From assembly GCA_029851415.1 (NCBI GenBank), contig CM056742.1, positions 81,520,748 to 81,584,747 of the forward strand: a stretch of 64,000 nucleotides of DNA. Direction: 5' to 3'. Origin of the DNA: Eretmocerus hayati (Eukaryota; Arthropoda; Insecta; Hymenoptera; Aphelinidae). The position numbers and the translations under genes are program-made. The notes below the pieces were generated by a model. That model was not told the DNA's origin and did no database searches. It saw only the letters and a list, made by a program, of their open reading frames with translations. Below are positions 1 through 64,000 of this stretch, piece by piece. Within the stretch, counting starts at the first letter, position 1. Each line of letters starts with the position of its first letter.

Positions 1-1
1 G

Positions 2-1397
2 TGCAATTGTTTAATCAAAAACCGAATAGCCTTTGATCGTAAAGTTGCCATCAACCCAGAGACAGGGGAAGAAATCATATGTGAAAAAATAGCTGAAATG
101 AGCCATATAAAGCAAGCTTTCGACCTTAGTGAGAGACAGCAGTTCAAAATGCTGCAAAAACTCAGAGAGACTCATTTTCATAGGGATGACTCTTATATGA
201 AAATGAAAGTTTGTGTTGCTGCACGGCAACTCAGCCACAGCATGGCAGCCGCAATCGCAAATTATTGTACTACCGGACTCATGCTAGCAAACTCCCTGCA
301 TACGACAGAGTTTGCTCACTTCATCGATGAGCTTTTTGATTCAGCGAATGGGTCGACGTTACGTCCTCAGAACGGAAAGGAATATAGGCAAGTCGTCACT
401 GATAATTCAGAACAAGTCGAGTTCTGGGATGAAGCCCTCAAAAAAATATCGCAGTGCAGAATTTATAGCTTGAAAGATGGTAGAGATGTGACGAATAGCT
501 TCGAATTTGTATACGGATGGACGACTACAATAAAATCACTCAAGAGCTTGTGGCAATATTTGAAAAATGTTCACTCTTTCAAATTTTTTTCTCCGCGTCA
601 AGCCAACCAAGACCCTGTGGAAAATCTCTTGCCAAATTCGACAACATGGAATTACGAATGACAATCCTATATGTTCTCACTTCATTGGATCTCTAAAGAC
701 ATGCGTAATAAACAAATTGAGCATGCCCCGGGGAAATTACAAAAAACTGCGAAGATGACGACTGTACCATACTAGAGAGCCTGTCTCAATTCCTGCATGC
801 TTTGAACAGCCACCGAGATGATAGCGTTTTTACATCGCAAGATTCTGTTACGGGGAAAACAGTATCCGTTCCGGAAGAAGCTATTGATGAGGCTATTCTG
901 GGAAAGTTGACGAATCGGATGATGTATCCGCGGCAACTTATGTGGCGGGCTGGTTGATAAAGAAAATCTCAGGTGTTCACGATTGTGAAAGATGCTCTTA
1001 CTCCATGCTGTCTCAGATAGTTACTAATAACCATATGTATGTATACTTCAAAGAAACGAGTGAGAAACAGAGGCTCAACTACGCATCTGATGATTTCACT
1101 AAATTGGTTAACTTGGCTCATGAATATTGTTATCGCCTCATTGACCAAAGAGGTTATGAGTTTAATCTGGAGATCCGATTTCAGGAAATTTATCTAGGGA
1201 AACTTAAGGAAAAGTTCCGATTTTGTGATGAACATGACAGAGTTTCTGACTTCCTGCAGGTTGGAATTCCATTCCTCATATTCAAGTACTGCAAAGACAT
1301 GAATAAAGTCGGAGGTAAAAGTGCTGGACACAATAAAAAAATGATCAAAATTACTCAAGGTCGTGTTGAGAAAAATCGCTCCAAAGCAAAAAAGTAA
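2..1397 (+). pseudogene. P-element-type (THAP9-like) transposase, C-terminal half, frameshifted
   Basis: An open frame runs from the window edge (position 2) to 661, so the gene starts outside the window. It ends in NQDPVENLL, matching the NQDxLENFFG signature of P-element transposases. After a frameshift near 630 the homology continues in another frame to about 755 (IRQHGITNDN, then CSHFIGSLKTCVINKLSM). It passes through acidic sequence (EDDDCTILESL) and shifts again near 920 to a third segment, which begins YVAGWLIKKI and has HDCERC, the Cys/His motif near the C terminus of this family. The frame ends with a lysine-rich tail at 1397. P transposases carry out cut-and-paste transposition using an RNase H-like domain with an inserted GTP-binding domain; this piece covers the insertion domain and C terminus only. 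No THAP zinc finger is in view. With at least two frameshifts it cannot make an active enzyme. Family assignment is firm; an alternative is a domesticated THAP9-like gene that later decayed. Confidence 0.78.
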
Positions 1398-1833
1398 GAA
1401 TAAATCATCATCAGTATTTCCACGGAAAGTCAGTCATTTAAAAATAGTTTGCGGATTACAAAAGGAGATTTTCAAACATTTATATAGCTTGCCGTTATTG
1501 TATATAATTGATTGCTCACTGATAATCTCACACCTGAATACCTGATTCAAATGCATGGTTATATATTTGATTACTTGCATTCTATAATATTTGTGATTCT
1601 CAAAGTGTTTGTTTAATAAATTGTAAAATGTTTGAGGCTTCTGAATTATTTGCGTCCTTATTCCACCTGATCGAATTACTCTATGAAATTCCTTTCATTA
1701 GTGATCGCAACTCTTGACGAGAAAACGTCTTTATAACACAGCGAGAGACGGCGCGTATTTACGTTCAGTGCTTACAAAATCTCCAGTAGACCCGTATACG
1801 AGAAACATCACGTCTGTACCTTGTACATACATA
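1398..1833. other. AT-rich 3' flank of the P-type relic
   Basis: Apart from the AATAAA at 1615 I see no coding or repeat signal. The right edge is the C-run that starts the 1834-2599 palindrome. Confidence 0.4.
1615..1620 (+). terminator. Possible polyadenylation signal AATAAA
   Basis: AATAAA lies about 220 bases after the stop of the P-type transposase relic, in AT-rich sequence. Position and strand fit a 3' end for that gene, but the hexamer is expected by chance in DNA this AT-rich. Confidence 0.25.
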
Positions 1834-2599
1834 CCCCCCCCCCATTCACTTTTTTTTCAAAAGTAAAACTAGGCGAGTATGAGGTTTAGAAAAGAACCAT
1901 TCATCTCCAGTACATCAAAACTTCAAATTTTTTACGACATGGTTTAAACTCTTGGAAGGAATGAGATCTAAAAAAACCATGTCGAGTATTTTTGACCCGA
2001 TTTGTCACAATCAACATATCATCACTGATAGAGACTGGGGCCACTTTCCTGCAATCAAATCTTTCTTTCAATTCATCCTAATGGTGGTGGTTTGACAATT
2101 TCTTACTAGCTAATTGTCGCTGAAATGAACCGAAGTTTAGGTGAGTAGAGGAGGTACAGGGGAATATCGAAATAGAGAGAATATAACTGAGTTTAATTTG
2201 GTGTTCATGATGATTCACTAAAATCTCATATCATACTCAGTTATATTTTCTCTATTTCGATATTCCCCTGTACCTCTTCTACTCACCTAAACTTCGGTTC
2301 ATTTCAGCGACAATTAGCTAGTAAGAGATTGTCAAACCACCACAATAAGGATGAATTGAAAGAAAGATTTGATTGGAGGAAAGTGGCCCTAGTCTCTATC
2401 CGTGATGATATGTTGATCGTGACAAATCGGCTCAAAAAATACTCGACACGGTTTTTTTAGATCTCATTCCTTCCAAGAGTTTAAACCATGTCGTATAAAA
2501 TTTGAAGTTTTGATGTACTGGAGATGAATGGTTCTTTTCTAAACCTCATACTCGCCTAGTTTTACTTTTGAAAAAAAAGTGAATGAGGGGGGGGGGGGG
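1834..2599. repeat. 766-bp palindromic element with C-run/G-run ends
   Basis: The left arm (about 1834-2191) is repeated in inverted orientation at about 2236-2599 with only scattered mismatches, leaving a spacer of about 44 bases. The left end is a run of ten C followed by ATTCACTTTTTTTTC; the right end is the mirror, ending in a run of 13 G. A transcript would fold into a hairpin of about 360 bp. There is no ORF and no transposase, so it is a non-autonomous foldback or MITE-like element, if mobile. I could not find a convincing target-site duplication because the homopolymer ends blur the boundary. Confidence 0.85.
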
Positions 2600-3076
2600 A
2601 TCTCACGCCTTGGTTATAAAAATCCAAGGGTAACCACAAATTTTCCAAGCACTTGTTCCCCCGCACTTGAAAATTTCTTACACACGGCTCCGTGATTTTT
2701 TCCATAAAAATACACTACTATCAGTGTATATTTTGATCAGTTCAATCTGGAGAGCCATGCAGCTACAGGCAAGAGCAATATTGCGGAGCCGCGACGAACA
2801 CACAAAACGCAACAAAGCAGACGAATCTCTCCTCCCTGTCCTGTCCTTCTCGCATGGCGCTTTGATTTCTACGTCACCTCTAGTCGTGGCTAGTTTCGAG
2901 TATCCACATCTGATGCAATAACTATAGAATCGAGAAATTCAGATAATTCGAAAATTCATTTATCCGCGATAACAAACCAGCTGGTCGGTGCCCGCGTTGC
3001 CTGGTACGCAGCAGACAGCCTCATTCTTTGCACCGGACAGGAAGATCTTGCGCACGCGCTTCTATCTCTTTCTCTC
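2600..3076. other. Unassigned spacer
   Basis: The ORF at 2667-2921 has no recognisable domain and ordinary codon content for random sequence. I see no repeat structure. The right part becomes pyrimidine-rich next to the LINE poly(T). Confidence 0.35.
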
Positions 3077-3584
3077 TTTTTTTTTTTTTTTTTTTTTTTT
3101 TAAGGTGGTTAGAGGGCAAAATCTGCCTCAGGATCCCTCGGATCCGTCCCCAGACACCGGACTGGTTCAGCTTACGCGGACTACGCATAACCCACGCAGG
3201 CCATACCAGGCGGGACACGGGTTTGGGTGGGGCCCACCGAGAGGTGGGCCCGGCCGTGTAATATCCCTCTCCCCTCGATGTCCGATACCTAGGGCATCGG
3301 GCAATCAAGAAGGAGATCCACCTGCATCTACCATCTCATCCCGGAACCGCGTGAGCATTACTTCAGGATGAGCGGCATGTCTCGCGCTCGATTGCGAGCG
3401 TTCCTCTTCTCCATCTTCTCTCTTCGGCCACTTGTCGGCATCTTCTATCTTCACTCTTCATTGTTCCCTCTCTTTCTTCTTTCTTCTCTCTTCTTTCTTC
3501 TCTCTTCTTTCTTCTTTCTTCCCTCTTCAGTGCATCAGATTCCTCCTGGAATCATTTGGGCCTCTTCTGTTTCAATCGGCAGAG

Positions 3585-4419
3585 TCACTGTAATTCGCCT
3601 GCTTCGAGGCGCCTTACTTCCCTCTCTTTCTCCTCTTTGTGGGTCATCACCAGCTTGATGTATCCGGTGAGTCTATCCCATGTCTCCTGGTTGCGGAGTA
3701 AGTACGGGACGAGATTCTCAGGTGTTAGTTGAGCACCCAGCCATTCATCCAGCTCGGCGCGCTCTCTCCGGGTGTCGCTGCACTTGAACAGGGCATGTTC
3801 GGCGTCATCCCATTCATCCCCGCATGACTGACATGCTGGGGTCCTCCTCTTCTTGAACCTGGTTAGATAGGAACCGAAGCAACCATGATCGCTCAGTGCC
3901 TGCGTCGTCCAGTAGTCCATCTCTCCGTGGGTGCGTTCCGCCCACTTGGCTACGTCACGGATCAGCCGGTGCGTCCATCTGCCGTTCGCAAATGGCGAAT
4001 CCCACTCAGTTTGCCAATGCTCAAGGGTGGTTTCCTTCTCGTTGTCGCGGATAATCTCCTTCATCGTCGGGGTGAGTACTCGTTCGGCTCCGATCACTTT
4101 CTGGCGGTCCCAGATCCTCACTCGCTCCGCGACGAGCAAGTGGATGGGCGGTGTACTCGCCAATACGTAAGCCGCATCTCCTGACACGGTGCGGTAGGCA
4201 CGGATACTTCTCAGGGCCGCTCTCCGGTGGACAGGCCCCATCTTCTTCTCGATGATGGTCTTCTCTACTCTCTTTCCCCACACGGGTGCACCGTAGAGCA
4301 TGATAGAGGTGCTGACGGTGTTGAGAAGTGCGCGCCTCTTTTCCTTGGGTCCTCCGATATTCGGCATCAGCCGTTGAAGCGCCGCACCAACCCTGCTCGC
4401 TTTTTGAGCGGCCTCCTTA

Positions 4420-4450
<31 letters not shown>

Positions 4451-4490
4451 CTCTCTCTCTCTCTGCATCTCTCTCTTCCTCGACCATCTT
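3585..4490 (-). pseudogene. LINE reverse transcriptase, C-terminal fragment with CCHC zinc knuckle
   Basis: About 280 residues of open frame match the region after the RT thumb in R1/Jockey-type ORF2 proteins. Visible are MLYGAPVWG (the LYGAEVW-type motif), then RRAALRSIRAYRTVS, and near the C terminus CQSCGDEWDDAEHALFKC, the CxxC...H...C finger that follows the RT in these LINEs. ORF2 proteins nick the target, prime on it and copy their own RNA. The endonuclease and the RT catalytic core are absent. The first 35 or so residues (RERE-rich) come from the GA microsatellite and are not part of the protein. The remaining frame is uninterrupted, so the copy is not very old. Family is firm, clade (R1 versus LOA) is not. 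Confidence 0.75.
4420..4478. repeat. (CT)n microsatellite at the truncated LINE 5' edge
   Basis: Two CT runs are separated by CTCTGCATCTCT units. It lies exactly where LINE homology stops, so it is either a pre-existing target tract or an expansion at the junction. Confidence 0.9.
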
Positions 4491-7095
4491 ACATGCCCAA
4501 TACATGTGTAGTAGAGACATTTCGATATTTCTCGAGTCGAAGCACGGGGCTAGTGAAATCGAACTGAGATTTAAAACGAAGGCATGAATTTTGCGGTGCT
4601 GAATAAAACGCGTCCAGTGCTCGGATTGAGAAAATAATTGTACGGAACTCTGAATTGCTTTAGAAAGGCTTTGCTAAAGCATTGCAGAGCTCTATGAGCA
4701 ACGTTAAGAGGTTAATAATCCAAGTAGAAAAAAAAGTGTGAGGTTAAAAAACACCAATTCAAAGTATTGATAGGCACAGCGCCTCGCTCGATTTTTTGTC
4801 TGCTCATACTCGCCAGCGAGGCGCTACCGCGCCTCTTGATATCTAATACAGCTGATGCTCCGAATGAGCGCGCGGTTACGAGTTGAGACTCAACGCGGAG
4901 AGGGAGAATTACCAGAATGATTCCATTGGTCGGCTGTTTGTTGCCTACTCTTCCGTAAGGAGCTGCATACCCCTGCTGGAGACCGTTCGTGACCGAGCCC
5001 AGTCAAATCCTGCCGGGATGCAAAAGTATTGTTCTTCCGTGTTCTGCGTTTTGAAAATATGTCTGTTTTTCCCCACGGCTCTTGTTATAGAATATTACTC
5101 CTCACTATTCTCTTGTAGTGTGCAAGAGAATATGATAAATGACCTGCAGCTGGATGATTGTCGAGTACCTAGTGCATGATGGCGCCTAACCTCTCTCCAC
5201 AGAAGGCTGAATTTTCTTGCTAGTAGACTTGTGAATGAGATGAGTATATTGGGACTCAATAATCTTGTAGAGTATCTTCGAAAAAAGAGTGAGATCCTTT
5301 GTGTAGTGATAAACATGTGTTTCCAGGAAGATTGAGATCATCCGAGGTATGTCACATCACTTTGGCTGAGGTTGCTGGGTGTGGATATCAGCGTTATTTG
5401 TTTCTGCGAGACAGACTATCAACATCACTGTTGATGTATAGAATGATGAGAAGCAATGTTCACACCCCATACCACTCCGCATCCCCAACAGCACAAGACT
5501 CATAAGATTTGTGAACATGAGCTGTATCTCTATTTGACATGTCAATGTGAATGGTATGTACAGCTTCTCCATTCCATCTTTGGAATGTCCTACTAATATA
5601 ACTCATGAGAGTCACAGAGACTTTGCTAATCTTCGGGGCTTTCTTGTCATTATACCTACCTACACGTAATCGTACTTTTTGCTCTCACTGTTCTTCCTTG
5701 CTCTACTGCCTTGAGGTACGTTCAAAGTCTCCTATGGTGAAAGCATTGAATTGCATATCCATCAGATTCTATGAATACAAGCAAGTAGATCCAGGGGTTT
5801 TGATGGCTTGAATTAGTTTCACCAATAGATTGTGATAGTGTTGACATTTGAAACGTTCTATTGAACTTAGTAGATCACTGTGTACCCTCAAATAGTTCTC
5901 AGAGCATGGATTAAGGTATCTTCACTCTGTAATAAATGCAAAAACGATCGATTCCTACTATATCGATCAAAACTTTGATAAATTTACTCTGAACAATAAT
6001 AGCAAGCGATGCTCGGCGTGATAAACTTTACCATTGATTAGTGAACTAAGTCTTGAATATTCTCAATTTTCCTGAAATTCTATTTTGCGTTGTATTAAAA
6101 CATTTCAAACTTCAACGCCATAGATTGAGGTGAGTTGAATTCCTCTCGAGATTTTAGAAAGACTTTTCGAAGATCCGTTAAACATGTTCTTGGGATGAAA
6201 TTGAGTAGAGTATGCTTTTCAGTTACGCTTCCTTTGGACCATGAGCAGTAGAAGTTTTGAGAAGACACTGGATCAGAATATCTAGAAAAATTTGCATACC
6301 TAATAACTACATGGAATACTTAGCCCCAAACTCTGTATTGGCTCCTTTTCCCAGTTCAAAATCCTAATTCAATTAAGAATCCTCTCATCTGAGATGAATT
6401 TTTGACTTCGCTTCCACAAATCTGATCCTATTCCATCATTCTTACAGATGGAAACAAACCCCTGTTGCTGATGAGATCATTATGTATACTTTCATCAACA
6501 ATTTCGAGGCTAGTATTCCGTCTTGATAGATGAAGTGACGATAGTTCCTAAACTATATGGGTTCTATATGTGGATTTACTATATACTTTGGTACTCCTTT
6601 TCCATACCGTTAATTCGTTTTTGAAGATTGTTGAGCTAGAACCAAATCATATAATATTCTCTTTCTCTTTCGTTCAAATCCACCATGGAAGAGTATATCA
6701 TTAATTTTTGGTCTGATCACTCCATATACTGAGATGTTAGCTTAATTCAATCTATACAAGGATCTGTTCATGATGATACATGTATGAGTGACGTGACGTG
6801 AGTCTTATTTCAATTACACACATGCATTCCGCATACCACTGCATATATGTGATATAAATAGGTGTACACTTCTTCTGATGTCTGTAAGATGTCCATCCAT
6901 GAGATTACCCCATCATTCGGATATTTCACTGGACCGGGAAACCCACAAATTCTTACATACCTGATTAATCAGTTGGCTTTTTGGCTGATTCTAATAGCTC
7001 AATCACATGATTGGTCACTCGATTGATCAGGTAGTTTATTCAAGTAATGAATCAGCTAATTCTCCCAGCATTCCGCGTCGTTCCTGACCGTCTCT
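4491..7095. other. Unassigned AT-rich region
   Basis: I see no coding domain, array or long inverted repeat over about 2.6 kb. ORFs here are short (under 100 codons) and unrecognised. One small dyad occurs near 4778-4822, with GCGCCTCGCT and its complement AGCGAGGCGC flanking an AT-rich loop. The sequence has the texture of old, decayed repeats. Confidence 0.4.
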
Positions 7096-7099
7096 AGTG

Positions 7100-8250
7100 G
7101 GAGGTTATCGCTAAGAATCTCATGGTATCTAATGCATATGGGCCATTTCGGAGCATTCCACTGAATGCCTGCACCAGGGGGTCTAGAAAAACCTTCAAAG
7201 AATTCTTCTGGGTTGGTACTATGTTGAATTGGTACGGAAAAATGTTTTTTGAATTTTTTCGAAGCCCTCCATGGACCCTACGGCCCACAAAATGTCCATT
7301 TCAGGCCCCTTTTCAGCCTATTTTCAGAAAAATATAGCTCCCACTATACTGAACCTTTTGCGAGCGTACTTCGGCGTATTTTTCTCGTTAAGACTAGCAC
7401 ATTTGAGGATAAAATTTTCCGAGGTCGATTATCCAGCCTACAAATTTCTGGGAGCTATTTGCTGAGAGCAGATTTTAGCGATTTTTGTGCTTGCTTCGAA
7501 TTGATCTAGCTCCTACTAGATATGCAATAGCCAACTTCCACTAGCGGTTATGTTGAAGGTCTTAGAACAACCTACGATTTGACCACTGGTAAAAGTCGAT
7601 TACTGTACCTTTCATCGGAGGTACAGTCAATACAAGTTGGGCAGTTTTGTGGAAATCCCAAACTTTGAGCTCACTTAAAAACAATCGTTTTCCCTTGTTC
7701 GGCCGCGAACCTGTGCAAATATGTTCTTAGATACAAATACTATCAATTAGAATAATAATCTGGGTGGGCCATCCAATTCTCAATTTCATTCAGCCAATTG
7801 AAAGCACCCTTTTTCGACTTCCTGCTAAAAATGACTTGACAGGTACGGCTCGCATATGCTTCCATTTGAAACGATGTAAACCAATCTGTGTGGAATTACT
7901 GCCCGATCAACCTCCAAATATGAGTGAAAATTCCCGAGGGCGAGCCTAAAGCGAGAAGTAAGCTGAAGCTTCATTTTACCAGTAATCATTCTGAAGGTCT
8001 TGGCAAGAGCTACACTTTCACCACTGGTGAAAGTCACCTATCGTACTTTTTATAGGAGTTGCACTTAAAACAAGTTGAGCGAATTCGTAAGAATGCCAAA
8101 CTTTGAGCTCAAATTAAAGAAGTCGTTGTAATGTTTTCGACCCCGAACCTATGCGAATATGCTTTTTGCTACAAATACTATCAATTAGAACAATAATCTG
8201 GGTGGGGTATTTGATTCTCGATTATATTCAGCCATTCTGAAACATTTTCT
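7100..8250 (+). repeat. Dispersed repeat, copy A
   Basis: This segment is an inverted relative of 15890-17280. Shared landmarks are GGTTGGTACTATGTTGAA (7212) with its complement near 17000, CAGCAAATAGCTCC with its complement near 7455, and the CCACTGGTAAAAGTCGATTA block near 7585. It contains an internal duplication: about 7550-7790 and about 7974-8240 share the order of a GGTGAAAGTC block, CAAACTTTGAGCTCA, ACAAATACTATCAATTAGAA and AATAATCTGGGTGG. No ORF of note is present. It behaves like a non-autonomous element of unknown class. Confidence 0.7.
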
Positions 8251-8866
8251 TTGACTTTTTGCTAAGAATGACCTCACAAGTATGGCTCGCATATGCTCCC
8301 ATCTGATCTAATATACACGAACTGATGTGGAATTACTCCCCAAAGTACCCTCAAATATATGTGAAAACTTTGAGATGCGAGCCTCGAGCCAGATGCGAGC
8401 TACAGGTTTCATTTTACGAATCGAGGATGGGCCATATTTTGCCCATTTGGGCGCAGTCGAGCGTAAGAGAGATCCCACTTATTCTCGCTCACAAATCATA
8501 TGAGTGGCTCAAGGAGGGATACAAATATATTTTTCTGACCCAAAATGACCATCTGAACACGATTACATGGTCAATTTGGCTCTAAATCATAATGGATCCC
8601 CACTTCAGCTGCTTTGTCTCATTTTTGAGCCAGAATGAGTGAGATCTCTCTCACTCTCGACGGCGCCCAGATGGACGAAATATGGCCCACCTTTGACTCG
8701 TTAAATGAAACCTGTAGCTCACATCTCGCTTGAGGCTCGCATCTGAAAGAATTTACACATATCTGCGGGTACTTTGGGGTGTAATTCCACATGGATTGGT
8801 GCGCATGAGATCAAATTGAAGCATATGCGAGCCATACTCGTGAGGTCATTCTCAGCAAAAAGTCAA
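8251..8866. repeat. 616-bp imperfect inverted repeat
   Basis: The left arm starts TTGACTTTTTGCTAAGAATG. The right arm ends CATTCTCAGCAAAAAGTCAA at 8866 and is its complement with several mismatches. Arms are about 240 bp (8251-8491 and 8627-8866) around a spacer of about 135 bases. The arm sequence also occurs once, diverged, at about 7810-7950 in copy A. The inverted repeat therefore looks like a head-to-head pair of the terminal part of that repeat. Confidence 0.8.
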
Positions 8867-9266
8867 TTAAATAATTTAAGAAAAAAATAATTTAAAAAAT
8901 TCGCTTTCATGAACATAATAGCAACGCAAAATGTGAAAATAATCTTGAATATCCTTTCTGCATCTAGCGTAGATGTTGGCTGAGTTTACTGACTTACATG
9001 CTCCAAGATATTCATGATTTTAGGAATTAATATGATAAAAAGCGTGGGTTATCAACTGGATTCATCAACAGTAGTCTTCATGATGGAACCCACGCTTTTA
9101 TCATATTTATTCCTTAAATCATGAATATCTTGGAGCATGTAAGTCAGTAAACTTAGCCAACATCTATGCTAGATGCAGAAAGGAGATTCAAGATCATTTT
9201 CACATTTTGCGTTGCTATTATGTTCATAAAAGCGAATTTTTAAAATTAATTTTTTTAATTATTTTA
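8867..9266. repeat. Palindromic MITE 1
   Basis: Near-perfect palindrome of about 400 bp. The ends are AT-rich (AAATAATTTAA), followed by AATTCGCTTT, then arms of about 150 bp, and a central hinge with AGCGTGGGTT on one side and AACCCACGCT on the other. Ends and hinge match the element at 41888-42307, but the arms between them do not obviously align. No coding capacity. Confidence 0.85.
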
Positions 9267-10111
9267 TTTTCATATTTTCAGTTCATATCTAATCATTTAA
9301 AATGGACCATGGTTCAAAAAATCCAGTATCAGGCAAAAGCTTTGGATAATCTTTGAAATTTCCCTGGCTGATTATAATGAAGAGATGTGTCCATTCCTGC
9401 ATAAGTATTGGGATGAGAAGGGCTGTCCAGTACAAATGTGTTAGTAAGGAGTAGAGCGATCACCCACGATTGATCCCGAATTATGCCTCTTGTCATGTAC
9501 AGCGAACCGGTAACTTTGTATTGAATGCCAAGTTATTGGTAAATCAAATCAAGGAGGCTGTATATAGCTTATTGACAACATCAGTATATCTCTATCAATG
9601 AGTATTCAAGCGATGCTTCATGCTTGTAAGAAACTGAATGATCCTTGAGCCCTCTATATGCTGATACCACACTGATACTTTGGTATTAGTGTTGCAGAAT
9701 TGTAAACATCTACACAGAAAGCATTGAAGTGGTGAAATTTAGTTGAAAATGACTGCTAAATTTTTGTAATGGATGTTTCAATGCTAGAAAGCATCCTTAG
9801 GAGTGTAAACAAGCAAGCACTTGGTACGCATGGAACTATTGCAACTGTTCACAACATGAATGGTCTATTCCGTCACTAATCTGGAGTTCTGAACAATCGC
9901 ATACCTAATTAACATTCAAGAGAGAGATTGATGTCTGTTACTAATCAAGTGACACACAGTGTCTCATGAAATACCATTCATCACTATTTTAGCACTTGAT
10001 CAAAACTATCGCTTGATTTTTCCACTGTATACAAAACTCGATTGCGTAATAGAAAATTTAGCTCCTCACAGCTATATGACAAAATAAAGAACTATCAATC
10101 AGCTGTCAGTA
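9267..10111. other. Unassigned AT-rich region
   Basis: No gene seen. About 55 bases at 9945-10001 (containing CAGTGTCTCATGAAATA) recur in inverted orientation, diverged, at about 41155-41215. This stretch therefore includes a piece of another dispersed repeat. Confidence 0.4.
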
Positions 10112-10116
10112 ATTCT

Positions 10117-10523
10117 TGTTGAGTATGTGTCTTTTCTTAACAACAATGATCCAAAAGTGACATCCCATGTGTACATGTAGCATGACAGAATGTCTTCTGC
10201 TCTCTACTCAAAGTCGGTATGAATGGTCAGCAAAGTTATCGTCCCAGCCTAATCACCGGCAGCATGACCGGCTGTATGCATGTGTGTATGCAGTGCTGCC
10301 TAACTTCGGGCTGCACAGTACCGGACGCTGCCCCTCGCGCGTGTCTGGTAGTTAGTCGTTCTGAGACAGTCGCCTAGTGCTGTCTACGTAGAACTTGCCG
10401 TTAAGCTCTTTTGTAACTCTTTTGTACTTTATCAGTTTGACCAAATAAACGATTTCAATCAAGAGTACCTCTAATCGAGATTCTCCATAATTCCTCTCAC
10501 TCTCCACGGTGCTCGTAATAACA
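10117..10523 (+). repeat. copia 5' LTR
   Basis: Starts TGTTGAG and ends TAATAACA, with an AATAAA at 10444-10449 that would mark the R-region polyadenylation signal. It is identical to the 3' LTR except at 10173. No clear TATA box is seen. Confidence 0.96.
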
Positions 10524-10537
10524 GGTTATGGGCCCAG
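10524..10537 (+). other. Primer binding site, internal initiator tRNA-Met type
   Basis: GGTTATGGGCCCAG directly follows the LTR. In Drosophila copia and its relatives the same motif pairs with an internal region (anticodon-stem side) of initiator tRNA-Met, rather than with the tRNA 3' end. This supports insect copia affinity. Confidence 0.85.
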
Positions 10538-10711
10538 ACACCGGCTCCGAGTGAGAGTGAACTATCGCGAATCGGTACTCTGTGAATTCGTGTCCGCGCG
10601 AGTTCGAACCTGCAACCGGCAAGATCGTGAGTCATACATCGGCAGTGGTTTCGAGACGGATCTCTACCGCGTGGTGCATGTGGTTTCTCTTTCGTGCGAG
10701 TTAGGTACGAA

Positions 10712-13700
10712 ATGGCAGGAGAAATATCTGCGAGGAACATCACCAAATTCAACGGGCAAAATTTCCAGTGTTGGAAATTCCAGATCCAATCAGCGCTGCT
10801 GGCAAACGATCTATTAAGAATCGTCACAGGGACAAGCACGAGGCCAGACAATGTCCCTGGCGCTGAGCCACAAGCTCCCCTTGCGGCATGGGAGAAGGAA
10901 AACGCCAAAGCCATGTTTCTGCTATCATCTTCAATCGAACCGGAGCAGATGCAGTCACTCTTAGTATGTACCACAGCCAAACAAATGTGGGATCGGCTTT
11001 TGTCGATTCATCAGCTACACTCAAATACGAACAAGCTACTGCTGAGCGAGCGGTACTACGAGTATAGGATGGATCCAGCCGACTCTGTGGTGCAACACAT
11101 CGCGAAAGTGCAGAACATGGCAGCACAGCTAATCGATCTAGGTGAAAACTTGGCTGATACTATGATAGTGGCGAAAATCCTGGCGTCACTACCGCCAAAG
11201 TACCGCCATGTTCGGTCCCACTGGAGTAGCATGGACCCAACTCGGCAGACCGTCGAGTACTTGCAGCAAAAATTGATCGAGGAAGAAGCTCTTTTAAATG
11301 CTGAGAACGAGGAGGTAATCGCTCTCGCGGCAACGATAAAGAAAACAACGGTCAGCGATAAGAATGAAAAAGGCGGCAAACCGAAACAAAATGGAAGACG
11401 AGGCAAGAAACAACGTAAGTCAGTACATCCGAATCTCAAGTGCTATATTTGCGACGAGAAGCATTACGCTCGAGATTGCCCTCAGCGCAAGAGAAGCGAC
11501 GATTCAAAATCGGGGGGAGGGACCGCCGGTAGCAACAATGGCGGAGACTGCGCGCTCACAGTCACGTGTGAGGCAAAGTCGGAGCATCGCGAGCAAGGCG
11601 ATCCGCAGGCAAGTGGCGATTACTGGTACCCCCCCGAAGGCCAGATAAAGAAACTACTGAGCGTAAACCAGAAGCTGGCTTGGTTCAGCGACAGTGCCGC
11701 ATCTGCGCACATGAGCCCCCACAGAGAGTGGTTCATCGAGTATCGTCCGAGGAGGGATGGTAGCACTGTCGTGCTCGGTGATGGCAGCGAAACTCCGGTA
11801 GCCGGCGAGGGCACCGTAGCAGTTGACAGGTTGGTGAACGGCGAGTGGGTGGCGGCGCGCATCAAGAACGTGCTGCACGTGCCTGCTCTCAACAAAAACC
11901 TGTACTCTGTTGGTCAGGGTACGGCCAATGGAATCGGCCTGTGGTTCAAGGGTCGATTTGTGTTTTTTCTGCGTGATTCAGATGTGATCGCAGTAGGAGT
12001 GAAGCAGAGCAACGCGATCTATCGCTTGTTCTGGCAGCAGTCATGCGCTGTTCAACACGAAGCCAATGCTGTCACTGCCGATCTGAAAACCTGGCATGAG
12101 CGGCTGGGACATCTACACGTAGCCGCGTTGAAACACATCACCTCGAACAATCTGGTAAGTGGCGTGTCTGTCTCGGGAGCAGACGAATTTTTTTGTGAAG
12201 GATGCCAGCTGGGCAAATCACACAGACAGCCATTCAACAAAGATGTAGCGAGGAAAACGCTACCAGGCGAGATGGTGCACAGTGACGTGTGTGGACCCAT
12301 GCAAGAGCCGTCTCTGAGAGGAGCTCGGTATTATGTTCTTTTCAAGGATGACGCCACAGGATACCGGCACGTTTACTTTATCAAGCACAAATCGGATGTG
12401 CTCGAAAAGTTCAAGCTCTTCGAAAAAGAGTCGAAGAACCTCAGTGGGAGGACAATAAAATTCTTCAGATGCGACAACGGAGGAGAATACACCAGCGATG
12501 ATTTCAAGGCCTATCTGCAGTCATTAGGTATCGTGCTGGAGTACACTGCTCCTTACACTCCGGAGCAGAATGGCAAAGCAGAAAGAGAAAACAGAACAAT
12601 CATAGAGTGTGCACGCACTCTATTACAGGCCAAAGAACTCCCCGCTTATTTGTGGGCGGAAGCAGTGAACACAGCAGTCTATTTGTTGAATAGAATCTCC
12701 AGCCCCTCCACCGATAGAAGCAAAACGTCGTATGAATTGTGGACGAAGAGGAAGCCGGATCTGAGTCATGTCAGAACTTTTGGCGCCGAGGCATTCCAGC
12801 ATGTACCAAAACAGCTGACAAGAAAGCTCGATGCAAAAGCAACCAAGGTGATCCTGGTTGGATATGAGGGCGAGTCCTCCAACTACAGGCTATTCAATCA
12901 AGATACAAGGAAGGTAACGGTATCTAGAAATGTGACCTTCAACGAAAAAACTGGCGATGCAAAATCGAGCACTGACCGCTCGAATGAGTTCGACCTGACT
13001 CTCCCAGCCGCTGCGAGAAACGACGAGCACCAGGGTATATTGGATCACCCACACGACCCTGGAATCGTCGTAGAGCAGGCGGACCTTGATGTTCGTGCGA
13101 ATGATGGTGCGAGAGGCGAAAGAGCCGAATCCCCTCCACCAGCACGACAGCTCAGGAACAGAGCTCTACTGAGACGCCCCGCCAGGTATGCTCTAAATTA
13201 TGCGGTTGTCAATGTACCCACAACTCGCAAAGATGCCCTGAGTGGCCCCCATGCAGAGCAGTGGGAAAAGGCCATCAAGAAGGAAATTGAGGCACACGAG
13301 GTCAACCAAACTTGGAAACTTGTGCCTAGAACACCAGACATGAGAACAATAGACTCCAAGTGGGTGTTCAAAATACTTGATCCTGAGAGTGAAGTTCCAG
13401 TTTTCAAGGCCCGCTTGTGTGCAAGAGGCTTCATGCAACAAGAGGGCATAGACTATACAGAGACTTTTTCACCAGTCGTCAGGTACGACTCCCTTCGTCT
13501 GCTGCTGGCTCACATCGCTCAAGAAGACCTGGAGATGCTGACATTTGACGTCTGCACTGCGTTCCTGTACGGGGACCTTGATGAGCAAATCTACATGGAA
13601 GTGCCAGAAGGCGTTAGTGAAGTGAATAGTGAAGAGTTTGTATGTCTGCTGTTGAAATCTCTGTATGGGTTGAAACAAGCACCCAGGTGTTGGAATAAGA

Positions 13701-14776
13701 GAGTTAAAAGATTCCTGAAGAAATTCAATTTCAAAGAAAGTAGTGGTGATAAATGTATTTTCATCGGTGAGGTTGAAAATTGTATTGTCTACTTGGCTTT
13801 GTTTGTTGACGATGGACTATTGGCATGCAAAAATAAGAAAATCCTAAACTTAATTCTTGCTGAAATGAGAAAAGAGTTTTCCATCACTACTGGGGATGCC
13901 AGTTATTTTGTTGGCATGCAGATCAGTCGCAATCGTACTAACAAAGCCTTGTTTATCAGTCAGAATGTGTATGTGAAAATGATTCTTGAGAAATTTGGCA
14001 TGCTCGGTGCTAAAAGTGTATGTGTCCCAGCTGACCCAAATATAAATCTACATTCTGTTAACCCTGAGTGTGAATCTGAATGTGCAGTTCCTTATAGAGA
14101 ACTTGTTGGTTCCCTTATGTTTTTGGCAATGGTCTCCAGACCTGATATTGCTTATTCGGTTAGCATCCTAAGCAGATTCATGAACAACTTTGATCAAAAC
14201 CATTGGCGTGCAGCCAAGCGAGTGCTTGCTTACTTGATTAACACTGTAGATTATGGAATTTGCTACACTGGTATGGATGAATGTGAGTTGATTGGTTATT
14301 CTGATGCTGATTTTGCAAATGATTTAGATACCAGAAGGTCTACTACTGGATATGTATTCTGTATAAATGGTGGTGCAGTTACATGGTCCTCTCAGCGACA
14401 AAAGCTTGTAGTACTCAGTACTACTGAAGCAGAATATGTTGCTGCTTCAACTGCCAGCCAAGAGGTAAAATGGTTGCTGAAACTAGTGAGTGATATAAAG
14501 TGTCAAGACATTACAGGTGTAACATTGTGTGTGGATAACCAAAGTGCCATCAAGCTTGTTAAGAATTCTGAGTTCCATAAAAGAACCAAGCATATTGACA
14601 CTCGCTACCATTTTATTAGAGATATGTATGAGTCTGGTGAGCTGAAACTGAAGTATGTGCCATCTGCTATTCAACTGGCAGATTTGTTTACCAAAGCTCT
14701 TCCTAGAGACAAATTCATGAGCATGAGAGAGAACCTTGGTATGATTTCTATGGGTGAGATCTTGAGTAAATTCTAG
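10712..14776 (+). CDS. copia Gag-Pol polyprotein (capsid, protease, integrase, RT, RNase H)
   Basis: 1,354 residues from the first ATG in frame (MAGEISARN); an upstream GTG at 10694 extends the frame by six codons but is not a likely start. Order: a Gag core of UBN2 type; a zinc knuckle CYICDEKHYARDC (from residue 244); protease WFSDSAAS (Asp327); a pre-integrase HHCC finger (WHERLGHL...CEGCQLGK); integrase with D525, D588 and E624 (DD35E spacing); RT with FVDDG (residues 1031-1035); and RNase H with YSDADF (Asp1198), SSTTEAEY and HIDTRYHFIR. The protein would be cleaved by its own protease and would assemble into virus-like particles that copy and insert the element. Oddities: the knuckle is CX2CX3HX4C, one residue short of the canonical CX2CX4HX4C, and the protease has DSAAS where DSGAS is usual. 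Codon composition shifts from GC-rich to AT-rich after about 13600. Otherwise the length and all catalytic residues are as expected. Confidence 0.97.
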   Translation: MAGEISARNITKFNGQNFQCWKFQIQSALLANDLLRIVTGTSTRPDNVPGAEPQAPLAAWEKENAKAMFLLSSSIEPEQMQSLLVCTTAKQMWDRLLSIHQLHSNTNKLLLSERYYEYRMDPADSVVQHIAKVQNMAAQLIDLGENLADTMIVAKILASLPPKYRHVRSHWSSMDPTRQTVEYLQQKLIEEEALLNAENEEVIALAATIKKTTVSDKNEKGGKPKQNGRRGKKQRKSVHPNLKCYICDEKHYARDCPQRKRSDDSKSGGGTAGSNNGGDCALTVTCEAKSEHREQGDPQASGDYWYPPEGQIKKLLSVNQKLAWFSDSAASAHMSPHREWFIEYRPRRDGSTVVLGDGSETPVAGEGTVAVDRLVNGEWVAARIKNVLHVPALNKNLYSVGQGTANGIGLWFKGRFVFFLRDSDVIAVGVKQSNAIYRLFWQQSCAVQHEANAVTADLKTWHERLGHLHVAALKHITSNNLVSGVSVSGADEFFCEGCQLGKSHRQPFNKDVARKTLPGEMVHSDVCGPMQEPSLRGARYYVLFKDDATGYRHVYFIKHKSDVLEKFKLFEKESKNLSGRTIKFFRCDNGGEYTSDDFKAYLQSLGIVLEYTAPYTPEQNGKAERENRTIIECARTLLQAKELPAYLWAEAVNTAVYLLNRISSPSTDRSKTSYELWTKRKPDLSHVRTFGAEAFQHVPKQLTRKLDAKATKVILVGYEGESSNYRLFNQDTRKVTVSRNVTFNEKTGDAKSSTDRSNEFDLTLPAAARNDEHQGILDHPHDPGIVVEQADLDVRANDGARGERAESPPPARQLRNRALLRRPARYALNYAVVNVPTTRKDALSGPHAEQWEKAIKKEIEAHEVNQTWKLVPRTPDMRTIDSKWVFKILDPESEVPVFKARLCARGFMQQEGIDYTETFSPVVRYDSLRLLLAHIAQEDLEMLTFDVCTAFLYGDLDEQIYMEVPEGVSEVNSEEFVCLLLKSLYGLKQAPRCWNKRVKRFLKKFNFKESSGDKCIFIGEVENCIVYLALFVDDGLLACKNKKILNLILAEMRKEFSITTGDASYFVGMQISRNRTNKALFISQNVYVKMILEKFGMLGAKSVCVPADPNINLHSVNPECESECAVPYRELVGSLMFLAMVSRPDIAYSVSILSRFMNNFDQNHWRAAKRVLAYLINTVDYGICYTGMDECELIGYSDADFANDLDTRRSTTGYVFCINGGAVTWSSQRQKLVVLSTTEAEYVAASTASQEVKWLLKLVSDIKCQDITGVTLCVDNQSAIKLVKNSEFHKRTKHIDTRYHFIRDMYESGELKLKYVPSAIQLADLFTKALPRDKFMSMRENLGMISMGEILSKF

Positions 14777-14800
14777 TATGCCTCTGGGTGTGTGGTTTGA

Positions 14801-14815
14801 GAAAAGAGGCGGAAG
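14801..14815 (+). other. Polypurine tract of copia
   Basis: GAAAAGAGGCGGAAG abuts the 3' LTR. It is the expected primer for plus-strand DNA synthesis. One C interrupts the purine run. Confidence 0.85.
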
Positions 14816-15222
14816 TGTTGAGTATGTGTCTTTTCTTAACAACAATGATCCAAAAGTGACATCCCATGTGTGCATGTAGCATGACAGAATGTCTTCTGCT
14901 CTCTACTCAAAGTCGGTATGAATGGTCAGCAAAGTTATCGTCCCAGCCTAATCACCGGCAGCATGACCGGCTGTATGCATGTGTGTATGCAGTGCTGCCT
15001 AACTTCGGGCTGCACAGTACCGGACGCTGCCCCTCGCGCGTGTCTGGTAGTTAGTCGTTCTGAGACAGTCGCCTAGTGCTGTCTACGTAGAACTTGCCGT
15101 TAAGCTCTTTTGTAACTCTTTTGTACTTTATCAGTTTGACCAAATAAACGATTTCAATCAAGAGTACCTCTAATCGAGATTCTCCATAATTCCTCTCACT
15201 CTCCACGGTGCTCGTAATAACA
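14816..15222 (+). repeat. copia 3' LTR
   Basis: Same 407 bases as the 5' LTR apart from G at 14872. AATAAA is at 15143-15148. It is followed by ATTCT, the second copy of the target duplication. Confidence 0.96.
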
Positions 15223-15227
15223 ATTCT

Positions 15228-15885
15228 ACTGGTCTGAACATTTGTTTCTAATACTCTCCTCAATCATCTGCTTTGACACTGTTCACAAATCTATCTACAA
15301 ATTGGTGAAGGTGAGATTCATCGCAGAATAGATCAAGAACTGAAACACATTAATGAAATCACTTCATAACACAAAATATCTACACTGAGCTGCAATCTGC
15401 AATAGCATCACATGACGTGGTGAAGAATCGTAGAGGTTATGGGTATGTAATTTTCGCAGGCCGGCGGGCGAGAGCATTGCTTTATGGCCCTTTATACCGT
15501 AATCACGGTAATCACTGATGATCATTCACTGAAGTACTATAAGTACTTATCATGCGCAAATTAGAGAGATAGCGAGGATCTCTCAGCATCTCCGGCTGAT
15601 CGGCTGATGTGCTATGTAGGTATGTGCTCTGTGAGTTGTGACAGCTCATCAGCTCATCTTTGTCTCTTTCTATATATATATCTGTTCTCTAATGCTAATG
15701 CTCTCCCCTCGATCCTGCGCACAAAGCCGCGTTTGCGTTTACACAATGTAAAATCGCGCATCAGAGCATTCAGAGCCTCGACACCAACACAACTATACCA
15801 AAGTGTGTCAATGACACGCTCACACGAAGTTCCCCGACAGAAATCTTGTCTCCGCGCACCCGAGTTCAATAAAAGCGAATAAAAA
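15228..15885. other. Unassigned spacer
   Basis: No domain recognised. It includes a short direct repeat GTAATCACGGTAATCAC near 15499 and a (TA)n stretch near 15671. Confidence 0.35.
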
Positions 15886-15889
15886 AGGT

Positions 15890-17280
15890 GTTTAAGAACG
15901 GCTGAATGAAATCGAGAATCAAATATCCCGACCAGATTATTATTCTTATCGATAGTATTCGTATCAAATGCATATTCGCACAGGTTTGGGGTCGGAGAGA
16001 AGACAACGATTGTTTCTTTAAATCGAGCTCAGAGTTTGGCATTATTACGAATTCGCTCAACTTGTAACGACTGTAACTCCTATAAGAAGTACAGTAATTG
16101 ACTTTTGCCAGTGGTCAAATCGTAGGTTTCTTCAAGAATAGGCTTAAGCCCGAAGCCGGTAGGGAGAAGACTGGCTCCGAGACTGGTACTCGGCGCTTTG
16201 ACTTCTCCTGGAAACCGCAAGGGGGGGTTGGGGCATGGCACCTCATCCCTGGGGTGTGACGACCCTCCGGCCCCAGTTACCGCCCGCCGGAGCGAGGAGA
16301 CCGCACATCTCCATCCGGCACCACGGGAGTGGGTGAGTCTAGGGACTCAAATTGGGATCGCCCTCGGGCGATAACAATGCGAGCCCGAAAGACTCATCCA
16401 TCATCCCGAGGGACTCTTTGGGCTCTTAGGAAGCCTAAAAGAGTCCCAAAACCCCCCACCGAGGGGTGGGCATCGGCCTTGTGCTGGGGGCCGTGCCCCG
16501 AAAGTCGGTAGTCGGGGCGGAGGACTGAGCCATCACCGAGCCTCGCTCCAACCCGACGCGCTGGCAGGGCGTATCCCTGCCCTGCGCCCATGGGGGCAAC
16601 CGGGGTTGAGCCGAAAGGCAGGGACCCCGTATACAGAAGCCAATATTCCTGTTTCTTCAAGACTATCGAAATGACCACTGATAAAAGTCGATTATCACTT
16701 ATCTAGTAGGAGCTGGATCACTTCGGAGCAAGCCCAAAAATCGCTTAAATCTGCTCTCAGCAAATAGCTCCCAGGAGATGCTAGGCTGGATAATCCACCT
16801 CGAGAAATTCTCTCATGAAGAGAACTAATCTTTCGGAGGAAGATGCGCCGAGGTACGCTAGGAAAGGTTGAGTATAACGAGAGCTATAATTTCTTGAAAA
16901 TAGGATAGAAAGGGGCTTGAAATGGACCTTTTGTGGGCCTTAGGAGCCCTGGTGGCTTTCGAAAAAATCCAAGAAGAATTTTTTCGTACTACTTCAACAT
17001 AGTACCAACCGAAAAGAGATTTTTTGGTATTTTTCCCAGACCCTACTGGTGCGGGCATTCGGTGAAATGCTCCAAAATGGACTACATATCCTCAACCTCC
17101 GAATGCGTATTCCACAGTATCCCCGAGTATCTCATAGTATCTCATGCGTATATCTCCCAAATCATGGCGCTGAGTGCTCAGTATTCCAGATTATCTCATG
17201 GAATCTCGGAGCAACGCTTAGTATCTCGTGGTATCTCATGCGTATATTCAGCCTGAGATTCTTAGCACAATACGTGTAAT
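15890..17280 (-). repeat. Dispersed repeat, copy B (inverted relative of 7100-8250)
   Basis: Read on the minus strand this matches 7100-8250 in order, beginning near 17250 with a GAATCTCA-rich block and ending near 15895. It is interrupted by a 513-bp GC-rich insertion at 16138-16650. The 17080-17260 part carries short repeats of ATCTCATG/GTATCTC. Confidence 0.7.
16138..16650. mobile_element. GC-rich 513-bp insertion with 12-bp target-site duplication
   Basis: GTTTCTTCAAGA occurs at 16126-16137 and again at 16651-16662, immediately flanking the block. The host repeat resumes on both sides, so this is a clean insertion. The block is strongly GC-rich against AT-rich flanks and has no terminal inverted repeats, no poly(A) and no long ORF with a known domain. 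A 12-bp duplication fits target-primed reverse transcription, so I read it as a LINE fragment or non-autonomous retroposon. Class and orientation are unproven. Confidence 0.75.
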
Positions 17281-17284
17281 CCCA

Positions 17285-19060
17285 TGTGTCACCATAATAC
17301 ATGATTGTTAAATTAACCATTCGCGTGACTTTTTCATTCGGTAAGCTTTTGACTGCTACTCTCTCAATAATTTTTCAGTAACTCGAGCCTTCTGTTGGAC
17401 CGATGAGAGCTCATGCTCTTCAGTTCATGTGTCAATTGACCATCGCCTGCATGAACTGAGATAATACAAATCTTACATTGTGAGTTGCTTGTTCCAATCA
17501 TGATTCTTGACTTCTCCTTTATGTATTGAAATGTCCTACTTATATTATGACTCCAATTCATGCTTGGCTCTTGTGCGAATCAATTCATATCACTCACATT
17601 AATCTCATTCCATTTTGCCCGGTTCTCATTCCTATGAATAACAATCAAATTCAAAACAGCTGTCTCTAGTGTTTCATCAGGCTTAGATGTCATTCGCACC
17701 CAACCTACAACCTTCAACATCTCAGAACTTTGACTGCTGATCCAAATATATTTTCCAATACCTGCAAGTGCACATTGTTCACTCTGACATTTTGTATCCG
17801 GTGAGCTCATACACACTAAACAAACAGTTACTCTCTTGTCAGATCATCACAATTCAAAGGCAACAAGATTGAAAATGCTTGGTACGACTATTGACATCGC
17901 TCTTCCCCTATGGAATTATGGGTCTTGCCAATGTCTAGCTAGTCTTCATTTTGTAGTTGAAGAAGCTCAAGATTTCCTAATAAAAATCAAGTTCTATAGA
18001 TCCGTTATCAATTCAAGCGAGTTCGGAGCAATTCAAATAATAATCTTAGTGAAATAATATAGATTGATAGTTTCGGAATATTTGGTACTGAGGGTATCGG
18101 GATTGGATTATAGGTATTCTTGAATGTTGGGTATCCCAGAGCGAAAGTTATACCAGTCGACTCTTTTCAAGAGAACCCAGTTGAACAGACCATGTTCCTT
18201 AGAACAAAAAAATATGCATAATTTACTGAGATTGAGACTAATCACTCTGTATCCACCCAGATCTGTACGACAAACAATAGTTCATCATTCTTAGACATGT
18301 TCACAGATTTTGAACGACAGATTCCACTTTGGTGTCATAACGTCAACCAAAATTTTTTCAATGTTTCACCAGCTCACAGTACATTTTTTACCAGATGCAT
18401 TCTCAATAACTTTCAAACAGTGAACAAAACATCCTATGCCATTACTTGTCCAAGTCGAGCCACAGTAGAAAATGTAAAGTTGCTCTGGAATTTTCTTCTG
18501 GATATTGACCAGCTCTTCTGTATGCATACCACCACAATCCCCTCATAGGGGAGAGCGGGGTACTACGGTCACTTTTTTGCTGTCGGCTCTGTTACGAACA
18601 ATTGCGCCTGTAGGTGATTTCAAGGTACATACATTTGAAGTAGAGACCCCAAGGAACAACACTGAATGTTTTTCAGATTTTTTAAGCGATCCGTTTTCTC
18701 GCGAGGGAATTTTTTCGAAAACTGACCACCGTGCCCCGCACGGGGTACGATGGTCAATCGAGTGGGGCGGAGATGGCTATGGGAATAAGGCCTAATAGTG
18801 AATCATTGATTTCAATACTCAAACTGAACGCATTTCAGACGTTCATGGTGTTTCGTTTTTTGTGGATTTCTTTCTCAATTCAGCAGGTGGATGAATCAAC
18901 CGCAATCGAATCCCAGGTCTTTAGCAAAATGAAATTATCGCGATCGTCAATCGATTCTGCGTTACAATGATCACTGGATCAAATTATTATGAATTGACAT
19001 GACGAGATAGATTATTCAATGGAATATATTTCCTATATCCTCACATAAGAATAAAAAGAT
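17285..19060. other. Unassigned AT-rich region
   Basis: No domain in the short ORFs. A direct repeat of CGGGGTAC followed by GGTCA occurs at about 18556 and 18740. It belongs to a motif family (GGGGTA...) that also appears near 39700 and 43270. Confidence 0.4.
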
Positions 19061-19081
19061 GGGTTTATCATGAAAATATGC

Positions 19082-19087
19082 TTTATT
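19082..19087 (-). terminator. Polyadenylation signal for the pogo/jerky-type gene
   Basis: AATAAA on the minus strand lies about 450 bases past the last stop codon of the DDE gene. No better candidate is seen closer. Confidence 0.4.
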
Positions 19088-19532
19088 CTCTCAGTAAAAC
19101 AAGAAAAATGGACATTTTTTCCGTACAGAATATGAGATGCCAGGTCAACATCATAAATCTTTCATCCTCCAAACAAAAACGATATTTCGGTCTGATTACA
19201 AAGCTGACATACTGAATAGCAAAAACTGCATTTCACTTGAATACGTATGAATTATTACTACTTAGGCAGATAATTCTTTACAAACACAAGCTAGGTACAA
19301 AAATACAATCACAATCTATGTAATTGAGACTAGCAAACTGATTTCTTGCTTCCCTAATATTATATCATTGGCACGTAAATTCCTTCTACAACATAACATT
19401 TATCATTTTGATTGGTTGTGATCACAGAATGTGCTCTGATATTTTACATAGAACTATTCTGAGAATCATAAAAGCTATTAAATCGAACGATAATAGGAAC
19501 TTCGTCAGTAGATATAAAACGGAGATCATCTA

Positions 19533-21890
19533 TTATGCAATAACGATGGGTATGTCATCAAAAGGATTCTTCTTCATTTGCATATTTGGTTGAGGATTAT
19601 CAATTAATTGCACTCCAACTCCAGACAAGGGATCAACAGCTGGAGGTTGAGTGAATCCAACAATACCAGGTGCTCCTTCATTATTAGTATCTCCGGATAT
19701 TTGTAAGAACATTCGGGGGTTGTGAATCATCCTCGAGCCGTAGTTAACATTCTGTGAATGTTGTGGGGCAGCAATTTGGCTGTCTGGAATAACTATAATT
19801 TGAGCGGGGCTATTTACTTGAGGGTGCATTTTCGTCTTTCTAGGTTGTTTCACAGCTTTACTTCGATCAACCAATGGTTTGCCTGCCTTGCTTATTCTGT
19901 TAGTGGTCTTAGACTCAGCAAGTAATTTAGCAGCCATGAGATTTTGTCTGAACATCTCATGATTCAAAAGACTTTCTTGATTCTTTGGTCCGTTAGTCAC
20001 TATCTCGCCAGGAAGAGATTGACTTAGGGAGTCAGGTACGGTAGGGGTCAACCCAGTACTGTATGCAGTGGCCAACACAGGCCCATTCACTGTGGAGTTA
20101 CTAACTGCAAAGTCTGTCGCAGTCTTTTGCGCCTCATAAGCTAAAGAGTTAGCAACTGGAAATTGCTTTGATTGGTCAAAACCAGGCACAACTTCACCAT
20201 TGCTGTATCCTGGTACCTGTATAAACATTGGGGAATCGTGGATGGTTTGCGAACCATATCTCATGACCTGTCAGATTTGCGGGCCTGCAATTTGGTTGTT
20301 TGGAATGACTACCACTTGAGCAAGACTGTTCTCTTGAGGATCAACTTTCTTCTTTCTTGGTCGTTTAATTTTGTTACTTTGATCCGCTAATGGCTTGTCA
20401 GTATTGCGTTTTCTACTGGTCTTTGCTTGAGCAAGTAATTTAGCAGCTATCAGATTTTGCCTATAGTTTTCATCATTTACAAAAAATGCCCTGTTCTTTG
20501 GCCGATTAGTAACAATCTCACCAGAAGGAGATTGATTCAGGGAGTCAGGTACCGTAGTTGCCAACCCACTGCTAGATGTGGTAGCCACCGCAGGGCTATT
20601 AGTGGTCGAGGAACTTGGTACAGACTCTGCGGCAGTCCCTTGGGCCTCATTGACTGGCGCAGACAACTCATTGGGAGTTGAATTTACTCCAAGTAGATAG
20701 CCCAAATTGTCTGTAAATCCACTCAACTCTTGGGGGCTTGATGGCTGAGAAGTGGTGGTTTGAGGCTGACCATTAGATATCAAGTGCTCCTGAAAAAAAA
20801 ATTCAGTAATTAAAATACAGAAGAATATTTTCCCACAAATCAATTGCATATTTGTTACACACAATCTGATTAAGAGCGGCTTTGAGCTGTGCAAATGCAT
20901 TCATCAATGCTTCACTCTGTGGCATGCTAGGGAGGCAGTTCTCTTGAGATGTTGATGGTGCCTCGGGGTTCTGTATTTCATGTATGAGTCGAGTACATCT
21001 TGCAGTTTCTGCACTTTCATCTGCAGGGAAATTGATCCATGATATGAGAAACTGAATGACTGCTATGACTAAAGAAGTTTATGGCAACTATTGTATAATA
21101 CACATGAATAGGAAATATTCATTCTAGCTGAACACACCCAAAGAACTGTTAGGGCTACTCTCTACTGCATTCAGGTTGACGTAGTCTGTGTCCTTGAAAA
21201 TATCTCTATTAAAAGGGACCAGACCACATTTTCGAAAAGCATTCTTTGCGGTATCTGGGCTTTTGGTTGCAATAGTCCAAGCCTTTCCAAACACTCTAGC
21301 TATATCTTTCATTTGAATACCAGTTTTTATCTCTCGCTGCTCCTCAATCAAAACTTTAGTGTACGCATCACTCAGAGACTTCATGAAGCCTACCTCTAGA
21401 GGCTGCATTTTGTGTGTACAGTGTGGTGGCAGGCAAAGGAGGAATACTCCATGCTCATTTGCATAATCAATCACCTCAAGATTCTCCACATGGGTAGCGT
21501 GACCATCAAAAATCAGTGCCACTGGATTTTCTCTAGAAGCTTTTGAGAATTTGACAAATTCCTTAAACCAGCGGAAGAATGAGGGAAGATCAACCCAGCC
21601 ACTTCCGTTCCATTCAGCCCATGCACCTGCTGGGAGGCCTTGCAGATATTCCGGCTTCTCTTTCTTGAGAGGATGAATCAGCATCGGTGGCATGTATCTT
21701 CCATCAGCTGAAATACATAGTTCAACCGTAACCAGTTTTCCTCTCTCTAGGTCAGTCAATCCTCCAACCTATCGTCTGCCTTTTAAAGCCACCACCATGG
21801 GTGTTTGTTTTGGATTGACAGTGACATTTGATTCATCGACATTGTAAATATTCTCCTCCTTAATTAAGTACTTAATTATTATACGTTCAA
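19533..21890 (-). pseudogene. Pogo/jerky-type DDE transposase gene, spliced, with two in-frame stops
   Basis: Minus strand. The 5' part (about 21890-21127) is a DDE_1 domain: IYNVDES supplies the first Asp, and ALIFDGHATH followed by FLLCLPPHCTHKMQPLE the second Asp and the PxxTSxxLQPLD-like block. A TAG at 21769-21771 sits in frame just before VGGLTDLERG. Candidate GT-AG introns follow: about 21040-21137 (acceptor TTCCCTGCAG) and 20790-20860 (acceptor after a T-run). The C-terminal exon is low-complexity and contains two tandem copies of one segment (SGEIVTNRPKNR...AAKLLAQAKT and GEIVTNGPKNQ...AAKLLAESKT). A TGA at 20271-20273 separates the copies; the matching codon in the second copy is TCA (Ser), so a single substitution is the likely cause. 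Truncated before the helix-turn-helix (CENP-B-like) N terminus. Members bind DNA and transpose at TA, or are domesticated nuclear proteins. I cannot tell which this was. Confidence 0.75.
19700..20700 (-). repeat. Tandem duplication inside the DDE gene C-terminal exon
   Basis: Two diverged copies, about 540 bp apart, encode the same order of motifs: SLSQS/SLNQS, GEIVTN, NLxAAKLLA, KPL, KxPRK, VIPxxQIA, YGS, MF. They keep the same frame, apart from the TGA between them. Divergence is compatible with selection having acted on the protein before it decayed. Confidence 0.7.
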
Positions 21891-23437
21891 ATATGGTTGC
21901 CAGCCTGAGCCCCTGGCGGCCAAGTCACTTTTGCTGGCAACTCGTTTTGGGCCTGCTCCGAGGCCGAATTTACTCTCCTCCTCATACACCCTCCCTAATC
22001 TGAAGAAAGCAAAGAAAAATTTCAAGGAGTGTTGTAATTTCAGCCCCTTCAGAAGCCAACGTGGGGAACGCGAACGGAAGAAAAAGAGCAGTTCCTTCAT
22101 CATGGGCGAAGAACTTGACGAATTCTTCGTGGAGGAGCCGGATGAGCCCCCGGATAAAAAATCGAAGAAATCCAAGAATAATCAACCGTTGGACAAGGTC
22201 ACCTGGACGGAACAGGACCGAGAATTAGCAGCTGAGATTCTTCGCACGAACGAGGTAAGGAAGCTGTGAATATAGTCGTTGGTTCGTGCACCATCACAGT
22301 ATTTTTCAAGAAAATGTCGAAGGAGAATTTGGTGGCGTTGAATAATTTCTCCGCGAAAATCATGATCGAATATTTAGATTCTCTCATTGCACAAAATTTT
22401 ATGGTTTTTTTTTCTTTCCGTATGCATCATCTGAAGACATTAATTTCAAGACGAATATATCAAGGACTCCAGGAAATTCAGTAATCAGTGGTCGTTAAGT
22501 ATCGAAGGTTCCTAACAATTTTCCTTATTCATGTTTCCAGGATGACTTTGACTCACAGGACAGTCAAAATCTCAACGTCCCCCAAGACGTCAGCATCGCT
22601 ACAACAAGCGTTGAAAAGGGGTACGGAACTCCAAATCATTGCGAATATGTTGATCGGACTCAAGAGTTTAATGAGGATGTGTCGACCACAGCCTCGGCCC
22701 TTCCGAGTGAATCGCCAATCCCAACTTCCGACGATGATGCGATTGATCTTTTATTGGTCAAGAATCAGAAACTCGTGAAGAAGCTTGGTAGAGGAGATAA
22801 CAAAATCATGAAGCTGGTACAAGCCATAGACGAAACTAAAGCAGAATTGGACGCTTTAGAGAGATCGAAGAACTCTCCCTCAGCAGTATCAGCGCCGAGA
22901 GTCTCGCCTCCAGGATGTCGAGATGACGGACGTGCGCTGCCCTATTGAAAAAAATCATGTAATGCGCATGACATAAAATCGTGATGTCACGTTTTCTAAG
23001 AATCATGAGTAATAAACTTGTCAGTTCGTGGCATGAATCGGGAAGAGTAACATGACATCATGAAACCTTGTCATGAAGTTTTGTCATGAATTCTCGTCAC
23101 GATTTTCCGGATTTTCCGCGGTCATGTCATGGGCAGTTGTCATGGGACTTTGTCATGAACTTTTGTCATGAATTTACACATTTTTTACATGCTTTGAGCC
23201 ATGTCATCGGACCTTGTCACGAACTTTTGTCATGAATTAACCAATTTTTCACATACTTTGAGGCATCTCATGTGACCTTGTCATGATCCTTTGTCATGAA
23301 TTTACAAATTTTTCAGAATTTGTGTCTAGATCGCAACTGAAGAAGTCAGTTGTATGGAAAAAAAGTTTATTAATAAGGGTCGACCAAAAAAAAACAAAAA
23401 AAATTATTCCTGACAGTTATATTTCCTTGGGGAAATT

Positions 23438-23517
23438 TCGACCAAGACCGGGGCGCGAACCTACGCACCACCGAGCGCCTCAGATTCAAAGTCCGACACC
23501 TTACCTTGGGGCCAGCA
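23438..23517 (-). other. tRNA-like module, left arm of palindromic element 1
   Basis: On the minus strand it carries a TGGCC...GGTAAGGTG A-box-like D arm, an anticodon-like arm, and a GGTTCGCGCCC B box (complement at 23451-23461). See 23773-23851 for the mirror copy. No acceptor stem can be formed, so it is not a tRNA gene. Confidence 0.55.
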
Positions 23518-23772
23518 AGGAAGATTGGGAGAGGAGTAGCTAAAGGCATACTTAGAGTGCGGGTCGCTATAGCCACACTTAGAGAGTGGCGGATCGCTAT
23601 AATAACTATATTATACATAGTAAGCGCCATTTGGAGCGGCAATCATCATCGCTATCATATATGATGAATGTATCAGTGTATGTATGAGCAACGAAGCGCT
23701 CACTGTATATAATATATAGTTATAGCGACCCGCACTCCAAGTATGCCTTTAACTACTCCTCTCTCAATCTTC

Positions 23773-23851
23773 CTTGCTGGCCCCAAGGTAAGGTGTCGGA
23801 CTTTGAGTCTGAGGCGCTCGGTGGTGCGTAGGTTCGCGCCCCGGTCTTGGC
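23773..23851 (+). other. tRNA-like module, right arm of palindromic element 1
   Basis: A-box-like TGGCCCCAAGGTAAGGTG from 23778, an anticodon arm TCGGA-CTTTGAG-TCTGA that pairs over five positions with two wobbles, a long variable-region-like stretch, and B box GGTTCGCGCCC (23831-23841). The layout resembles a type II (Leu/Ser-like) tRNA. Acceptor halves do not pair and the T stem is weak, so it is a relic with possible Pol III promoter function. Confidence 0.55.
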
Positions 23852-25196
23852 CGAAATTTCCCCAAGGAAATATAACTGTCAGGAATGATTTTTTTTGTTT
23901 TTTTTTTGGTCGACCCTTATTAATAAACTTTTTTTCCATACAACTGACTTCTTCAGTTGCGATCTAGACACAAATTCTGAAAAATTTGTAAATTCATGAC
24001 AAAGGATCATGACAAGGTCACATGAGATGCCTCAAAGTATGTGAAAAATTGGTTAATTCATGACAAAAGTTCGTGACAAGGTCCGATGACATGGCTCAAA
24101 GCATGTAAAAAATGTGTAAATTCATGACAAAAGTTCATGACAAAGTCCCATGACAACTGCCCATGACATGACCGCGGAAAATCCGGAAAATCGTGACGAG
24201 AATTCATGACAAAACTTCATGACAAATGTTCATGACAAGGTTTCATGATGTCATGTTACTCCTCCCAATTTATGCCACGAATTGACAAGTTTATTACTCA
24301 TGATTTTTAGAAAACGTGACATCACGATTTTATGTCATGCGCATTACATGATTTTTCTCAATAGGGTGTCGGAACCGCCGAAGAAGGTCAAGGTCATGAA
24401 TCGAACGGTAAGAACACCATACCAGGCAGTAGCCAAAACCGTGTCCCCAGCTGAATTATTCTTCGGTGGAACTCAATAACAGTTTTTTCTTGGGAAATAA
24501 TATTCGTTTAATTTTTCCAGCGCCGGCAGGCTCATCCATTGCCTACGGATGGGTATGAATTGCCTCTTTACTGCATCAACAATTCCAAATATGATGATCC
24601 TGAATCATTTGGAAAATGGATCATGCCCATTCTCTTTACTGACGAACAATTAAGAAAATGAAGCCTGTACGGATCCAAATGGCATGAAACTCCAAGAATG
24701 TGAAACCGGCTCTGCTTGTGCCCATCGTCAACGCCGCTCTCAGTGAGTATAGAAATATCAATTTTTACGAACCTTTTCATCTGTCAAACCCCATTGAAAA
24801 AAATTATGTCATGTACATGACATAAAAACGTGATGTCACGTTTTTTCGAAAAACCATATCACGATCTTGGACATTCATGACATAAGTCCATGATCAACTT
24901 CATGTCATGGAAACTTGTCATGATCATATGTCATAGTTTTATGTCACGAATTTTCGTCATGATTTCCCGGATTTTCCGCGCATGTCACGGGACTTTGTCA
25001 TAATTATTTGTCACGATTTTCTGAATTTTCACGTAAAGCGAGGCATGTCATGTGACTTTGTCAAGATTTTTGTCACGTTTTGCCGGATTTTTTACTAAAA
25101 CGCAACTGAAAGATCCAGTGCATGGACAAAAAATTTATCAATAACGGTCGACCAAAAAAAAAAGTCATGACATTGGGCCCGTGATGATGAACTTTG

Positions 25197-25275
25197 CCGA
25201 CACCGGGATTTGAACCCACCCGCAGTCGGATGTGTCAGATTCAGAGTCCAACACCTTACCGTCGTGGCCAGCGAG
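25197..25275 (-). other. tRNA-like module, left arm of palindromic element 2
   Basis: Mirror of 25643-25723. B-box complement GGATTTGAACC lies at 25206-25216 and A-box complement at 25254-25270. Confidence 0.55.
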
Positions 25276-25642
25276 GAAGGTTAGTAGAGAGTAGGTAAAA
25301 GGCTTTCTTATGATGCGGATCGCTATAGCCGTTAGTATATATAGGCCCCATATATAGGCGTTTTGATGCTCATTCGTTGATGTAATAATGAAGGGCGGAA
25401 TATTTTTGCCGCTCGCAAACGAGCGAGCGGACGCAGTTGACAAAGTTTTTTGAGCAAAGCTGGAAAAGAATCCAAAGTGTGTAAACAGCGTCCGCTCGCT
25501 CGTCTGCGAGCGACAAAAATATTCTGCTCGTCATTATTATATCAACGAATGAGCATCAAAACGCCTATATGTGGCCTATATACTAACCGCTATAGCGATC
25601 CGCATCATAAGAAAGCCTTTTACCCACTGTAACCTAACCTTC

Positions 25643-25723
25643 CTCGCTGGCCACGACGGTAAGGTGTTGGACTTTGAATCTGACACATCCGACTGCGGGT
25701 GGGTTCAAATCCCGTTGTCGGCA
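25643..25723 (+). other. tRNA-like module, right arm of palindromic element 2
   Basis: D arm TGGCCACGACGGTAAGGTG (from 25648), anticodon arm TTGGA-CTTTGAA-TCTGA with U33-equivalent T and anticodon-like TTG, a long variable stretch, and T arm GTGGG-TTCAAAT-CCCGT. The T arm pairs at all five positions counting wobbles and contains the consensus B box GGTTCAAATCC (25702-25712). This is the best preserved of the four modules. It lacks a matching 5' acceptor half, so I do not call it a tRNA gene. Confidence 0.6.
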
Positions 25724-26178
25724 AAGTTCATCTTCACGGGAACAATGTCATGACTTTTTTTTTTGGTCGACCGTTATTGATAAATTTTTTGTCCATGCAC
25801 TGGATCTTTCAGTTGCGTTTTTGTAAAAAATCCGGCAAAACGTGACAAAAATCTTGACAAAGTCACATGACATGCCTCGCTTTACGTGAAAATTCAGAAA
25901 ATCGTGACAAATGATTATGACAAAGTCCCGTGACATGCGCGGAAAATCCGGGAAATCATGACGAAAATTTGTGACATAAAACTATGACATATGATCATGA
26001 CAAGTTTCCATGACATGAAGTTGATCATGGACTTATGTCATGAATGTCCAAGATCGTGATATGGTTTTTCGAAAAAACGTGACATCACGTTTTTATGTCA
26101 TGTACATGACATAATTTTTTTCAATAGGGAAGTGCATCTGTGTGACTACACAGAGGTAGCTCAGAGGAATGACTAGCA

Positions 26179-26865
26179 ATAATCGGCATAATCTTGTGGT
26201 GTGAGACTCGTTCAACCTTTATCACATATCTATTGGCAGTCGACTACACGTGGAGTAGAACAGCTTATGAGTGCAATATATATATATATGTATATATATA
26301 CATCCGTCTACCATAGTCTGATTGTCTCTTCTCCGAAAACTTTTTCTAATTGTTTGGATCTTGCCCGGATGTTCGTTGATTTATTATACTCTTGAGCATT
26401 CAATACTCTAATGAATCTGGCAGGACTTTACTGGAAGCAGTAGCGCAGTATCCTGTCATGAATATGTATCTAACGATTCGAACTTTCGGTTACAGATGAG
26501 AACTGACAAAGATTTAGTCACCAGCCGCATTTCGAGCGAAGGTTTGGAGATGGGGTTCGAGATGTGTTGCCTAAGAGTAGGAGAATAGCCCATCGTGGTT
26601 CTTAAGCGCACATGCATGGCGCGTCTGTGAAGCTATATATAGGTTGGTCAACATTTTGACGCGTGAGAGATAGTTATTACCAAGATCTACTCACATCAAT
26701 ACGAGCTTCGGGACATTTTTACACCATCTGCAGTGTGAAGAGCTCTCTCAGTGACGTATTTTATATTATTATTCATTTGCACGAATGAAAGGAATTCGGA
26801 GTGATTAATTTTCTGTGCGCGAAGTACGTTTGATTCGCAATTCTTGTGATCGTGTCGATCAATTT
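26179..26865. other. Unassigned spacer
   Basis: Contains an (AT)n run near 26277-26300. The part 26725-26850 has a diverged direct relative at about 29005-29120 (AGTTCTCTCAGT...CGTAT, then GAGTACGTT), on the other side of the following palindrome. Confidence 0.4.
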
Positions 26866-28656
26866 GTATATGATGAATTCCACGCCAAAGCGACCTACGG
26901 AAAGGGGTCATCTCTCGGATTCTTCTTTAACCTTTTTCATTCGATCCTATGGCCCAAAATAGGAACTTCGGAACACCTATGGGGTCCAAAAAAATTTCTC
27001 CTCTCCATTGCACGCACATCCGTCAACAGACCAAAAATTCATAGTGTGAAAATCGATGCTCTTTTATTCACGAAAATGGGAATATTTCGAGTTTTTGAAT
27101 AGCTATCGATTTGCGGGTTGCGGCATCTGAAAAGACATCAAAAAACCTACCAAAAACGTTGTCGGAAATTCTTCCTCTGTGACTTGGGGGCCTCCTGAAG
27201 ACCAAAAAGTGTTTTTCACTAAAACGTTAATTCCTCAAAGAGCCACTTTTTTTATTTTTTGAAAACCAGATATTTGACGTAAAATTCTGCGTTCTTTTGA
27301 AAAAAATGGGTTTCAGAGAAGTTTGGGGCGATCCAAGTGACTCATGAGCCAGTTTTTGAAAATTTAATTTTTTCGGTTTCAGAAAAAGGCAATTTTCTGC
27401 GCATTTGCACAAATGTAGACTTTCGGTGCCATTTTCAATGGAAAACTGACAAAATTCCCTATGAAATGACTACCCGCAAAGTTGAAATTCATGCACTGGA
27501 ACGGGATCTGCAACGATTAATTATATCGAATCAAAATCACATGAAAATCCAGCCCATTAACGCCTTCGTGGCGCCTGCTGAGATGACACATTTACGAGAT
27601 CTTCTTGGGACTCATTTTTTAGTACGAAAGTGCCATAAAAAAATTCGGACCACATGGTTTCAACGTAAAATTGTCTAAACTTCCAAAATATGCGATGAAA
27701 AATTCTGTTTGAGGCCAATCCGAGGTGCTACATTCAATGTTTTTGCAATTTTGAATGTGAAAAATCGTATTTTCTGGCAAAAAATTGGACGTGTCACCTC
27801 GGGTTTGTCTCAAACGGGATTTCTCATCGCATATTTTGAAAGTTCATACAATTTCACGTTGAAACCATGTGGTCCGAATTTTTTTAGGGCACTTTGGTAC
27901 TCAAAAATGAGTCCCAAGAAGATCTCGTAAATGTGTCATCTCAGCAGGCGCCACGAAGGCGTTAATGAGCTGAATTTTCATGTGATTCTGATTCGATATA
28001 ATCAATCGTTGCAGATCCCGTTTCAGTGCATGAATCTTAACTTTGCGGGTAGTCATTTCATAGGGAATTTTGTCAGCTTTCTATTGAAATGGTTCCGAAA
28101 GTCTACGTTTGTGCGCATGCGCAGAAAATCGCCTTTTTCTGAAACCGAAGAAATCAAATTTTCAAAAAATGTCTCATAAGTCACTTGGATCGTCCCAAAC
28201 TTCTCTGAAACCCATGTTTTTCAGAAGAACGCAACATTTTACGTCAAATATCTGGTTTTCAAAAAATAAAAAAAGTGGCTTTTTGAGGAATTAACGTTCT
28301 AGTGAAAAACACTTTCTGGTCTTTAGGAGGCCCCCAAGTCACAGAGAAGGAATTTCCGACAACGTTTTCGATAGGTTTTTTTTATGTCTTTTCAGATGCC
28401 GCAACCCGCAAATCGATAGCTATTCAAAAACTCGAAATATTCCCATTTTCGTGAATAAAAGAGCATCGATTTTCACACTATGAATTTTTGGTCTGTTGAC
28501 GGATGTGCGTGCAATGGAGAGGAGAAATTTTTTTGGACCCCATAGGTGGTCCGAAGTTCCTATTCTGGGCCATAGAATCGAATGAAAAAGGTTGAAAAAG
28601 AATCTGAGACATGACCCCTTTCCGTAGTTCGCTTTGGCCTGGAATTCATCATATAC
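26866..28656. repeat. 1.79-kb palindrome
   Basis: Left end GTATATGATGAATTC and right end GAATTCATCATATAC. The arms are about 880 bp each with few mismatches and almost no spacer (centre near 27760). ORFs on the two arms mirror one another and show no domain. The hairpin transcript would be nearly all double-stranded. No clear target duplication. Confidence 0.88.
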
Positions 28657-30830
28657 AGATGTAGATGAGAGTGTTAAGTTGCGAGTTGAAATTATATCAA
28701 GACGAAGTTGACGATGGATAATCCATAATATTTCTACGTGCACGTGTATATTCTCATATCTGTGGTCTTTTAGCGTTATGCACGTGAAGCTATCTTGTTT
28801 TATTTCTTATCGCAGTTTGCGGTGTGATAGTTGGAATGATTCGAGACGCAAGTGGTTATTTTCTGGTTTTTGGAACTTGCAGAGATTCTTTTGTTCTTTC
28901 CGAAATGAGTTAATCTACGTAACTCACCAAATGCTATTCAACTCTGTCTGTAGATCCATATTTCCTAAGCCCACTAATTAATTTGCTTTGATCTTTCATT
29001 GGAGTGTAAGAAGTTCTCTCAGTAGCGTATATTTTTTATTATGGTATGTCTGCGTAGATGAAATGAATCCAGGTTGACGAATTTGCTGTGTGTGGAGTAC
29101 GTTCGAGTCCATTAATTGGTACATACATATAAATGTAGTTGGAATTATGTCCCAGCGAGATAATGTCGATCAGGACAAACATTTGTGATGGAAAATGAAC
29201 TGTAATTTTAGTGGTACGTGATTAAAATTGTAATTCCCAATCAAACACTGATATAATTTTTTTTCATTTTCCCTGAAATCCGACCATTCATTTAAAATTA
29301 GTTATAAGTGGAAAAATCATAAATGTTTCGAATGCTTTGGAATCCTCATCTTTACAAAGAGTTTCGAACTTTTTCTCCACTCTACCATATCATGAACTTG
29401 GTTTATTGTTTGCAAATTATTATTTCTTGATTACAGTTGTTTCGTGCTAAATTGATTTCACTAAAACACAATCACTTTCAAATTTCAACTGCACCGAACA
29501 GATCATATGCGCTTCATATGATCTGTTCGGTGGTCTCGGCATTGTAAATTGGATATTCTTCAGGGCGTTATCAGGCCCATGACGGCTTTCAGGACAGTGT
29601 TTCATTCAAATGCAAGCCGTAGTATTCGCTGCGCCCTATGAAAAAATCTACACCAGGATACATCCCAAGAGACTTTCCGAGAAATAGATACTCCGGTGTT
29701 TTGACCGAGCTTTTGATGGCGTGGATCCCATGGAAATTTTAAAAATTTTTTCACGGTATAAATCCTGGATAGAAAAAAGTACGAACTCTCCCCAAGGTGC
29801 TCAACGGGATTTACACCGGGATAACCTCGGGGAGATTCCCGGGGTCAACACCGAGAATCTTCTCGGTGACTTCCTCGGAGGTTTTCTTGGTAAGGGTTAG
29901 AATACAGTCAAATCCAGTAGTCGTCTCCTAGAGTAAGGAGATAAAATATTCATTGGATAGGCATAGTTAGCTTCTAGTGAATACTAATAGTACGAATAGC
30001 ATTATCTCATCTTTTTCATAATCGAGATAGAATATACACTTTAGATATAATGAATGAGTGCTTAGGGTGTGATCATACTATAGTATAGTTGAGTCAGATT
30101 GATCATCAGACTCTTGTTAGAATAGAGCGGAGCTTGTCTCCATTCTAATGTTGACATTAAATTAGACGCCGCAAAAACAAGCACCGCATATCCAGTCCCA
30201 GAAATCACGTCGCGTACCTGCGTGATTTCCATTCCTTTTCAGCTGGTAATAGCGCTAGCGTCGCTATTACTCGCATCAAGGTCCCAAAATTACCTGAAAT
30301 CACATACTCCTAGGTATCAACTGTGGAGAGGGGCTTCTGATCAATACTCCGCTCAGAAGCAATTGAGGAGGAGATGTCAATTCTTGCGGTTTGCTTAATG
30401 TTTGCGTTGAATATTTTCTGTTTGTCGTATAGAATCATCGCCGGTCTGTAAAAAGTTCCTAGCAAAATTTCCAATAATGTCGTGTTGAAGCTGCATTCGA
30501 GACCTTACTGAGAAGTATTCAAATACTACTCTTTGAAATTTCAGGAATTATAATGAATATTGAATACGAAGTTATTGAAAATCTCGCCACATGACCAAAT
30601 GAGTTCGTATGAAATTTTCAATAATCTTGTACTGAAATTTCTGTACGGCGTTTTGAATCGTCTCCGCTCTAGAGAAACAGAAATAGTTAATCCTTGAACG
30701 GCAGGACGATTACCAGTTCCGTTTTAAATGGAAATAGTCGTATCTCAGGTTGCTGAAGAGCTATGACGCTCAGTAACGAATTCTGTTATGGAAAATTATT
30801 CGGAGATTATGGGGATCAAACCGAAGCACC
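28657..30830. other. Unassigned AT-rich region with one perfect short palindrome
   Basis: Short ORFs only. A perfect 17-bp inverted repeat occurs at 29493-29531. About 29560-29890 is richer in GC, with repeated CGGTGTT and GGGATNNC elements, and may be a retroposon piece. Nothing else is supported. Confidence 0.4.
29493..29531. other. Perfect 17-bp inverted repeat with 5-base loop
   Basis: ACCGAACAGATCATATG, loop CGCTT, then CATATGATCTGTTCGGT. It is isolated, not an arm of a longer palindrome. Cruciform or binding-site function is possible but unshown. Confidence 0.8.
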
Positions 30831-30834
30831 TTAG

Positions 30835-31200
30835 ATTATACCTTACGCACGTGAACACGAGTCGTCACGGAACCCAATGCACAAAATAATACTGGCATTT
30901 CGAGATAGCACCATGTGTAAGTCCTAGTGGCGCAGTGCATGGTCATCACGCACTAGATCAAACTTTGGATACGATTTTTACAATGTTCCAATGAATCCTG
31001 TGTATTGTACCTGATGAGCTAATTGAAACTTTCTTCAGCCGGGAAAATTGCCATTTTATCAACTTGGGAAGCTGTCCACTTAATAGTTCGATTGTTGAAT
31101 TTACCAATAGAAATCGCAGATTTAGCGAATAAACTGCATCCGAGAATTAACAGATTGAAACTGTTCCAGGGGACGGTTTTCCATAATGTTTCTACAGATT
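30835..31200 (+). repeat. Dispersed repeat C, copy 1
   Basis: About 360 bp shared in direct orientation with 37265-37660. Shared strings include GCACGTGAACA, TCGTCACGGAA, GTCCTAGTGG, ATCACGCACTAGATCAAA, CATTTTATCAACTT and TGTTCCAGGG. This copy lacks about 45 bases present in copy 2. Confidence 0.75.
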
Positions 31201-32342
31201 AGGATTTATAGTGCAGATACAGGAATCTCGAATGTGTGACGCTCCCTACTTTCTGATATACAACGCATATTTTAGACGCGAATCAATCATTTTATTGAGG
31301 AATCAGTAAATTTTACAAATGAGCCGTTTTCAAATGCTCTTGAACGAGATCAAAGGAAATTCTTGACGAACGAGTGATAACTGTTGATTCAGGGGCAAAG
31401 TTTATTGCAATTCCTGCTGGTGCTCTGGCATTGACGCAATCAATACGGATCGTTTCTGGGGTGACAAATCCTATTAGATATTTTCTTTCAGTGTCATTTT
31501 GTGAAAGTAGAACGTTTCCAGCTGTATACTTCTAGAGTGTGACGCAAACATCTCGCGAGCGCCTCAAGGATGTAATTCGGTCGCGCATTTACGAATCTTT
31601 CAAGGACCTTCAAATAAGCTTCCAAAGTACACTCAACGAATCTCCAAGAGTTCTGAGACATTCTTGAGGAATTATGTTGCTGGCTCACTCAATTCACGCG
31701 AATTCCGGAAAGTCACTATCCGTAATATCAGAAAGCCACGACATACTATCTATACTGCTTGGTCTAGATATAGAAGTCATTGTCGTGGAAGATCCATCGC
31801 CACTTTGAGGGAGGAATTAAGATGCGTTGGCATCACGTCAAATGGGAGATTCGGAACTCTTTTCTACTTCATTCGCTTTGCTCGTCTCACTTTCTTCCCT
31901 CACACTGCGTCATTAAATGTATTCTATTCAGTCTCTTTCTCATTGTTGAGCGTCGAAATATCTCCAGTCTGAATCATGCATTCGACAAAGTTTCATTCAA
32001 GAGTCTGTCCATTGACTTTTTCTCACTACTCCCTGTCTATGGCATGAAAGGGTGTGTCATACAGACGGATAGGTCCATAAGAACCCAGATCCCCAATGAC
32101 TCAGGAATTCATGTGCAAACCGTCCAGTGAGGAGATTTGATGGGCGTGGCAAGCGAGTTGCTAACCGAGGATTGGTTACGAACTTGAAGTGGATCACAAT
32201 CAGCATCAATGAACTACTTTACAGCCTTATCTTGATGTTTCCTAAGCTATGTGCCTGCCCCATTCTGACAATCGAATGTAAGAACCAGACACTGGATGAG
32301 GAGATGGATTTGTTATATTTCCGTGCTCTTGAATCGTCTGAT

Positions 32343-32345
<3 letters not shown>
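31201..32345. other. Unassigned region
   Basis: Several 100-codon ORFs (31664-31972, 31780-32130) overlap in different frames and show no domain. I treat them as noncoding. Confidence 0.35.
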
Positions 32346-32424
<79 letters not shown>

Positions 32425-32425
32425 A
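32346..32425. repeat. (GA)n microsatellite
   Basis: About 80 bases of nearly pure GA dinucleotide, with a single AGGA interruption near 32411. Confidence 0.97.
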
Positions 32426-32901
32426 TGAGAGATCGAGTGCTTGACCACATTTCATATCTGTTTCCCTAGCTGGAAAATCATTTGCCTTTCTCTAAGAATC
32501 ACTCTTATCCATATCTCCCCGTGAGACCAACTTTCACGGATTTGAGACTTGCACCCCTGTGGAACAATAATCCTGCGGCCAGAAGTTGGGTTTCTATGCA
32601 AAGCAGTTGAAAAGTTTTCAGATATATTGTTTTGTTTCTCCAACAAAAATGGGAGGAGTTCCGCATTTCAACCAATTTCCCCATAGTCTCATCACTCAAC
32701 TGTGTGACCCATGAGTAGAAAGGAATAACTCGGGTAAGTATCAATTATTACTAGCGTTATTGCCTACCTCGCTAACGCTCGTCCGGCTTGGAAGTGTCTC
32801 TGATATGGTATGAGCCCCTGAAATGCTTCTGTAGTTCAACAATGTAACGTTGAGATTTCATAATACAGTGGATTCGGAAAAAATAATTTCCTTGATGTAA
32901 C
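32426..32901. other. Unassigned spacer
   Basis: No coding or repeat signal beyond AT-rich background. Confidence 0.35.
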
Positions 32902-34939
32902 CTACTATCGGTTTAAAAATGATTGACACCTAGAGAATTTCTGCTATCCTGGCTCCAAAAAAAATCGTTAATTTTTTTAACTGGGATAACGTCGAAGCAC
33001 ATCTAGTCGCGGCCATGATAAAAATTTTTTGGAGTCGATCGGATGACAACTGCGGCTGTAGCTGTTATCAGAATGTAAAAAAACACGGGTATAAGGCCAA
33101 TTTCAGAGGTAGCTCGACTTTGGGATGCGACAGCTCTGCCAAAAAAAATTCTGGGGCGCTGCAAAAAATGTATAGGTGATAGATATTTAGTTCCCCAATA
33201 GCGTCCAACAACAATCAGCCAAAAAAATTAATAACTTTTGGAGATAATCCAGTTATTGTCATCTCGGGATCTATTGAGGTTGAAGACTTGATTCAAAAAC
33301 AGAAAAATCATGAAAAAATTCTGGATGTCAAATACAAAAATGCAATATGAGATTTTAAATAAACAAACGCGTGGCAAGGTCGCAAAGTTGAAAAAAATTA
33401 AAGTTTGCGCCTATTGTGAGGCTTTTATTGTCTTTTACAGCCGGGGCCCGTAAAATCGGCGATGGGCAAGACTCCCTGACCGCGGACCATAAAAGTCGTA
33501 AAGTTGCGGTCTCGGAGTCAATTAGGGTACCATCAGTCTGCTTCGGCTGCAATAATGAAGCTGAATTTTCAACAAAGAGAGCAATAAAACTATTTCGAAC
33601 GCGATTTGGGCCTTGCGTTACAAATATCGCCGATTCATCGATGAAGCATTGTCAATGATGAGTCGAACAGTATATCAATGACGCGTGAGTGCAGGTGTCT
33701 TTCTCTCTCTCAGAGTTTCGCGATATCTGCATGTAAGTATTCTTTGGCGGATCCTTTAAATGATTGATAATATACAATCAATCCTTTATCCACATGATTC
33801 CGATGGTGAAAGAGTTGGCTATCATCCGTATTGATAAGATGATAATCAACAGTTGAATGATTTTACTATTATCTCGTTCGATCGTTGATTGATAATTATT
33901 GATTGTGCAAAACGCGCAATAACACGACATACATTCATTTCTATGATGCTATAAATGATCGGTCGAACAAGATGATGGTAAAATCATTCAACTGTTGATT
34001 GTCATCTTATCAATACGGATGATATCCAACTGTTTCACATCGGAATCATGTGGATAAAGTATTGATTGTATATTATCAATCATTTAAAGGATCCGCCAAA
34101 GAATACTTACATGCAGATATCGCGAAGTTCTGAGAGAGAGAAAGACACCTGCACACACGCGTCATTGATATACTGTTCGACTCATCATTGACAATGCTTC
34201 ATCGATGAATCGGCGATATTTGTAACGCAAGGCCCAAATCGCGTTCGAAATAGTTTTATTGCTCTCTTTGTTGAAAATGCAGCTTCATTATTGCAGCCGA
34301 AGCAGACTGATGGTACCCTAATTGACTCCGAGACCGCAACTTTACGACTTTTATGGTCCGCGGTCGGGTAGTCTCGCCCATCGACGATTTTACGGGCCCC
34401 GGCTGTAAAAGACAATAAAAGCCTCACAATAGGCGCAAACTTTAAATTTTTTCAACTTTGCGACCTTGCCACGCGTTTGTTTATTCAAAATCTCATATTG
34501 CATTTTTGTAATTGACATCCAGAATTTTTTCATGATTTTTCTGTTTTTGAATCAAGTCTTCAACCTCAATAGATCCCGAGATAACAATAACTGGATTATC
34601 TCCAAAAGTTATTAATTTTTTTGGCTGATTGTTGTTGGACGCTATTGGGGAATCAAATATCTATCACCTACATTTTTTGCAGCGCCCCAGAATTTTTTTT
34701 GGCAGAGCTGTCGCATCCCAAAGTCGAGCTACCTCTGAAATTGGCCTTATACCCGCGTTTTTTTACATTCTGATAACAGCTACAGCCGCAGTTGTCATCC
34801 GATCGACTTCAAAAAAATTTTATCATGGCTGCGACTAGATGTGCTTCGACGTTATCCCAGTTAAAAAAATTAGCCATTTTTTTTGGAGCCAGGATAGCAG
34901 AAATTCTCTAGGTGTCAATCATTTTTAAACCGATAGTAG
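32902..34939. repeat. 2.04-kb palindrome
   Basis: Left end CTACTATCGGTTTAAAAATG; right end is its complement, ending CGATAGTAG at 34939. Arms are about 980 bp with a spacer of about 75 bases (33884-33959). Mirrored 80-codon ORFs at 33416-33658 and 34185-34427 are products of the symmetry. No transposase is encoded. Confidence 0.9.
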
Positions 34940-35279
34940 TAGCTGTGATTGGGAACTATTGAGTTGGTGTAATGTTGCGCATAGTGAGGTTCCTGAATCT
35001 CCAGTAAGAATCTGGAAATTTCGCTTAATTAATTTAATTTCTTGGAAGGATATTGCGAAATCTACGATTATTCGCCTTATGAATCCTATCCCACTTATGA
35101 TGTGTACCTAGATGAAAAACTAATCACGAAGGATATTTCTCTCTTCAGCAATGAATAATATGTATACCCTTATTGCCCATCTCGTTTGACTCAATCAATA
35201 CACTAATTTCGAAATAGTTATTTACATCCGATGATGCAATTATACTGAAATAGACAACTATTCGGATCTAATAGACGGT

Positions 35280-35835
35280 GAAAACTTGAGCGATTTTCAC
35301 TGAACTTTCAGTGGAAGTTCCACTGTAACTTTAGGAATTTCCACTGAAGATTTCAGTGAGAGTTTCACTGAAACTCTAGAAATTTCCACAGGAATTTCAC
35401 TGAAAATGTAGTTTCACTGAAACTCTAGGAATTTCGATGGGAATTCCAGTGAAAGTTTCACTGAAACTTGAACGATTTTCAACGATTTTCAACGATTTTC
35501 ATTGAAATCTCAGTAGAACTTCCACTAAAATTCGTCATTGAAATATTAGTAGAATTTCCACTGAAATTTTAGTGAAATCTTCACTGATTTTTTAGTGAAA
35601 TTTTCACTGAAATTTTAGTGAAATTTTCACTGATTTTTTAGTGAAATTCTCACTGATTTTTTAAGTGAAATTTTCACTGATTTTTTTAGTGAAATTCTAA
35701 TTTTTTAGTGAAATTTTCACTGAAATTTTAGTGAAATTTTCACTGATTTTTTTAGTGAGATTTTCACTGATTTTTTAGTAAAATTATCACTGAATATTTA
35801 GTGAAATTTCCACTGGAATTCAGTGAAACGTATCA
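35280..35835. repeat. Minisatellite of TTTAGTGAAATTTTCACTGA units
   Basis: About 20 irregular copies of a 20-29 bp unit whose two halves, AGTGAAA and TTTCACT, are complementary, so each unit is itself a small dyad. Outer copies (35280-35480) are more diverged and use GAAACTC/GAATTTC variants. This is the pattern of a central, more recently amplified block. Confidence 0.9.
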
Positions 35836-35859
35836 CTTGAACTCTGGTGATTTCCACTC

Positions 35860-35965
35860 CATCCATCCACCAACCAACCCACCTGACCACTCACCCACCA
35901 ACCCACCCACCCATGACCCAACCAAGACCCATACGGCCACCCATCGCCCTTCACCCCCTGCCGAT
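35860..35965. repeat. CCA/ACCC-rich low-complexity tract
   Basis: Irregular CCATCCATCCACCAACC-like repeats with essentially no G on the plus strand, directly after the minisatellite. Confidence 0.85.
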
Positions 35966-36079
35966 AGGCAACCCGAGACGCGAGATGCTGACGAACAAAT
36001 TTTGGCTGGGCTCTTCATTATTTTAATTAGTTCATCCGACCCGTCAATCTGTTTCAAGCGAGTGCACACGCGATAGACG

Positions 36080-37260
36080 CGCAGGAGTATCGTAATACAA
36101 AAGTTGATGTGGATGACTGTTGCGTCGTCACTCCTAAATATTACACAGTCACACGCAAATAGTATAACTAAGCAGTTGGCATGATGCAATAGTATGTATA
36201 ACATCCAACCGAACGGGCGGAGGGGATTCAGGCATGAGAGGGATCTCTTGGACTGTCAGTTCCAAAGAATTCACAGTTATGTCTGAGGAAACTTGACTCT
36301 AGAATTAGATCGGATGCATTACCCTTCATTGCGAGAAGGATATTGAATCTTTAGTTGTATTGGGTCCAAAATCGTTTTAAGAATTGCGAAATTCGACAGA
36401 AGATTCATATCGAGACTCGACATCAATTAGGATGTCTCAAACTCTTGGATACAATCTAATTAAATCAATGCTCAAGAGCTGAATCAGTGAGAATCTAATG
36501 AGATCCCACTACGAAAGCATACAATTTCAGTATTTATCCAGTTATAGATAATGTGTTCCATGAATTAGCCATCGCAAGCTAATAGTGAGATCAACGTATG
36601 TGTTCATTTACTTTCCAACACACTGTGAATCTAAAGCTGTTGAAATTCAAAAATTAAATTTGTTAAAATTTTCTCTCTGGGCGAGTGTGTAATTTCTACG
36701 GATGAATATGTTATTCTAACAGATGAATACTTAATTTCAACAGATGAATATGTGAACAACAATATTTGAAGATGTAGATCTTGGACTTGGCAAGAATATT
36801 TGCATTTCAATCTGTAGACTGTACCAATTCAATATGTGATTCATGGGATGCCATGGAAAATTATCTGATGCGCGGGAATGTGTATATGGAAATATGAACG
36901 ACTAGACAAATTTTCTGGATGAATTTGAGTTTCCTATCCTTGCCGATGCTTTAAGCAGGAGTTTGAACTAATGCCGAGTCGGAAATTCCATTCTACTCGA
37001 GATCAACCATCAATAAAGGATTCCAAAAGTCCAAACTTCTCGAATTTTCCGGGAACTTGAAAAACTTTTCCCAGAAAACGATGGGCTTTGATGACATGCT
37101 CAGGCTTTCCATTTTCACTCAAAATATGGTAAAGAATGCAGAATAATTCCTTCCTTCAGAAATAATTTGCAATGATTTATAATAACTTGTTGATAATGAT
37201 TCTTGCTTGATTGTTATAATTTAGACTACCAAAAACGCGTTGATTAAGTCATATTACGTA
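36080..37260. other. Unassigned AT-rich region
   Basis: No gene seen. A three-copy tandem repeat of about 22 bp (each ending GATGAATAY) lies at 36691-36753. Confidence 0.4.
36691..36753 (+). repeat. Three-copy 22-bp tandem repeat
   Basis: Units of the form AATTTCAACAGATGAATATG, with one to four substitutions between copies. Confidence 0.7.
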
Positions 37261-37264
37261 TGTA

Positions 37265-37670
37265 TGAATCATCATGTTTTATGCACGTGAACATGAATCG
37301 TCACGGAATCCAATGCACAGAATAATACTGTCATTCTGAGAGCCTAGCATGTATAAGTCCTAGTGGTACAGTGATCATGCCTCCAGATTTCTGACCCTAT
37401 ATGATCGACGGATCGATCCCCATCACGCACTAGATCAAATCATGGACACGATTCCTTGAATATTTTAATGAATCCTGAATGTGTATAGTACCCGATGAGC
37501 TGATTGTAACTCTTTTTAGCCGAGGAAATTACCATTTTATCAACTTCGAAAGCCGTCAGTTGATGGTTTGAATTCGTGAAATTTACAGATTCAAATTGCT
37601 AAATCTACGATTTGAATCTGTTCCAGGGAACAGTTTTCCATGTAGTTTTTACAGGTTGGGACTCACAGTG
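37265..37670 (+). repeat. Dispersed repeat C, copy 2, with tRNA-like segment
   Basis: Direct relative of 30835-31200. Between GTCCTAGTGG and ATCACGCACTAG it carries about 45 extra bases that complete a tRNA-like A-box/B-box pair. This suggests the family is a tRNA-derived SINE and that copy 1 lost its B box. Confidence 0.7.
37352..37427 (+). other. tRNA-like head with A and B boxes
   Basis: TAGTGGTACAG resembles an A box and GGATCGATCCC (37410-37420) a B box, 50 bases apart. Stems are weak, so it is a relic at best. Confidence 0.35.
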
Positions 37671-37902
37671 CATGGACTGATACTAGATTATTCTGATTTG
37701 CTCTGCATATATTTAGAGCACCTCAATTTTGAGGCAGCAGCTCACAAGGAATCCTTGATGGAACTGGGATCAGATGAGAATTAGACGTTTGGAAGAATTT
37801 CGATCCCGTGCTATATTTTGGAGCGCTTTGCCATTCCTGGATAACTTCGGTTCGCCGAGAGTACAGATGATCCACGAGGTTAGTTACCGGCGATACTCGA
37901 CC
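37671..37902. other. Short unassigned spacer before the hAT element
   Basis: No coding domain; the insertion target of the hAT element lies at its right edge. Confidence 0.4.
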
Positions 37903-37910
37903 TGAGTAAC
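37903..37910. other. hAT target-site duplication, left copy
   Basis: TGAGTAAC, identical to 39314-39321. Confidence 0.92.
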
Positions 37911-39313
37911 TAGGGCTGCCACAACAGTCGATAATTTATCGTTATTGAATCGCGATATCAATAAATTCGATATCCATATCAACATCGATATGTGAGATTT
38001 CCGGACAGGACAATAATGATATCACTCCATCAATATGAATTTTTGACCGATATTTTATCGCGATATATCGCGATAATGTCGATATCGATGCCAATCCTGC
38101 TATTTTTTGGCAAAGCTATGGTACACATATGAGTTCTGTTGGGATTAATGATAATAATGGGTAATCTTTATTAGAACAGATAGTACATGTAGACAAGAAT
38201 AATTATACGAACATTTGAACTTTGACAAGAATGAATTTCTAATATCACAACAACCCTGGGATTTCTAATCCACAGATTTCTTTCCTCAATGTGCTATTGA
38301 CCCAAGAATCGATACATGACATTGCTCTGATAGACTTACTCTCTAAAGAAGACCTATTCGGTGTGACAACGTCTCCAGCTTGAGAAAATAATCTTTCGAC
38401 CGGAAGCAAGCTCGGCAATATAGCAAGAATATCTTAGGCCACCCGAGACAATATTGGATACGAAAAAGCATGTTGTGACCATCATTCCAAAATACTAGTG
38501 TTCAATGAAGCACGAGGAGATTCCAGATAATTAATTATTTCTGTTTTCCAAATATCTGTAACACTTGTTTCAGAAGCATCATATATTGAAGGCAAATTGA
38601 AGATATCCTCTGTATGGCAATTTGTGGATGTTTTGTTTATCGCACAAGTTTGATCAGAGAAAATATCAAAATATTTCCCTTTATGAATCTTCTCAAACTT
38701 TTTACTGCTTCAGATTTCAGCACCTCACCCTATTCAGTGGTGTCAAAAACAGCAAACTTATAACGAGAGTCCAAGGTGAGTGACATTGCGTATATCCAAT
38801 GGCATTTACGGTAGTGCTTCAATACTTTATCTCTTCCTTGTAGAAATGCAAGTAAGAGCTTCTCATTGATTAAATCTCGATCAACGAGGTTTCTAATAAT
38901 ATCCTCGATTTTGTCTACAAGGATGTTAAAGAAGACAACGGCTCTGGGTGAATTAGCACCATCCTCACCTAAGTCCATGCCAGATACTACCTTAAACATT
39001 TTGAGAAAGTTGAGGATACGCTCGATGATGATCCATTCACACTGGTACCAGTATTTGTATATAACTGATTCGAATCTGCATGAACTACTCAAGAATTATC
39101 TTTTTCAGAATTATCAAAATGATGTAACCGTAAGAACTTGAGAATGATATCGATAAATATCGCGATAATTATTGGTCGAGCTCGATACAATAACAATGAA
39201 TGGGCCTCAATAATTTCCACAACCAATAACGACATCAATATAGGCACGTCCTCATGGGCACCAATATCGACATATGGCAAATTATTGTATTGTCTTTTAT
39301 TGTGGCAGCCCTT
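37911..39313 (-). mobile_element. hAT-superfamily DNA transposon, internally deleted
   Basis: 1,403 bp. The left end is TAGGGCTGCCACAA and the right end reads TTGTGGCAGCCCTT, a 13/14 terminal inverted repeat. The 8-bp duplication TGAGTAAC is perfect (37903-37910 and 39314-39321). Subterminal regions are rich in TATCGCGATA/ATCGATAT dyads (37965-38095 and 39145-39190), likely transposase-binding repeats. The interior holds a broken C-terminal transposase fragment on the minus strand. Ends and TSD make the superfamily assignment firm. Confidence 0.93.
38245..39092 (-). pseudogene. hAT transposase C-terminal fragment with dimerisation domain
   Basis: Minus strand. 39092-38730 encodes the end of the RNase H-like fold (KCHWIYAMSLTLDSRYKF, matching the family LDPRxKL box). 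After a frameshift between 38730 and about 38470, a second frame gives the hAT dimerisation signature: SYPILSRVA, a TAA at 38434-38436, then DILAILPSLLPVERLFSQAG and VVTPNRSSLESKSIRAM, ending at a TGA at 38245. hAT transposases act as multimers and cut the element ends. This copy lacks the BED finger and the upstream catalytic part and has a stop and a frameshift, so it is inactive. ZBED/ZMYM-like host genes share the domain, but the terminal repeats show this is a transposon. Confidence 0.85.
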
Positions 39314-39321
39314 TGAGTAAC

Positions 39322-41887
39322 CGAGTGATCGAAAATTCGTTCGTCCTCAAAATATATCAATCGTTCAAATACTCAAGCGATTGGAAGTGAGGTAACCATT
39401 TTTGGTCGTTTATAGGCATGGAGTCACGTGTGGTCAATATTTTGCACTGGTGTAGGAGACCCTATCAGCTATGTATGAGTTTACAACAAATTTTCTGGAG
39501 GGTATGATTTCGAAGTGAAAAAAGTTGGTCCGAGCGATTGGTCTCGTACGTGCTCTTCCAGAGCGAATCCAAATTAATGGGACTAAATTTCGCTCACCCA
39601 CATCGATATCTTGAAGAATCCATCGTTACTTCGGTGTATTTTCCCTCTCGCTTACTTCTGAGGTGTGAAAACTGAGGAGCACGTGTTTTTCCCCAGAATG
39701 GGGTACCGTGTAACTTTGCCACACCCCCGGAGAAGGATTTTAGAAACTGATGTAGGTAAAGTGGGGAACCTTAGCGCTCTAGCAACAACTTTTCCAGTAG
39801 AAGCATGCATGAGCTACGTTTTGCCCTTACGAGAGGTGACTCTAGATGCCTCATAGTCGTTTAATAGTATATTTCCGTACTGAGCGCGGTAGCCCATTTT
39901 GGGCACTAAGACAGACATGTCCTCCAGTGCCCTCAATGGCTTGCAGGCGAGGTGCGGATATATTTTTTCATTACGAGAACCCTAAAATCCTATTGAAACG
40001 CGGCAATTTTAGGTTAGAGTGATGTAAAAACTATTTTTGTAGGTCATAGTGAGTCAAGCAAAAAAAACTAGTACCAAAAAATTGACATAGTACAGGCACT
40101 TGTCGTTGAATGAGGGGTAAATGCCGCATACCCTCATCGACTCATACTGCTGGTTCGATGATCCAATTGTTACAAAGCAGTATTTTTACACTTTGTAAGG
40201 TTTACGTTGAGAGATTCGGAAATAGCTGCTGTTTTTGGCTATGGTAGGGTAACTTTGCCACACTTTCGAGCAGCTGATTTGGTCAGAGCAACGTATATTT
40301 CCTCCATTTTTCCTCGCATAATTCTCTATCTCGTCACATTTTTATTCGCTTTTATTGAACTCGACCGCGGCCGCGCCACCGAATTCTTCGTGTGAGTGTG
40401 TCACTGACGTGGAATTGCGTGGTATCCCGTGTATTCGTGTGGGTTTCCGAGCTCTGCGCGATTCAATATTTGTGTAAATGCAAATAGGTTTGTGCGCAGC
40501 GTCGGACCTCTCTCTCTCTTTCTCATTGCATTATTATGTAGAGGTTTATTCGCGCGATCAGCAAGGGCAAGAGCCTCGCTTTAGAATATCACAGCAGCCG
40601 ACGCAACTCGTCGATTCTTCGCAAACCCTACAAATTTCACTCTTTCTAGTTTTGATTAATCAAAACATAATGATTATCAACAAATAGAAATGAGATGCCT
40701 ATCCAATAACAAGTATAACAACTGCCTGTAGGACCCATATAACCTCCTCGAAGTGCTGCCACTGCCACGCGATGCTGTCCTGTCAAGCCTAAACTACTGC
40801 TGGCTGTGTTGCTGCTTTTTATTTAGTGCTGTTATTGTGATGATTTGATGTTTCTCAGTTTTCAGCAGTTTTCAGAGTGCGGTCGATCTCGCCTAGCTAT
40901 TGAATTCTTACAAGTTTTCTGCATGCGGCCTTGCTATACCATGGTCTTATCAAAAGTTTCTCTCCACCACGTGTGACCAATAAGGTTGTGATTAGTGTTA
41001 GCAGATAAAAAATAATAGGTACCTCTAAGAGTTGAATGGTTTCATCTTTTTGCAAGCTCAGAGAGGAAGTTGAGGCCTCAGTGTGCAATCAAGTGTTGTG
41101 GTGTATGTACAGTAAGCGCGCTGAGCCAAAGTCCTGGTCTTCAAATCATGAAGCACAATCAAGGTGATGAATGATATTTCATGAGACACTGTGTGCTTCT
41201 TGATTTGTCATTGAATTCAGACTTTCTCCTCACTCTTAGTATCGTATGCTTCAAGAATCTTCAGATGAATGACGGAATGGACTACATTCAAAAGTAAAAT
41301 AGTCACAGTGGCTCTACGCGTTATGAACTTGTTTATTTGAACCATTGAGGATGCTTCCTGTCACTTCTTGATGCATCACAGAGATTCAACAGTCTCTTTT
41401 GGTTGAATTTTCATGGGCCCAGCCGTTAAAGTGTAGCATACCATGTCATATTGGGCTCGAGACTCATTCCATTTCTAATAAATTTCACTCTACTGAATTA
41501 GGAATATGATCATCCATGTTCGAGCTTTGGCATGTGATGTATCATATGATCTTAACGGATGGAGATGTCCTGATGATAAATTAATATATCGTTGGATGTC
41601 TTCATATTCTAGTAATAAGGGTAACACAGCCTCTTAAATGTGATTTGACTGTAGCTTGTGAATTAATTCAGCATTATCGGTATGCTCAACATGAGATGAG
41701 AAATTATTTCTGGTAAACCATAGCTGACTCATTTATTCCACTTTTTATCAATTTGCACTCTGAAGCGCTTAAGAAAAAATGAATACCCAAGGAATCTTAA
41801 GAATAATATCTCAACATTCTGGCTGATATTAATATCCTTCATTCATGTTCTATATTCCAAGCGATTAGAATAAAACTAAAATTGAGA
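39322..41887. other. Unassigned region with GGGTAACTTTGCCACAC motifs
   Basis: No conserved ORF. GTAACTTTGCCACA occurs at about 39711 and 40250 and in inverted form near 43480 (GTGTGGCAAAGTCACC). The 39.4-40.3 and 43.1-43.8 kb stretches may therefore be diverged copies of one repeat. A CT-rich run lies near 40508. About 60 bases near 41155-41215 are an inverted relative of 9945-10001. Confidence 0.4.
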
Positions 41888-42307
41888 AAATAAAATAATT
41901 TAAAAAAACATTTTAAAAATTCGCTTTTATGTGAACCGTTAAGCATAATTGCATGTCAAAATTTGAAGAAAATGAAAACAGTTATCTATGTTTCTGTCAT
42001 AAACAAAGAGTAAGTCAGTTGACGTCCAGCTTCACGAATTCCATAATTTCAAGATATCAAAATGGTAAAAGCGTGGGTTGTAAACTTGACACATCAAGAG
42101 TAGTTTTCACCAATCAACCCACGTTTTTACCATTTTGATATCTTGAAATTATGGAATTCGTGAAGCTGGACGTCAACTGACTTACTCTTTGTTTATGACA
42201 GAAACATAGATAACTGTTTTCATTTTCTTCAAATTTTGACATGCAATTATGCTTAACGGTTCACATAAAAGCGAATTTTTAAAATGTTTTTTTAAATTAT
42301 TTTATTT
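41888..42307. repeat. Palindromic MITE 2
   Basis: About 420 bp, near-perfect palindrome with arms of about 185 bp. Ends AAATAAAATAATTTAAAA, then AAATTCGCTTTTAT, then arm, then AGCGTGGGTT at the hinge and AACCCACG on the other side. Ends and hinge match MITE 1 (8867-9266); the arm bodies differ. The left-arm sequence recurs on the right arm with only a few changes. Confidence 0.9.
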
Positions 42308-43849
42308 ATACATCCGTTCACCCTGTCTGCTTTGACAGATGTCAAAAGACTATGCAAGGCAGGAGAGATAACAGAAATACACGAATTGTTTTGATAAAAA
42401 TTGGCCCAAGTTCTTTCTTATTGTGATGAATTTCCATACAAACGTGATTGACTCGGCTCTGCGTCAGATAAAATCTCACATCGCGTGGACGGATTCTATT
42501 TAGATGAAGAATCGTCAATGACTGTTCCGCGCTGAGCTCTGCTCAAATTCCTGATGCTGCATTGGTTACATGGAGCAGTGGCGCGCAGTTTCAGGTTCCT
42601 CTCTCGGTCCACAAAAATGTTATAAAAGGAGTCTAGAACTCAAATTAAGGGACCAGTTGACCTCCACTCCTCAATCCCAAATCTGTGAACGCGAATGAGG
42701 CTTAACTAGAGCACCACCTTCCAACAGCATTGTGTAGAGTGCCAAAGATGCGAATCTAGCGAAAAATTCAAAAAATTCCTTGAGGCGAGCATCCGATCGC
42801 CGTGCAAGCTGAATTTTGTCCCCATTTCACTCTTTGGATTTGGGGTAAACGATGTTTGAAAAAGAATTCGGGTCAGATATGGTGGAAGATATACATCCAT
42901 TATAGGCTAGTAAGTACCCGAGAAGTACCAACGGTATGATCATTTTCATTTTTATCGGAACTTTTGCGATTTAGAATTATGAGCTCATTGTTGACCACAA
43001 ATTGAACGATGACCATGACACGATGACTCATATGAAAGAAAATCTCCAAAATTTTTACCTAAAATGTGAGTAGAATTTCATTCAGCGGCGCACAGCAACT
43101 GGACACCCTCCAAATCGGCATTCGTTGAAAGTTCGAAGCTCTATAAGGCTTTGAATGGCAAGAAAAATGTTCGTCATGGTAACAACATCGATCAAAGATG
43201 ATCACATACAAGATATACTCGTATCTTCACAAGAATTTTAGCCGTGGTACTGAATTTCGAGCGGAGATATTAGAGAGTGGCAATGTTACCCCACCCCAGG
43301 TTTTGTAAAAAGTGTTTTGCCTTACATGACCGCATATCCAACCAAGATCCTCAAATCGATTTCTTCTTCACCCCAATCGAAAGCTAAGATTCTAAGCTTT
43401 CGATTGGTTACTGTTTGAGATAGGTTTTGTCGTTATCTTCCTGAGCTATACGAAAAACAATGACGAAAAAAGTCAAAAGTGTGGCAAAGTCACCTCCGTT
43501 GAAGGTAATTCTGGAAAGTTGAATGGGAAAATACATGATTTTCCACGGAATGGGTACCTTCAAACACCTCGATTGATCGCAGAGAATCAAGTTCTTCTGA
43601 AGAATCGTGGTAACTTTGTTTCCTGCCAATCTAATGCTTATACTTCGATGGTTCCCAACTTTTGGGACGCGGTTGTGATCATTCCATTCACAAAATACTT
43701 CTCTTGACTCTCGTGATTGTTATGAATCGGGTAAATGTTAGTTTCGTCGGCCATGAGTTTACACTCAATCCATACTTGACGCCAATTAAACGCGGGATGT
43801 TGATTGGTCGTGAATAGATACGTCAATTCATACGGTACAAAAGCTGTTT
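42308..43849. other. Unassigned region upstream of the gypsy fragment
   Basis: No firm coding signal. A frame from about 43741 joins the gypsy frame after one stop and could be its more diverged upstream part. GGGG/CCCC motifs near 43280 and GTGGCAAAGTCACC near 43480 belong to the repeat noted at 39.7-40.3 kb. Confidence 0.35.
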
Positions 43850-43952
43850 AAATGCACTTTTTGCTCCAGTACATATTGTCGAAGAAATAGATGTACATTC
43901 TGTCGATTTTGATGCTTTTTACAAGGACATGCTCAACAAATATTCAAAGGGA

Positions 43953-45992
43953 CTAAGTGGTTAGGCATGGTGAAGTGGACCTTGTCAGATATCGCCCCGA
44001 CAGTACTTTTCCCCACTTTCTAACACCAAATGATGGGGAAAACAAAGGTTCATAGGTCCCAAAGTCACCCCTGTTTTCTACGGCACCCTAGAAACCCTCT
44101 AAGAACGCTAAAATCGATGTTACTCCTATCAAACCGCATACTGACGCATTTCAACGAATCAATCTGGAAATTTCTAGACATACTCTTGAAATGTGGGCAA
44201 TCATGAAGAAAATAATTTCATCCCGACAACTCTCGATTTAGGCCCTGAAAAAAATTCTTCAAAACTTCAAAGTCAATTTTCTCGTGTAAATTGGAAAGAA
44301 CTATGTTAGAAAACCACTGCATCGTGTTTATCAGGTTATTTTGCATCAAAAACAGGTATTTCTGGAATTTTTTAGGTGGTGGAACATGATCAAAAATGCA
44401 AAAAACCATTTTCAAAGCAAATTTCAATTCAGTAATTTGCATCTTCTGCGCATGCGCGTCTTTCTACATCTCTGAAAGTATTCTTAATCGATAGCTGATG
44501 CGATTTCCTTCAAAATGACCCCTTGAGGAAGTCGATTTGATGCAGTAAAACTTGAGGTCTAGCTGGTCCAAAAAATGAAGAAATCCAAGGTACCAAATCC
44601 GTGAAGACGTGGCTCCATCAATGGGCCCGAAAAGTGCGAATTTTGAGTCGGACTGTTTCGAAGATGTGAACATGTGTTTTCGATATAATTTTTGACGTAG
44701 AAACCGAATCCGTGGTCAGTTTTGTTCCAAACCCTCAAGATTTTTGATGATACTCAAAAAACCGACCGGGGGGTGTGCGGCCATTTCCAGCCTTTTTCTA
44801 CACATTTGAGATGTATGATCAGTATGGGCTAAGGTTTGAACTTGTCGCATAGAGGATGCAATCATGTGTTCCTTTGTATTTTGACCAGCTGAAGATGATA
44901 GCGATGTTTTTGAGGCACAGAAATAACTCGAGAGAGATATATAAGGTGCATGATGCAGTTTTCTATGATGAGATCATAAAACAAAATATAGCTCCATCAG
45001 CCCGAATCTGACTCCCAACTCATTCTCAAGCCTCAGAACCATCGCTATCGTCTTCAGCTGGTCAAAATACGAAGGGAAACATAATTGCATCCTCTATGCG
45101 ACAAGTTCAAACCCTTGCCTATACTCATCATACATCTCAAATGTGTAGAAAAAGGCTGGAAATGGCCGTACACCCTCCGGTCGGTTTTGGAGTATCATCA
45201 AAAATCTTGAAGGTTTGGAACAAATTTGACCAAGGATTCGGTTTCTACGTCGAAAATTACATCGAAGACACATGTTTACATGTTTGAAACAGCCCGACTC
45301 GAAATTCGCACTTTACGGGCCCATTGAAGAGTCACGGCTTCACGGATTCGGTACCTTGGATTTCTTCATTTTTTGGACCAGCTAGATCTCAGGTTCTACA
45401 GCATCAAATCGACTTCCTCGAGGGGTCGTTTTGAAGGAAATTGCACCAGCTACCGATTAAAAATACCTTTAGAGACGTTGAAGGACGCGCATGCGCAGAA
45501 GATGCAAATTACTGAATTAAAATTTGCTCTGAAAACGACTTTTTGCATTTTCGACCATGTTCCACCACCTAAAAAATTCTAAAAATACCTGTTTTCGGTG
45601 CAAAATAACTTGATAAACACGATGCAATGGTTTTCTCTCATAGTTCTTTCCAATTTACATCAGAGAATTGACTTTGAAGTTCTGAAGAATTTTTTTCAGG
45701 GCCTAAATCGGGAGTTGTCGGGATGAAAATATTTTCTCCAGAATCGCCTACATTTCAAGAGTATGTTTCGGAATTTTCAGATCGATTCGCTGAAATGCGT
45801 CAGTATGCGGTTTGATAGAAGTAACATCGATTTTTAGCGTTTTTAGAGGGTTTCTAGGGTGCCGTAGAAAACAGGGGCGACTTTGGGACCTATGAACCTT
45901 TGCTTTCCCCATCATTTGGTGTTAGAAAGTGGGGAAAAGTACTGTCGGGGCGATACCTGACAAGGTCCACTTCACCATGCTTAACCGCTTAG
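43953..45992. mobile_element. 2.04-kb palindrome inserted in gypsy pol
   Basis: Ends CTAAGTGGTTAGGCATGGTG and its complement finishing CTTAG at 45992. Arms are about 970 bp with a spacer of about 110 bases (44920-45032). The target reads AAAGG, then the insert, then CCTTTG, with TA at 45993-45994 on the right and GA at 43951-43952 on the left. A TA duplication with one mutated copy, or GTAC, fits. The gypsy frame is preserved across it. No transposase ORF. The arms include a GGGGAAAA.TACTGTCGGGGCGA block close to each end. Confidence 0.85.
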
Positions 45993-47369
45993 TACCTTTG
46001 ACGACTAAAAAGTTTGGCAAGATCAAAGGTGCTAAAGTATCTCCTTCTCTCAAATCAAACGCTAAGCCAGTTTATCTGAAAGCACGCCCTCTTCCATTCA
46101 AATTGATTCCTTTGGTCGACACGAAATTGATAGACTAGAGAATCTAGAGGTGTTGGATAAAATCGATTCTCCTGAATGGGGAACGCCTATAGTTCCGGTA
46201 CTTAAAAGCGACGGTACAGTTCGAATTTGCGGAGACGATAGCGTCACTGTTAATCCCCAATTAAACGTTACAGAACATCCTCTTCCAATCATGAATGAAC
46301 TTTTCACAGGTTTAGCAAGGTGTCGCATTTTTGGAAAAATCGATTGTCAATGAGCTTTTTCACAACTCGAAGTAGACGACGCAACTTCGTTATTTCATAC
46401 AATAAATACACATCGAGGCCTTTATCGATGCAAAAGTCTGATGTATGGGGTGGCATCTGCGCCAGCCGAATGGCATAAAGAAATAGACAGAATATCACGC
46501 AAACTCCGAGGAGTAAAAGCATTATTAGATGATATACGCATTGCAGCTAAAATAATACGAGAATTCATGCAACTTGTAGAAGCAGTTTTCAAAATCTTGA
46601 ATGACCACAATTTACAATCAATGGAGGGAAATGTGAATTGTCGAAAGATAGAATTCCGTATTGTGGATACGTTATTGATAAAAATGGCATACGCAAAGAT
46701 GGAGCCAAATATGAGGCAATTTTGAAAATGCCACGTCCTACAGATAGAATTACAACCAAAGCTTTTATAGGCATGATCAATTACTATAATCGATTCATAA
46801 AGAATGCATCTACAATGTTACAGCCATTATATGGATTACTCAAACATGACACCGATTTTGTTTGGGGTCCAAGGCAAGAAAGAGCCTGGATTGAAGCAAA
46901 AAAAGCTTTTACAAGTGATCAGTGCTTAGCTTTCTACGATCCAATTTTACCTCTGGTTTTAGCTACAGATGCCAGCCCCTACGGTGTGGGAGCTGTACTT
47001 CCACATCAATACCCAGACGGTAGTGAACGTGCCATCATTTGCGTGTCACAAGCCTTGACTAAAGTGCGGGTCAAATATAGCCAAATAGATAAAGGGGCTT
47101 AAGCAATAATTTCCGCGATTAAACGCTTACACCTATACCTTTACGGTAACCAGTTCATCTTATACACTGATCATCGTTCACTCGCTCAAATCTCTTCCAA
47201 GGATAAAGCTCTCCCGATTTACAGTGCAATGAGGATGCAACATTACGCAATCTTCTTACGTTGTTCCAATTATGAAATCAAATACAAACGTTCAGAGCAA
47301 AATGCTAACGCGGATTGTTTGTCTCGTATACCTTCTCCGCTAGAGAAGGACGGAATGAATCTAGACGTC
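45993..47369 (+). pseudogene. gypsy reverse transcriptase and RNase H domains, broken
   Basis: Begins FGKIKGAKVSPSLK and KPVYLKARPLPF, the usual lead-in to a gypsy RT. Then come DSPEWGTPIVPVLKSDG, RICGD, a catalytic-box relative at 46528-46533 (LLDDI rather than YLDDI or FVDDI), YYNRFIKN in the thumb/tether, and RNase H blocks ATDASPYGVGAVL, YTDHRSLA and NANADCLSRIP. Breaks: TGA at 46351-46353, a frameshift near 46640, TAA at 47100-47102. RT and RNase H would copy the element RNA inside particles. The domain order and motif set match K02A2.6-like gypsy pol proteins common in invertebrates. The frame is open up to the satellite element at 47370. Confidence 0.85.
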
Positions 47370-47399
47370 CCCTGCTGCAAAAGATCGATTGGGATGGAT

Positions 47400-47985
47400 T
47401 GAAAACCAATCGAATCCTATCGGGATGAATACATTTCAATCGGTTCTATCATTCAACCGGCGAGAGCAGTATTGGAATTCAATGCAGATCAATCGAACAA
47501 AGACCCAATCAAGCTGAATCCTGAATTGTAGAATTGGGATCACAACTGCCAATAGGATTCTATACTGTTGATGAGGATTGATGTAAGCGAATATAATCCA
47601 ATACTAGTATTCAGCATAGGATCGGACACGGAAGGATGGATGGAAGATCTTTGCTGGTTCAATATGTTTTAATGAACCGATTCAGTATTGGAATCAATCT
47701 AATTGAATAATGGATCTCGTCTCCCACTGCTCTATCGAGATCAATGCTTCAGAAAGTGATTCGATTCGCGAAACGATACTAATTGTCTATCCTAACCAAT
47801 CCCAAATGACAGGATTGGATTTCACCTTTTGAACACTATTATTTCAACATTCCTCAATCGAACTGAATAATTCTCTGCAGTACTGGGTGTATAATAACCT
47901 TGCTCTTTCCTATCCGTTTCAATCATGAATGGACAGATTCGAGTCGAATTATGCCTGGATCAATTCCAATCATCCCCCTATCACC
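47400..47985. repeat. Degenerate satellite leader
   Basis: Contains many scattered AATCGA, CAGTATTGGAAT and GGATTGA words of the arrays but no regular period. It is the transition from terminal repeat to array A. Confidence 0.6.
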
Positions 47986-47989
47986 TATT

Positions 47990-50660
47990 GCGTGATTGAC
48001 AAATCGAGCTGAGTACTACAAAATCGGATTGAAATCGTGGATGCATGGTTATTCTATCCTTCCCAATACTCATAATCAGTATTGAACTCCGCTAGATTTC
48101 ATATATTTCAATCGAATCCAATACTGCTCAGCAGGATTAGAATGGCCTGGAGATGAGTTTTGCTATCGGTCTGAATCCTGCCGAGCAGCATTGAATTAAC
48201 TGAGTCAATCGATTCCAATGATAACCCAATTACTCACTGCGTGATTGACCAATCGAGCTGAATACTACAAGATCGGATTGAAATCGTGGATGCATGGTTA
48301 TTCTATCCTTCCCAATACTCACAATCAGTATTGAACTTCGCTGGATTTCATATATTTCAATCGAATCCAATACTGCTCAGCAGGATTGGGATGGCCTGAA
48401 GTCGAGTTTTGCTATCGGTCTGAATCCTGCCAAGCAGCATTGAATTGACTGAGTCAATCGATTCCAATGATAACCCAATTACTCACTGCGTGATTGACCA
48501 ATCGAGCTAAATACTACAAAATCGAATTGGAATCGTGGATGCATGGTTATTCTATCCTTCCCAATACTCACAATCAGTATTGAACTCCGCTAGATTTCAT
48601 ATATTTCAATCGAATTCAATACTGCTCAGCAGGATTGGAACGATCTCGAGATGAGTTTTGCTATCGGTCTGAATTCTGCCAAGCAGCATTGAATTGACTG
48701 AGTCAATCGATTCCAATGATAACCCAATTACTCACTGCGTGATTGACCAATCGAGCTGAATACTACAAAATCGGATTGAAATCGTGGATGCATGGTTATT
48801 CTATCCTTCCCAATACTCATAATCAGTATTCAACTCCGCTAGATTTCATATATTTCAATCGAATCGAATACTGGTCAGCAGGATTGGTACGGCCTGCAAA
48901 TGAGTCTCGCTATCGGTCTGAATCCTGCCGGGCAGCTTTGAGTGGACTTTGTCAATCGATTTCAATGATGACTCGATCACTCACTGCGTGATTGACCAAT
49001 CGAGCTGAATACTACAAAATCGGATTGGAATCGTGGATGCATGGTTATTCTATCCTTCCCAATACCTACAATCAGTATTGAACTGCGCTGGATTTCATAT
49101 ATTTCAATCGAATTCAATACTGCTCAGCAGGATTGGAACGGTCTCGAGATCAGTTTTGCTATCGATCTGAATCATGCCAGGCAGCATTGAGTGGACTGCG
49201 TCAATCGATTTCAATGATGACCCAATCACTCACTGCGTGATTGACCAATGGAGCTGAATACTAAAAAATCGGATTGAAATCGTAGATGCATGGTTATTCT
49301 ATCCTTCCCAATACTCACAATCAGTATTAAACTCCGCTGGATTTCACATATTTCAATCGAATTCAATACTGCTCAGCAGGATTGGAACGATCTCGAGATG
49401 AGTTTTGCTATCGGTCTGAATCCTGCCGAGCAGCATTGAATTACTGAGTCAATCGATTCCAATGATGACCCAATCACTCTTTGCGTCATTGATCAATCGA
49501 GATGAATACTACAGAATCCAATTGAAATCGTGGGTGCATGGTTATTCTATTTCTCTCAATACTCACAATCAGTATTGAACTCCTCTAGATTTCATACATC
49601 TCAATCGAATTCAATACTGCTGAGCAGGATTGGAACGGCCTGAAGATGAGTCTTGCTTTCGGTCTGAATCCTGCCAGGCAGCAACGAGTCGACTGCGTCA
49701 ATCGATTTCAATGATGACCCAATTACTCACTGCGTGATTGACCAATCGAGCTGAATACTACAAAATCGGATTGAAATCGTGGATGCATGGTTATTCTATC
49801 CTTCCCAATACTCACAATCAGTATTGAACTTCGCTGGATTTCATGTATTTCAGTCGAATCCAATACTGCTCAGCAGGATTGGAATGGCCTGAAGATGAGT
49901 TTTGCTATCGGTCTGAATCCTGCCAAGCAGCATTGAATTGACTGAGTCAATCGATTCCAATGATCACCCAATTACTTACTGCGTGATTGACCAATCGAGC
50001 TGAATACTACAAAATTGGATTGATATCGTGGATGCATGGTTATTCTATCCTTCCCAATACTCACAATCAGTATTGAACTCCGCTAGATTTCATATATTTC
50101 AATCGAATTCAATACTGCTCAGCAGGATTGGAACGGTCTCGAGATGAGTTTTGCTATCGGTCTGAATCCTGCCAGGCAGCATTGAGTCGACTGCGTCAAT
50201 CGATTTCAATGATGACCCAATCACTCTTTGCGTCATTGATCAATCGAGATGAATACTACAGAATCCAGTTGAAATGGTGGGTGCATGGTTATTCTATTTC
50301 TCTCAATACTCACAATCAGTATTGAACTCCTCTAGATTTCATACATCTCAATCGAATTCAATACTGCTGAGCAGGATTGGTACGCTCTGAGGATGAGTTT
50401 CGCTATCGGTCTGAATCCTGCCGGGCGGCATTGAGTCGACTGCATCAATCTATTCCAATGATGACCCAATCACTCTTTGCGTCATTGACTAATATCGAGA
50501 TGAATACTACAGAATCGAATGGAAATCGTGGGTACATGGTTATTTTATCCTTCTCAATACTCACAATCAGTATTGAACTCCTCTAGGTTTCATATATATC
50601 AATCGAATTCAATACTGCTGGGCAGAATTGGAACAGCCTGAAGATGAGTTTTGCTATTGG
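47990..50660 (+). repeat. Satellite array A, 249-bp period
   Basis: The landmark TGCGTGATTGACCAATCGAG (or TTGCGTCATTGA variant) recurs at 47990, 48239, 48488, 48737, 48986, 49235, 49483, 49732, 49981, 50230 and 50479. The step is 249 bp except one of 248. Two subtypes alternate irregularly; the CGTCATTGATCAATCGAG type is at 49483, 50230 and 50479. Each unit holds several CAATACTN-CAGTATTG type dyads 53-55 bp apart. Confidence 0.96.
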
Positions 50661-53600
50661 TCAGGTGAACGGGTTATAAGGTCTGCAATGCTGAGAATCA
50701 GTATTGAAATCGATTGAGGCGGATTGAGATCTCGATGTTTGCAATACTGGAAGACGGTACTGGAATCGATCGGGCAGATAGGATTTCAAGTCCTCAATAC
50801 TAACAATCATCATTCAGGTATATTGACGTAGATAGAATATACGGTATCCAATGTTAGAGGTCAGTATTTGGATCTATTGAGGCAGATAGGACTTCCCATT
50901 CCCAATCTGATACACAGCATTCGAATTAATTCAAGTAGATATGATATAAGGTCTGCAATGCTGAACATCAGTATTGAGATCGATCGAAGCGTAATGCGCT
51001 CCCGATATTCCCAATCCTGAAATACAGAACTGGAATCGATTAGGGCAGATAGGATTCCAAGTCCTCAATACTGATATTCCGCATTCAATTCGATTCAGGT
51101 AAATATGATATGAGGTCTGCAATGCTGAAAGTCGGGATTGAGATCGATTCAAGCGGATTGAGATCTCAGTGTTTCCAATACTTGAAAATGGTATTGGAAT
51201 GAGTTGGAGCAGATAGGATCTCAATTCTGCAATACTGATTTTCAACATTAAAATCGATACAAGTAGATAGGATATAATGAGGTCACTTATGCTTACATTT
51301 AGTATTGAGATCGATTGAAGTGGACTGAGATAGCAATCTGCCCAATACTGAGAGACAGTACTCAAATCGATTCAGGTTATTGGGATATAAGGGCTCCAAT
51401 ACTTACAGTCAGTATTGAGATCGATTAAATTGGGTTAAGATCTCGATATTCCCAATACTGGAAAACAGTACTCAAATCGATTGGGACAGCTAGGATTTCA
51501 AGTCCTTAATACTGATATTTAGCATTCAATTCGATTCAGGTAAAAATCATATAAGGTCTGCAATGCTGAACATCAGTATTGAGATCGATTGGAGCGTACT
51601 GAGAACCCGATGTTTCCAATACTGAAATACAGTACTGGAATCGACTGGGGCAGATAGGATGGCAAGTCCCGGATACTGATATCTAGCACTGATATCCAGC
51701 ATTCATTCCGATTCAGGTAGATAGGATATGAGGTTTCTGATGCTTACTTTCAGTATTCAGATCGATTGAAGTGGATTGAGATCCCGATATTCCCAATACT
51801 GAAATACAGTACTGGAATCGATTGGGGCAGATAGGATCTCAAGTCCTCAATACTGATATCCAGCATTTAAATCGATTCAAGTAGACAGGATATAAGATCT
51901 GCAATGCTGAAAATCAGTATTGAGATCGATTGAAGCGGATTGAGAACCCGATGTTTCCACTACTGAAATACAGTACTGAAATCGATTCGGGCAGGTAGGA
52001 TTTTAAGTCCTCAATACTGATATCCAGCATTCAAATCGATTCAAGTAGATAGGATATAAGATCTGCAATGCTGAAAATCAGTATTGAGATCGATTCAAGC
52101 GGATTGAGAACCCGATGTTTCCAATACTGAAATACAGTACTGAAATCGATTGGGGCAGATAGGATTTCGAGTCCTCAATACTGATATCTAGCATTCAATC
52201 CGATTCAGGTAAATATCATATGAGGTCTGCAATGTTGAAAATCAGTATTGAAATCGATTGAAGCGGATTGAGAACCCGATGTTTCCAATACTGAAAGACA
52301 GTTCTGGAATCGATTGGGGCAGTTAGGATTTCAAGTCCTCAATACTGAAATCCAGCATCCAAATCGATTCAAGTAGATAGGATATAAGGTTTCTAATGCT
52401 TACTTCCAGTATTGAGATCGATTGAAGTGGATTGAGATAGCGATCTACCCAATACTGAGAGACAGTACTCAAATCGATTCAGGTTATTAGAATATAAAGG
52501 CTAGAATACTCACAGTCAGTATTGAGATCGATTGAAGTGGGTTGAGATCTCGAAGTTCCCAATACTCGAAAACAGTACTGGATTCGACTGGGCAGATAGG
52601 ATTTCAAGTCCCCAATACTGATATTTAGCATTCAATTCGATTCAGGTAAAAATCATATAAGGTCTGCAATGCTGAACATCAGTATTGAGATCGATTGGGG
52701 CGTACTGAGAACCCGATGTTTCCAATACTGAATTACAGTACTGGAATCGACTGGGGCAGATAGGATGGCAAGTCCTGAATACTGATATCTAGCACTGATA
52801 TCCAGCATTCATTCCGATTCAGGTAGATAGGATATGAGGTTTCTGATGCTTACTTTCAGTATTCAGATCGATTGAAGTGGATTGAGATCCCGATATTCTC
52901 AATACTGAAATACAGTACTGAAATCGATTCGGGCAGGTAGGATTTTAAGTCCTCAATACTGATATCCAGCATTCAAATCGATTCAAGTAGATAGGATATA
53001 AGATCTGCAATGCTGTAAATCAGTATTGAGATTGATTCAAGCGGATTGAGAACCCGATGTTTCCAATCCTGAAATACAGTACTGAAATCGATTGGGGCAG
53101 ATAGGATTTCGAGTCCTCAATACTGATATCTAGCATTCAATCCGATTCAGGTAAATATCATATGAGGTCTGCAATGTTGAAAATCAGTATTGAAATCGAT
53201 TGAAGCGGATTGAGAACCCGATGTTTCCAATACTGAAAAACAGTTCTGGAATTGATTGGGGCAGTTAGGATTTCAAGTCCTCAATACTGAAATCCAGCAT
53301 CCAAATCGATTCAAGTAGATAGGATATAAGGTTTCTAATGCTTACTTCCAGTATTGAGATCGATTGAAGTGGATTGAGATAGCGATCTACCCAATACTGA
53401 GAGACAGTACTCAAATCGATTCAGGTTATTAGAATATAAAGGCTAGAATACTCACAGTCAGTATTGAGATCGATTGAAGTGGGTTGAGATCTCGAAGTTC
53501 CCAATACTCGAAAACAGTACTGGATTCGACTGGGCAGATAGGATTTCAAGTCCCCAATACTGATATTTAGCATTCAATTCGATTCAGGTAAAAATCATAT

Positions 53601-54560
53601 AAGGTCTGCAATGCTGAACATCAGTATTGAGATCGATTGGGGCGTACTGAGAACCCGATGTTTCCAATACTGAATTACAGTACTGGAATCGACTGGGGCA
53701 GATAGGATGGCAAGTCCTGAATACTGATATCTAGCACTGATATCCAGCATTCATTCCGATTCAGGTAGATAGGATATGAGGTTTCTGATGCTTACTTTCA
53801 GTATTCAGATCGATTGAAGTGGATTGAGATCCCGATATTCCCAATACTGAAATACAGTACTGAAATCGATTCGGGCAGGTAGGATTTTAAGTCCTCAATA
53901 CTGATATCCAGCATTCAAATCGATTCAAGTAGATAGGATATAAGATCTGCAATGCTGTAAATCAGTATTGAGATTGATTCAAGCGGATTGAGAACCCGAT
54001 GTTTCCAATCCTGAAATACAGTACTGAAATCGATTGGGGCAGATAGGATTTCGAGTCCTCAATACTGATATCTAGCATTCAATCCGATTCAGGTAAATAT
54101 CATATGAGGTCTGCAATGTTGAAAATCAGTATTGAAATCGATTGAAGCGGATTGAGAACCCGATGTTTCCAATACTGAAAAACAGTTCTGGAATCGATTG
54201 GGGCAGTTAGGATTTCAAGTCCTCAATACTGAAATCCAGCATCCAAATCGATTCAAGTAGATAGGATATAAGGTTTCTAATGCTTACTTCCAGTATTGAG
54301 ATCGATTGAAGTGGATTGAGATAGCGATCTACCCAATACTGAGAGACAGTACTCAAATCGATTCAGGTTATTAGAATATAAGGGCTAGAATACTCACAGT
54401 CAGTATCGAGATCGATTGAAGTGGGTTGAGATCTCGAAGTTCCCAATACTCGAAAACAGTACTGGATTCGACTGGGCAGATAGGATTTCAAGTCCCCAAT
54501 ACTGATATTCAGCATTCAAATCGATTCAGGACGATAAATAAACTCGTCAATGCTCATAGT
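50661..54560 (+). repeat. Satellite array B, 164-bp monomer with 942-bp higher-order repeat
   Basis: GAGAACCCGATGTTTCC recurs at 51942, 52106 and 52270 (164-bp step). GGCAAGTCC within GGATGGCAAGTCC occurs at 51661, 52767 and 53709. The second interval is 942 bp and the first is 1,106, exactly one 164-bp monomer longer. Blocks 52.6-53.5 and 53.5-54.5 kb are almost identical, so the higher-order duplication is recent. The monomer is itself three modules with dyads at about 55-bp spacing (52122, 52177, 52230, 52286). Confidence 0.95.
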
Positions 54561-54564
54561 CAGT

Positions 54565-54900
54565 ATTGGAACCGATAGACGTAGTGTGAGTTATTGAACT
54601 TCCCATTCCTGAAAGTTAGTATTGGAATCGATTGAGGCCGATAGAATTCGAGTGGCTGACGCTAGGCGGCGTTTCGGTGACCATCTCAGTTTGCATCCAA
54701 ATATCATGGGATTGCTTTCTCGCAAGCGACGAACCATCTCTCCTGTTCCTATATAAGACTGATGAGTGACAGAACCTCCAAATAGCGTTTAGTTATGTAA
54801 TGCGATGATATGTTAATGCGATCATGATTAAAATAAGTATTGAATTGTATTGAAACCTTACCTGTAATGTGAGTGATGTATATGTGAGACGTTGATTTGT
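54565..54900. other. Non-repetitive interval between satellite arrays
   Basis: About 300 bases with little array homology (for example 54660-54900). It shows a possible TATATAAG at 54749 and no coding domain. It may be leftover unique sequence of the original transposon. Confidence 0.5.
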
Positions 54901-54904
54901 AATA

Positions 54905-55955
54905 ATGACTGAAAGTCAGTATTGAGGTCGATTGAGGCCGATTGAGTTCTCGATGTTCCCAATACTGAAAATCAGTATTGGAATCGATTGAGGCGGATAG
55001 GATTTCGGATATCCAATACTGATTTCCAGCATTCAAATCGATTCAGATGAATAGGATATGAGGTGTCCAATGATTCTATTCAGTATTGAGTTCGATTGAG
55101 GTTCCAATACAGAATAACAGTATTGGAATCGATTGAGGCGGATAGGATTTCGGATATCCAATACTGATTTCCAGCATTCAAATCGATTCAGATGAATAGG
55201 ATATAAGGTGTCCAATGATTCTAGTCAGTATTGAGTTCGATTGAGGTTCCAATGCAGAATAACAGTATTGGAATCGATTGAGGCGGATTGGATTTCGGAT
55301 ATCCAATACTGATTTCCAGCATTCAAATCGATTCAGATGAATAGGATATAAGGTGTCCAATGATTCTAGTCAGTATTGAGTTCGATTGAGGTTCCAATGC
55401 AGAATAACAGTATTGAAATCGATTGAGGCGGATTGGATTTCGGATATCCAATACTGATTTCCAGCATTCAAATCGATTCAGATGAATAGGATATAAGGTG
55501 TCCAATGATTCTAGTCAGTATTGAGTTCGATTGAGGTTCCAATGCAGAATAACAGTATTGGAATCGATTGAGGCGGATAGGATTTCGGATATCCAATACT
55601 GATGTCCAGCATTCAAATCGATTCAGATGAATAGGATATGAGGTGTCCAATGATTCTATTCAGTATTGAGTTCGATTGAGGTTCCAATACAGAATAACAG
55701 TATTGAAATCGATTGAGGCGGATTGGATTTCGGATATCCAATACTGATTTCCAGCATTCAAATCGATTCAGATGAATAGGATATAAGGTGTCCAATGATT
55801 CTAGTCAGTATTGAGTTCGATTGAGGTTCCAATGCAGAATAATAGTATTGGAATCGATTGAGGCGGATAGGATTTCGGATATCCAATACTGATTTCCAGC
55901 ATTCAAATCGATTCAGATGAATAGGATATAAGGTCTCCAATGATTCTAGTCAGTA
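54905..55955 (-). repeat. Satellite array C, 145-bp period, about seven copies
   Basis: Identical landmarks recur every 145 bp (for example 55033, 55178, 55323, 55468, 55613, 55758). A subtype with ATGAGG and CTATTCAG recurs four units apart (near 55055 and 55635), a 580-bp higher-order step. The 60-codon minus-strand ORFs that repeat through it arise because 145 bp shifts the frame and stops at the same place; they are not genes. Confidence 0.96.
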
Positions 55956-56168
55956 TTGAGGTCGATTGGCAATCTCTCTCTCAATGCGTATAGTCGGCAT
56001 TGGTAAAGATTGGTCAACACTGTTTGAATCCCGATCAACATCATTGATCGCGATTGAACTCCAATCTTCTCCAATCCTGAAAATCATGTTTCAAATTCAT
56101 CATAAGTTTCTAGATTCAGATCGATTGAGTGTTTTTCTATCGAATCCAATCGAACTTTTGCAGCAGGG

Positions 56169-57475
56169 TCGTTGCTGCATTCTATATGGATACAATAGAT
56201 ACATTACTTATCAATTCAAATGAATTGTTGTGCGAGTGTGAAAATGATTCAGAGATAATGAATGTCATTACAAAAATACGAGAGGGGAAAACTATGAGTG
56301 CTAAAGATACGCGGAATGTCAACCTTCAAGAATTCAGTCTCGAATTAGCTGTACTTGTTCGCAATCATATGATTGTAATACCAAAAATTCTACGTTCCAT
56401 AGTCTTACAAAGTTCACATGTGGGCCATTTCGGCATAGTCAGAATGAAGAATCTGGCCAGAGGTCATTGCTGGTGGCCGAATATCTCAGATGATATAGAG
56501 TCATTAGTAAAGAGCTGCACAGAACGCCAACTACAAAGAAATGATCCAGCCAAAGTTGATAAACACATATGGGAACCACCTTCAGCTTCTTTCGACCGCA
56601 TTCATTTGGATTTTGCAGGGCCTTATTTGGACAAAAATTTCTTGATCATCGTAGATTCGTTTTCGAAGTGGCCTGAAGTGTACATTGTTCCTAACTTATT
56701 TACCGAAACTACAACTCGTGTTTTCAAAGAAGTTTTTGCGAGATTCGGAATTCCTCAAGAAATGGTCACAGATAATGGCCGTACATTCAAGTCACAGACG
56801 TTCAAAGCTTTTACTGACGTTCACGGCATTTTACACAAATTTACAGCGCCGTTTCACCCGTCGACTAATGGTCAAGCCGAAAGATATGTCCAAACTGTCG
56901 AACAAGCTCTGGCAAAAATTCCCGAGAATTTTGATCTTTACATTGAACTACAGAATATTTTGTTTCAGTGTGGAACGATTCCACACCCACACACAGGGAA
57001 ATCTCCTGCTGACTTAGTATTCAATCACAAACCACGTACCCTGTTAGATGCAATGAGACAATTACCTAAGAATACAGATTCTGTGAACCAGGATAAGTCA
57101 TCTTCAGAGTTCAAATTAGGTGATCGAGTAGCTGCGTGGAATTACTACGGTAATATGAAGTGGTGCTTTGGTAATATTATAGAACGTGAGGGGAAATTAC
57201 ACTACATTGTGAAACTTGATGATGATAGAGAATGGAAGCGACACGTGGATCATTTACGATGAACTGATGCGGAAAAATCTATCGATACAGAATTCGATTA
57301 TGATGTGACTCTAGAAGAGCGAGTTCCTTCTGCTCAAAGTGTACCTGTTCAAAATCAGTCACCGGATTCTATTCCGCGAAAGACAGCCGCGAAATTCAAA
57401 AGATTCTAAACTTGAGGTACAAAATCAGCCTGGTACAAGTGCAAATGTTACGCCGTTGGCTAGACCCCGGTGCGA
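56169..57475 (+). pseudogene. gypsy integrase and C-terminal domain, broken
   Basis: An H...H...C zinc-binding domain (HVGHFGIVRMKNLARGHCWW to SCTERQ), in which the second Cys of the usual CxxC is Arg. The DDE core follows: HLDFAGPY, VTDNGRTF, and HPSTNGQAERYVQ supplying the Glu. A C-terminal chromo-like or beta-barrel segment (FKLGDRVAAWNYYGNMKW...) and HVDHLR come next. The TGA at 57260-57262 follows, where the frame stays open beyond for about 70 codons with a gypsy-like tail. Function in life would be insertion of cDNA into the genome. The frame is open through this whole domain, so the integrase part is better preserved than the RT. Confidence 0.87.
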
Positions 57476-57480
57476 GATCC

Positions 57481-57800
57481 GCATGCCAATTCACTTATGC
57501 GATTTTCACTTAAATTCCAAAAAATAGTTCCGTGCAATTTTTATATTCCCCACGCTTTCCTGAAATGCGCAGATATGCACCAGGGTTGGGACGAAAAAGA
57601 TTTCAATATGGCGGACCGTGCCTCCCGCCCCTCTCACCCCTCCTCGCTGCCTACAAGCTGAGAGGCGCGCGCACAACGGTCTGCTTTACGGTTTATCGAC
57701 ACTCGGGATGTTGTAAATGCGGATGGATTCTGGGTTAGAGCTGATAATATGTAATAATATGCTTTTGCTTTTCCATCAAACCCTTACAAATTTCAAAGCA
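57481..57800. other. Unassigned spacer after the gypsy tail
   Basis: GC-richer short stretch near 57600-57690 and no domain. Confidence 0.35.
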
Positions 57801-60646
57801 AAAGGAGCTGTTGCAAATAAGGTCAAATCTGCTCCAGAGAATTGGGACTCCAGGTTGCACTGAAATGCGTGTTTTGGGTGTCTGAATATGCATATGAATT
57901 TTTTCCGCGTCAAACCAAAGCGTCTCCCAGTAGTGGGCAAAAAGGTGTCCCATTTAAAATACACGTGGAACGCACTTTCTAGCGTCCCTCTCAAAATTGG
58001 CCCAATGGACTATAACGGCTCCAATGAGGATTTGTTCTTGAACAGAAAATACAACTTTTAGGGTTTTTTCATGGACGGGAAATGATGTGCTGGTACCGAA
58101 AAACCACTTGAGAGATGGAAAATGCGGATCTTTCACGCTAAAACCGGGGAATACTCGAACGGAGTGGGATTAATCGAAAAGTTGCAGAGGACCAAAGTTG
58201 TAGATTATGTTCTAAGCTTCCATTTGGCATCGGTTTTTTATGCATGTATTGGTTGGAGGTTCCCAAAAAACGACCAAAAGTCGTAAAAAACCATATTTAT
58301 TGGATTTCTTGGCGATCTCGAGGTGAAAATGGACTGACAAACTATCATATCTTGTAGATCTCATCAAAATACACATTTTTGGTTCCCATAATTTTTTCGA
58401 AAAAACGCACCAGATTCGAGTTTATAGCGAAAAAGTGCCGGAAAATAGGCACTCTCCAACGTTCTCACGCAAAATACTCGAAAAACGCAAATGGAAACCC
58501 TATATAATAATTGCGTGAAAAGTTGCTTTTTTTCGTGTACTTCAAAATGAAAAAAAATTCATAGCGTTCCGGTGTTCCTGCTTCGAGGAATATGCATTTT
58601 TATGCCAGATAACAAGTTTGAGTGGATAAATTCATGGTTCCAGCATGCTATATGCAATTCTACGTCAATGAGTCATACAACTACATCAATCGGACATGCA
58701 AAATCACCAATTTTCATCCACGATCATCATTCGGAGCTATATAAGGTTATGATAAGGATCGAATCTTTGAACACCAGGATTGTTGTCTTTCTCAAAACTT
58801 TTTCCAACTATGAGAATATTGTAGTGTCCGAGACTACGAAAATAACCATTCATGAGAACTCATACTCTATGGCTTGGATTGATATCACAAGTTGATGTCG
58901 AAAATTCTCAAACTAGTGAAATCTACTTAATCGTGCGTGGCTCTCCGCAAGCTCCTGCATAGTACGAGGAAGAAGGAGGGGGGACAGATCGAGGCACGTA
59001 CACAGCTAGTCTCCAGGAATGCCATAACAGGAGGATATGGCAGAGCTTCCACGAGTGGTCAATTGTGAAAAGGATGTACAGAGGATCCCGATCTTTCTCA
59101 TCATGCCGCATTCACCAAATAAACTATCGACGAAACAAAATACTCCGCACCCCAGAATTAGATCATCGTCATACTGGGTATCTGCGATATAAGTTTGATT
59201 CATTGATTTGGATATTCGCAATATGCAAATAACATTAAAAAGGACTCCTTTATTCTGAGAAGAACGAGAAACGTCAATTCTCTCTCCCTGACGAGATGGC
59301 ATATGGTTCCTATTTGATTATTTGGAGAGCTTTAATTTTGAGAAAGAAAGGAGCCCTCTTAAGACATATCTCGCTATGATATCTGATTTTTTGGAACCCG
59401 CCAAAATTATGAGGACCACGGATGCGTATCCAGGAATGTGCATATTGGAGAAATCGTTTGAGCCTCTGTTGCGAGTGACTCGAGGTATTATGAATTTTGG
59501 GCTATTTGCGATTTTTTTAGAGGGAGAAGGTTTGAATCGGGGATTCACATCTACCAACGTACGAATTCACACAATATCAACAGATTTTGGCAGCTGCGAC
59601 TTCCGGGGAACCCATGTGCGTGCAAGCTTGCCAGTGTTGGGCCTTGACAAATGAGGAATTCCAATAGCACCGGAGAATTTTGATGGATGTGCCTAGTTTC
59701 CGGGATATTCTAGGGCTCTGAACGGTGATCGTGGATGAAAATTGGTGATTTTGCATGTCCGATTGATGTAGTTGTATGACTCATTGACGTAGAATTGCAT
59801 ATAGCATGCTGGAACCATGAATTTATCCACTCAAACTTGTTATCTGGCATAAAAATGCATATTCCTCGAAGCAGGAACACCGGAACGCTATGAATTTTTT
59901 TTCATTTTGAAGTACACGAGAAAAAGCAACTTTTCACGCAATTATTATATAGGGTTTCCATTTGCGTTTTTCGAGTATTTTGCGTGAGAACGTTGGAGAG
60001 TGCCTATTTCCGGCACTTTTTCGCTATAAACTCGAATCTGGTTTTTCGAAAAAATTATGGGAACCAAAAATGTGTATTTTGATGAGATCTACAAGATATG
60101 ATAGTTTGTCAGTCCATTTTCACCTCGAGATCGCCAAGAAATCCAATAAATATGGTTTTTTACGACTTTTGGTCGTTTTTTGGGAACCTCCAACCAATAC
60201 ATGCATAAAAAACCGATGCCAAATGGAAGCTTAGAACATAATCTACAACTTTGGTCCTCTGCAACTTTTCGATTAATCCCACTCCGTTCGAGTATTCCCC
60301 GGTTTTAGCGTGAAAGATCCGCATTTTCCATCTCTCAAGTGGTTTTTCGGTACCAGCACATCATTTCCCGTCCATGAAAAAACCCCTAAAAGTTGTATTT
60401 TCTGTTCAAGAACAAATCCTCATTGGAGCCGTTATAGTCCATTGGGCCAATTTTGAGAGGGACGCTAGAAAGTGCGTTCCACGTGTATTTTAAATGGGAC
60501 ACCTTTTTGCCCACTACTGGGAGACGCTTTGGTTTGACGCGGAAAAAATTCATATGCATATTCAGACACCCAAAACACGCATTTCAGTGCAACCTGGAGT
60601 CCCAATTCTCTGGAGCAGATTTGGCCTTATTTGCAACAGCTCCTTT
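57801..60646. repeat. 2.85-kb inverted repeat with 1-kb spacer
   Basis: Arms 57801-58728 and 59727-60646, about 920-930 bp each, nearly identical. Outer end AAAGGAGCTGTTGCAAATAA and its complement. The spacer (58729-59726) is unique and includes ORFs up to 110 codons without recognisable domains. It is the only palindrome here with a large spacer, so the spacer could be the remains of an internal gene. No clear target duplication. Confidence 0.88.
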
Positions 60647-61070
60647 CCGCGTGCGGGTTTTCTATCCCGTACTGCAGTCTACTGCAGCGCGCTAAGGGTA
60701 AACGCGTCTCATTTGCTCTCTATGTATGAATTGATAATTTACGAGAATTTTGAATTCTTGGGAGGCAAGAAGATAATGGGATATTTTTATAAAAGAATCG
60801 ATGTCTTTGAACAGCTAGATATACAGGTATGCTTTTCTCCCAACGAGAAATGAATGGAAAGAATTTCGAAGAGAAGTTTTAATTATTGAGGGCTGAAGAA
60901 AATTTTGTTGCCTTCTTTCAAAAATACATCCGAGTTTTTCACATTCAGAAAAGAATGAGGAGATTTTTGTGCAAATTGAGGAGGTTTTAAACTAAGTTAG
61001 CAACAATCAAAACCCAAGCCCCCCACGGGGGGCTGATGAACATATGTAACATTTGGTACACAATAAAACA
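60647..61070. other. Unassigned spacer with a GC hairpin
   Basis: AGCCCCCCACGGGGGGCT at 61018-61035 is a perfect small hairpin in otherwise AT-rich DNA. Nothing else is supported. Confidence 0.5.
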
Positions 61071-61072
61071 TT

Positions 61073-61144
61073 ACATCCGTGGTCTAGCGGTAACGGCCGC
61101 GCTCAAAACTAGGGACGTCTGGGTTCAATGCCCGCCCGGGCCGA
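61073..61144 (+). other. tRNA-like sequence (SINE head or tRNA relic)
   Basis: TGGTCTAGCGGTAACGG matches an A box well, and GGGTTCAATGCCCG holds a T loop with a three-base GGG/CCC stem and a B-box-like GGTTCAATGCC. The anticodon stem and acceptor stem do not form, and a T-run follows about 10 bases after. It could be a degenerate tRNA or a tRNA-derived SINE 5' end. Confidence 0.45.
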
Positions 61145-63493
61145 TTTTTCAAAAAAATTTTTCCCATTTATTGATTGATTTATCTTCTTTTTCGTATCTT
61201 CTGAGAACATATACACCTCATTTTCCACATGTTGTTACACATTCATTATCATCAACTTTGAAAATTGAGAAAAAAATACCGAAATCATTGTTCTTTGGAA
61301 AATCAGTTTTTCGCGACTCGAGGAAATCCTGACGAGTAGGAGCAAAACAAAAATTTTCGCCGTGTAACTGTGTGGTGCGTTACCACGATGTGTGGCATGT
61401 GGGTGATGTGTGAATGAGTGAAATATAATGTGCTTCCGATTGGGCACACGGGAAACAATGTGCTCGACGGGAAAATTAGATGTGTGTGTGTGCACGCGTC
61501 AGGCGTCCGGGGTAGGCGAGTACATTATTCTGTGTGGTGGTCGGTTGTAGTTGGCACTTGGTTCCTTGTCGACTTTTATTCGACAATGCTTTTCGGTATG
61601 CTATACAATTTCGTAATTTCCGGAGATTAATTGATCAAAATTACATGAGTATCGAATCATGGTATCATCAAAAGTCATTACGAGTCGGAAGTACAATAGC
61701 GAGTAATGAAGGAACGATCCCAAAAAATTAGAGTACACAGTTAAATTGTTGGTGAATCAAATTGCAAATGACGTGGTGGTCTGAGAGAAACTAGTCAGTA
61801 TGAGTCGATGGAAGAATACGTGAGATGATTCGGTGATTGGTCTTCCCGACCACAATGAACGATACCGGAGAATTCGTTGCGTCGGTGATTGATCTTGATG
61901 TGAGTTTGGTTGAAGTCTGGTGGATCTCACGTAAAGTAGATGCGTTGGAGCAGAATGAGAGTGGCTGTAGTGATACCTCCATTTTGGATGAAGTTTCGAT
62001 ATGCGGCATGAAGAAGTTCGTCGCGGTGATGGTTCACAGCAGCTGCATTTGCAGTTGACGGTCCAGCGGTACGGCAGGCAATCCAGTCTGCAAAGTTGGG
62101 CATCCGGGGTGTGACCTCGTGGTCAGTAGATGCAACGAGATACATCTGAGGTTGGCGGTAACATCACGACGTCAGACAATCGAGTCTGCGTAATTAGGCG
62201 TCCGGGGTGTGACCTTCCGGTCATCCAGTTGGTTTGTTGATCGGCTTCAACATGCCACTCGTCCGAGAGGAATTGGCCGCCCTGGCTTCCAGGGTAGGCT
62301 GATATACGCGTGCGACGTGACTTTGGTTGAATTACACTTGCTTGGCCTCCGGAGTATTGGAGTTGTTCCAAGACATCCATCTTGGTGTGCTGTGCGTAGC
62401 GATTGTGATGAAATGTGGAGAATTTGTGCGAATGAGGGTCGTGAGGCAACCTGGAGTAGCTAGTTCCAGATTGCGACCTCGCAGATTGATGATCTCGACC
62501 TTGAGGAGTAGCCAGGGTACTCAGCCGATTGAGGACCATCAATATTGGTTTTTATAACGAAGTATTCGATGAACCTGAACGAAACCGAGCCTCGTCCGGG
62601 GCTCTGGATTGGTTGAGACGATCCTTGTCGTCGTTGACCTGCGCGAGCCGGGTTTTCATGCTTCACCGAGCTGCGATTGATGATGTGGCAGATGCGTATC
62701 CTTATGTGACATAGATGCCATGAGTTTTTGATGAGTTTACCTGGACGATGATGAATTTCGTCTGAGACTTTGAATTGATTAAAATGCTCCTCTTGGCCGT
62801 TGACTTGGGCGAAGCGGGCTTTGATGCTTCACCGAGTTGCACGGAGCCGTGTGGCAGAGAAACGTCGCTTCTACGTAGAAATGGGCGCCACTGGATCTTG
62901 ATGAGCACTCCTAGAAGTGCTGAGCTGGACAGAATGTCTACGCCGTGAGGATGAGGTCCACAGGACGCAACGTTGCCGATGGTCTTCGTCGGCGGTCGAG
63001 AGACTGGGTGAATCCTCCTCTCCGTCCGCGATTGCGGTGACCATGCTCATTGCCGGCTTTTCACAGGGTCGTTGGTACGTCCATCCTCCAATGGAACTCG
63101 GGAGCGAAGCCGCTCCTGTGGCCCACTCGTTGGGCCCCAAATTGACATGGCCGGATCGGGCAAGGGATCGCTGGTAACATTCCCTTGGATTCCTCGTCAC
63201 TGGTCACTTTTGGCACACGTGGACATCTAGGAAGTTGAGGTCAAGGATGTGGTCGATGAGGTTGAGATTGAGTAGAATGACACACAGTATGTTCACACAA
63301 ATATGACACAGGAACCAAAGTGCGTAAAACAATTAAGGAATGTTCACTAGGTCGCGGTGACGACGTTCCTGACGGCACCAGGATACGTCGGAGCAATGGA
63401 GTAGCGTGGCCGCGGCTGGGCAAAGTGTCGTGGAGTATGCGTCGCAACGGCGGTTCGAAAAAGGACTGAGTTTTTGAGCTTGGTTTGCGGGGG

Positions 63494-63501
63494 TTTATAT
63501 A
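63494..63501 (-). promoter_or_regulatory. TATA-box-like TATATAAA
   Basis: On the minus strand it lies in a GC-richer context (CGCGTATATAAACCCC), which makes it stand out more than the same word in AT-rich DNA. No downstream gene is recognised. Confidence 0.35.
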
Positions 63502-63653
63502 CGCGGGCTAAGCCGCAAGGAGTGTGTAACGCTAAGCAACGTTACGGCGTATGAAATACGCTATGTGTAACGCGCGGATGCGTTGCGTGTGTACCCGAGG
63601 GTATAACGGTTAGATACGTTTCCTTATGGGAAACGCGCGATGGTGTACGTGTC

Positions 63654-63775
63654 GTTGCGTTACATGTTTTTGGTGAGAGGTAACGGTAAGCGGCGTTTCT
63701 TTAGGGAAGATTTCCATGGTTAACGCTGCGTTGCGTTACATGTTTCTGTGAGTGGTAACGGTAAGCGGCGTTTCT
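63654..63775 (+). repeat. Two 47-bp direct repeats, 76 bp apart
   Basis: GTTGCGTTACATGTTTCTG followed by GGTAACGGTAAGCGGCGTTT occurs at 63654-63700 and 63730-63775 with small differences. The surrounding 300 bases are rich in TAACG/CGTTA words. Confidence 0.85.
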
Positions 63776-64000
63776 AGGTGTGAAATTGACGTAAGTAACG
63801 TTCCTTCGCGTTATGCGCAAAAAATGCATGTAACTGCAAGTTGCGTTCCACATATGGGCGTTTCTCTGGAACTTTTACACCTGCTGGAATACATCTATGC
63901 ATGTTGATATAAGAGAACAATCGAAAGTTTCGGCCTCAATCGAAGTGAGAATATCATCATCTAAGTTCCAAAATGAGATATCTTTGGCCTCTGTATGATC

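Follow-up and report, generated by a model that had tools for sequence, protein, structure and literature searches.

A satellite block inserted in a gypsy element

How satellites come to be dispersed across genomes is an old question. A locus of Eretmocerus hayati raises it anew: a block of 8,799 bp, made mostly of satellite repeats, sits in an old gypsy element at positions 47370–56168 of the window, i.e. of the 64,000-nucleotide stretch that we analysed (assembly GCA_029851415.1, contig CM056742.1, forward strand, 81,520,748–81,584,747). Is this block an array that happens to lie there, or is it the very unit that moved?

A number of observations favour the second answer. First, the block has exact ends. 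An earlier reading made from the sequence alone had proposed 23-base inverted ends with TC on both flanks, and we found both: the ends agree at 22 of 23 bases (14 identical bases, one A/T mismatch, 8 identical bases), TC flanks the element left and right, and in a self-comparison the inverted repeat extends to 47 bp at 83% once gaps are allowed. The terminal 14-mer has just two perfect matches in the window. At up to two mismatches there are four matches for 0.41 expected, the two extra ones falling in an unrelated inverted repeat at 33.4–34.4 kb. Second, the gypsy flanks are in frame with each other once the element and one TC are discounted, as had also been claimed. Third, two gypsy paralogs show the uninterrupted site with a single TC: L049 matches the left flank at 98% and the right one at 95% identity, L050 at 95% and 93%, and in both of them the two matches overlap by exactly 2 bp, the one TC. 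The element is therefore an insertion into gypsy at the DNA level, with the 2-bp target duplication and the exact ends that had been put forward. Extra native sequence in intact gypsy relatives had been named as evidence to the contrary, and these paralogs have none at the insertion point. At the protein level, 43 relatives aligned on both sides of the junction, among 120 listed of 250 matches, and exactly 0 extra residues were found in 11 of them, including the three whose alignments reach the junction from either side (P0001, P0015 and P0087). The others differ by -5 to +11 residues, the linker being variable here, and a misaligned piece accounts for a single outlier of -98. The features are given in Table 1.

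Table 1. Features of the element and of its gypsy host (window positions).
Feature	Position	Strand	Remarks
Host gypsy pol, RNase H part	46638..47369	+	divided by a stop codon at 47100-47102
Target-site duplication TC, left copy	47368..47369	.	flank comparison and empty site
Left terminal inverted repeat	47370..47392	+	23 bp, 22/23 against the right one; to 47416 with gaps
Left non-array end module	47393..47958	+	98.6-99.3% identity in 13/20 fetched copies
Tandem array, 249-bp unit	47959..50662	+	10.9 units
Nested tandem array on a ~54-bp unit	about 50663..54528	+	periods 54/110/164/328/437
Mostly unique module	54529..54958	+	core 54640-54920
Tandem array, 145-bp unit	54959..55968	+	7.0 units, 97% matches
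Right non-array end module	55969..56145	+	
Right terminal inverted repeat	56146..56168	-	
Target-site duplication TC, right copy	56169..56170	.	flank comparison and empty site
Host gypsy pol, integrase part	56171..57262	+	H2C2 and rve

A family of paired ends with target duplications

The 23-base end has 515 exact occurrences in the 692-Mb home genome (257 forward, 258 reverse), and its reversed-pattern control has 0. Among the 100 ends listed of these 515, 68 form 34 adjacent plus/minus pairs within 30 kb, where random placement gives a mean of 0.63 pairs and a maximum of 5 in 2000 placements; the remaining 32 are not part of such a pair. In this genome the family numbers a few hundred copies of this kind. 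The unique module of the element is found in at least 40 genome copies at 99–100% identity (of 412 candidates, 40 were scored). Below 124.4 Mb on C1, 12 of the 14 scored copies of this module lie inside listed pairs, and the other two have an unpaired end about 10 kb away or closer. Exact matches to the 23-base end number 0 in public viral-contig and genome-contig collections, as do matches to a monomer word in the viral-contig collection.

Both flanks were read in 23 copies (20 fetched ones, L001/L002, L005/L006 and the window element), and 18 of these have an exact 2-bp duplication (15 of the fetched ones and the three others), for a binomial chance of 5e-18 at 1/16 per site. One copy, L022, has a 3-bp duplication, and four (L013, L018, L024 and L026) have none, L013 being the one fetched copy with left-type sequence on both sides. 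Other loci thus do carry these ends beside the same modules and with 2-bp duplications, as the sequence-only reading had predicted. The commonest duplicated dinucleotide is TA (6/18), which also directly precedes 153 of the 515 ends; the other 12 duplications are of other dinucleotides. TTAA on both sides, the piggyBac hallmark, was seen in 0 of the 23 flank pairs. Both ends read CCCTG in the window element, in B18 and in the 20 fetched copies, these copies having been chosen by that end and hence not being independent. As for alternative ends, CCCTGCTGCAAAAG followed by C or G is present in six places, of which L043, L046 and L048 are family ends, L044 and L047 fall within ORFs that look like those of retroelements, and L045 is a repeat of L044. 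The same word followed by W and then by a base other than T is present in seven places, one of them within a 25.5-kb pair.

A chance origin is rejected by the number of ends relative to their control, by pairing above random placement and by the binomial value of the duplications. An ordinary satellite array, lying between chance inverted repeats or invading by recombination or repair, would account for the tandem repeats that fill most of the length, but it is refuted by the empty sites and the paired ends, as well as by the abundance of the ends and their duplications, and we hold it to be extremely improbable. Helitrons are not known to make a target duplication. A Helitron or Helentron with central tandem repeats would match the arrays, since satellite-like arrays are common in such elements (PMC12628747); it is nevertheless hardly credible for an element with inverted repeats at both ends and a 2-bp target duplication with an empty site.

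Arrays carried from site to site

Tandem arrays cover 84% of the element (TRF), in line with the claim that three of them fill its 8.8 kb. The nested one holds a 942-bp repeat in two copies, which are 98.5–100% identical over most of their length. The arrays are unmirrored: apart from the terminal inverted repeat, the self-comparison yields a few short and weak inverted matches of 64–84 bp. This bears on foldback-type elements (FB, Galileo, Tetris), which have long repeat-filled inverted arms. Tetris does have tandem repeats within a TIR element (PMC4079207), but long inverted arms of tandem repeats are not seen here and the duplications of Tetris are of 8–10 bp instead of 2 bp, which makes a foldback origin very unlikely. 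A comparison with Rfam gave 10 matches with E no higher than 1, and 0 of them reached the gathering score.

The 22 copies that were read whole span 4.2 to 18.4 kb and are array for the most part; 14 of them, a near group chosen by eye, show 1.4% divergence in the unique modules. Module numbers vary as had been anticipated, with 2 to 17 units of 249 bp across copies and with 145-bp arrays that, in 11 of 12 near copies, differ in length by whole units. The expected short copies devoid of arrays did not turn up among the 34 pairs listed at up to 30 kb, the shortest of which (4,150 bp) is still 68% tandem repeat (TRF). Units of 145 bp differ at 4.8 of their 145 positions within an element and at 4.3–4.5 between elements, and 21 of 51 units fall in five exact variants, each present in more than one element. 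By these comparisons of units, the arrays mostly predate the spread of the copies, with later gains and losses of units also visible, so that they are carried by transposition and not grown anew at each site. The idea that the satellite grew inside a mobile element and may be moved with it is supported, with this one refinement. Nearest-neighbour counts of monomers were not taken as proof because most monomers lie in other elements and the 145-bp model also matches the 54-bp array.

Which transposase moves the family?

We found no transposase gene in the 22 copies read whole. Transposase_21 (PF02992) has 74 matches in the home genome, 66 of them over the cut-off, and is present in 0 of 14 control genomes. 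Matches inside pairs below 45 kb number 0 in 37 pairs on C1 (from the 100 listed of 515 ends) and 0 in 35 TA pairs (from 100 listed of 153 ends), a set overlapping the former. Larger copies were considered as autonomous and rejected: arrays make up the 18.4-kb copy as well as the interior of each of two 12.0-kb copies. L011 (8,598 bp) was likewise rejected as the autonomous copy. Read by eye, its ORFs of 692 and 582 aa resemble a gag with a zinc knuckle and an endonuclease/reverse transcriptase; they probably belong to a non-LTR retrotransposon that sits inside a copy with family ends.

Since no transposase gene lies inside the examined pairs, the superfamily is assigned from the ends, the target duplication and a relative. 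This relative encodes a 902-aa ORF with DUF4218 and Transposase_21 (27.5 bits for the protein, just below the 28.6 cut-off, and 30.9 in the genome search). Its two copies are 99.7% identical, and the sequence that they share ends at CCCTAGCCAGAATAATCGATTG, beyond which the flanks differ. This CCCTAG end is in register with the family ends (CCCT at positions 1–4, TCGATTG at 16–22); CCCT and the ATCGATTG word are common to both. The in-register match to the right end of the element is 19/30. Of 354 CCCT starts, 2 match as well or better, and one of these was fetched for the common 14-mer. The left end of the relative was not found within 15.5 kb. Another Transposase_21 locus, L042, is unlike the element, with 734-bp inverted repeats that begin with CGCCCGAG and no matching flanks.

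CCC ends and 2-bp direct repeats have been described in TRC elements of Schistosoma, Tribolium (CCCTAG...) and Aedes, and SmTRC1 of Schistosoma also has a tandem-repeat region (DeMarco et al., PMC1636069). The ends and duplications of our family fit these animal CACTA/EnSpm elements, and its superfamily is probably this one. With regard to subterminal repeats, a further trait of CACTA/EnSpm elements, the likeness of the end modules to the arrays has z values of 1.2–5.4 (parts 51–300 and 51–200), and that of the first 50 bp of 0.2–3.7, for controls at -1.8 to 2.2 (60 shuffles each). Could the same mobile satellite element be moved instead by the transposase of another superfamily? ISL2EU or another CMC/PHIS group also makes 2-bp duplications. 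The missing Transposase_21 gene in the examined pairs and the frequency of TA, among the duplications and before the ends, would suit such a transposase, but the duplications are not confined to TA, the ends and repeats match the published animal elements, and the same genome holds a CACTA-type element with the shared words. We thus regard another superfamily as unlikely.

A mobile satellite and its known counterparts

We think it likely, on these grounds, that the family consists of non-autonomous cut-and-paste transposons, most likely CACTA/EnSpm (animal TRC), whose body has turned into satellite DNA. A process of this kind would involve 1) a CACTA transposase supplied in trans, binding the ends and repeated subterminal motifs; 2) excision of the whole block of 4 to more than 18 kb and its insertion at YR-rich dinucleotides (TA/CA/TG); and 3) gain and loss of whole units by the arrays inside the element, by unequal exchange or replication slippage. 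The family would in this way disperse a satellite of ever-changing length. A rather doubtful extension is that the satellite represents multiplied, putative transposase-binding sites: longer arrays might recruit more transposase and be better substrates, and arrays would thereby be seeded across chromosomes. CAATACTG/CAGTATTG words have a density of 10.6 per kb in the repeats of the element and 0.02 outside, and ATCGATT words of 14.0 and 0.40.

Here the satellite block itself is the visible transposed unit, and a dispersed satellite of such kind can be a DNA transposon that has gone unrecognised. With its exact ends, duplicated target sites, empty sites and recent copies that are nearly identical, the family makes the growth, loss and dispersal of arrays measurable copy by copy in one genome.

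Several known systems share parts of this organisation. Animal CACTA/TRC elements have the CCC termini, the 2-bp flanking direct repeats, TIRs of 10–54 bp and, in SmTRC1, a tandem-repeat region, but they are about 4.7–9.2 kb long and contain Transposase_21, as a gene or as what remains of one (PMC1636069), whereas no transposase was found in our copies and arrays are most of the body. Jozin of Chenopodium is a CACTA-like element with a satellite array, present in several copies, and its array is dispersed along chromosomes; it differs in being from a plant and in having a single 171-bp array, 5.5 kb long, in an element of 16.5 kb with coding sequence (PMC8978399), where the E. hayati element has several arrays in one and no transposase found. 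Tetris of Drosophila virilis is likewise non-autonomous and bounded by TIRs, and the number of its internal tandem repeats varies; in its case they are placed in long inverted arms, the duplications are of 8–10 bp and complete copies are few (PMC4079207). Finally, although the Xenopus miDNA4 is a Tc1/mariner MITE and central-repeat Helentrons belong to another superfamily, both are, like the element described here, transposons that carry satellite and serve as its seedbed (PMC12628747, PMC9659126).

Copy number and target sites of the family

The element at window 47370-56168 belongs to a multi-copy family. Its 23-base terminal inverted repeat has 257 forward and 258 reverse matches in the 692-Mb home genome (Eretmocerus hayati), and the reversed-pattern control has 0 in the same 692 Mb. 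Coordinates were listed for 100 of the 515 ends, all on contig C1 up to 124.3 Mb; 68 of these form 34 +/- pairs (a forward and a reverse end bounding a putative copy) within 30 kb, spanning 4,150 to 25,534 bp, against a mean of 0.63 pairs and a maximum of 5 when ends are placed at random. Most of the listed ends (83/100) lie between 80 and 124.3 Mb of the 205-Mb contig and 8/100 in its first 40 Mb, which suggests a mid-chromosome concentration, as far as 100 ends reaching 124.3 Mb describe it.

We read 20 whole pairs, selected for fitting a 10-kb size limit, one 18.4-kb copy piecewise, and the interiors only of two 12.0-kb copies. Exact 2-bp target duplications flank 15 of the 20 fetched copies, the window copy (TC) and two further copies, L001/L002 (TA) and L005/L006 (CA), i.e. 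18 of 23. The duplicated dinucleotides were TA (6), CA/TG (6) and others (6), and TA directly precedes 153 of the 515 ends. L022 has a 3-bp duplication (AAT), and four fetched copies (L013, L018, L024 and L026) have neither a 2-bp nor a 3-bp one. L013, with two left-type ends, is possibly a foldback-like derivative, and the flank letters of L024 are array sequence, so we read it as sitting in another array.

The window copy is an insertion in a gypsy element: its flanks, with TC on the left and right, belong to a K02A2.6-like gypsy pol, the RNase H part on the left side and the integrase part on the right. The sequence-only reading had argued that the two parts are in frame if one TC is discounted. 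At the protein level, 11 of 43 relatives gave 0 extra residues at the junction, among them all three whose alignments reach it. Two gypsy paralogs in the home genome, which match the left flank at 95% and 93% identity, are uninterrupted there, and on both the left and right flank matches overlap by exactly 2 bases, TC; the frame argument is therefore confirmed at the DNA level.

Features of the window and of related loci
Feature	Position	Description
Satellite-filled element	window 47370-56168	8,799 bp; inverted CCCTGCTGCAAAAG termini, 22/23 identical
Array one		unit of 249 bp; self-comparison gives 78.7% identity at this lag
Array two		nested order; peaks 942, 164, 110, 54
Array three		145-bp unit; 97%
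TATA-like word TATATAAG	window 54750-54757	within the otherwise unique module; possible predicted promoter
DNA transposon fragments	window 98-661 and 21124-21759	Pfam matches TNP-like GBD (PF21788) and DDE_1 (PF03184); remnants of other DNA transposons
ORF	window 3585-4520 (-)	looks related to the C-terminal part of the L011 insert
Copia-type element	window 10694-14776	1,360-aa open frame; best protein relative 57% identical
Inverted repeat	window 33380-34460	arms about 1 kb apart, containing CTTTTACAGCCGGGGCCCGTAAAATCG; no relation to the satellite element
L011, interrupted copy	L011:1-8998 (G000:C1:66395306-66404303)	family ends; arrays split by insert with 582- and 692-aa open frames
L013, copy	L013:201-5565	left-type end sequence on each side; target duplication absent
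Transposase_21 locus (L042, L051, L052)	G000:C2:127891000-127899043	734-bp inverted repeats, 99.3% identical, beginning CGCCCGAG

Satellite content and its history

Most of the window copy consists of three tandem arrays (TRF coverage 84%), of which arrays two and three are 68-69% identical across about 1.1 kb. The words CAATACTG/CAGTATTG occur 10.6 times per kb within it vs 0.02 outside, and ATCGATT 14.0 vs 0.40 times; its largest element-only ORF, of 144 aa, reads through array. When the window copy and the 20 fetched ones were compared, the left module matched in all 21, the right in 20, and the unique module in 18, the match in L018 spanning 56% only. TRF coverage is 59-86% in 20 of the 21; it is 20% in L011 because a retrotransposon, by our reading of its frames probably of the non-LTR type, interrupts this copy. 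The 249-bp unit number varies from 2 to 17 per copy, including B18, a whole-read copy beyond these 21. No ORF exceeds 167 aa in the 21 copies, the L011 insert excepted, or 146 aa in the 18.4-kb copy, one end piece of which was in the wrong orientation at that scan.

Fourteen copies, chosen by eye from the module comparison as a near group, differ in the unique modules by a mean of 1.38% (0.56-2.41%), the window copy departing from their majority at 2 of 1,070 positions; the remaining eight lie at a mean distance of 11.5% from this group. By these distances, the family has been mobile recently and has at least one older branch. The 145-bp array predates this spread, since its units differ by 4.8 of 145 positions within elements vs 4.3-4.5 between them, and 21 of 51 units fall into five exact variants common to different elements (the comparison was limited to units whose start word is intact and excluded pairs with more than 40 differences). 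Among 12 near copies the length of this array steps by whole units, 11 falling on two 145-bp ladders (758 and 777 plus multiples); the exception is L009, whose right module aligned only partly. Array change continues after the spread of copies: the 942-bp repeat of array two, with two copies 98.5-100% alike across most of its length, points to a recent duplication in the window copy or its parent.

Mechanism and comparison with known elements

Whole-block insertion with a 2-bp duplication, many copies and array-length change are observed. A CACTA-type transposase acting in trans would mobilise the element, and unequal exchange or slippage would add and remove array units. The end modules resemble the arrays, which suggests that the latter may be multiplied subterminal motifs, possibly binding sites; of the readings compatible with the data this is the boldest.

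DeMarco and colleagues (PMC1636069) report CCC ends and 2-bp direct repeats in elements from Schistosoma, Tribolium and Aedes that are related to CACTA, and our family has both. A genome profile search found 74 matches to the CACTA transposase domain Transposase_21 (PF02992), of which 66 score above the cut-off; many lie in 720-900-aa open frames. One ORF of 902 aa has DUF4218 over its cut-off and Transposase_21 at 27.5 vs a 28.6-bit cut-off; two copies of its element, 99.7% identical across 8.6 kb, diverge exactly at CCCTAGCCAGAATAATCGATTG. This end matches the family ends in register at 19 and 17 of 30 bases, equalled by 2 of 354 control CCCT starts, one of which is not independent; a second end was looked for and not found. 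The CGCCCGAG-ended locus has long inverted repeats and no matching bases in its flanks, so Transposase_21 loci here are not all like the family. Two overlapping sets of pairs among the ends listed, 37 and 35 in number, contained no Transposase_21 match, and we therefore hold the CACTA assignment to be likely, not proven.

In the open-access literature searched, no animal CACTA-type element consisting mostly of satellite was found described. Satellite-bearing transposons as such are already known: Jozin CACTA elements of Chenopodium carry a 5.5-kb array within a 16.5-kb coding element (PMC8978399), Tetris of Drosophila is a satellite-carrying transposon (PMC4079207), and Helentrons and the Xenopus miDNA4 MITE are transposons with satellite (PMC12628747, PMC9659126).
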